From a virus: a stretch of DNA of 36,947 bases. Position 1 is the stretch's first letter; each line of letters opens with the position of its first letter. The translations under genes and the position numbers were made by a program. The notes beneath the pieces were generated by a model, which was not told the DNA's origin, ran no database searches, and saw only the letters and a list, made by a program, of their open reading frames with translations. Below, piece after piece: positions 1 to 36,947 of the stretch. Where the stretch lies: positions 1 to 36,947 of IMG/VR virus record IMGVR_UViG_3300017719_000054; one strand, 5' to 3'.

Positions 1-1
1 C

Positions 2-1744
2 GGTGTTCTTGGAGCCTTTTCTGTTGGTTTTCGAGTCAAGGACGCTGATTACTTAAAGGAAACCGACGGACTAATGATTAAGGACGCTGAGTTGTTTGAG
101 GTATCGGTAGTATCTGTACCATGTAATCAATCAGCTACTTTTTCGCTCGCGAAGTCATTTGACTCTGACGAAGAGTACAATGAATTCAAAAAAACTTTCA
201 CAAATCGTGTAGATCTAGCCGGTCAGTCTCTGGCTAAGGACGAAGATACTTCTTCAAATATAGCTAGTGACCACACACCGAAAAGCGCGGATATCGTATC
301 CGCAGATCAGGAGATCAAGATGGATAATCAAAACATCGACTTGGAAGCTTTCGCAAAACAAGTAGCAGAAGATACTGCTGCTAAGATTGCTATGAAGCAA
401 GCCGAGCAAAAAGCAGCTGAAGAAGCACAAGCTAAAGCAGCTCAAGCAGCGGACGAAGCGAAAGCTTTAGAAGCACAATCAATTAAAAGCACCGTATCTA
501 GCGGCATCGAATCTGGTGTTGAGAAGCTTATGGGCGACGTTGAAGCTAAACTAGCTGAAAAAGACGCTAAAATTGAAGAAGTAATTGGCACTTTCTCTGC
601 CGAACTAGAAGAGAAAAAAGCAGAAATCGAAGCTATGCGTGACAGCAAGCGTACTTTTGCAGACCGTAGTGGCGCTGGTGATATGACTAAATGGGGTCGT
701 GACTTCTTGCAAGCTCACATCCTAGGTAAAGTTACTGGTAAAGGTTTCGAAACTGACTATGCTAAAAGCCTTATGGAAAAAGCAGGTATCGTATATGCTG
801 GTTCAGGTAATGCTCCAGACATCGATCAAGAAGTTGCTACTCAAATTGAGAAAGAAGTTCGTGAAGAACTACGTGCTGCAGCTCTTTTCCGTGAAATTGG
901 CGTAAATAGTACTGCTACTGTATTGCCTATCCAACCAGACGCTTCAACAGCTGTTTGGCAACAAGGCGCTACTGCTGCTGGTAACTTGAATAGTAATACT
1001 GGTGGTTCTGCAGACTCAGGTTTCACTGCACAACAAGTAATTCTTAAAGCATATCGTTTGATCTCTCAAACTCATATGGACAACAACATCGACGAAGAAG
1101 TTCTTGTTAACTTGCTTCCAATGTTGACCGACTCTGTAGCTCGTGCTCACGCTAAATCAGTAGAATCTATGGTTGTAAATGGTGTTGGTGCTGGCGGTTC
1201 TGCTACTGATGGTCCTCGTGGTGGTGCTGAGCAGATTCTAGGTCTATCAGATCACGGTGAAGAAACTGTTGGTGGTGTAATTGACCTTGGTACTGCTGCA
1301 GGTAAAGATGCTGGTGTACTTACTGCTGAACACTTAGTACAAGCTCGTAAAGGTATGGGTAAATATGGTATTAACCCTTCAGACGTTGCTTATGTTGTTG
1401 GTCAGTCAGTTTACTTCGATCTTCTTGAAGACTCAGGTTTCCAAGACTTAAACGAAGTAGGCCCAATGGCTACTAAACTAACTGGTCAAGTAGGCGCTGT
1501 ATTTGGCTCTCCAGTAATTGTTACTCCTGAACTAACAGGTGCTAACGGTACTATCTCAGCTATGGCAGTTAATACTAGCAACTATGTTATCCCACGTCTA
1601 CGTGGTGTTAGCGTTGAGTCTGATTACAGTGTTGTAAATCAGCGTCAAGATATTGTTGCAACTCAATCTCTAGGCTTCGCTCAGCTAGTAGACGGTTATA
1701 CTAATAACCAACCTTGTGTTAAACTAACTACTAAAACTTCTTAA
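2..1744 (+). CDS. prohead maturation protease-major capsid protein fusion (5' partial)
   Basis: The reading frame is open from the left edge, so the protease N-terminus lies outside the window. The first ~50 visible residues (GAFSVGFRV, then IKDAELFEVSVVSVPCNQ) match the C-terminal end of HK97-family prohead proteases, which normally reads S-x-GF ... EL-x-EVS-x-V-x-P-x-N. The frame continues without a stop into an Ala/Glu/Lys-rich coiled coil (nt ~330-650), the expected scaffolding delta domain. It then enters an HK97-fold capsid domain (nt ~653-1744), with a G-loop-like WQQGATAAG stretch and AKSVESMVVNGVG. Cleavage near the DSKR residues just before nt 653 would release a mature shell subunit of about 363 residues; this is inferred by analogy with HK97. 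In HK97 the protease and capsid are separate genes. A well-placed internal start at 320 probably makes capsid protein alone. A terminator hairpin follows. The capsid identity is firm; the exact cleavage site is not. Confidence 0.88.
   Translation, partial: GVLGAFSVGFRVKDADYLKETDGLMIKDAELFEVSVVSVPCNQSATFSLAKSFDSDEEYNEFKKTFTNRVDLAGQSLAKDEDTSSNIASDHTPKSADIVSADQEIKMDNQNIDLEAFAKQVAEDTAAKIAMKQAEQKAAEEAQAKAAQAADEAKALEAQSIKSTVSSGIESGVEKLMGDVEAKLAEKDAKIEEVIGTFSAELEEKKAEIEAMRDSKRTFADRSGAGDMTKWGRDFLQAHILGKVTGKGFETDYAKSLMEKAGIVYAGSGNAPDIDQEVATQIEKEVREELRAAALFREIGVNSTATVLPIQPDASTAVWQQGATAAGNLNSNTGGSADSGFTAQQVILKAYRLISQTHMDNNIDEEVLVNLLPMLTDSVARAHAKSVESMVVNGVGAGGSATDGPRGGAEQILGLSDHGEETVGGVIDLGTAAGKDAGVLTAEHLVQARKGMGKYGINPSDVAYVVGQSVYFDLLEDSGFQDLNEVGPMATKLTGQVGAVFGSPVIVTPELTGANGTISAMAVNTSNYVIPRLRGVSVESDYSVVNQRQDIVATQSLGFAQLVDGYTNNQPCVKLTTKTS
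309..322 (+). promoter_or_regulatory. internal ribosome binding site and start for free capsid protein
   Basis: AGGAG lies at 309-313, followed by a 6-nt spacer and an in-frame ATG at 320. The ATG sits at the junction between the protease tail and the delta domain. Initiation here would give a 474-residue capsid precursor (MDNQNIDLEAF...) without protease. The strength and placement of the site look deliberate, but its use is inferred. Confidence 0.6.
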
Positions 1745-1761
1745 TAGTTAGAAATACTTTT

Positions 1762-1795
1762 AAACTTCGGGGAGGTTCGCCTCCCCCAAGTTTTT
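1762..1795 (+). terminator. intrinsic terminator after the capsid gene
   Basis: The hairpin has GGGGAGG (1769-1775) paired with CCTCCCC (1780-1786) around a TTCG loop. A C-C mismatch separates this from a further 6-bp AAACTT/AAGTTT stem, and the site runs into TTTTT (1791-1795). It follows the capsid stop by about 17 nt. It probably ends or thins transcription so that capsid protein is made in excess over downstream connector proteins. Confidence 0.8.
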
Positions 1796-1813
1796 ACTAA
1801 TGGACTTATAAAT

Positions 1814-2401
1814 ATGGCAAATTTAATAGAACTTTTCGATTACAAGAGTGCTCAAGGCATTACTAGTACTAAAGACGATAGTCGACTTGATTCGTTAATT
1901 TCCTCTGTGAGTCAATTAGTAAAAACTTATTGTGGCAATAGTATTGTAGATTTTTATGCGACAGGAAAAACTGAAACATTGAGCATTAACTGGGCTTCAA
2001 ATATTGTACAACTCACAGAAAGCCCTATAACCGCTGTAGGTACTGTAAAAGAAAGAGATGATTTAGCAGCAGGTTATACTACTCTTACAGAAAATGTTGA
2101 CTACTATGTAGACTTTGCGACAGACAGTATTTACAGGGTAAACTCTGGAGGCAGGGCGAAGAACTGGGCAAACGGTCCAGGTGCTGTGCAAGTAGTTTAT
2201 CATGCTGGATATGCTTCTTGTCCTGAAGATTTAAAATTAGCAGTTATTGACTTGGTTACTTACTACCATAAAGATGAGCATAAGGCTCGTCAAACAATGG
2301 CGGGTGCGAGTATACAGAACCAAAGTTCAACAAGTCAGAGAAATAACGTAGCGTTCCCAGACCATATTAAAAGAGTCTTGGATCTATATAAAAACTTTTA
2401 A
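1814..2401 (+). CDS. head-tail connector (gp6-like adaptor)
   Basis: This 195-residue protein sits directly after the capsid gene, the usual place of the HK97 gp6-type adaptor that docks on the portal ring. Its layout fits that family: an N-terminal helix-rich part with LDSLISSVSQLVKTYCG (residues ~27-43), a central beta part with a TENVDYYVDF-like strand, a VVYHAGYASCPEDLKLAVIDLVTYY helix and a short C-terminal tail. The start is the ATG at 1814, 70 nt after the capsid stop and behind the terminator hairpin. The ribosome binding site is weak. The stop overlaps the next start in TAATG, so the next gene is probably translationally coupled. The role is assigned from sequence pattern plus position. 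Confidence 0.75.
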   Translation: MANLIELFDYKSAQGITSTKDDSRLDSLISSVSQLVKTYCGNSIVDFYATGKTETLSINWASNIVQLTESPITAVGTVKERDDLAAGYTTLTENVDYYVDFATDSIYRVNSGGRAKNWANGPGAVQVVYHAGYASCPEDLKLAVIDLVTYYHKDEHKARQTMAGASIQNQSSTSQRNNVAFPDHIKRVLDLYKNF

Positions 2402-3798
2402 TGAGCAAGCAGAGTCTAGTAGACTTTTTAGAAAAGATAAACGATGATTTAACGAGAAATCATACTACTTCATCGGGAAAAACAGTATCTGCTTCAGAGA
2501 TTTGGAGAAGTAGAACAGGTAATAAGTTAACTACTACAATAACTGTAAACTCTAGAAAGTTAACAAAAACTATAAAAGATGCAGTAAGTAAAGCTTCAAA
2601 CGTTCCAGGTAATGGGGATGTACTAATAAAAGAGCTAGGAGCGGAATACACTAATTTATTAAATACTTTAATGTCTACTGTGAGAGGAAACTTTAATACT
2701 TTAGCTCAGACTTCTGAAGGAATAACATTTATAAAAGGAAGTAGATCAGGAAACATAATTCGAGTAAAGATTGAACAAATGGAAGGATCCAAAAGAGACA
2801 ACTTTACAACTGGTCAGAAACAATATACAGATGCTTTACAAGATTTTTACGATGGTTTCTCAGAATTAGTAGGTGGCTATTTAACTAGAATAAGTAGTAG
2901 AAAAGGCAGAGGCGAGATTGAACAAAAAAGTCAAGGTCAGATCTTTAACCTAGAACATATGCGTGGTAAGAGTAACGTACAAGGCTTTATAAATGATACT
3001 ATATATAATGCTATTCAAAGCTACGATGGTACTATGCAAGATCTACAAGACAACGCAAAAGCCTTGGGATTGAAGACCTACTTAAATATAGAGAAGAATA
3101 CAAAAACTGGAGAAATTAAAGTCTTTTTAGGAAGCCAGCAAGAAAACGTAGCAGCTTCTGCTTCGGAACAAAAGATTAAAGCACAACTGCAAAAGGCGTT
3201 AAGAAAAGCATTAGATAAATTAAAAGATGAAGCATTTGAAGTAAAAGGTTCAGATAGTTTAAAAGATGCAAAAATTAAGAAAGTAAGAGAAAAAACGTTA
3301 AAACCTTTTAAAAATTTAAAACACGTTAAGGTTACAAGCTCAAAAAGCACAGAAGTAAAGCAGTCTAAAAGTAGTGCAAAACTAAACTTAAATGGCAAAG
3401 TTACTACTGCCAAATTAGGAAAAGCTGCTTTAAAGAAAAGAAGAACAGCTCGTTCTGCTAAAAAAGCAAACATAGCTTCAAAACCTTTACAGCTTGTAGT
3501 TAAACTGAATAAAGAATTACCGGATACAGTTAGAAAAAATATGAAATCGCCCTCACTAGTAAATAGGTCAGGGCGTTTTGCAGATAGTGTAAAAGTTACT
3601 GAGGTAACTCAAACACCAAAAGGCTATCCAAGTATAGGATATACTTATAGAAGAAACCCTTATCAAGTGTTTGAAGAAGGAGTAGGAAAAGAACCTTGGG
3701 CAGATGGTGATAGAGACCCAAGAAAATTAATTGATAAATCTATAAGAGAGATTGCCACACAAATGGCACTCGGAAGATTCTTTACTAGGAGAGTATAA
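2401..3798 (+). CDS. neck/tail-completion protein with gp10-like C-terminus
   Basis: This is a 465-residue, strongly basic protein. The C-terminal ~90 residues hold NRSGRFADSVKV followed by GYPSIGYTYRRNPYQVFE and a helix with RDPRKLIDKSIREIA. This resembles the HK97 gp10-type tail-completion domain, which often has TGxLxxSI near this point. The N-terminal ~370 residues are not recognised. They contain a Lys-rich, possibly DNA- or protein-binding stretch (residues ~255-365) full of KALRKAL- and KSSAKL-like sequence. HK97 gp10-like proteins are usually about 110-150 residues, so this is a much enlarged version if the match is right. The ATG overlaps the upstream stop and the gene ends in ATAATGG, overlapping the next ATG. 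Coding is certain; the function is moderately supported by position between connector and tail terminator. Confidence 0.6.
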   Translation: MSKQSLVDFLEKINDDLTRNHTTSSGKTVSASEIWRSRTGNKLTTTITVNSRKLTKTIKDAVSKASNVPGNGDVLIKELGAEYTNLLNTLMSTVRGNFNTLAQTSEGITFIKGSRSGNIIRVKIEQMEGSKRDNFTTGQKQYTDALQDFYDGFSELVGGYLTRISSRKGRGEIEQKSQGQIFNLEHMRGKSNVQGFINDTIYNAIQSYDGTMQDLQDNAKALGLKTYLNIEKNTKTGEIKVFLGSQQENVAASASEQKIKAQLQKALRKALDKLKDEAFEVKGSDSLKDAKIKKVREKTLKPFKNLKHVKVTSSKSTEVKQSKSSAKLNLNGKVTTAKLGKAALKKRRTARSAKKANIASKPLQLVVKLNKELPDTVRKNMKSPSLVNRSGRFADSVKVTEVTQTPKGYPSIGYTYRRNPYQVFEEGVGKEPWADGDRDPRKLIDKSIREIATQMALGRFFTRRV

Positions 3799-4250
3799 TG
3801 GCAGCAAGAGACTATACAACGAGAAGATTAGGTATTGTAAATGCTCTTGTTGAGAAATTAAAAAATATAAATGGGGCAGGCTCCTACTTAACAGATTTAT
3901 CTGGTAATGTGTCTCCTCGATTAAAGTTTTGGGATGAGGTGGAGGATTTTCCTGCAGTTCACCTAAATGCAGGTTCTGAAACCCGAGAATATCAGGGCGG
4001 AGGATACAAGGATAGATTCCTCTCAGTAACTCTTCGTTGTTATGTGCAGGACGACGATTCTGTACAAGCTCTCGATGAGCTACTAGAAGATGTAGAAACT
4101 GTATTGGAAAATAATTCAAGACTAACGTATACAGATCGCCAGGGGGCGACTCAGTATACTCAACAAATCACAATCGTCAGTATAGATACTGATGAAGGTG
4201 TACTAGAGCCTTTAGGAGTTGGAGAACTCCAAATAGAGGTTCGATACTAG
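3798..4250 (+). CDS. tail terminator (gpU/gp17-like)
   Basis: This 150-residue protein lies immediately before the tail tube gene, where lambda-type phages place the tail terminator that caps the growing tube and joins it to the head. The pattern fits: an N-terminal helix (LGIVNALVEKLKNI), a central strand set with FPAVHLNAGSETREYQGG and FLSVTLRCYVQ, a helix over ALDELLEDVETVLEN, and a final strand ending in GVGELQIEVRY. The last motif is common in this family (effect of adding a final beta strand for ring packing). A strong AGGAG lies 7 nt before the ATG at 3798, which overlaps the upstream stop. A 62-nt gap follows before the tube gene. Confidence 0.7.
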   Translation: MAARDYTTRRLGIVNALVEKLKNINGAGSYLTDLSGNVSPRLKFWDEVEDFPAVHLNAGSETREYQGGGYKDRFLSVTLRCYVQDDDSVQALDELLEDVETVLENNSRLTYTDRQGATQYTQQITIVSIDTDEGVLEPLGVGELQIEVRY

Positions 4251-4312
4251 AAAATACTGGCACGAACAAAAGTTCACGTCCAAGTCTTTTCAAGATACAT
4301 AGGAGATAAACT

Positions 4313-5440
4313 ATGGCAAATTCTTTACATTTAAGTCGCGAGGTAAAGGTCTGGGTAAAATTCGGTGATAGCTACTGGAATGTACCAATTTTGGACGGAC
4401 TAAGCTTTTCGCAATCAACAAATACAGCAGAAGTATCTGTGAAAGAAATGGGAGCAAGCGACAATACAAGTCGTCGTGGTCGTTTAATGTTTAATGACTC
4501 TCTATCACCTGCGGAGTGGAGTTTCTCTACTTATATGCGTCCATTCGTACGTGAAATATCTGGCCCAGCAAACGAGCATCACGCAGTAGAAGAAGTATTG
4601 TGGGCAATGCTTGTAGGTGCAGATACTGCGGATTACAGTGCCGCTAATGATAAGTTTGATGAAGCAACATCTATAAATAATACTGCAACTCAAGCAACAA
4701 TGAAGTTTGGTAAATCTAACGCTCTTACTTTCCCAGATGCAACTATTTACTTCCAGTTCCCTGGTAATGATGCTGGTGATTCTGGTAATGCTGATCTTTG
4801 GTATGAGCTAGCAGGTTCTACAGTTAACGAATGTTCTATGGACTTCGATATTGATGGTATCGCTACTGCAAACTGGTCAGGTATGGCTAAATCTTTGAAA
4901 GAAGTAGCTGCTATTTCTACTGGAAACGGTGAAATTACTGCTGCGGAAATTATTGATACAAGTAGTTATATTCGTAACCGTCTAAGTACTTTAGCACTAA
5001 CTAATGGAGGTGAAGGAGAGCTACAATCGGCTTATAGCCTTACTCTAACAGGTGGTAGTATTACTATCTCGAATAACGTAGAGTATGTAACTCCTTCTAG
5101 CCTAAGTGTTGTTAATGAGCCTTTAGGCCATGTACTAGGTGGTAGAAATATTTCAGGAAGCTTTACTTGTTACTTAGATCATGGAACCAGTAAGAGTGCT
5201 GATCTACTTCAAGATATGCTTTCACGTACCGGTGATGTTAAGAACTCTTTTGGTCTTACATTAAATGTTGGTGGAACTACTGCTAGTACACCTCACGTAA
5301 TCTTTAATGCTCCTAAAGCACACTTGGAACTACCTTCTCACAGCGTAGAAGATGTTGTAAGTATGGAAGTAAACTTCCACGCTCTAGGAACAGATATTTC
5401 ATCTACTGATGAAGTTAACATTACTTATAAAGGCGCGTAA
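4313..5440 (+). CDS. major tail tube protein
   Basis: This 375-residue protein is preceded by AGGAGATAAACT and the ATG at 4313. The N-terminal region (VKVWVKFGDSYWNVPILDGLSFSQ, then SRRGRLMFNDSLSPAEWSFSTYMRP) and the second half (NISGSFTCYLDHG and VEDVVSMEVNFHALG) look like two tube-type beta-sandwich units. A duplicated tube domain is known in T5 pb6, where trimers act as pseudo-hexamers; applying that here is inference. The tube forms the hollow shaft of the tail. The gene has its own intergenic region on both sides and is followed by a promoter and terminator, consistent with expression set separately for an abundant protein. A paralog follows directly (5549-6463). Confidence 0.75.
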   Translation: MANSLHLSREVKVWVKFGDSYWNVPILDGLSFSQSTNTAEVSVKEMGASDNTSRRGRLMFNDSLSPAEWSFSTYMRPFVREISGPANEHHAVEEVLWAMLVGADTADYSAANDKFDEATSINNTATQATMKFGKSNALTFPDATIYFQFPGNDAGDSGNADLWYELAGSTVNECSMDFDIDGIATANWSGMAKSLKEVAAISTGNGEITAAEIIDTSSYIRNRLSTLALTNGGEGELQSAYSLTLTGGSITISNNVEYVTPSSLSVVNEPLGHVLGGRNISGSFTCYLDHGTSKSADLLQDMLSRTGDVKNSFGLTLNVGGTTASTPHVIFNAPKAHLELPSHSVEDVVSMEVNFHALGTDISSTDEVNITYKGA

Positions 5441-5458
5441 GGTACTAAAAAATATTTC

Positions 5459-5487
5459 TTGACATTTATGGTCGTTTGGACTATAAT
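5459..5487 (+). promoter_or_regulatory. perfect-consensus sigma70 promoter
   Basis: TTGACA (5459-5464) and TATAAT (5482-5487) are both exact consensus hexamers and are separated by exactly 17 nt. An A/T-rich block (AAAAAATATTT) just upstream resembles an UP element. Transcription would start near 5494. This is the only perfect promoter I noticed in the window, and it points straight into the hairpin at 5508-5530. Confidence 0.8.
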
Positions 5488-5507
5488 ATGAAATAGAAAA
5501 AGTTAAG

Positions 5508-5533
5508 AAGGGGTCTTTTTCAGACCCCTTTTT
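5508..5533 (+). terminator. intrinsic terminator or attenuator before tube paralog
   Basis: AAGGGGTCT (5508-5516) pairs with AGACCCCTT (5522-5530) around a TTTTC loop and is followed by more T residues. It lies about 14 nt after the predicted start of transcription, so the promoter would give an RNA of only about 40 nt unless RNA polymerase reads through. It also ends transcripts coming from the tail tube gene. Confidence 0.8.
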
Positions 5534-5548
5534 ATTACCTGGAGATTT

Positions 5549-6463
5549 ATGGCTACTTACAATATTAAAAAGGAAGCAAGACTTTTCTTGCATACGGGAG
5601 GAACTTACTATGAGTTAGAAGTTACCCCGGATCTTAGTTTTAGCCAGACTTTTTCGGATACAAATACCGAAGTTAGAACTTTGCATGATACAGATGCTTT
5701 CTTCGGAAAATCTACTATTACAAAAGCCAATCCTGCTAATTTTGAGTTTACTCTACTTATAATTAGACAGAATTATTTTAAAAAGGTTCATGACTTACTT
5801 TTAAGCGCAGACCCTTTTGATTTGTATGTAGTAACAGGTACAGCAGTTTGGAGAATACAAAAAGCGGTCATTACTAGTGGGAGTTATCAAATCGAGCGAT
5901 CTGAACCCCTGAGATTGAACGTTAATGGACAAGCCTCCAAAGTCTATAGATATGCTAATAGCGGTACAGTAAGTTTTAGTCCTTTGGACCAAATGTACTA
6001 TGCCGGCGTTAAAGACTATGTACTACCTAAATACTTAAATATAGAAGTAGGTGGTACAGACGTTTCCTCAGGTGTTTTTTCAGTAAAAGCGGAGTTGCAA
6101 AACGATATTGAATGGTTAAATAATCGTACTTTAGACAAAACTCTAGATGTTACTGACAAAGACAATGCAGTATTCCCCCAAGATTATGTGGTAAATAAAA
6201 AATCTTTTGCTGGAAGTATCGGTTCATATATAACAGATGATAATGATGACTTTTTAAGCAATTTTGATAGAACAACTTCATTATCGGTTTACGCGGGAGA
6301 GCAAGATGGCAATGATTTCTATGGTTTTAGATTTAATTTAGGAACTGATGCTATTTCGTTCACAAATAGGGTAATTACTAATGAAATATTTTCACAAAGT
6401 ATAGATTGGAAACTTGTTAGTAATCCTGCCTTATCTACATCAATTATATATTCAACATCTTAA
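5549..6463 (+). CDS. second tail-tube-like protein
   Basis: The 304-residue product resembles the N-terminal part of the preceding tube protein: a strand series (EARLFLHTGGTYYELEVTPD), the shared LSFSQ motif, a T/N-rich loop, then an F-E-F-T-L strand at the same place as WSFSTYMRP in the tube protein. A C-terminal half starting at YLNIEVGG and ending near FSQSIDWKLVSNP could be a second tube unit. It sits before the chaperone pair, where tail-tube genes belong, and has its own ribosome binding site (CTGGAGATTT, ATG 5549). It may be a minor tube component such as the first or last ring, or a tube-like connector to the tip. Which one cannot be decided from sequence. Confidence 0.6.
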   Translation: MATYNIKKEARLFLHTGGTYYELEVTPDLSFSQTFSDTNTEVRTLHDTDAFFGKSTITKANPANFEFTLLIIRQNYFKKVHDLLLSADPFDLYVVTGTAVWRIQKAVITSGSYQIERSEPLRLNVNGQASKVYRYANSGTVSFSPLDQMYYAGVKDYVLPKYLNIEVGGTDVSSGVFSVKAELQNDIEWLNNRTLDKTLDVTDKDNAVFPQDYVVNKKSFAGSIGSYITDDNDDFLSNFDRTTSLSVYAGEQDGNDFYGFRFNLGTDAISFTNRVITNEIFSQSIDWKLVSNPALSTSIIYSTS

Positions 6464-6475
6464 CTAGGAGTAACA

Positions 6476-6919
6476 ATGGAACTTAAAAAATTAATGATCG
6501 ATACTAAATCGGTCTGGATAGATTTCCCTGGTCTTTCAGGGTTTTCAGTAGAAGTAGCAAATTTATCAAGAAAAGAACTAACAAATTTACGTAAAAAATG
6601 TACAGGACAAAAGTTTGATAGAAAAACACGACAAGTAGTAGAGCAGTTAGACGAAGATAAATTCGTAACAGAATTTACTAGAGCTGTAATTAAAGGATGG
6701 AAAGGATTAACTCTAGAGCATCTTGAAACTTTACTACTAATTGATATGACAGGTAAAAATGGTAGTGAGGAACTGGAGTATACTTCTGATAATGCAGAAA
6801 CTCTTGTAAGTTCTTCTACTGAATTTGATACTTGGTTAAACGAGGTAGTGTTTGATCTCGATAACTTTCGCACAGGATCAAAGGGAACAGTTGTTCCAAA
6901 GGCTGGAAAAGTACTTTAA
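6476..6919 (+). CDS. tail assembly chaperone, short form (G-like)
   Basis: This 147-residue protein starts at ATG 6476 behind a strong AGGAG. Its place between tube and tape-measure genes, its small size and the overlapping next frame match the lambda G / G-T arrangement. In that arrangement the short chaperone binds the tape measure and the frameshifted long form recruits tube subunits. Visible features are a beta-rich N-terminus (SVWIDFPGLSGFSVEVANLSR), a Lys-rich helix, a helix over VTEFTRAVIKGWKGLTLEHLETLL, and a low-complexity C-terminus (TGSKGTVVPKAGKVL). That tail looks like the end of a short frameshift-terminated form. It ends at TAA 6917-6919. Confidence 0.7.
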   Translation: MELKKLMIDTKSVWIDFPGLSGFSVEVANLSRKELTNLRKKCTGQKFDRKTRQVVEQLDEDKFVTEFTRAVIKGWKGLTLEHLETLLLIDMTGKNGSEELEYTSDNAETLVSSSTEFDTWLNEVVFDLDNFRTGSKGTVVPKAGKVL

Positions 6920-7274
6920 AAACAGCGAAGCTAAGATGACAAAAGATCGTTATCTTAATATGTGTGAACAGTTAAACCAAAAACCAGATCCGGAAAAGAT
7001 GCCTCCAGGGATTGAGGATTTTCCGGATTTTGTAATAGAAGCTATGAATACTTATAACGGGTTAGGAGATAATGTAGTACCTGATTTAGGTTTTATGGGA
7101 AAAGATTATACAACTCTACCGCATTACTTAGAAATATATGGTATTAGTAATGTGGAAGACAAAGAATTATTTTTAGAGATTCTTAACTATTTAGAATCAA
7201 GAGCTATTAAACTCTCTCAGGAACAGATGAAAAAAGAGAGGGATAAGCTAAAGAGAAAGTCTAGTGGCCGGTGA
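6852..7274 (+). CDS. tail assembly chaperone extension (T-like frame)
   Basis: This frame is +1 relative to the preceding gene and overlaps it from about 6852. No good start codon opens it: 6852 is TTG without a ribosome site, and ATG 6936 has only a weak one. The reading (REQLFQRLEKYFKNSEAK, then MTKDRYLNMCEQ, DPEKMPPGIEDFPDFV, and GFMGKDYTTLPHYLE) is coherent protein and resembles the T-part of phage tail assembly chaperones. Expression as a fusion of about 265 residues by +1 frameshifting, or as a separate protein from 6936, are both possible. The end overlaps the tape measure start by 11 nt. Confidence 0.65.
   Translation: MISITFAQDQREQLFQRLEKYFKNSEAKMTKDRYLNMCEQLNQKPDPEKMPPGIEDFPDFVIEAMNTYNGLGDNVVPDLGFMGKDYTTLPHYLEIYGISNVEDKELFLEILNYLESRAIKLSQEQMKKERDKLKRKSSGR
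6914..6920 (+). other. candidate +1 programmed frameshift site
   Basis: The short chaperone frame ends in CTT TAA A. A Leu tRNA slipping from CTT to TTT over the slowly read stop codon would continue as AAA AAC AGC in the T-like frame. This is the logic of RF2 (CUU UGA) and of the CCC-stop sites reported for SPP1 and PSA tail chaperones. A second candidate is TTT C at 6866-6869, where Phe tRNA could move from TTT to TTC. The relationship between the frames is certain; the exact site is not. Confidence 0.45.
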
Positions 7275-10200
7275 TACAATTACGTTAACGTTTAAAGTCG
7301 CGGAAGATGGCAGTCTTAAGGCTATCTCTAAAGATGCGGAAAAAGCGGCAAGTAGTACTAATAAAGCCGCAGGTGCAGCAGGTAACTTTAATAAGCAACA
7401 AAAAGGAGTTGCGGGAGCGACTTCTAATAGTACCAAAGCATTCTCTAAAATGAATCAATCAATGGGCGGGAGCAATGGACTTGTAGCCGCCTATGCGGGT
7501 TTAGCCGCAAACATTTTTGCTCTTACTGCCGGCTTTGGAGCCCTCTCCAGAGCCGCTAGAGCTACCCAACTAGAACAAGGCTTGCTTGCAATGGGCGAGG
7601 CTTCTGGTTTGGCAATGCACACCCTATCTAGAGGTCTAGTAGAAGCTACTGGACACGCAATCAGTTTAGAAGAATCCATGAGATCAGTAGCACTAATTAC
7701 TAGTGCGGGAATTGATCCTGGAAGTATTGAACGTTTTGGTCAAGTTGCTAGAAAAGCAGCTACGGCTCTCGGTAGAGATGTACAAGATTCTATAAGTCGT
7801 TTAACACGTGGTGTAACTAAGCTAGAGCCTGAGCTTCTCGATGAATTAGGTATTATGGTTCGTCTAGATGAAGCCAGCAAGACTTATGCCGATAGTATAG
7901 GTAAGACAGTATCCGAACTTACAAACTTTGAAAAACGTCAAGCATTCTTAAACGCTACTCTTACCGAAGGTGAGGCAAAGTTTGGCGCACTTGGAGACAT
8001 TGATGTTAATCCCTTTGACAAACTCTCTGCGGCACTTCAAAATATAGCTAAATCAGGTATAGGTACACTTTCCAGCATGTTGGCACCAATCGTTGGATAT
8101 CTCTCGTCTTCTCCTATGGCTCTCGTAGGGGTACTAGCTCTTTTCGGGTCTACAATATCTGGTGTTGTTCTAGGCAGTTTGCACGAAATGGCAGAAGGTA
8201 CTAAAAAATTAGCAGTCAATCAAAGAGAGCACATGGCAAACCAAATGGATATTGCCGATGGAAACAATCGTGCTAGTAAGACTATGGAGACTTTTACTTC
8301 AAAAGTTAGAGATGGAAGTGTTGCTCAAGCAGATCTTGACTCTGTAATTATAGGACAAACTCAGTCCCAAAAAACAAATATTAGCCTAGAAAAAAGAGGA
8401 ATAATTAGTAAGAAAGAGCTGGCTAATCGATTAAAAATGTCTAGAATACAAACACAACTAGCTACTCAAGCATTGAATGAGCATAATTTAGCTCAGGTAC
8501 AAGACAGTGCTTCAACTGCTCAGCTTGCTTTTGCAAACGGTGATTTGTCTGGAGGATTTAAAGAGTTAAAAACTACGTTCTCTAAAGTAGGAACGACCAT
8601 GAAGACTGCTTTTAAAAACACTACAGGTTTAAGAACAGCTTTTAATGGTTTATCTATATCAGCAAAAGCTCTTGGAACTTCTTTAAAAGCAGTAGGCGCA
8701 GGTTTCATGGCAATGCTTGGGCCGCTAGGTCTTATATTCTCACTAGGCATGCTACTGGTTGATATGTTTAAAGCGATTTTCAATTTTTTCAAGTCGGATG
8801 CAACAAAAGAATTTGAGAAAAAAACAGAAGCACTGGCTTCTGCACAAGAAGAACTATCAAAAAACTTGAAAGAAGTTGATTCTGGTCTTGCCGATACTTC
8901 TCTAAAAATAACAACTCTTGCAGGAGCATACACTGCATTAGACAATACTTTATCGACTTTTATTAATAAATATAATGAACTTGCAAAGGCCACTGAAAAG
9001 GCAGGAAAGAGTCAAAAAGCACAATCTGAAGCACTCGTGAAGTTACTAAAATCTAGCGATACTTTGTCAAAAGGTTTTAAGGAACATGCAGCAGCTACAG
9101 GCGGCGTTGAAAAATCCTATAAAGCCTTTAATATACAGGCTATGGAGTTTTTAACTAAAGAAAAGAATAAAGCGGCAGCAATAAGAAATGTTGCTGAAAC
9201 AACAAAAACAGCTACAGATGCAATCTCTAAGTATATACAAAGTGCTAAAATAGATACTGCGATCGATGATGTCGTTGCGGGTGTGCAAGATATTAATAAA
9301 GCAATTTTTGAAGTAGGGAAGAATGGGCGTCTAGAGATAAAGGCGGTACTACTAGCAGATGAAAATGCAGGAAGACTTATATCAGAAAGCCTAACTGCAG
9401 ATCAAGCCTTAATACTTAATGTATCTGCAGAAAAGAAAGCCTTAGATGAGATACAGAAAGATACTAAAAAACGTAAAGAGAGTATCTTGAATCTTAAAAA
9501 AGAAGCAGACGGAATGGCCTGGTACAGTAAAGGCAGTCAAGCTCATAACGCTCTTCTTGCTCAAATGAAAGAAGAACAAAAACAGATTAATATAAACAAA
9601 AGAGAACAACAAGAAATAGCTAAAACTTTAGCTCCTGTTGTAGAAGAAAGACAAAATATACTTGAATTAGAACAAGCTCGCTTGGCTTTAGCAAAACAAA
9701 CTATTGAATCCGCCAAACTAGATACTAAAATTGCAAAAACTAGAAAAGCCAATACCCTATCTAGTATTAATGAGCAGATTGAAGCAACTAAAGCGTTAAA
9801 CACTGTTCAACTAGAAAATCAAAAAGGTCTAGTAGGTTTCTTAGAATCTGAACAACAAACTTTGTTACAGGCACAGAAAACTAGAGCCTTAACTAAAGAC
9901 GAGACTATGAGACTCTTAGATCTTGAGGTTCAAATTACTAAAGAGAAAAAAGAACAACTTTTATTAGAAATTGAATCAAAAGAAAACTCTTTGAGAGAAA
10001 ATCTTAAAAGAGAAAAGACTCGCTTAGCAATGGTACAAGAAGAGCAGAAAGTAGAGAAACAAATACTAAGCATAAGAAACAAAGCAGCTTCAGTAGGCAG
10101 AGAAGAACTAAAAATAAGAGTAGATTTAGCAAAACTAGAGCAACGAAATAATAATAGAGCAGCTCAGTTAAATGGTAAATTGCTACCTTCTCAAATTGCT

Positions 10201-12582
10201 TCAATCGAGCTAGATAGTAAAGTATTAAAAGATAAAATACTGTTTATGAAAGCAGATGCTTCCAATAAAATTACTGGTATTAAAATGGAGAAAACATTAC
10301 TCCAAGCTAAACTAGCAGTATTACGCGAAGAAATGAATATTATTAATGCTAAGAGAAGCAGTGATAATCAAATAAATACTTCAGATTTAGACTCTTTAAT
10401 CGCCTCATTGGATGGTGGCAATAGCGTATTTGAACAACAAGTTGTAAACGTAAGAAATGAACTTGCATTAGGCTTAGGACTAATGCTTGAACAGGTACAA
10501 ACTACAGATATACAAGCAATGAAAGATGCGGAAAGATTGAGTATCTTAGTAAAACAAAAAGAAGAAAGTTTAGATGTATTAAGTACTATTGAAGCCATGA
10601 CAGGGGAATTGAAAAAACAATCAGAACTGGGCACAGAGCTTGCAAACATTAAAAATACTGGATTAGATGGCAATATTATAAACTTAGATAAAGCGTTCAA
10701 AGTAGCAGAAACAGCTCGTAAAAACTCAGTTGAATTTGCAAAACAAGAGTTCGCTCTACTAAAAACAAGAATAGAGGCTGAAGAGTCTTTGTTAGATGCT
10801 AAGTATGCACTATTGAAAGCTGAAATGAGCAAAGACGGTAATATAGATACTAATGAAGCATCGGTTCTTACTGCTTTATCTGCTGCTAATGCTAAACTTA
10901 AAGATCTTAACTCTGAAAAGATGAAAACTTTAAAAATGGAGTTAGGAGTTATTGAAGCACGTTCTAAATTAGATTCTAAGCAAGCCATTTATGATGCAGG
11001 TAAAGAAGGTGGCGGCGTAGCAGCTATAAAAGCTATTATGGCTCGTAGACAAGGCAAAGCTGAATTACCTGAAGGTAGTCAAGACAAAAATAAGGGAGAA
11101 ATAGTAACAGCTACTCAAGCAGTAGCCGCAGTAGATTCTTCTATGCAAGCTGCTATACAAGCTCTTATCCAGGAACTAACAGTTCCAAAGGCTAATTTAA
11201 GTAATATAGATAGTAATGTTGCAAAAATTGCAGCAGGTGGCCCTGGAGGATCTGGTACTGGAGGCAGTACTAATACTTCTAGTACTTCCACCCCCGGTAC
11301 AGGCCCAGAATTTAAGAAGAAGCCTGGAGAAGCGGGTAGTGTTTACACGCCTACAGATGTGCCAACTACGCCTAAAGCAGGTTTATCTATCTCTGATTCC
11401 GAAATTAAAGCTGGGATAGCAGCAGGAAGCGCTGTAGACATGTCAGTAGATAAGCCTAGCGTAGATATTAGTGTGCCTAAGCCGTCAATCTCAGAAGGTG
11501 CAGGCAACGCTACAGAAGGAACGGAAAGCGCTGCTTCTGGTGCTTCAGAATCTTTAAATAATACAAAAGTTACTATAGATGAAGTTAGAGCAGCAACCGC
11601 AGGTTTTGCAGCAGATATGGCTAAGTTAGGTCCTGAAGGTGAAATTATCGGTCAATTTGTAATGGGTATGGATAGTGTAATGGGAGCCTTCCAAAACTAT
11701 GGTACCGCCCTATCCGAAATAGAGGCTGTTGAAGGTAGTTCTGCCTATAATCATGAAAAAAGAATTGCTATGGCTGATGCAGCTGCGGCAGGTATTGCAG
11801 CAACTCAGCAGATGGTTGCCGCTGCTTCAGCACATAAAGTTCAGGCTATAGATAAAGAAATAGAAGCAGAGAAAAAGAGAGACGGATATTCAGCAGCTAG
11901 TGTAGCAAAAATTAGAGCCTTAGAGAAAAAGAAAGAAGCTACAAAGAGAAAAGCATTTGAAAATCAAAAGAAATTGCAAATGGCCGCCGTAGTAGCAGCT
12001 ACCGCATCTTCTATTATGACAGCTTTAGGAGCACCTCCCTACGGTTTAGGCCCTATCTTCGGTTCACCTATGGCGGCTTTTGCAGCGGTCACCGGTGCTA
12101 TTCAGTTAGCTACTATTGCTAAAACTTCTTATAATGGGGGAGGAGGCTCAGCACCTTCAGCACCTGGTAAGATCTCTGCAGGCCAAAGAACCAATACGGT
12201 AGACTTAGCAAAAGGTAAAAATGCCGCGGGAGAGTTAGCATATACTCGAGGTCAGATGGGTGCTGGAAACATGACTAACTTCCGTACTGCGTTTACAGGT
12301 TACAAACATAGAGCTCAAGGAGGTTACATTGTAGGAGAGCAGGGTCCAGAGTTATTTATGCCAGAGACTCCAGGTACAATAGTACCTGCAGATGAAACAG
12401 AAGATATGGCAGGCGGCGCTCCAGTAAATGTAAACTTCTCAATACAAACAATCGACTCCAGTACTATGCAAGAGACTTTGCAAGGACAGAGAGCAAATAT
12501 TATCAGTATGATTCGAGAGGCTGCACATACAAATGGGGAGCAGTTTTTGGAAGATATTGATCTAAGTGAGGTTGAATACTAA
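7264..12582 (+). CDS. tape measure protein
   Basis: The 1772-residue protein sets tail length and is carried inside the tube. The N-terminus has the Ala/Gly-rich helix typical of tape measures (GLVAAYAGLAANIFALTAG, residues ~75-95). Two hydrophobic segments lie at about 285-306 and 480-505 and could insert in the host membrane during DNA entry. A very long Lys/Glu-rich helical region spans about 520-1220, followed by a Gly/Ser/Thr/Pro-rich linker. A third hydrophobic part lies at about 1571-1626. The C-terminal GGYIVGEQGPELFMPETPGTI (from residue ~1687) is the classic tape measure ending. The start is GTG 7264, overlapping the previous stop by 11 nt with a weak ribosome site. No peptidase or lysozyme domain was recognised. 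At about 0.15 nm per residue the tail would be roughly 260 nm. Confidence 0.92.
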   Translation: MAGDTITLTFKVAEDGSLKAISKDAEKAASSTNKAAGAAGNFNKQQKGVAGATSNSTKAFSKMNQSMGGSNGLVAAYAGLAANIFALTAGFGALSRAARATQLEQGLLAMGEASGLAMHTLSRGLVEATGHAISLEESMRSVALITSAGIDPGSIERFGQVARKAATALGRDVQDSISRLTRGVTKLEPELLDELGIMVRLDEASKTYADSIGKTVSELTNFEKRQAFLNATLTEGEAKFGALGDIDVNPFDKLSAALQNIAKSGIGTLSSMLAPIVGYLSSSPMALVGVLALFGSTISGVVLGSLHEMAEGTKKLAVNQREHMANQMDIADGNNRASKTMETFTSKVRDGSVAQADLDSVIIGQTQSQKTNISLEKRGIISKKELANRLKMSRIQTQLATQALNEHNLAQVQDSASTAQLAFANGDLSGGFKELKTTFSKVGTTMKTAFKNTTGLRTAFNGLSISAKALGTSLKAVGAGFMAMLGPLGLIFSLGMLLVDMFKAIFNFFKSDATKEFEKKTEALASAQEELSKNLKEVDSGLADTSLKITTLAGAYTALDNTLSTFINKYNELAKATEKAGKSQKAQSEALVKLLKSSDTLSKGFKEHAAATGGVEKSYKAFNIQAMEFLTKEKNKAAAIRNVAETTKTATDAISKYIQSAKIDTAIDDVVAGVQDINKAIFEVGKNGRLEIKAVLLADENAGRLISESLTADQALILNVSAEKKALDEIQKDTKKRKESILNLKKEADGMAWYSKGSQAHNALLAQMKEEQKQININKREQQEIAKTLAPVVEERQNILELEQARLALAKQTIESAKLDTKIAKTRKANTLSSINEQIEATKALNTVQLENQKGLVGFLESEQQTLLQAQKTRALTKDETMRLLDLEVQITKEKKEQLLLEIESKENSLRENLKREKTRLAMVQEEQKVEKQILSIRNKAASVGREELKIRVDLAKLEQRNNNRAAQLNGKLLPSQIASIELDSKVLKDKILFMKADASNKITGIKMEKTLLQAKLAVLREEMNIINAKRSSDNQINTSDLDSLIASLDGGNSVFEQQVVNVRNELALGLGLMLEQVQTTDIQAMKDAERLSILVKQKEESLDVLSTIEAMTGELKKQSELGTELANIKNTGLDGNIINLDKAFKVAETARKNSVEFAKQEFALLKTRIEAEESLLDAKYALLKAEMSKDGNIDTNEASVLTALSAANAKLKDLNSEKMKTLKMELGVIEARSKLDSKQAIYDAGKEGGGVAAIKAIMARRQGKAELPEGSQDKNKGEIVTATQAVAAVDSSMQAAIQALIQELTVPKANLSNIDSNVAKIAAGGPGGSGTGGSTNTSSTSTPGTGPEFKKKPGEAGSVYTPTDVPTTPKAGLSISDSEIKAGIAAGSAVDMSVDKPSVDISVPKPSISEGAGNATEGTESAASGASESLNNTKVTIDEVRAATAGFAADMAKLGPEGEIIGQFVMGMDSVMGAFQNYGTALSEIEAVEGSSAYNHEKRIAMADAAAAGIAATQQMVAAASAHKVQAIDKEIEAEKKRDGYSAASVAKIRALEKKKEATKRKAFENQKKLQMAAVVAATASSIMTALGAPPYGLGPIFGSPMAAFAAVTGAIQLATIAKTSYNGGGGSAPSAPGKISAGQRTNTVDLAKGKNAAGELAYTRGQMGAGNMTNFRTAFTGYKHRAQGGYIVGEQGPELFMPETPGTIVPADETEDMAGGAPVNVNFSIQTIDSSTMQETLQGQRANIISMIREAAHTNGEQFLEDIDLSEVEY

Positions 12583-13274
12583 TGGCTGTTAATAAATATT
12601 TACCGACCCCCGATAATGGGTTCTCAGATGCAGGCTCCTATGTAGGAAGCTCTTCAGCCGATTACAATGGACCAGGCTTTGCATCTCTTAAAATTACTTC
12701 TAACCAACCCGTTATGAATAATAGAACAAATGGCGGGCTTCTAGTAAGACGAGTGAAAGCTTACCAAAAGTGGGAACTAGGCATACAATATAACTCTTTA
12801 TCTAAAGAAGAGTTTTTGGCAGTACACTCTTTTATATTAGAAAGACAGCAAACTCTAGAGCCTTTCTTTGTAGAGTTGCCTCAGTTTTCAGGAAACTCTA
12901 AAGATATACAAGAGGACGCCTCAGCAGGCGAAAGGCAGCTACTTATATCTAATGATAGCGGAATCAAAGTTGGAGATATGTTCACCATCAACGATCCTAA
13001 TAAGGTTACTCATAAGAAAGCATACCAAGTTGTTCGAGTAGAAAGAAATGGAGCAACTGGAGATTATACAAATAATACGGCAACTAGCCCTGCCGCGGGT
13101 AGGTGTAGATTAACTTTCTCACCCGCTCTACAAAAAGATGTTGAAAGTACTAATTCATCTGTAAACTTTAATGCAAAGGTTCAAGCAATACCTTCAGCAG
13201 ACACAATACAATACACAATAGATAAAAACGGATTATATAAATTTTCCTTAAAGCTTGAGGAGGCTTGTTACTAA
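12582..13274 (+). CDS. distal tail protein, lambda gpM-like
   Basis: This 230-residue protein sits between the tape measure and the tail-tip giant. The N-terminal part has the minor tail protein M pattern: a strand with VRRVKAYQKWELGIQYNSLS, a helix FLAVHSFILERQ, and PFFVELPQF. In lambda gpM links the tube end to the tip complex. A second part after residue ~105 (ASAGERQLLISNDSGIKVGDMFTI) reads as an inserted beta domain with a KVGD motif. The final strands (NGLYKFSLKLEEACY) close the first domain. The size is about twice lambda gpM (109 residues) because of the insertion. The ATG overlaps the tape measure stop (TAATG). Confidence 0.7.
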   Translation: MAVNKYLPTPDNGFSDAGSYVGSSSADYNGPGFASLKITSNQPVMNNRTNGGLLVRRVKAYQKWELGIQYNSLSKEEFLAVHSFILERQQTLEPFFVELPQFSGNSKDIQEDASAGERQLLISNDSGIKVGDMFTINDPNKVTHKKAYQVVRVERNGATGDYTNNTATSPAAGRCRLTFSPALQKDVESTNSSVNFNAKVQAIPSADTIQYTIDKNGLYKFSLKLEEACY

Positions 13275-13276
13275 AA

Positions 13277-16200
13277 ATGGCATTACGAAATCTAAATTCA
13301 GCACTAAAGGCAGCTCTATTAAAAGATGATGAGTTCATCTTAGCGCACCTAATAAAATTTGAAAAACCTAAACAAGGCTCTAGCACTAGTACTAATGCTG
13401 TTGATTATGTGTACATGACAGATGCGCCGTTCCCTCTAACTTTAGACGATCAAATATATATTCCTAGTAATATTATGAATATAGGTATGGTTAGAGAGAA
13501 TATCGAGGCTAAGGCTAGCACTATGTCTATTAAATTAGCTTCGAGTGCTTTGGGTACTTCTTTTGTAGATGATATTACATTTACGGCTAGCTATATTCAA
13601 ATTCCAGATAACTGGTCTGTTTTGGGCTTTAAGGAAGGAGATGTTATTACATTTACTCCTGGCTCCGGGACGGGACATGGCAATTCGGATTTAGAGTTTA
13701 GAATTGATAGTATATCTGAAAGTGCAGAAGGTAAAGAAGATCGTGCCCAAGGAACAGTTGTATCAGGAACTTTATCTACAGAGACAAAAAACTATAAAGT
13801 TTCTACAGATAATCCACAACTTAATTCATTACTTATAGATAGAACTTCCGATGGTTATGCAACTTATATTCACAGAGAGATAACAGTTTATAGAGCTTAT
13901 CTAGATCCTCAGACTGGTGCTTATATTGGTAACGCAGATAAAGAACTATACGATAATGATGGTGAACCAATAAGTAATCCTTTTATACTATTTAAAGGGA
14001 ATATCGCAAATGCTAATTTAGTAGAGAATGCTACTTCCGGAAGTACCGTCACTTGGTCTATTACAGATCACTGGGGTGACTTTGTAAGAATAAACGGCAG
14101 ACAAACTTCGGATGCTTCTCACAGAGCTTTAGATAGTTCAGGTAGGTCTGTAGTAGAGCATCTACCTAACCCTTTATATGAAGATGACTATGCATTTGAA
14201 CATGCTGAGAAGTCTCTGAATGCTATGGCGACTTATATTCGCCAAGAGCAGAGAACCACTAAAAAGTGGGGTAAGTGGGCAAAGAAAATTACTGGGGGTA
14301 AAAAGACAGTAACATATTGGGCAGATGTACCTGTTCCTGTAGAACTAAACTTTAACCTTGCTGCAAAATTCATACCTGTAGTCTATGGCATGTCTAAAGT
14401 TAAGGGAAATACCTTTTTCATTGATACAGGTAAAGATGATTCCACTACTACAGATATTGATGAGAATACTTATATATACCAGGCTCAAGCGCTTTGTGAG
14501 GGCCCAATTGCAGGTATTTATGATATCCATATTCAAGGGGATACAGTACTATGTACGGATAATGTAGATTATGGTAGAAGACAGCCTGAAGAAGACACAG
14601 AAGCGGGAGACGAACTACCTACTTGCTATGGTAATGCTAAAGCGGGTAAAATACTTAATGGTTATACTACTATTAGTTTCTCAGATGCTGACCGTTATGA
14701 TATTTTAAGTACTCCTGAAGAAGATGCAGAATTAGTCAATAGATCGGCAAAGCTAGATACAAAAGGTTTAGGAAGACATAGATTTTTTGGGGGGGTTGAT
14801 ACGCCTGTAAACGAACCTGATAACCCTACTGTATTAACGTCCTCTGCTTTTAGAGGTGTAGGAGCTAATCAAAGTATACGACTTCTTAAACCAAATGAAA
14901 TTATTTTTGACGTATTTACTGGTACCTCTGATCAACGCGGTTCAGATCGATTAGCGACTATTTCTGCCGAAGGTGGTTTTAAAATTCAAAATGACTTCTA
15001 TAGAGGCGCAGAAGGTAACTATAGTCCGTACTACTGGACAACCTCTCATAGAGCCCTGGATACCGCCTATGTAGTATCTCGAACAACTTTGGCAGCAAAT
15101 GCCTCTTCTTTACCTGAGATAGAGTATGTTGTAAAGGGTAAGTTTATTAACTGTTTCAACTATGACGGTAGTTTATCCCCTTATGAGGGAGAGTCTGAGA
15201 TCTCTACTTGGAAGAGATACGATGCTGTTGATGTGTATGACCTTAATGACAATAAACTCAACAGTGGCGTATACAGAATTGCAGAAATTTTTGATATAGA
15301 TAAAGTAAAAGCCCAGCAAGTAAGATCATCTAGTCAATCAGGTGTTGGCACACAAAAACGTTTCTTAGTTCATGATACGTCTAGACTTCTTGCCGATATA
15401 GGTGAAGAAAAAGAGGTTTACTTTAAGAAATCTGGAGCAACTGAAAAAGTTTATTGTAGCACCTATAGAAACTCTGTAAAAAGAGGGGCAAGTAGTACAA
15501 TTACTTTAACCCCTGTTCCTTCTATGACTACGTCTAACTTCAAAAATACTGCAAGACGTAGATCCGGGAAAAGCTATATTGGCGGAGATAGTGAAAATAG
15601 CTTTACAGTAACCTATTCGGCAAGTAGTTCAAATGCCGCAGTAGGTGATGAAATGGCTTCTAATAGTACTCAGTACTATCCTATTACATTTAAAAAACCA
15701 AATTCTAACAGTAATTTTAATACTACTATTATGTGTAAGTCTGGTACCCGTACCTTATCGGGAGGAACTTATACGCATAAAATAATAGTAGACTACTGGC
15801 CCTCTGCGGAAACCTTTAAGAAAATTAAAAAGCATGGAGGTGCCGCATACTTCACAAACTTTGTATCAGCAGGTAGCCAAAATGTTTCAGAGATTGAAGC
15901 AGAGCAAGTATTAAGCCTAAATATAGCAGACAAGCCTGATAGAGTGATAAGAGTAGAGAAAGTGATAACCACTTCTAGCTCGAATAAAGTTATTCAGCTA
16001 AATGAAAGTGCTAAACGGGTAGAGAATACTTCAACAGTTGCAGCATATGAAGATGATATTCTTAACGATTTAAGAGTTTCTTTAAACCCTTCAATTCAAT
16101 TACTAGACTTTTTGACAAGTAAAAGATATGGTAAAGGTCTAGATTTAGATACAGATATTGATTTAGATTCTTTCTTACAAGCTGCTAGAGACTGTGACGA

Positions 16201-19200
16201 AAGATCGGAAATTTCTATAGTTGTAACAGGTACCCGCACTCCTTCTAGTATTGGTATAGGTTCTCTATGGAAAAGAGAATACTCTAATAATGTAACATTT
16301 ACGGGTAAGGTTAAAAGATTAACACCTATACAGTTTGAAGGATCTAGTTATACTCAAATTGACTTTGAAGACTGTACAGGTAAATTTGTAAGAAGATGGA
16401 AGCCTTATGCCTCTTATGTTGTAGGCGATTTAGTATATGATGGTCACGCTATTTACAGAGTTAACTCGGCATTTGCTGTAGGAGGTTCTTTTGATGATAC
16501 TGACAGTGATTCTCACGATGACCTACAAAGCAACTCTACAGAAATTTGGCATGAAGCTGAAGATGAAAGCGGAAATCTTACATCAGCCTCTTTATCAAAA
16601 ATAACTGGATCTGGTTCTTTAAGTATTTTATATCCTTATGTAGAAGATGATTCCACACATAAAGCACAAGGCCCAATCGCTAATCCAGTTATAAGATCTT
16701 GGAATGGTACAGATTTTAGTGCTCCAGGATATTCTCTATATGATTGTGATGATATTGACTACTGGGCACTACAAGGTTGGAATGACGCAAATCAATATAA
16801 TGTAACACGTCACCAGTGTTCAATGAATATTGATACATCTGAATCTCTGTTTGAAACTGTTAACTTAATGCTTAAGCAGTTTAATGGTCTGTTAACTTAT
16901 ACTAACGGCAAATATTCTTTGTCTGTTAAAAAAGCAGTTCCGGATACTCTAGATACTATAGTTGTTGATAATGATACTTATACACCTGCTCAGATTCATA
17001 AAGATGATATTATTGGAGAATTAAAGATAGAAGGTAAGGCAGTAAAAGATACCTTTAATACTGTAACTACAAGAGTATCTGATCCCGCCCAGAAGTTTAA
17101 CAATACAGATATTACTTTCTTCGACTCCAATTACATAGAGCAAGATAGGGGTATACCGAAAAGTGCAAATATTGCGTACCCTGGTATTATAAATTACTAT
17201 AATGCAAGAATTAATATCAAACAAGAATTGGATAGATCAAGAGCAGGTCTTACTGTATCCTTTACCACCAAGCCTTCTGCTATTTTGTTAAAAGCAGGTG
17301 ATTTTATACAACTAACACACCCTGAATTCGGCTTGACAAATAAAACTTTTAGAATTACCTCATTGAGTCTAAAATCAGACGGTCTTGTAACGATAGCAGC
17401 CCAAGAACACGATTCTTCTACTTATATATTAAAAGGGCTAGACAGAGGTACTGAACTCATAGCTACAAATGATAGTAGTGGAAGATTACCTGCTCGTGTA
17501 GGAGCTCCACCCGTTTTAGCCACAACAACTAACAACGAGGGCCAAACAGTATTAGATCTACCTAATATTGTTACTTCTTTGCCTCAGCAAATGATAATTA
17601 AGTGGTCCCATGCTGATACATATGACCCTTCTACCTATGCGGTAGAGGTGTGGAGACATTCATCTGAAACAAATAACGTTCTTGCAAATGCAACCAAACT
17701 GGGCGCATCTCATGGTACAGAATTTTTGGACAGTCATGGACAAGAAGACGACGGATTTAATTTCTACTACTACTTGCGTTATATAGTAACAGGTACAAAA
17801 GTAAATGCTTCAGAACCTTCAAGAATGTACTCAGACTTTACACAAGTTATTGAAGCAGACATGACTCCTTTGAATGCGGAGAACGTAAAATATACAGGTA
17901 CAGGAACTCCTACTATTCAGAGTCTAATGCCTAATGAAGCAGGTGCAGATAATACTACTAGTCAGGTCAATGATGGAGTTACTATTGATGGTGCTGGTGG
18001 TGGTTTTGTGCTTGACGAAAACGGACATATTAAATCCAATGGCAGAATCTCAGAGCAAGTAAATAGTGCAGGAGAATCAGGCTTCTTCTTAGGCTATAAT
18101 GCAGATGCTATGGAAGACGAAAATGGAGTTGCTCAAGGAGCTTATACTTTCGGTGTAGGCGACCAGACAAATAATTTAATTTGGGATGGTGAAGAATTAA
18201 GTGTAACAGGAAACATTGATGCTACAAGTATGACTCTTGACAGTAGTATTGAAATTGGGCGCACTAATTTAGATAGTACAGTAACAACGCAGTTAGATCT
18301 AGCAGTAAGTGCTTCACAATCTACAACAGGTTTAGCTCTTTTATTAAATCAGAATGCAGCAGGTTCAGCAAATGCGGGAGAAGCTTCCTTAGTTGCTGTT
18401 GATGGCGATGGTAATGCAAGAAATGATGTAGATGGATTTATTGAATGGAACGGAGACAGAGTTACTGTTCCTCATGATAGCTATCAAAATACTACTATCT
18501 TAACAGATGTTGCGGGCAAAAAAGGCTTTATCGCTTTTGATGTAAATAAGTCAAAACCTTTTGATCTTGGAAGTACTTACGGAAAAACAAGCGTTGCCTT
18601 TGTATATAAACAAGGAGATCAGTGGTACTATGATAATAATGGAAATACAGTAGCAGGTGTTGTAGAGTGGGCTCCTGGAACTTTGATGGGTACAGAAGCT
18701 GGTACTACAAGTACTCCGGCACGTATATTAGCAATCGGATACTTACAAACAAAAACCGCTTCTGCAGATAGTATCCTTAAAGGAGGACTATTTGCAACCC
18801 CTGTAGATATTGATCTAGCCTCTATGCCTTCTGATGAAATTAATTCAGGTACTATTGCAGGGATTAAAATTACTCATAATTCTATCGAATCTAGTAACTT
18901 TAGTACGGGCACACAAGGAAATGGATTTAAAATTCAATCAGATGGTAGTATGGAAGCAAGCTCTGGTACTTTCCGAGGAAATCTAGATGCTAGCACTTTG
19001 ACACTTGATGAGAGTATTACTATTGGAGCATCCAACTTACCATCTGCTATTGTATCTGGAGCAGCGGCAGGCGCAACAGCTCTCGAGCAAGCCAAAGAAA
19101 TGCAAAGTAATACAGATAACTTAATTGTTACTCCTGTTTTTACAGAATTCAATGAATCTCAAGGAGATTGGACAAGCACTACCACGAGTGTTGTAGAACT

Positions 19201-22200
19201 CTCTGAAGAAAGTAATAGTGTAAATTTCCCTAATGGGTATGAATATGCTCTAAAACTAACAGATACTTCGGTAGCTAGAGCTTTCGAAGTGGGTAATATT
19301 ATTCCGGTTCTTCCGGGAGAAACAATGTATTTCAGTGTCTGGGTAAATACAGAATTTGCAAACCAAGATGTTAGCATTGGGTATCATAAGTATACCTCTG
19401 GTTCTGCAACTGGCATATATGTTAAAGCAGCAACCTTAGCACACGGCACAGCAGGATGGAAACATTTAACAGGTACTGTAGATCTACCGAACGATTCAAT
19501 AACAGCTATAAATCCTTTTGCAGAAATTGATTGGGAATCCGGAGACAATGGAACTTCGGGTGCAGCTTATTTTAACGGATTCCGTGTAAGTAGAAGCCCT
19601 CAAGGTAATATTGGTGGAATTACAATTAATTCAAATAAGCTTTATCAAGGTGCGGGCACTTTTAATGATTCGGGTACTGGATTCTATTTAGATAATGGAG
19701 GAAACTTTAGTCTTCAAGATAAACTTAACTTTGACGCAGATGGCGGAGACGCCGAAGGAGAGGGTAAGCTTACTGTCAAAGGTGATATTGAAGCAGATAG
19801 TTTAACACTTGCTAGCGGTATCTCTATCGGTACAGGTAACTTATCTAGCGGAGTTGTAGACAGTCTTACAAAAGCTGATAATATCCCAGCTAATCAATTT
19901 GCCGCACAAAGAACTTGGGGATTTGATACAGGAGCACAGGGTTGGTCTCCTGCAAGTAATTTAGCAGTCCAATCTCAAAGCGGAGGATACTTACTTTTAA
20001 CCCCTAGTTCAAGTGATCCACAGTTTCAATCACCTGATAACCTAAATCTTGAAGGTGAGCTAAACACAGTAGTGATGGCTAGAATCAAAAGAACCGGAGG
20101 CACTGGTTGGGACGGGAAACTATTCTACTCTACTGATAGCGTAGGTAATTATACAGGTCACAGTTTCAGCGGTGATTATAGAAAAGATATTAGTGATCCT
20201 ACAAACGGTAGCACTGGAACTTGGGTTGTTGCTCAGTGGGATATGGAAGACCTAACTCACGGAGATGATGACTGGACTGATAATATTATTAAAAGAATAC
20301 GATTAGACTTTGGTCTTACAGTAGCAGATACTTTTTTAATTGATTGGGTTGCCGTTGGTAATATAGGGTCTGCGTCTTTAAGAGATGGTGCAGATCTTCA
20401 ATCCGGTACTGTAGGCGGTATAACAATTGAGGCTCAAAAACTTTATCAAGGAGAAGGTAATCATAATGATGACGATACTGGGTTTTACTTAGACAACTCA
20501 GGCAATTTTAGTATACAAGATAAACTTTCTTTTGACGGTACAGATCTAACTGTAAGTGGTGATATTACTGCTGAAAATCTTAGCATAAGTGAAAACGCTA
20601 CAGTAACAGGCACACTCTCCGCTGACAATCTCTCAGTAGGAAACCTATCTCTAATTAGTGCAGATCTGGGTACTATTACAGGTGGTTCTTTAACAATCGG
20701 AGAGAATAATGAATTTGCAGTAACAAGCGCAGGAGCTCTAACAGCTACAGGAGCAACTATCTCTGGTGCTATCACAGCAACTAGCGGTACCTTTACAGGT
20801 ACTGTAAATGCTAGTAGCGGTACCTTTACAGGTAATGTTAATGCTGAATCTATAACAATCTCCCAACCTACAACGTCAACTGTACCCTCTGGCATGAATG
20901 TTCCAGATGGTGAAACAACTGTTGTACTTACTAAAAACCAAGATTCAAATGGAAGTACGAATGTTGGCGAAATAAGAATGCAGTCAGGATACTTTAGACT
21001 AGCAAGAGATTTAAAGAGAACAGTTGCTTCAGATATTCGTATATTAAGTTCTTACGAGAATAGTACTACTCCTCCTGGAAATACGTTTTATGTAATCTCT
21101 GGTGAAGGACAAGCTTGGGGCAATAATACGGATGGCGATGCGACTAATAACGGAAGATTCCATGGCGGAAGTGATAATGCTACTATAAATAATTCTGCAA
21201 ACATACAGGGTTTCTTTATAGCAAAATATGAAAATTCAAATTGGAAAGCAGTAAATAATAATAATGCTTCTATTACTTTTACCCCCGCTTCTACGGATTA
21301 TTGTATAGCGGTTGGTACTAAATCAACTACGGACACCGGTACTGGGATTGATACTCTTGTACAAACACAACGTAACGGCACGTTCGTTCTTCCTGATAAC
21401 ACTACTGATGATATAAATGCTGGTATAACCATCGAATCTGGCGGTATTACAATGAGCTCTGGTGGCTTTATTAAAGGCGGACAAAGTGGTTTCGATACAG
21501 GCTCAGACGGATTCTTCTTAGGTTATGACACGGATGCGTATAAGTTTAGTATTGGTGATGTTGATGGCGATAAGCTAACTTGGGACGGCTCAGATCTAGC
21601 TATAACCGGTGATATTACGGCAAACTCTCTAGGTTTAGTAGAAGGCCTTACGATCGGTCAAACAAACCTATCTTCAGAGCCCACAAAACTGGGTATAGTA
21701 AAAAGACTTAACTCAGACCCTTTCTTTGCTCATGCGGGAGGCACGGATTACTGGTTTAACGACTCTGATCTTCACGACGGTGGTCAAAATAGTGTAGGTG
21801 TAGACAGCGATGCTGATACTACATATAAAACAGATGGCTCAAATCTTCCTACAGGAAAGTCGACTTATCTTCAAGTTGTGGACAATGATGATGACTCTGA
21901 CAATTTTGTAAATAGCCAATACTTTACAATAGATAGTACAAAAACTTATAAAATAACTGTCTGGGCAAGACAGACTGCAGGAAACAGAAAAAGTTATTTA
22001 CTTGTAGATTTCCGAGATAGTAGTAACCAAAAAATTAATAATAGCTCTAACCCTACTGCGACAAATGATGGGTCTACAGGCTGGCTAAATATTGGAACCT
22101 ACCATTACTATGGAGTAAACGGTAGTGTATTTGGAAGCGACTGGACAAAGTATGAGGTAGAGTTTGGAAATAATGTTTCTTCGGTAACTTCTCCAGATGG

Positions 22201-25200
22201 CGCAGTCAAGTTCTCTGTGGGAGGGTTGTTGACACGAGACGCTGGAGCCGGCGTTACAGGTGAAGAAACAACTGTAGAAATTTGTCAATATATTGTTGAA
22301 GAGTTCGACAATAATGATACTACTAATGCGGCAATCACAGAACTTGCCGGTGTAACACTTACTGATAAAAAACTCTTTCTAGGGGCTGGCACACATAATA
22401 ATTCAAATACAGGATTCTACTTAGATAATGACGGTAAATTTAGCCTAACAGATAAGCTATCTTTTGATGGAACAAATCTTTCTGTTAGTGGTGCTATAAC
22501 TGCGACAAGCGGTACCTTTACCGGTGCAGTAAATGCTTCTTCAGGTACATTTACAGGAAATGTATCTACTACTGCGAAATTTACTGCAGGAAATGTAGGT
22601 TTAGATGGTACTTCTGGAGATACTAATACAATTCGTATCTATGCAGGCAACTCTACTCCTTCTGATGCTTTATTTAAAGTAACAGACGGAGGTGCGGTAA
22701 CTGCGACAAGCGGTACTATTGGTAGCTTGACATTAGCTTCTGATAAAGTAACTATCGGTTCAAGCACTACTCATGGAAATGCAGATGCTAAGTTCTATGC
22801 AGATAATAGTGGTAACTTTGGACTAGGTAATAAACTTACTTTTGACGGATCTGCTCTATCTATAAATGGTGCTGTAACTGCTACAAGCGGTTCATTTGGT
22901 GGAATCACAATCGCAGACAGTAAGATATATACTGGAGATGGAGATTTCGCAAATAGCAACACAGGATTTTATCTAGACAACACTGGTGACTTTAGCTTAT
23001 CAGATAAGTTTAAGTTTGATATTAGTGCAAGTACACTGACTGTAGACGGCACTATTGAAGCAGATGGGTTTTCTACTATAGAAGGTAAGCCTGTTCCAGA
23101 AATTACGGTTGGAACAAAACTTCAATCTCAAGCTACACTCTCTCCTCGTGTCGTAATCTTTGGAGGAGATCCAGTATTCTATGCAGCGCTTGAAGATAAT
23201 ACACGAGTCTATCTAAACGGTATATTAGTAGATACAGTTAATAAAGGTGCTTCAAGCACTATTGCGGCGGCGGATCTTGATAATGGCGATATTATTCATA
23301 GTACAAAACCTGTGTCGTTACGTCAAAATGGTGCACCACTTCCAACTTTTGCAGCTACTGGACAGTTCTTTGCAACAGGTAACAGACCTGATTATACATA
23401 TTTACATTTTGGTATATATTCACCTTATGCAGATGGTCAAATTAAGTACTTTAATTTTGATTCTATAGAGCCAGAAGATGCAAACAACGATAGTTTAATT
23501 GACTGGTCAGACAATAATGCTTACGATGCTTCATCAAACCCGAATGGCTGGAAGACCAAAGCTCTTATTCAAGGATCGGTAGCGGAACTTACTATTGAGA
23601 GATCTTCTAACACTGTAAACGGATTTCAATGGTTCCAAGCAGATACTCCTGTATTAATATCTTCGGCAGCATCAACAAGTAATACCTGGTTTGGTGGAGA
23701 TCTTAGAGACGTGAAACTTCTCAAAGAAGTATCACGAGAAGTTTTATCTTATGATGAAGGTAATCAAATTAAGTATAGCCCTTCAAACACAGGTACAATA
23801 GTAAATGATAATACAGGCTCCTCTGATTGGAGATATTCTAAATCCACTGGTGATTTGCTGTTTGCACACACTGATCAAGGTGACGGAGACGGTAGTGACG
23901 GTGTTCAGGGTATTCCTTGGAAAATGTGTGGAGATACCTATGTAATCGATCATGGTCTAAGAAGCTATCAAATTGCAACTATTGAGCCTTCAGTTATTAG
24001 TGCTTATTATTGGACAGGCAGTACATGGACTCTCTATAAAACTCATGATTTCACCACTGCGAGCAGATCATCTTTTGCTTCACATAGTGAGGGAGACAGC
24101 GATGCTCATGGTGTTGATAGTTCAAACTTTATTGGGCAAGCAGATGCTGATAAACCTTGGAGATTTATAGGAACAGGAAGATTTGCACTTCGAGTAAACA
24201 CTCCTCATGATGGAACCGATGGAAACGATGATGATGAGTATTTCGTACTTGGCTATGACTCAAACTTGCGATCACAGGAAACAATTCGTGTAGGTCAGCT
24301 TATTGCTGCAGATATTTCTGCTGATGCGATTACTGGTGAGAAGATTCTAAGTACCACAAATATCAAAGTTGGCCCTTCTGGCAGTGAACAAGTAGGTCTA
24401 GACGGTAGCGGAAGTGGTGATAGTGCAGTAAGAATTTATGCTGGTGATACAACTCCTGGCTCTGCTCCGTTTAGAGTAACTAACGATGGTTCATTAACAG
24501 CTACAGATGCAACTATTTCTGGTGCGATTACTGCAACCTCATTAACTATTGGAGGGTCTGCTACTGTAAGCGGTACTATTCCAAATGCAAATGTAGATGG
24601 TCTATCAGATATAGCAACTAGTGGTTCCGCTAGTGATCTAACCGGCACTATAGATAGCGGTAATCTACCTGCGGGTGCTCTCAACTCAAATGTTACAACA
24701 ACCAGTCTAGGACTAGGTACTGCAGCTACTAGTGACAGCGATGACTTTGCTAGCGCTACTCAGGGTGATACAGCTGATTCTGCTTTACAACCTGACGGTA
24801 ATTTAACAGGTAGTATTAACGACTTGCCTGTTGGAGATTCTTATAAAGAAACTACAAAAGGTCTTCAACTGCCTACAGCTAATCAAGTATTACCAGGTGC
24901 TCACGATGATGAATGGACTTTGGGAGTGGTCTCCGGAAACCGAGGTATTTGGGGAAATAATGGAGGAGCGAATGAAAATGAAATTGTATTTGAACAAGGC
25001 CCTCATGGAGTAAAGACAAGAGTTTGGAAATCCATTAATGAGGATATTAATGAGCCTTCTCAGACTCCGGCGGACGATGGCGATGACGGTGATGGTGGTT
25101 TCTATAATACAACTTCTTTTACAATAGGTTCGGATGATGATGCTGTTTTCAGATTCTCTCTTTTTATACGTCAAGAAGATGCTGATGGTTCAATGTACGT

Positions 25201-28200
25201 TGGTGGTTGGAACTGGGATGCTTCAGGCAATAATATAGCGCTTCCTAAATATGATGGTAGTGAGCCTACTGATACTAATCAGTATTTTTTCGCTGGAGAT
25301 TTGCCAACTCAAGGAGAGTGGTATCTTGCAGTAGGCTACTTCCAGATGAATAACGATGATGACAAGAATTCTGGTCTTAGCGGTTTGTATCAAGTTTCTA
25401 CAGGCTTTAAGAAGCAGTCTTGGGACGACTTAATGTTTAACTCTAATGCTACAAAATTCAGCGTTAGAACTTATCAATATTATGCAAACGATACAGACGA
25501 CGGTACTGTTGCTCGATGGGCACATCCTCGTGTCGAAAAAATGAGAACAAATACTCCTAGCATTGAACAATTAATTGCTGGAAATACGGTTGTTCACACT
25601 ACAAGCGCAGAAAAAGCCTTGAAAACAATAACTTCAGCAGACGGAAGTACAAACATAACCCTGACTCCTAATGCTGATATAGACGATACTACGGACCATG
25701 ATCCCGGAGAAATAAAAGTTTCCGCAGGTGTTTATAAATTTGGCGACAATGATGTTAGAGAGGTGGCTACAGAAGCTACTTTGGCAACCCCCTTCGAGGG
25801 TGGAACATATCCTGAATTTCCTGGAAATAATTTTTACATAATTAGTGGAAATACCGGTACCGTTACATACAGAGTAGTAGTGGGTGGGAACCCTATAGGA
25901 CGATTCCAAACTATTAGCGGCTCAAATATTGGAGCAGGTCTATTTGTAGCAATTTTTGATCCTGCAAACGAACAGTGGTACGCTGTAAATAATTCTAACG
26001 AGAGGGAAGCATTTACTCCTTTGTCCACTGACCACGTTGTTGCAATAGGGCACAAGACCAGCATTGATTCAGGGTCTGGTTTTCAAACTTTAAGAAGTCT
26101 GATACCTTTTGTAAACGATCCAGATTCTGATCAAACAGAGCCTACTCTTACTGCAGGTGTCTCTATTACAGGAGGGGGTGTTACTATTAATGGCGGTGGT
26201 TCTGTTAAAGGCGGCCAAACTGCTTATAATAACGGAACAGGTTTCTTCTTGGGCTATGATACGGATAATTACAAGTTTAGCATCGGTAACTCTACAGCAA
26301 ATGAAAACTCTTTAACATGGGACGGTAGTGATCTAACTATAAGAGGTGACATTACTGCGGACAGTTTAACTCTGGCTAACAGTATTACTATTGGTACGGG
26401 TAATCTACCTGACTCAGCTCTTAACGAGAATGTTACAGCGTCTAGTCTTAATATATCTAATACGGATGTAAGTGGTTTAGGTAGTGCGGCTACTAGTAAC
26501 ACAGGCGACTTTGCTACAGGTGCTGAAGGTGATCTGGCAACTAGTGCTTCTCAAGTAAATGCTGGTCTAGCCTTTATTCCAAACAAGTCACTTACTAATA
26601 ATCCAGCTAGCGATACCAGTACTTTAATCAATGCACCTGGTGAAGCTCTTATATGTGGAGTAGATAAAAATGGTAATCCTGCCCCAGGTACTGATGGGTT
26701 TATTCAATGGGAAGGAAATAAAATTACCGTTGAAAGAATACAATACACTGATGTCTCTACAAATGGCTTGAGCCTGCTTACTCACCAAGCAAATAGAAAA
26801 GGTTTTATAATTTTTGATACTGCAAAAGGTAATGACTTTTCTGTTAATGGTGTAGCAATGGATATTGCATTTGCGTGGAAAATTGGTACTCAGTGGTATT
26901 ACGATAAAAATAATGCAGCTTCAGTGCACACCTTTACTCCCACAGATGACTATGTTGCACTCGGGTACATGGAAACATCTACTAGCGATCTAATTTTAAA
27001 AGGCGGTCTATTTGGACACCCAATACCGTTAGAGCAAGCAGCCTTCCCTGGAGATGTTGTTCAGTCTGGTACTATCGGCGGTATTAAGATTGATAATGAA
27101 AAAATATATGCAGGTACTGGTACTTTCAATAATGCAAACACCGGGTTTTATTTAAAGAACGACGGAGACTTTAGTCTAAAGAATAAATTAAAATTTGACG
27201 CCAGTGAATCTCAACTAACAATTGATGGAGATGTTAGCATTGCTGGAGGTCTTAAAGCCTCTGAGATAACTCCTCATACATTAGAGGTTGTAAACCCTCC
27301 AACCTTAGCGGGTAATATTAATAGATGGGGAGGTATAAACGAGTTTGGTACTGATGCTCTTGCCGATGATCTTCCTACAGGTTGTACGAATAGATCTTAT
27401 TCGGATACGGAAAACGCTCTGCGTATGTCTAGTACAGGGAACACGGCTACTTACTGCGATTCTTGGGAAATTGACCATAATGCGATTTATAGGATAGAGT
27501 TAAAGCTGAAGAAAAATATTGCAGATGGCGCAATATATGTAGGAACTCGCTCAAGCACCACCTCTTTCGCGGGTAGTACGGTATCTCACAATGCTGATAG
27601 CGCGTCATCTGAGGTCATGCTTCGTTGGGGTCCTAGTAGGGCTGCGGAAAGTAGCACTTACAATCAATATTTTTGGAGTGCTTCAGATGGCGGCGTACCT
27701 ACTAGCTATAAGAAAATGGTATTTTATGCGTTTGGTAGTAATGTAGATATAGATTCTGTTCCTGATCACTATAATGAAATTAATTATTCTCATGGTGTAC
27801 CTTATGCTCAGTTCCCTTCAACATCGCTCTATGGCGCTGTTAGATTTTTGAACTATTTTAATAGCGGCACAGAGTCTCATGCATATTTTAAAGATGTTAC
27901 TGTAGAGAAAATAACTCCTTTAGACATACAGGCGGATAATATAAGAACAACGACTTTGTCTGCAATTAGCTCTGATCTTGGAAGTATTACAGGGGGTTCT
28001 TTAGCAATCGGAAATAATAACGAGTTTCAAGTAACAAGTGCAGGTGTTTTAACAGCTACAGGTGCAACTATTAGTGGGGCGGTCTCTGCAACTAGCGGTA
28101 GTATTGCGGATAGTGTTAATATTGGTGTTCGTGACGAGGACAGATTTGCTTCAAAAATCGGTTGGAACTTTGAAAGCGGTAAACAAGGATGGACATCCGA

Positions 28201-31200
28201 CGGAGATTCTAACTTTACTCATAATACTGGCGGATATATAGTAATTGATGCTACAGATACTGATCCAGTTTTGTTTTCTCCAGACGGCTTGAACCTAGAT
28301 GGTAATCTTAATACAAAAGTTCTTGTAAGTCTGCGTCGTACTGCAGGAACTGGCTGGCATGGTGCACTTTATTACCAAACTAATGGTGGTCATAGCCACG
28401 AGGAATCTAACAAACACTTAATTAGTGACCCTACAGGCGGAACTACAAGCAGTGATTGGATGGTAGTCGAATGGGATATGTCAAATCAGAGCAGTGGCTC
28501 TACTTGGACAGGCTCTAATACAGTTAATCAAATAAGATTAGATTTAGGTAACACTGCAGCGGATACTTTTGAAGTAAATTGGGTAGCAATTGGTGAGAGA
28601 GGTGCAAATGCTCTGCAAGAAGGTGCTAATCTTCAATCAGGTACTGTAGGCGGCATTAAGATTGATAGTGAAAAACTTTATGCAGGTGCTGGTAATTTCT
28701 TCACTAGCGATACTGGCTTCTATCTAAAGAACGATGGAGACTTTAGTCTAAGTAACAAACTAAAATTTGACGAGAGTGCTGATACACTAACAGTTAACGG
28801 TAATATTACTGCTCAGTCTTTGAGTTTAGCTTCCGGCATTACTATTGGTACTGCTAACCTTCCTGATGACGTTCTTAATGACAATGTAGGCCCTGGAGGA
28901 ACTCATAACAAAGATCCTTACTTTGAGAAAAGTAGTTGGTTTGATAATCCAAGTACTACGGCTCTGGGTAGTGTATACTCTACCAACACCATTGTCACAA
29001 ATGCTACAGGTTTGCCAACAGGACGCAGTACTCACTTTAGATCTACGGATAATGATGATAACAATGAACAATTCTTCAGTGAGCTGATGCCGATAACGGA
29101 AGGTAAGCTATATAAAATTACTGTTTGGGCAAAACAGTCTGGAGATAGAAACAATTACCTTCTCGTTGATTTCCGGAATGCAGCGGGTCAAAGAATTAAT
29201 AACGGAGATATTCCGACAGGACAAGGTACAAGCGCTGCTACCACGCCTATACACAATAGTATCGGATGGGACGGTGGAGTTGGAAACTATAGTTATTGGA
29301 AAGTAGCAAATGCTGACTTTGCTTCAGACTGGAAAAAGTATGAAATAATAATGGGAGGAGATGACACCTATACATTCTCTAGCGGAACTGACTCAAATGG
29401 AAGAGATAGAAATCCTGTAGAGTTTAGAGTAGGTGCTCTTGTAACTCGTGCTGGTAGCAATAGCTCAGTTGTAGATATTGCAGAGTACACTGTCACAGAA
29501 ATAGATGCAGATGACTATTTTGCAGTGAATACAAGTACTATAAACCATAACCCAGATTTTAAGCTTAGAAATATATATGGCAGACCTGAAGGAATTAAAG
29601 CCCTATATGGTAACCAATATCAGTCAAACATTAAGTACGAAGATGAGTATAACAGTAATAACGTTGTCTTAAAACATAGCTCAGATAGTTCAATAGGCAT
29701 GGGTTGGCCTGCTATGAGATTAGATACAGGTGTTAGTTATACAATTACTGTAAGAGCGAAGGTAACAGGGTCTTCTAATAAAAGCACTGGTTTTTATATA
29801 AGAATGCAAGAGTACGATGGTGATTTGTCAACAGATAAAACTCATATTTCAGCATTCTCTGGTATTTCTCAAGTTGATGGTGTACAAAGTCCTACTAGGC
29901 AATTATATACCTTAAGAGAGAATGCATCTATCACTACTAGTTTTGTAGATTATACTTATGAATATACTCCAACTACTACTGCTAAATGGGGTTCTTTAGT
30001 TTTACTTAATTGGACAGGAATGGGAACAGAGGGGTTAGTAGTTGAATATGCTAGAGTTACTCCTAATTCTTTGGATAAAGTACGAGGCAGCGTAGGTGGA
30101 ATCAGTGTTACTACTGATAGTATTTATGCAGGTGCCGGTAACTTTGCAAACTCAAATACAGGATTCTATGCTGATAGTTCTGGTAACTTTAGCTTATCAG
30201 ACCAACTATCTTTCGACGGAGATGATTTAGTTATACAAGGTAATGCCCTTGTATCTGGAAGTGTTGCAGGCTCTGCGCTAAGATCAAATACCACTATAGA
30301 GGCTTATCAGGTTGATGAGAATAATCTAATAATAGATGACACGTATGCTGCACTTGATGGAGAGGATGATACGTTCAGAATATATGCAGGTAGTTCTATA
30401 CCAGATTCTGCACCTTTCTCTGTGCAAAAAAATGGTAGTGTAGTTGCTAGAGACTTAAAACTTTACACAGAAGCTGGAGAACTTTACTTTGACTCTCAAC
30501 AAGGGTTTGGTGTTTCTGCACTTTCACAGGTGGCGGCATATCTTGGCGAAAAAGTACATCAATTTTCTAAACCTTTTATTACTGGTACTGGGCACGGCAA
30601 TACTCCTGCTCATACAGGCGGTTATGCGGATACTAGTGACTATAGAGAGTGGGAGAAAGTTACAATAACAGAAAATACTGATGTTACTGTAACTTGTAAA
30701 ATTGATACAGGTTCTTGGTATGGTTATGCCTCACATACTCAGTACGAAAATCTTATAGGTTATAGAGGTTCAGGATACATTTACCATATGATAGGTGGAT
30801 GGACTCAAGGAACCAATGGTTCAGGGGGCAGCCATGGAACTAATAACCTAGAGACAGGAAGTTGGCCTACAACCAATAAAACACTATCTACTTCAAACTT
30901 TAAGGTAGACAGTTATGGATTAGCTGGGACTAGTTCTAACTTTCCTACAACTACTCATAGAAAAAGTAGCCCGAATTCTTCACAAACTAGTTTTTATGAT
31001 AATGAGCTTATAAAACTTGAGTTTGCAGATCTACCTCCCGGTACAACTACAATTACGGGAGTTACTGGAGCTAAACTTGCATCTGGTACAAATGCTGAAA
31101 CTGTAGAAGTTTTTACTAGTAGTAATAACATTATTACACCTCATGGGGTGAATAGAACAGGCACAGTTTATATGCGTATTCAGCATAGTGGTTCTACAAA

Positions 31201-32365
31201 GCTTGCCTTTACAATTACTACCCCAGCCGGTTATGGTAATATTAGCTACTCAAACGGTAAGATTACTACTAACCAGGTCGATGTTTTGCAGCAAGCATAC
31301 GATGCAATACCTGAGTTTGTATATGTAACAGTTAATCGTAGGTTCTCAAATGGTAATAGTACTTCAGGTAGAATTCGTGTAATTGATAAAAATATTGGCG
31401 GTATTTATGCAAGCGGTCAGGGCGGTACTACGACTGCTATGAAACTGACTAAAACTTCTCTGAGAAATGCTACAAATGTTAACTATACTCCTTCAGCATG
31501 GGAATTCTGCCCTGTAGTCGAAGAAAAATCGGGGGCGATAGATACAAGCTGGATCTCTAATCTAGATGATTATTATGATTCTGATTTTGGTCATACACAC
31601 GGAAGTGGACATGTTCGTTTAGGTATAAGAACTAATGCGGGACTTGTAGATTCTTCAGGAAATATTGTAATTACTGCCCCGGCTACATCAGAGACTGTAA
31701 GTGGCGCCTCCGACGATCTGTACTACGATGTGCAACTAAGTACGAGTACTCCAAGTCCTATGGACGCTGATTGGCTAGTATTCCCTACTGTGGATAGTTG
31801 TGTATTAACTTGGTCTGTTCCTACAACAAGTGCAGGATTCGAACTAGAGGAAGGTCAAGCTACTCAGGCTGACGATGTACCGGCTAACAAACTTGTTTAC
31901 CAAAATCAAGATAGAATTATTAATACTAGTAATGCAGTTCAAGTAAAGAACAAAGATCTTCATGTTGAAGATGATATTAAGGCTCAAGGTGATGTAACTG
32001 CTTTTTATTCCGATGAAAGACTTAAAACTCGTACAGGTATTATTCAAGGCGCTATTGAAAAAGTTAAATCTTTAGAAGGGTTTTATTACACAGAGAACTC
32101 TGTAGCTAAATCTCTAGGGTATAAAAATGATAAAGTACAAGTAGGTTTATCTGCTCAACAAGTAGAAAGTATTATGCCAGAAATAGTATCTAGAGCTCCT
32201 GTTGATATTGACTATGATGAAGACGGTAATCAGATATCAAAAACTGGCGAAAACTATTTAACTTTAAACTATGCTAAACTCGTACCTTTGTTGGTAGAAG
32301 CAATAAAAAGCCAGCAGGATACAATAGAAGAGCTTACTGAAAGAATAGATAAATTGGAGAAATAA
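13277..32365 (+). CDS. giant tail-tip hub and fibre protein (L-J-fibre-S74 fusion)
   Basis: About 6362 residues, uninterrupted. I use ATG 13277 (13 nt after AGGAGG) over a TTG at 13265 that is only 1 nt from it. Domains in order: L/DUF2163-like N-terminus (1 to ~290); lambda J-like hub (~300-1400) with the CEGPI motif, SIQLLDFLTSKRYGKGLDLD from ~938 and FETVNLMLKQFNG from ~1192; Fn3-like domain (~1412-1532); repeated fibre modules (~1590-5660); unique tip (~5740-6200); and an S74 chaperone starting at Ser6245. No cysteines are seen in the L-like part, so the Fe-S ligands of lambda gpL are absent. The J-like part would build the tail tip and the fibre part would bind the host surface. Lambda K and I equivalents are not seen between M and J. 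A T6-G7 tract lies at 14783-14795. Domain calls come from pattern recognition; receptor identity is unknown. Confidence 0.88.
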   Translation: MALRNLNSALKAALLKDDEFILAHLIKFEKPKQGSSTSTNAVDYVYMTDAPFPLTLDDQIYIPSNIMNIGMVRENIEAKASTMSIKLASSALGTSFVDDITFTASYIQIPDNWSVLGFKEGDVITFTPGSGTGHGNSDLEFRIDSISESAEGKEDRAQGTVVSGTLSTETKNYKVSTDNPQLNSLLIDRTSDGYATYIHREITVYRAYLDPQTGAYIGNADKELYDNDGEPISNPFILFKGNIANANLVENATSGSTVTWSITDHWGDFVRINGRQTSDASHRALDSSGRSVVEHLPNPLYEDDYAFEHAEKSLNAMATYIRQEQRTTKKWGKWAKKITGGKKTVTYWADVPVPVELNFNLAAKFIPVVYGMSKVKGNTFFIDTGKDDSTTTDIDENTYIYQAQALCEGPIAGIYDIHIQGDTVLCTDNVDYGRRQPEEDTEAGDELPTCYGNAKAGKILNGYTTISFSDADRYDILSTPEEDAELVNRSAKLDTKGLGRHRFFGGVDTPVNEPDNPTVLTSSAFRGVGANQSIRLLKPNEIIFDVFTGTSDQRGSDRLATISAEGGFKIQNDFYRGAEGNYSPYYWTTSHRALDTAYVVSRTTLAANASSLPEIEYVVKGKFINCFNYDGSLSPYEGESEISTWKRYDAVDVYDLNDNKLNSGVYRIAEIFDIDKVKAQQVRSSSQSGVGTQKRFLVHDTSRLLADIGEEKEVYFKKSGATEKVYCSTYRNSVKRGASSTITLTPVPSMTTSNFKNTARRRSGKSYIGGDSENSFTVTYSASSSNAAVGDEMASNSTQYYPITFKKPNSNSNFNTTIMCKSGTRTLSGGTYTHKIIVDYWPSAETFKKIKKHGGAAYFTNFVSAGSQNVSEIEAEQVLSLNIADKPDRVIRVEKVITTSSSNKVIQLNESAKRVENTSTVAAYEDDILNDLRVSLNPSIQLLDFLTSKRYGKGLDLDTDIDLDSFLQAARDCDERSEISIVVTGTRTPSSIGIGSLWKREYSNNVTFTGKVKRLTPIQFEGSSYTQIDFEDCTGKFVRRWKPYASYVVGDLVYDGHAIYRVNSAFAVGGSFDDTDSDSHDDLQSNSTEIWHEAEDESGNLTSASLSKITGSGSLSILYPYVEDDSTHKAQGPIANPVIRSWNGTDFSAPGYSLYDCDDIDYWALQGWNDANQYNVTRHQCSMNIDTSESLFETVNLMLKQFNGLLTYTNGKYSLSVKKAVPDTLDTIVVDNDTYTPAQIHKDDIIGELKIEGKAVKDTFNTVTTRVSDPAQKFNNTDITFFDSNYIEQDRGIPKSANIAYPGIINYYNARINIKQELDRSRAGLTVSFTTKPSAILLKAGDFIQLTHPEFGLTNKTFRITSLSLKSDGLVTIAAQEHDSSTYILKGLDRGTELIATNDSSGRLPARVGAPPVLATTTNNEGQTVLDLPNIVTSLPQQMIIKWSHADTYDPSTYAVEVWRHSSETNNVLANATKLGASHGTEFLDSHGQEDDGFNFYYYLRYIVTGTKVNASEPSRMYSDFTQVIEADMTPLNAENVKYTGTGTPTIQSLMPNEAGADNTTSQVNDGVTIDGAGGGFVLDENGHIKSNGRISEQVNSAGESGFFLGYNADAMEDENGVAQGAYTFGVGDQTNNLIWDGEELSVTGNIDATSMTLDSSIEIGRTNLDSTVTTQLDLAVSASQSTTGLALLLNQNAAGSANAGEASLVAVDGDGNARNDVDGFIEWNGDRVTVPHDSYQNTTILTDVAGKKGFIAFDVNKSKPFDLGSTYGKTSVAFVYKQGDQWYYDNNGNTVAGVVEWAPGTLMGTEAGTTSTPARILAIGYLQTKTASADSILKGGLFATPVDIDLASMPSDEINSGTIAGIKITHNSIESSNFSTGTQGNGFKIQSDGSMEASSGTFRGNLDASTLTLDESITIGASNLPSAIVSGAAAGATALEQAKEMQSNTDNLIVTPVFTEFNESQGDWTSTTTSVVELSEESNSVNFPNGYEYALKLTDTSVARAFEVGNIIPVLPGETMYFSVWVNTEFANQDVSIGYHKYTSGSATGIYVKAATLAHGTAGWKHLTGTVDLPNDSITAINPFAEIDWESGDNGTSGAAYFNGFRVSRSPQGNIGGITINSNKLYQGAGTFNDSGTGFYLDNGGNFSLQDKLNFDADGGDAEGEGKLTVKGDIEADSLTLASGISIGTGNLSSGVVDSLTKADNIPANQFAAQRTWGFDTGAQGWSPASNLAVQSQSGGYLLLTPSSSDPQFQSPDNLNLEGELNTVVMARIKRTGGTGWDGKLFYSTDSVGNYTGHSFSGDYRKDISDPTNGSTGTWVVAQWDMEDLTHGDDDWTDNIIKRIRLDFGLTVADTFLIDWVAVGNIGSASLRDGADLQSGTVGGITIEAQKLYQGEGNHNDDDTGFYLDNSGNFSIQDKLSFDGTDLTVSGDITAENLSISENATVTGTLSADNLSVGNLSLISADLGTITGGSLTIGENNEFAVTSAGALTATGATISGAITATSGTFTGTVNASSGTFTGNVNAESITISQPTTSTVPSGMNVPDGETTVVLTKNQDSNGSTNVGEIRMQSGYFRLARDLKRTVASDIRILSSYENSTTPPGNTFYVISGEGQAWGNNTDGDATNNGRFHGGSDNATINNSANIQGFFIAKYENSNWKAVNNNNASITFTPASTDYCIAVGTKSTTDTGTGIDTLVQTQRNGTFVLPDNTTDDINAGITIESGGITMSSGGFIKGGQSGFDTGSDGFFLGYDTDAYKFSIGDVDGDKLTWDGSDLAITGDITANSLGLVEGLTIGQTNLSSEPTKLGIVKRLNSDPFFAHAGGTDYWFNDSDLHDGGQNSVGVDSDADTTYKTDGSNLPTGKSTYLQVVDNDDDSDNFVNSQYFTIDSTKTYKITVWARQTAGNRKSYLLVDFRDSSNQKINNSSNPTATNDGSTGWLNIGTYHYYGVNGSVFGSDWTKYEVEFGNNVSSVTSPDGAVKFSVGGLLTRDAGAGVTGEETTVEICQYIVEEFDNNDTTNAAITELAGVTLTDKKLFLGAGTHNNSNTGFYLDNDGKFSLTDKLSFDGTNLSVSGAITATSGTFTGAVNASSGTFTGNVSTTAKFTAGNVGLDGTSGDTNTIRIYAGNSTPSDALFKVTDGGAVTATSGTIGSLTLASDKVTIGSSTTHGNADAKFYADNSGNFGLGNKLTFDGSALSINGAVTATSGSFGGITIADSKIYTGDGDFANSNTGFYLDNTGDFSLSDKFKFDISASTLTVDGTIEADGFSTIEGKPVPEITVGTKLQSQATLSPRVVIFGGDPVFYAALEDNTRVYLNGILVDTVNKGASSTIAAADLDNGDIIHSTKPVSLRQNGAPLPTFAATGQFFATGNRPDYTYLHFGIYSPYADGQIKYFNFDSIEPEDANNDSLIDWSDNNAYDASSNPNGWKTKALIQGSVAELTIERSSNTVNGFQWFQADTPVLISSAASTSNTWFGGDLRDVKLLKEVSREVLSYDEGNQIKYSPSNTGTIVNDNTGSSDWRYSKSTGDLLFAHTDQGDGDGSDGVQGIPWKMCGDTYVIDHGLRSYQIATIEPSVISAYYWTGSTWTLYKTHDFTTASRSSFASHSEGDSDAHGVDSSNFIGQADADKPWRFIGTGRFALRVNTPHDGTDGNDDDEYFVLGYDSNLRSQETIRVGQLIAADISADAITGEKILSTTNIKVGPSGSEQVGLDGSGSGDSAVRIYAGDTTPGSAPFRVTNDGSLTATDATISGAITATSLTIGGSATVSGTIPNANVDGLSDIATSGSASDLTGTIDSGNLPAGALNSNVTTTSLGLGTAATSDSDDFASATQGDTADSALQPDGNLTGSINDLPVGDSYKETTKGLQLPTANQVLPGAHDDEWTLGVVSGNRGIWGNNGGANENEIVFEQGPHGVKTRVWKSINEDINEPSQTPADDGDDGDGGFYNTTSFTIGSDDDAVFRFSLFIRQEDADGSMYVGGWNWDASGNNIALPKYDGSEPTDTNQYFFAGDLPTQGEWYLAVGYFQMNNDDDKNSGLSGLYQVSTGFKKQSWDDLMFNSNATKFSVRTYQYYANDTDDGTVARWAHPRVEKMRTNTPSIEQLIAGNTVVHTTSAEKALKTITSADGSTNITLTPNADIDDTTDHDPGEIKVSAGVYKFGDNDVREVATEATLATPFEGGTYPEFPGNNFYIISGNTGTVTYRVVVGGNPIGRFQTISGSNIGAGLFVAIFDPANEQWYAVNNSNEREAFTPLSTDHVVAIGHKTSIDSGSGFQTLRSLIPFVNDPDSDQTEPTLTAGVSITGGGVTINGGGSVKGGQTAYNNGTGFFLGYDTDNYKFSIGNSTANENSLTWDGSDLTIRGDITADSLTLANSITIGTGNLPDSALNENVTASSLNISNTDVSGLGSAATSNTGDFATGAEGDLATSASQVNAGLAFIPNKSLTNNPASDTSTLINAPGEALICGVDKNGNPAPGTDGFIQWEGNKITVERIQYTDVSTNGLSLLTHQANRKGFIIFDTAKGNDFSVNGVAMDIAFAWKIGTQWYYDKNNAASVHTFTPTDDYVALGYMETSTSDLILKGGLFGHPIPLEQAAFPGDVVQSGTIGGIKIDNEKIYAGTGTFNNANTGFYLKNDGDFSLKNKLKFDASESQLTIDGDVSIAGGLKASEITPHTLEVVNPPTLAGNINRWGGINEFGTDALADDLPTGCTNRSYSDTENALRMSSTGNTATYCDSWEIDHNAIYRIELKLKKNIADGAIYVGTRSSTTSFAGSTVSHNADSASSEVMLRWGPSRAAESSTYNQYFWSASDGGVPTSYKKMVFYAFGSNVDIDSVPDHYNEINYSHGVPYAQFPSTSLYGAVRFLNYFNSGTESHAYFKDVTVEKITPLDIQADNIRTTTLSAISSDLGSITGGSLAIGNNNEFQVTSAGVLTATGATISGAVSATSGSIADSVNIGVRDEDRFASKIGWNFESGKQGWTSDGDSNFTHNTGGYIVIDATDTDPVLFSPDGLNLDGNLNTKVLVSLRRTAGTGWHGALYYQTNGGHSHEESNKHLISDPTGGTTSSDWMVVEWDMSNQSSGSTWTGSNTVNQIRLDLGNTAADTFEVNWVAIGERGANALQEGANLQSGTVGGIKIDSEKLYAGAGNFFTSDTGFYLKNDGDFSLSNKLKFDESADTLTVNGNITAQSLSLASGITIGTANLPDDVLNDNVGPGGTHNKDPYFEKSSWFDNPSTTALGSVYSTNTIVTNATGLPTGRSTHFRSTDNDDNNEQFFSELMPITEGKLYKITVWAKQSGDRNNYLLVDFRNAAGQRINNGDIPTGQGTSAATTPIHNSIGWDGGVGNYSYWKVANADFASDWKKYEIIMGGDDTYTFSSGTDSNGRDRNPVEFRVGALVTRAGSNSSVVDIAEYTVTEIDADDYFAVNTSTINHNPDFKLRNIYGRPEGIKALYGNQYQSNIKYEDEYNSNNVVLKHSSDSSIGMGWPAMRLDTGVSYTITVRAKVTGSSNKSTGFYIRMQEYDGDLSTDKTHISAFSGISQVDGVQSPTRQLYTLRENASITTSFVDYTYEYTPTTTAKWGSLVLLNWTGMGTEGLVVEYARVTPNSLDKVRGSVGGISVTTDSIYAGAGNFANSNTGFYADSSGNFSLSDQLSFDGDDLVIQGNALVSGSVAGSALRSNTTIEAYQVDENNLIIDDTYAALDGEDDTFRIYAGSSIPDSAPFSVQKNGSVVARDLKLYTEAGELYFDSQQGFGVSALSQVAAYLGEKVHQFSKPFITGTGHGNTPAHTGGYADTSDYREWEKVTITENTDVTVTCKIDTGSWYGYASHTQYENLIGYRGSGYIYHMIGGWTQGTNGSGGSHGTNNLETGSWPTTNKTLSTSNFKVDSYGLAGTSSNFPTTTHRKSSPNSSQTSFYDNELIKLEFADLPPGTTTITGVTGAKLASGTNAETVEVFTSSNNIITPHGVNRTGTVYMRIQHSGSTKLAFTITTPAGYGNISYSNGKITTNQVDVLQQAYDAIPEFVYVTVNRRFSNGNSTSGRIRVIDKNIGGIYASGQGGTTTAMKLTKTSLRNATNVNYTPSAWEFCPVVEEKSGAIDTSWISNLDDYYDSDFGHTHGSGHVRLGIRTNAGLVDSSGNIVITAPATSETVSGASDDLYYDVQLSTSTPSPMDADWLVFPTVDSCVLTWSVPTTSAGFELEEGQATQADDVPANKLVYQNQDRIINTSNAVQVKNKDLHVEDDIKAQGDVTAFYSDERLKTRTGIIQGAIEKVKSLEGFYYTENSVAKSLGYKNDKVQVGLSAQQVESIMPEIVSRAPVDIDYDEDGNQISKTGENYLTLNYAKLVPLLVEAIKSQQDTIEELTERIDKLEK
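18329..18871 (+). repeat. fibre module C, copy 1
   Basis: About 180 residues running from GLALLLNQNA through ...GFIEWNGDRVTV, a GKKGFIAFD strand, a GDQWYYDNNGN turn, ILKGGLF and ending at GTIAGIKI. The second copy is at 26564-27091 with the same ordered landmarks. I do not recognise the fold; it is a beta-rich globular domain. Confidence 0.7.
19120..19596 (+). repeat. carbohydrate-binding-like jelly-roll module (single)
   Basis: Reads TPVFTEFNESQGDW, then YALKLTDT, a VLPGETMYFSVWV strand, a GWKHLTGTVDLP strand and AAYFNGFRVSR. This order is typical of CBM-like jelly-rolls in phage fibres: name strand, ligand strand, PGETYxxSVWV, W-x-x-x-x-G-x-x, and a final F-D-x-x-x. Distantly similar modules lie at about 24855-25540, 27310-27920 and 29540-30070. 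The carbohydrate-binding role is inferred. Confidence 0.5.
19895..20362 (+). repeat. fibre module A, copy 1
   Basis: A 156-residue jelly-roll-like domain: WGFDTGAQGW, the FQSPDNLNLEGELNTVVMAR strand, GTGWDGKLFY, WVVAQWDM, IKRIRLDFG and DTFLIDWVAVGN. The second copy at 28142-28597 keeps all of these landmarks. It looks like a sugar-binding-type beta sandwich; the ligand is unknown. Confidence 0.7.
20782..20834 (+). repeat. 33-bp tandem unit in fibre gene
   Basis: The 20-mer TAGCGGTACCTTTACAGGTA occurs exactly at 20782-20801 and 20815-20834, a 33-nt period equal to 11 codons (ATSGTFTGTVN / ASSGTFTGNVN). A diverged pair of the same unit occurs at about 22500-22562. In-frame units like this allow the fibre to grow or shrink by recombination. 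Confidence 0.75.
20921..21560 (+). repeat. fibre module D, copy 1
   Basis: About 213 residues: VVLTKNQD, GEIRMQSGYF, PPGNTFYVISGEG, GFFIAKYENSNWKAVNNNN, FTPASTDYCIAVGTKS, ITIESGGITMSSGGFIKGGQ and the FFLGYDTD linker. The second copy at 25655-26290 keeps the same landmarks. The fold is not recognised. Confidence 0.7.
21710..22318 (+). repeat. fibre module B, copy 1
   Basis: A 203-residue CBM-like domain: NSDPFF, LPTGKSTYLQVVDNDDDSDNF, the YKITVWARQ strand, NRKSYLLVDFRDSSNQKINN, DWTKYEVEFG, VKFSVGGLLTR and VEICQYIVEE. The second copy at 28907-29515 has the same length and landmarks. An Asp-rich loop could bind calcium, which is inference. Confidence 0.7.
25655..26290 (+). repeat. fibre module D, copy 2
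   Basis: Reads ITLTPNADI, GEIKVSAGVYKF, FPGNNFYIISGNTG, GLFVAIFDPANEQWYAVNNSN, FTPLSTDHVVAIGHKT, VSITGGGVTINGGGSVKGGQ and the FFLGYDTD linker. It is the partner of the copy at 20921-21560. Confidence 0.7.
26564..27091 (+). repeat. fibre module C, copy 2
   Basis: Reads GLAFIPNKSL, GFIQWEGNKITVE, RKGFIIFD, GTQWYYDKNN, ILKGGLFGHP and GTIGGIKI. It is the partner of the copy at 18329-18871, but here it lies after module D instead of before module A. Confidence 0.7.
28142..28597 (+). repeat. fibre module A, copy 2
   Basis: Reads IGWNFESGKQGW, LFSPDGLNLDGNLNTKVLVS, GTGWHGALYY, WMVVEWDM, VNQIRLDLG and DTFEVNWVAIGE. It is the partner of the copy at 19895-20362 and is again followed by the GGI-KLYxGxG linker. 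Confidence 0.7.
28907..29515 (+). repeat. fibre module B, copy 2
   Basis: Reads NKDPYF, LPTGRSTHFRSTDNDDNNEQF, YKITVWAKQ, DRNNYLLVDFRNAAGQRINN, DWKKYEIIMGG, VEFRVGALVTR and VDIAEYTVTE. It is the partner of the copy at 21710-22318. It lies directly behind the A-copy-2 linker. Confidence 0.7.
30490..31860 (+). other. unique C-terminal fibre tip, likely receptor-binding region
   Basis: About 450 residues between the last linker and the chaperone with no repeat inside the window. They are rich in Gly, Ser, Thr and aromatic residues (SWYGYASHTQYENLIGYRG, GWTQGTNGSGGSHG, and a His-rich DFGHTHGSGHVRLG). A single-copy, terminal domain just before an S74 chaperone is the usual place of the receptor-contacting head. 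The role is inferred from position only. Confidence 0.45.
32009..32365 (+). other. Peptidase S74 intramolecular chaperone domain
   Basis: The motif SDERLK begins at Ser6245, giving the Ser-Lys (Lys6250) dyad of the S74 family. It is followed by VKSLEGFYY, VGLSAQQVESIMPEIV, the YLTLNYAKLVPLLVEAI helix and a C-terminal coiled coil. These domains trimerise the fibre tip and then cut themselves off before the Ser. The released piece would be 118 residues. All key residues are present, so cleavage is expected. Confidence 0.88.
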
Positions 32366-32390
32366 AAAAAGGGGCGCAAGCCCCTTTTTT
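32365..32390. terminator. bidirectional terminator between convergent operons
   Basis: AAAAAAGGGGC (32365-32375), GCAA loop, GCCCCTTTTTT (32380-32390) is a fully symmetric stem with T runs on both strands. It ends the structural operon on the + strand and the metabolism operon on the - strand, and touches the giant gene's stop codon. Confidence 0.88.
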
Positions 32391-32391
32391 A

Positions 32392-32622
32392 TCAGTCTTC
32401 AGAAGAGGTTTCCTCTTCTTGTTCGGATTCTAGCTCTTTTCCTAAAAGATCACTAAAAGCCTGCACTGTTACATCTAGTCTTGTTAACTTATTACGAAGA
32501 TCTAGCTCTTCTACTCTAAGTTCGTTGACTTGTTGAACAATATATTTTGCTCGTTCATTAAGATCTTCAAAAAGATATTCTGTACCATTATAAGTTATAG
32601 TACCGTTATTAGTTTCTGTCAT
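32392..32622 (-). CDS. small acidic coiled-coil protein, unknown
   Basis: This is a 76-residue protein preceded by AGGAAATAAA before its ATG at 32622. It starts with a short strand (TITYNGTEYLFEDL), then a heptad-like helix (AKYIVQQVNELRVEELDLRNKLTRLDV), and ends in an acidic tail (ELESEQEEETSSED). The YNGxEYxFEDL opening plus a helix is reminiscent of small phage proteins of unknown function such as the DUF6447 group, but I cannot confirm this. It is the last gene of the RNR operon, 8 nt after nrdB and just before the terminator. The acidic tail could mimic DNA or bind a host protein; there is no direct evidence for that. Confidence 0.7.
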   Translation of the reverse strand: MTETNNGTITYNGTEYLFEDLNERAKYIVQQVNELRVEELDLRNKLTRLDVTVQAFSDLLGKELESEQEEETSSED

Positions 32623-32630
32623 TTTATTTC

Positions 32631-33593
32631 CTATTTAAATATATCTTGCCAGTTTCCGGTTGTACTCGCTTTTGAGTATTCGGTAGCTCTGTTTTCAAAA
32701 AAGTTAGCGTGTTCTACGCCGTTTAGCATATAGTCTAGCCAGTCTAAAGGATTTTTATCACTACCAAAAATCTTTTTCAGTCCTAGTCCTAGTAATCTTC
32801 GATCTGCTATATATCGAATATATAACTTTACATCTTCTGGTGTAAGATCAGGTACATCTGCACCCGCAAAACACAAGTCAATGAAAGCATCTTCTAGCTC
32901 TACAGAACGTTCTGCCGCACAATAGATTTCATACTTTAGATCGTCGTTCCATAACTCTGGATTCTCTTGAATATATGTACGGAATAATTGACTCATGCCT
33001 TCAACGTGAAGACTTTCATCTCTCACAGACCAAGTAACAATCTGACCCATACCTTTCATCAAGTTATGTCGGGGGAAGTTTAACAGAATAGCAAAACTAC
33101 TAAACAACTGCACTCCTTCGGTAAAGCCTGAGTAAATAGCCATTGTTTTTGCAATATCCATTTTAGTACTCATACCAAAGTTGCTAAGATGCTCATGTTT
33201 ATCCATCATAGCTTTGTGTTCCATAAACTTCTGATACTCATCATCACCGAAACCAAGTGTTTCTAGTAGTAATGAGTATGCTTCCTGGTGTACTGCTTCC
33301 ATTGCTGCAAATGCAGATAGCATCATACGTACTTCAGGTTGCTTAAATGTTGGCAAATAGTGTGTAGCATAGCCACAACATACGTCAACATCTGCTTGCG
33401 TAAAGAAACGAAAGATATTTGCTAGTAGAGACTTATTGCCTTCACTAAGATTCTCACGAAAATCTTTCAAATCATCTGCAAGATTTACTTCATCTGGTAG
33501 CCAGTGCATATGTTGTTGAGACTTATAATGCTCAAACGCCCACGGATAGTTAAAAGGTTTATAGTATTCTCTTTCTTCTAATAAATTACTCAT
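32631..33593 (-). CDS. nrdB: ribonucleotide reductase small (beta) subunit, class Ia type
   Basis: A 320-residue protein that carries the diiron-tyrosyl radical used by NrdA to reduce ribonucleotides. All iron ligands can be placed by spacing against E. coli: D68, E99, H102, E159, E193 and H196. Y106 follows H102 by four residues, exactly as the radical Tyr122 does in E. coli, so this is a true tyrosyl-radical type and not a Tyr-less variant. A C-terminal Tyr (TEYSKAS) can relay the radical to the large subunit. The start at ATG 33593 overlaps the thioredoxin stop (ATGA) and has GGAG 8 nt upstream. A GTG at 33602 is also in frame but less likely. It is slightly shorter than E. coli NrdB (376 residues), mainly between E99 and E159. 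Confidence 0.95.
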   Translation of the reverse strand: MSNLLEEREYYKPFNYPWAFEHYKSQQHMHWLPDEVNLADDLKDFRENLSEGNKSLLANIFRFFTQADVDVCCGYATHYLPTFKQPEVRMMLSAFAAMEAVHQEAYSLLLETLGFGDDEYQKFMEHKAMMDKHEHLSNFGMSTKMDIAKTMAIYSGFTEGVQLFSSFAILLNFPRHNLMKGMGQIVTWSVRDESLHVEGMSQLFRTYIQENPELWNDDLKYEIYCAAERSVELEDAFIDLCFAGADVPDLTPEDVKLYIRYIADRRLLGLGLKKIFGSDKNPLDWLDYMLNGVEHANFFENRATEYSKASTTGNWQDIFK

Positions 33594-33832
33594 GATAACC
33601 ACTCCATTATATCAGCTTTGCTTTTACCGCCTACTAGACGTCCTTGCTCTACACCTTCACTTGTGATAAGTACCATAGTTGGTACTCCTCTTATTCCAAA
33701 CTCACCGGCTAAATCGGGTTGTTTATCTATATCCACACCTTCTACTGGGTAGGGTAGAACCATTTCATCAAGAGTTTTTTGTAACATCTTGCAAGGCCTA
33801 CACCAATCAGCACTAAATTTTAGTATTTTCAT
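33590..33832 (-). CDS. thioredoxin/glutaredoxin-like electron donor
   Basis: An 80-residue thioredoxin-fold protein with WCRPC at residues 10-14 and the cis-proline GVPT (Pro51). It is shorter than E. coli thioredoxin (109 residues) and closer in size to phage glutaredoxin-like thioredoxins such as T4 NrdC. Lying between nrdA and nrdB, it almost certainly re-reduces the CxxC tail of this phage's own NrdA. The start at ATG 33832 has AGGG 5 nt upstream and comes 1 nt after the nrdA stop. A GTG at 33844 is in frame but inside nrdA. The C-terminus overlaps the nrdB start by 4 nt. Confidence 0.88.
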   Translation of the reverse strand: MKILKFSADWCRPCKMLQKTLDEMVLPYPVEGVDIDKQPDLAGEFGIRGVPTMVLITSEGVEQGRLVGGKSKADIMEWLS

Positions 33833-33833
33833 T

Positions 33834-35603
33834 TTAACCCTCACACGCTAAACAAGCGCCTTCGTCGATACTATCGAACATATATTGTCTTAATGCTTCA
33901 TCTGATACAGTTTCAGCTCTCTTTATTGCTTCACTACGCAAATAATATAGAGTTTTTACTCTTTGTTTCCACGCCATCATGTGTATAGCATGCAACTCTT
34001 GCTTTGATACATCAGCAGGGAAGAATACGTTAAGAGACTGACTTTGACAAATTTGCTGCTGTCTATCTCCTGCCATTTCAATAATCCACTTCTGATCTAT
34101 CTCTACAGCTGTCTTAAATACATCTTTTGTGTAGTCATCTAAGAACTCTAGCTGCTGAACTGATCCACCATTTGTAATTACGCTTTTCCAAACTTCTTCA
34201 GTATCCATGCCAATTTCTTGGAGAGCGTGTTGTAAATACTCGTTTTTAAGTAGACTAGAGCCGCTTTTAGTTTTTTGGGTGAAAGCATTAGCCCTATAAG
34301 GCTCAATACTAGGACTAGTATTACCACAAATGATAGAACTACTAGCGTTAGGGGCCACAGCAAGAAGATGTGCATTCCTAACTCCGTAACCTTTGCCATC
34401 AGGGCACTCCCCTCTTTCTGTTGCAAGTTGTCTTGTGGCACGTACTGCCTCCTCTTTAATTCTTGTGAACATTCTATTATTTGCACCTTTCGCAAGCACA
34501 CTCTCAAAAGGAATATTGTGTCTTTGTAGGTACGCATGGAAACCCATTGCCCCCAAACCAATACTTCTTTCTCTTTCTGCACTCAGCTTAGCACGATATA
34601 ACGCATCAGGAGCATTCTCAATAAAGTGTGTAAGAACGTTATCTAACATTCGTACTAGATCAGGTATAAACTGCTCATTATCCTTCCATTCGTCATACTC
34701 TTCCAGATTTACACTTGATAGACAACATACTGCTGTACGCTCATCATCAGTGGCAAGAGTAATTTCAGAACATAAATTAGAGTGATGTACCTGTAATCCT
34801 GCATCTTTCTGAAATTGTGGTAAAGCGTCTTGTACTGTATCTTTAAACATAATGTAAGGTTCACCAGTCTCTACACGATTCTGAATTAATTTTACCCAAA
34901 GTGTTTTAGCGGAAACAGTTTTAGTAACTTCACCACTATGTGGATCTATTAGATCCCATGAATCGTCAAAGCCCTCTTCTCTTGTAGCTCCTTCGATTAA
35001 TTCCATAAACTCGTCAGAAACAGTGACAGCATGGTGCAAGTTAGTAGACTTGCGGTTAACGTCACCCCCTGTAGGTTTACGAATGTCCAGAAACTCTTCA
35101 ATTTCTGGGTGAGACATTTCCAAATATGCTGCATAACTACCTCTTCTTGTTACACCTTGCGAGAAAGCTAGCATCTCTGCATCAACCACTTTCAAGAAAG
35201 GAATTACTCCAGTTGACTCTGACCCCGCAGAGGTTCGACTACCTACTGATCGTACATCATTCCAACAACCACCAATGCCGCCACCCACAGAAGAAAGGAA
35301 AGCATTTTCGGTATAATGTCCTGTGATTCCTTCTCTTGAGTCTTCGACATAGTTAAGGAAGCAAGAAATAGGCAAGCCCCTACTAGTCCCACCATTACTA
35401 AGTACAGGTGTACTGAACATAAACCATAATTTACTAGCATAGTCGTATAACCTTTGTGCGTGTGCGTCGTCATCTGCAAATGTTTTTGCTGCCCGAGCGA
35501 ACGCATCCTGGGGAGATGTTTCCCCTTCTACTAAATAACGATCTTCAAGAGTTTTCTTACTAAACTCTGATAGATAGTTATCTCTTTTATAATCAATTTG
35601 CAT
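33834..35603 (-). CDS. nrdA: ribonucleotide reductase large (alpha) subunit, compact
   Basis: A 589-residue catalytic subunit. It has C81 (E. coli C225), the N276-x-C278-x-E280 active-site triad (N437/C439/E441), C293 (C462), the Y553-Y554 radical-transfer pair (Y730/Y731), PNASSSIICGNTSPSIEP near 418-435, and a C-terminal CLAC (C584, C587) redox tail. E. coli NrdA has 761 residues. The missing part is mainly the N-terminal ATP-cone (overall activity site), since the protein starts directly in the ten-helix region. It should therefore lack the dATP off-switch, as in several phage enzymes. The ATG at 35603 overlaps the exonuclease end by 11 nt and has AGGGAG upstream. Confidence 0.95.
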   Translation of the reverse strand: MQIDYKRDNYLSEFSKKTLEDRYLVEGETSPQDAFARAAKTFADDDAHAQRLYDYASKLWFMFSTPVLSNGGTSRGLPISCFLNYVEDSREGITGHYTENAFLSSVGGGIGGCWNDVRSVGSRTSAGSESTGVIPFLKVVDAEMLAFSQGVTRRGSYAAYLEMSHPEIEEFLDIRKPTGGDVNRKSTNLHHAVTVSDEFMELIEGATREEGFDDSWDLIDPHSGEVTKTVSAKTLWVKLIQNRVETGEPYIMFKDTVQDALPQFQKDAGLQVHHSNLCSEITLATDDERTAVCCLSSVNLEEYDEWKDNEQFIPDLVRMLDNVLTHFIENAPDALYRAKLSAERERSIGLGAMGFHAYLQRHNIPFESVLAKGANNRMFTRIKEEAVRATRQLATERGECPDGKGYGVRNAHLLAVAPNASSSIICGNTSPSIEPYRANAFTQKTKSGSSLLKNEYLQHALQEIGMDTEEVWKSVITNGGSVQQLEFLDDYTKDVFKTAVEIDQKWIIEMAGDRQQQICQSQSLNVFFPADVSKQELHAIHMMAWKQRVKTLYYLRSEAIKRAETVSDEALRQYMFDSIDEGACLACEG

Positions 35604-36432
35604 TCATCATTCTCCCTTCAATCTCGGACACATTGTCCATCCCAATTGCATCATCGCAATATGTTACTAAATCCATTAACTCGTAGTTTTTCAAGAGAAC
35701 TTCTGCATTTGCATTCAACTCTTGTATATATTTATAACTACCACTCAATGGAATATTATCATAGATAGTCATGGCATCTCCATAGTCTCTTATAAGACCT
35801 TCGGCTCTCTTAGGGCCGATTCCATTAATGCCAGGAACATTATCCCCTTTGTCGCCTGTTAGACATTTAAAAGAGATATACTCCTCTGGACTAACATTGT
35901 AATGCTCACTCCAGTTGTCTATAGTTACTTCTTTTCGAGTAACGTAAGAAAATCTACTTACTCCGTCTTGAATTAACAAGTCCCAATCTCGGTCGCTAGA
36001 GATCAACCATACATCTTCTAGTCCGTAATCTTTCTTACGTTTGACAAGGTGGGCAGCAAGATCATCTGCCTCTACACCTTTGAAACGAAGAACTTGATAT
36101 TCCTCAGCGAGTAGCTCTAGTGTTTCTTCGTACTCTTCGAAAAAGTCTATAAATGCTTGCTTCTCTTCTTCTGTCTGTGTTGCATACTTATCTTTTCGAT
36201 TCTGCTTGTATTCTGGTAAAATCTCTTTTCTATAACTAGAGGAGCCCCAATCTGCGGTAATAATAACATTACCGCAATTATAAGAGTTTGCTAATGATTT
36301 TACTACTGCTACATAATCGTGTCGAAAATCTGTTCTGCCTTGATGCTTCCAACGGAACGCAAGGTTTAAAGCATCTACTACTAGTGCTGTACCGCTGTCT
36401 CCGCCTATTTTATCTTCAAAGTTAAAAGCCAC
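35593..36432 (-). CDS. 5'-3' exonuclease / flap endonuclease
   Basis: A 279-residue PIN-type nuclease of the T5 D15 / T4 RNase H / Pol I exonuclease family, which removes primers and flaps and trims 5' ends. Metal ligands can be read: D20 (VVDALN), D61, E121-A-D123-D124, D147 and D149 (SSDRDWDLL), D194 and D197 (TGDKGDN). A helix-3-turn-helix DNA-binding motif follows (GINGIGPKRAEGLI, ~201-214). YRKEILPEYKQNRK at 67-80 is the basic region of the helical arch. The start is GTG 36432, with GGAG 7 nt upstream inside the previous gene, which it overlaps by 11 nt. Its place before nrdA couples primer removal and dNTP supply. Confidence 0.92.
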   Translation of the reverse strand: MAFNFEDKIGGDSGTALVVDALNLAFRWKHQGRTDFRHDYVAVVKSLANSYNCGNVIITADWGSSSYRKEILPEYKQNRKDKYATQTEEEKQAFIDFFEEYEETLELLAEEYQVLRFKGVEADDLAAHLVKRKKDYGLEDVWLISSDRDWDLLIQDGVSRFSYVTRKEVTIDNWSEHYNVSPEEYISFKCLTGDKGDNVPGINGIGPKRAEGLIRDYGDAMTIYDNIPLSGSYKYIQELNANAEVLLKNYELMDLVTYCDDAIGMDNVSEIEGRMMNAN

Positions 36433-36865
36433 CTATCCACTCCACGTCTTCTTTTAAGAAATCCTCGGCTAGTAGTATATAACAATCTAGAAACGCAATC
36501 CACAGATAATCTTCTGTGGTTTCTGGTGTTTCTTGTGTAGCTACAAATACCTTAGATCTATCGTATTTAAAAAATAGCATTGGCTTTTGATCTCCGCCTT
36601 CTGCCTGTATTACAATCTTTTTCCACCAACGTATAAGATTATTAGTCTTTTTAGCTGTAAATATCTTATCGTTCAGCGGTGAATCTTTATAGTTTTTTAC
36701 TTCAATGCAGTAATGATTTCTCTGATTGGGGACATATAAGTCCCCTTTCAGGTACTCAAGAGCGCCAGAGGCAGGCACTCTCTCAAATTTCAGTCCGGTC
36801 GCTTCCCTCAGCATGTCCCTCACCAGGTACTCGCCTCTCGCTCCCTTCGCTCTCGAATCTACCAT
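36422..36865 (-). CDS. Hjc-like PD-(D/E)XK endonuclease, probable Holliday junction resolvase
   Basis: A 147-residue protein starting SRAKGARGEYLVRDML, with RVPASGALEYLKGDLYVP and YCIEVKNYK. The acidic residues E12, D42 and the E55-x-K57 pair form a PD-(D/E)XK site. Together with the conserved R-x-P-A-S-G segment they match archaeal Hjc-type resolvases in order and spacing. Such enzymes cut branched DNA before packaging. The second half (RWWKKIVIQAEGGDQKPMLFFKYDR) is less typical. I use ATG 36865, with AGAGG 6 nt upstream; ATG 36871 touches the AGAGG. The same frame is open upstream to the window edge, so an N-terminal extension cannot be excluded. A restriction-type or VRR-like nuclease is the alternative. 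Confidence 0.75.
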   Translation of the reverse strand: MVDSRAKGARGEYLVRDMLREATGLKFERVPASGALEYLKGDLYVPNQRNHYCIEVKNYKDSPLNDKIFTAKKTNNLIRWWKKIVIQAEGGDQKPMLFFKYDRSKVFVATQETPETTEDYLWIAFLDCYILLAEDFLKEDVEWIGGF

Positions 36866-36947
36866 CTTCATCCTCTTCTTTCTTGGGGTCTGATACTGCT
36901 TGATCCCAGTTATTTTGTTGTGCCCACCACATTCTTCGTCTACCTGC
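36783..36947 (-). CDS. C-terminal end of an unknown upstream gene (partial)
   Basis: A frame different from the endonuclease runs from the window edge to TGA at 36783-36785. It reads RRRMWWAQQNNWDQAVSDP, then an acidic KKEEDEDG tail, then a less protein-like end. If real, it overlaps the endonuclease by 83 nt. The W/Q-rich and acidic end is protein-like but I cannot name it. Only about 54 residues are visible. Confidence 0.35.
   Translation of the reverse strand, partial: AGRRRMWWAQQNNWDQAVSDPKKEEDEDGRFESEGSERRVPGEGHAEGSDRTEI

Follow-up and report, generated by a model that had tools for sequence, protein, structure and literature searches.

A giant fused hub and fibre gene of a T5-type siphophage, with paired modules and a repeated linker at which related phages exchange modules

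Results

Fused hub-fibre gene. The window is the whole 36,947-nucleotide stretch analysed, IMG/VR record IMGVR_UViG_3300017719_000054. It contains a giant gene for a fused baseplate hub and central fibre (13265..32365, plus strand). The gene is a single open frame of 6,366 aa, and the parts of it described below all lie on the plus strand. It starts with TTG at 13265, and an alternative in-frame ATG is at 13277. The hub region (aa 1-1500, 13265..17764) is of the T5 pb3 / lambda J type by Pfam, PHROG and tblastn. It matches PF13550 (Phage-tail_3; E=6e-9, above the cut-off) and phrog_31 ("central tail fiber J"; E=1e-35). It is 27-32% identical to the hub/J proteins of T5-like phages (tblastn) and 32-37% identical to its nearest hub relatives, viral loci L100 and L101, whose fibres are wholly unlike the fibre of this gene. 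The C-terminal part (30293..32362) matches the tail fiber protein family phrog_5668 (E=6e-20). It ends in a Peptidase_S74 intramolecular chaperone domain (PF13884, E=4e-7, 30.7 bits against a gathering score of 22), as expected of an S74-chaperone fibre.

The adjoining upstream gene (12582-13274) encodes a pb9-type distal tail protein, with a PF21425 DTP-pb9 A domain at 32.8 bits against a cut-off of 27. The locus thus has the pb9-type neighbor and J/pb3-type hub of a T5-type tip; a separate central fibre protein pb4 is absent. Because hub and fibre share one frame, the gene is not classed with T5 tips, although it works like one. We read its product as the tail hub of a T5-type siphophage fused to the central fibre. 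Misassembly was rejected: one 19.1-kb frame runs from hub to chaperone, and its copies have diverged far beyond what assembly repeats would show. No cultured phage matched the window by megablast. A tblastn search of phages with aa 1646-3579 matched R4C alone, with 10% covered. No close relative of the window was found.

Linkers and modules. The fibre contains 12 copies of a linker of about 60-90 aa (typically about 65 aa), each found by profile search at E 6e-4 to 7e-34. Truncated copies are also present. The first linker, L1 (17993..18259, E=5e-9), is of the D type. It is followed by module C1 (18275..18847), which is 51-54% identical to C modules in L044, L051, L090 and L010. The divergent linker L2 (18848..19057, E=6e-4) begins directly after C1. 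The single-copy module S1 (19058..19603) and linker L3 (19604..19834, E=2e-31) come next. Module A1 (19868..20404) precedes L4 (20405..20608, E=7e-34), which runs into a partial linker of a second type to about 20899. Module D1 (20900..21439) is 36-37% identical to the D modules of L010. It is followed by the D-type linker L5 (21440..21661, E=3e-22), module B1 (21662..22342) and a block of three linkers, L6, L7 and L8 (22343..23110; 22343-22540, E=1e-29; 22712-22888, E=2e-16; 22889-23110, E=2e-29).

A single-copy region of 418 aa, S2 (23111..24364), and module S3 (24872..25594) separate this block from module D2 (25628..26167). D2 is 40% identical to the L010 D modules and 42% identical to that of L098. 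After it come the D-type linker L9 (26168..26398, E=3e-25), module C2 (26513..27067), 53-58% identical to C modules in L029, L092, L093 and L044, and linker L10 (27068..27280, E=2e-32). Module S4 (27287..27916) is 35-40% identical to modules in L009, L015, L075 and L088. Module A2 (28130..28639) is followed by L11 (28640..28852, E=1e-33), module B2 (28853..29554) and module S5 (29555..30085). S5 has relatives in L084, L085 and L087 and weak profile similarity to B. The last linker, L12 (30086..30292, E=1e-28), leads into the C-terminal part. No relative of S1 or S2 was found in module comparisons or Pfam, and Pfam searches with single modules gave nothing credible.

Self-comparison bore out the first-pass annotation in that there are two copies each of families A, B, C and D, at 43% (E ~5e-43), 40% (~5e-29), 40-41% (~4e-26) and 35% (~5e-21) identity, respectively. 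The orders it gave, C-A-D-B and then D-C-A-B, also stand, and its coordinates were right within about 60 bases. It treated the modules between the two sets as single copies; this does not hold for S3 and S4, a fifth, distant pair that it overlooked (hhalign 97%). C and D are distantly related (hhalign 84%), and B and S5 perhaps are (57%). Its claim that all modules are bounded by linkers is true of the 3' edge for seven of the eight, where a full linker lies 0-1 aa after the module. The exception is B2, which is directly followed by S5 with no linker between. At the 5' edge, D1 and A2 have only a partial linker, and D2 has none. The permuted order was rejected as a significant feature. Of the 24 possible orders of four families, ten would agree over a subsequence of at least three, so the likeness of the two orders carries no statistical weight.

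The linkers after D1 and D2 (L5 and L9) are 68% alike and those after A1 and A2 are 60% alike; the average for the window is 40%. L5 is also 61-70% identical to the linkers after D in L010. Across phages, the linkers after A resemble each other no more than other linkers do, so modules and linkers do not generally form a fixed unit. D-type linkers accompany D, and C joints fall at the 5' edge of the linker; hence there is no single fixed unit. The linker profile matched nothing credible among solved-structure sequences. The linkers are probably short rod segments and may form a trimeric beta-prism.

Carbohydrate-binding-type domain. The family A profile matches the carbohydrate-binding domain of the R4C Megatron protein (PDB 8gtc_M 488-627, E=2e-25). 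In the available text on that protein, residues 482-629 were assigned as carbohydrate binding by topology, with glycan binding inferred and not measured (PMC10276861). The AF2 model of A2 has low confidence (pLDDT 58). Its best structural match is a CBM, 8qx6 (Z=10.1, 2.9 A over 124 residues). Profile and model together identify family A as a putative carbohydrate-binding-type domain homologous to the R4C Megatron domain. The AF2 model of C2 has a pLDDT of 77 and a pTM of 0.77. The best matches to the C model reach only Z ~5 and are a phage baseplate protein and a cyanophage tail fibre; Foldseek of this model against PDB and viral libraries gave no match below E 0.1. Searches of solved-structure sequences with the C, B, S4 and D profiles gave nothing credible.

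Age of the paired modules. Where paired modules have the same residue, its codon is also the same at a frequency of 0.42-0.54, against 0.41-0.45 expected. This is hardly above chance and indicates saturation of synonymous sites, so the pairs did not arise by recent copying. Recent tandem duplication was thereby rejected. C1 matches C modules of other phages at up to 54% and C2 at up to 58%, against 41% to each other. The two lie on different branches of the C family tree and were sisters in 0 of 200 bootstrap trees (AU p = 0.04). The first-pass annotation had called the array a duplication. Read as recent copying within the gene, this term is supported by neither the codon use nor the C tree. 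D1 and D2 are not rejected as sisters (AU p = 0.29). The A pair is compatible with in-gene copies, and A1 and A2 are neither established nor excluded as sisters. A viral scan with the B pair found no outside relatives. C1 and the C-terminal part of the hub, used as single-sequence queries against viruses, matched no relative.

Exchange among related phages. The same linker was found in 80 other IMG/VR viral loci. No match to the linker or to C was confirmed among 84,980 bacterial and archaeal genomes, which left no prophage or host link. Among the 80 loci, modules of the C, A, D, S4 and S5 families turn up again in fibres where their neighbors and order differ. Locus L010 has the order D-D-x-C, and L021 has two C modules. 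The end of C is the exact start of a linker in the window and in most other phages.

Breakpoints of DNA homology fell at linkers in 60 of 212 cases, against 33.3 +/- 5.8 expected from rotated linker positions; none of 1,000 rotations reached 60. These counts come from related contigs and hence are not independent, and the greater conservation of linkers biases the ends of DNA homology towards them. L051 and L054 share 86% (239 bp) and 89% (1,349 bp) DNA identity on the two sides of unrelated modules, which is hard to explain by linker conservation bias. The swapped modules have no significant similarity by blastp or profile. The second joint falls 8 nt inside the linker. Modules of the L054 type also occur in L015 and L050. 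L029 and L092 share a C module at 86.5% DNA identity, and the sequence beside it is unmatched. Homology between L010 and L014 begins 2 nt before a linker, and L009 and L011 differ by a module between two linkers.

These relatives establish exchange at linkers. Recent exchange, taken as at least 70% identity next to unrelated flanking sequence, was found in L029/L092 and L051/L054, that is, in relatives and not in the window. The gene in the window shares fragments of at least 50% aa identity (C1, up to 54%; C2, up to 58%) with fibres whose other modules differ, as in mosaic receptor-binding proteins (RBPs). The first-pass annotation had proposed a cassette system with linkers as recombination joints. 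Between phages this agrees with the breakpoints and clean swaps. Within the gene it finds no such support. Exact DNA repeats involving linkers there are at most 19 bases, and exact repeats of at least 15 bases number five in the 19.1 kb, barely above chance. The linker repeats thus offer little present-day homology for intragenic recombination.

Discussion

Origin of the array. We consider it probable that this fused hub-fibre holds paired families as members of a shared module pool and gained new modules mainly by recombination between phages at linker edges. Globular decoration modules would sit between rod segments formed by the linkers. They would probably give the virion several different contacts with sugars of the host surface. 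The pool would be common to many phages that use the same linker, and the gene would have accumulated two members of several families. New modules would come mainly from the fibre genes of other phages. Joints at linker edges would preserve both the reading frame and the rod. From the exchange seen in relatives, we infer that exchange also built this particular gene.

An older event inside the gene is an unlikely alternative source of the pairs. A four-module block would have been duplicated long ago, D would then have moved and the copies diverged, with linkers as in-gene joints. There are indeed four paired families whose orders differ by one D move. The linkers after A1/A2 and D1/D2 exceed the average likeness, and the A and B pairs are compatible with in-gene copies. 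However, the C tree sets C1 and C2 apart, and each is closer to modules of other phages. Synonymous sites are saturated, the agreement in order is expected by chance, and the same families occur in other combinations in other fibres.

Two further accounts dispense with exchange between phages or place it within one population. Under vertical descent, fast modules between slow linkers would also put the ends of DNA homology at linker edges, and the linkers are conserved; apparent swaps would be modules diverged past recognition. This has very little probability. It is refuted for L051/L054, where similar DNA lies on both sides of dissimilar modules and the L054 type exists elsewhere, and for the C-module sharers, where the module itself is 86.5% identical in DNA between unmatched stretches. 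We give slightly less credence still to active switching, in which intragenic recombination at linkers would reshuffle the fibre within a phage population, much like phase variation. The gene does have twelve similar linkers, and L10 and L11 show a slight excess of shared codons (30 of 43 positions, where 44% is expected; p = 0.0006, uncorrected for the 66 pairs). Against this stand the shortness and scarcity of the exact repeats. The window, a record that is a fragment and in which part of the small ORFs was scanned, also yielded no recognisable recombinase or reverse transcriptase. Recombination between phages remains our preferred reading. A broader form of it is possible but rather doubtful: the linker of about 65 aa would be a standard joint across a large uncultured phage group. 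Any in-register module could then be inserted from a common library, giving fibres with a dozen or more modules and multivalent or multi-host attachment.

Relation to known systems. The first-pass annotation knew of no named system with this design, which was too strong. Phage adhesins are a hotspot of domain shuffling, which is well documented in RBPs (Smug et al. 2023, PMC10684548). Fibres in which conserved motifs set variable modules apart are described in PMC7230728, citing Trojet 2011. Domain shuffling in phage adhesins is therefore already known; a clear variant of it is the use of a repeated internal linker as the joint. Like the mosaic RBPs of Smug et al. (PMC10684548), these fibres share fragments with otherwise unrelated proteins, including recent exchange at high identity. 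Their recent fibre example keeps a shared N-terminus and exchanges the C-terminal domain. In the present fibres, one family of repeated linkers separates many internal modules, and the joints lie at linker edges.

T5 pb3/pb4 (PMC10038345) has the same J/pb3-like hub with a pb9-like distal tail gene directly upstream. In its pb4 fibre, a trimeric beta-prism carries small globular domains that are inserted on linkers. The gene described here differs from T5 in that hub and fibre form one 6,366-aa chain that carries 13 decoration modules or regions and closes with an S74 chaperone. In roseophage R4C, the tail-tip protein Megatron (PDB 8gtc; PMC10276861) has a domain homologous to module A. It is present there once, inserted in the peripheral domain, and no linker array accompanies it. 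T4-superfamily gp38 (Trojet 2011) likewise alternates conserved motifs with variable host-binding segments. As described in PMC12529663 and PMC7230728, these are short glycine-rich motifs and hypervariable segments, unlike this gene, which had no gp38 match in Pfam or PHROG. Carbohydrate-binding modules also decorate "evolved" Dit and Tal tail-tip proteins of siphophages, which have one or two CBMs (PMC7291167). The array described here is serial and lies in the central fibre.

Implications. Modules C, D, B, S4 and S5 are unknown candidate glycan-binding families in metagenomic phages, and the linker gives a rule for finding them. Phage host range depends on adhesins, and their exchange is usually described as the swap of a terminal binding domain. 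In this very long fibre, and in many uncultured phages, the points at which whole modules enter and leave are marked by a repeated internal linker. Joints marked in this way make domain shuffling testable. The junctions are predictable, the module pool is countable, and the sugar specificity of each family is measurable.

Gene content of the window

The window, 36,947 bases long, is a linear virus record from IMG/VR. Its tail block contains a capsid/protease region, a major tail protein, a tape measure and a pb9-type distal tail protein, followed by the long hub-fibre gene (13265-32365, + strand). This gene is a single open frame of 6,366 codons. It encodes a J/pb3-type hub in its N-terminal part and an S74 intramolecular chaperone at its C-terminal end. 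The frame overlaps the upstream gene, its first codon being TTG at 13265, and contains an in-frame ATG at 13277. Ribonucleotide reductase genes, a 5'-3' exonuclease and a PDDEXK nuclease lie beyond it on the opposite strand.

Linkers and paired modules

The fibre is an array of modules separated by one linker family. Twelve linker copies of ~65 aa each were retrieved by profile search from about aa 1577-5676, with the consensus GxxGGITIxxxKxYxGxGxFxNSxTGFYLDNDGDFSLxDKLxFDGSxLTVxGDITA. There are two copies each of modules A, B, C and D (35-43% identity, E 5e-21 to 5e-43), in the order C-A-D-B and then D-C-A-B, as the first-pass annotation had described. The linker starts 0-1 aa past the module end in seven of these eight copies. 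C and D are distant relatives by profile comparison. S3 and S4 (24872-25594 and 27281-27919), previously taken as single-copy, make up a further pair, the fifth, of distant relatives (hhalign, 97%), and B and S5 may also be related. S2 (23111-24364, 418 aa) had no relative in any search. The permuted order is weak evidence for anything, because a common subsequence of three or more would arise with 10 of the 24 possible orders of four modules.

Origin of the pairs

The pairs had been taken for a duplication. They are better read as repeated draws from a shared module pool, and their sequences argue against recent duplication. At identical residues, the same-codon fraction was near the codon-usage expectation (observed/expected: A, 0.42/0.41; B, 0.47/0.45; C, 0.54/0.45; D, 0.45/0.43). 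C1 was 51-54% identical to the C modules of loci L044, L051, L090 and L010, and C2 was 53-58% identical to those of L029, L092, L093 and L044; C1 and C2 were 41% identical to each other. They were joined in 0 of 200 bootstrap trees (AU test, p = 0.04). D1 and D2 tended likewise towards separate branches, not significantly (AU p = 0.29). A search for outside relatives of B found none. The gene contains five exact DNA repeats of at least 15 bases in 19.1 kb (longest, 20), a slight excess over synonymous shuffles. Recent local duplication within it shows clearly in one place only, as a 33-base in-frame tandem repeat (20782-20845; 1.9 copies, 93% match) inside the partial linker after L4.

Linkers and modules in other phages

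With four window linkers as queries, the linker was retrieved from 80 IMG/VR loci, with 1-10 copies per fibre gene, partial copies counted. Modules are shared among these phages. Nine more C copies were found in eight other loci. A was found in L095 and L096, S4 in L009, L015, L075 and L088, and S5 in L084/L085 and L087. D occurs twice in L010, with weaker matches in L098 and L099. Module combinations vary between loci (D-D-x-C in L010; two C's in L021). The following linker adjoins C in one common register in nearly all copies. Across phages, linkers after D are alike (54-70%; permutation p = 0.0005). For linkers after C the likeness is slight (p = 0.04), and those after A showed none when tested.

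The nearest hub relatives, L100 and L101, share 32-37% identity over most of the hub and have wholly different fibres. These fibres contain unrelated repeats and a terminal segment resembling a D-type linker (GGFFLG...VGD). The fibre gene of L030/L033 contains several tandem DNA repeats (about 8678-9691; ~189-base spacing, 74-76% identity). Relatives of A also occur in J or tail proteins of cultured phages (L103-L106: Brenneria phage BREN6, Pseudoalteromonas phage H101 and Klebsiella phages KpLi5 and Border_ER3), which gave no significant linker match. In KpLi5, the J gene occupies 15513-26891 of the phage's record and encodes about 3,800 aa.

Exchange at the linkers

Breakpoints were counted by DNA comparison of non-redundant relatives, using matches of at least 400 bases and leaving out contig ends. 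A breakpoint was scored at a linker if it fell inside one or within 25 bases of one. Homology ended at linkers in 60 of 212 cases; rotated linker positions gave 33.3 +/- 5.8 and none of 1,000 rotations reached 60, a comparison that carries no exact probability because the contigs are related, and in which conserved linkers pull homology ends towards themselves somewhat. Homology starts peaked in the interval from -4 to about +20 bases relative to the linker start.

Individual swaps are stronger evidence than this count. L051 and L054 match at 86% DNA identity over 239 bases on one side and 89% over 1,349 bases on the other. Between these two matching stretches one locus has C; the other has an unrelated domain there, and neither blastp nor profile comparison found any similarity. 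The second joint falls 8 bases inside a linker. L029 and L092 have a common C module (86.5% over 519 bases) whose match stops 14 bases into the linker, and the adjoining stretches do not match. From a point 2 bases ahead of a linker onward, L010 and L014 show 76% identity. L009 and L011 match at 76-78% except for one module flanked by two linkers.

The L051/L054 swap is flanked by exact matches of 20-41 bases. The longest exact match of the window linkers, to one another or to those of other phages, is at most 19 bases. The proposal that linkers act as recombination joints has support between phages, where ends of homology gather at linkers and such swaps occur, and is unproven within the window's own phage.

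Proposed working of the fibre

Each linker would form a segment of rod, folded as a trimeric beta-prism like that of the T5 fibre, which has small globular domains inserted (PMC10038345). A weak bactofilin-like (beta-helical) match in a linker, below cut-off, agrees with this view. The modules may bulge out of the rod and contact host glycans. Glycan contact by A is supported by two matches. The profile of family A hits the Megatron tail-tip protein of roseophage R4C at residues 488-627 (PDB 8gtc; E = 2e-25), in which the structure paper assigns 482-629 as a carbohydrate-binding domain from CBM11-like topology (PMC10276861). The best structural matches of the low-confidence A2 model are CBMs (Z 10.1). 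C gave a good predicted model, yet had no clear fold match. Modules would most likely be exchanged when co-infecting phages recombine, with linkers and shared rod sequence as the anchors.

It is established that phage adhesins undergo domain shuffling (PMC10684548), and fibres whose variable modules are set apart by conserved motifs have also been reported (PMC7230728). The present case is a variant in which the place of exchange is an internal linker that recurs up to 12 times within a single chain combining hub and fibre.
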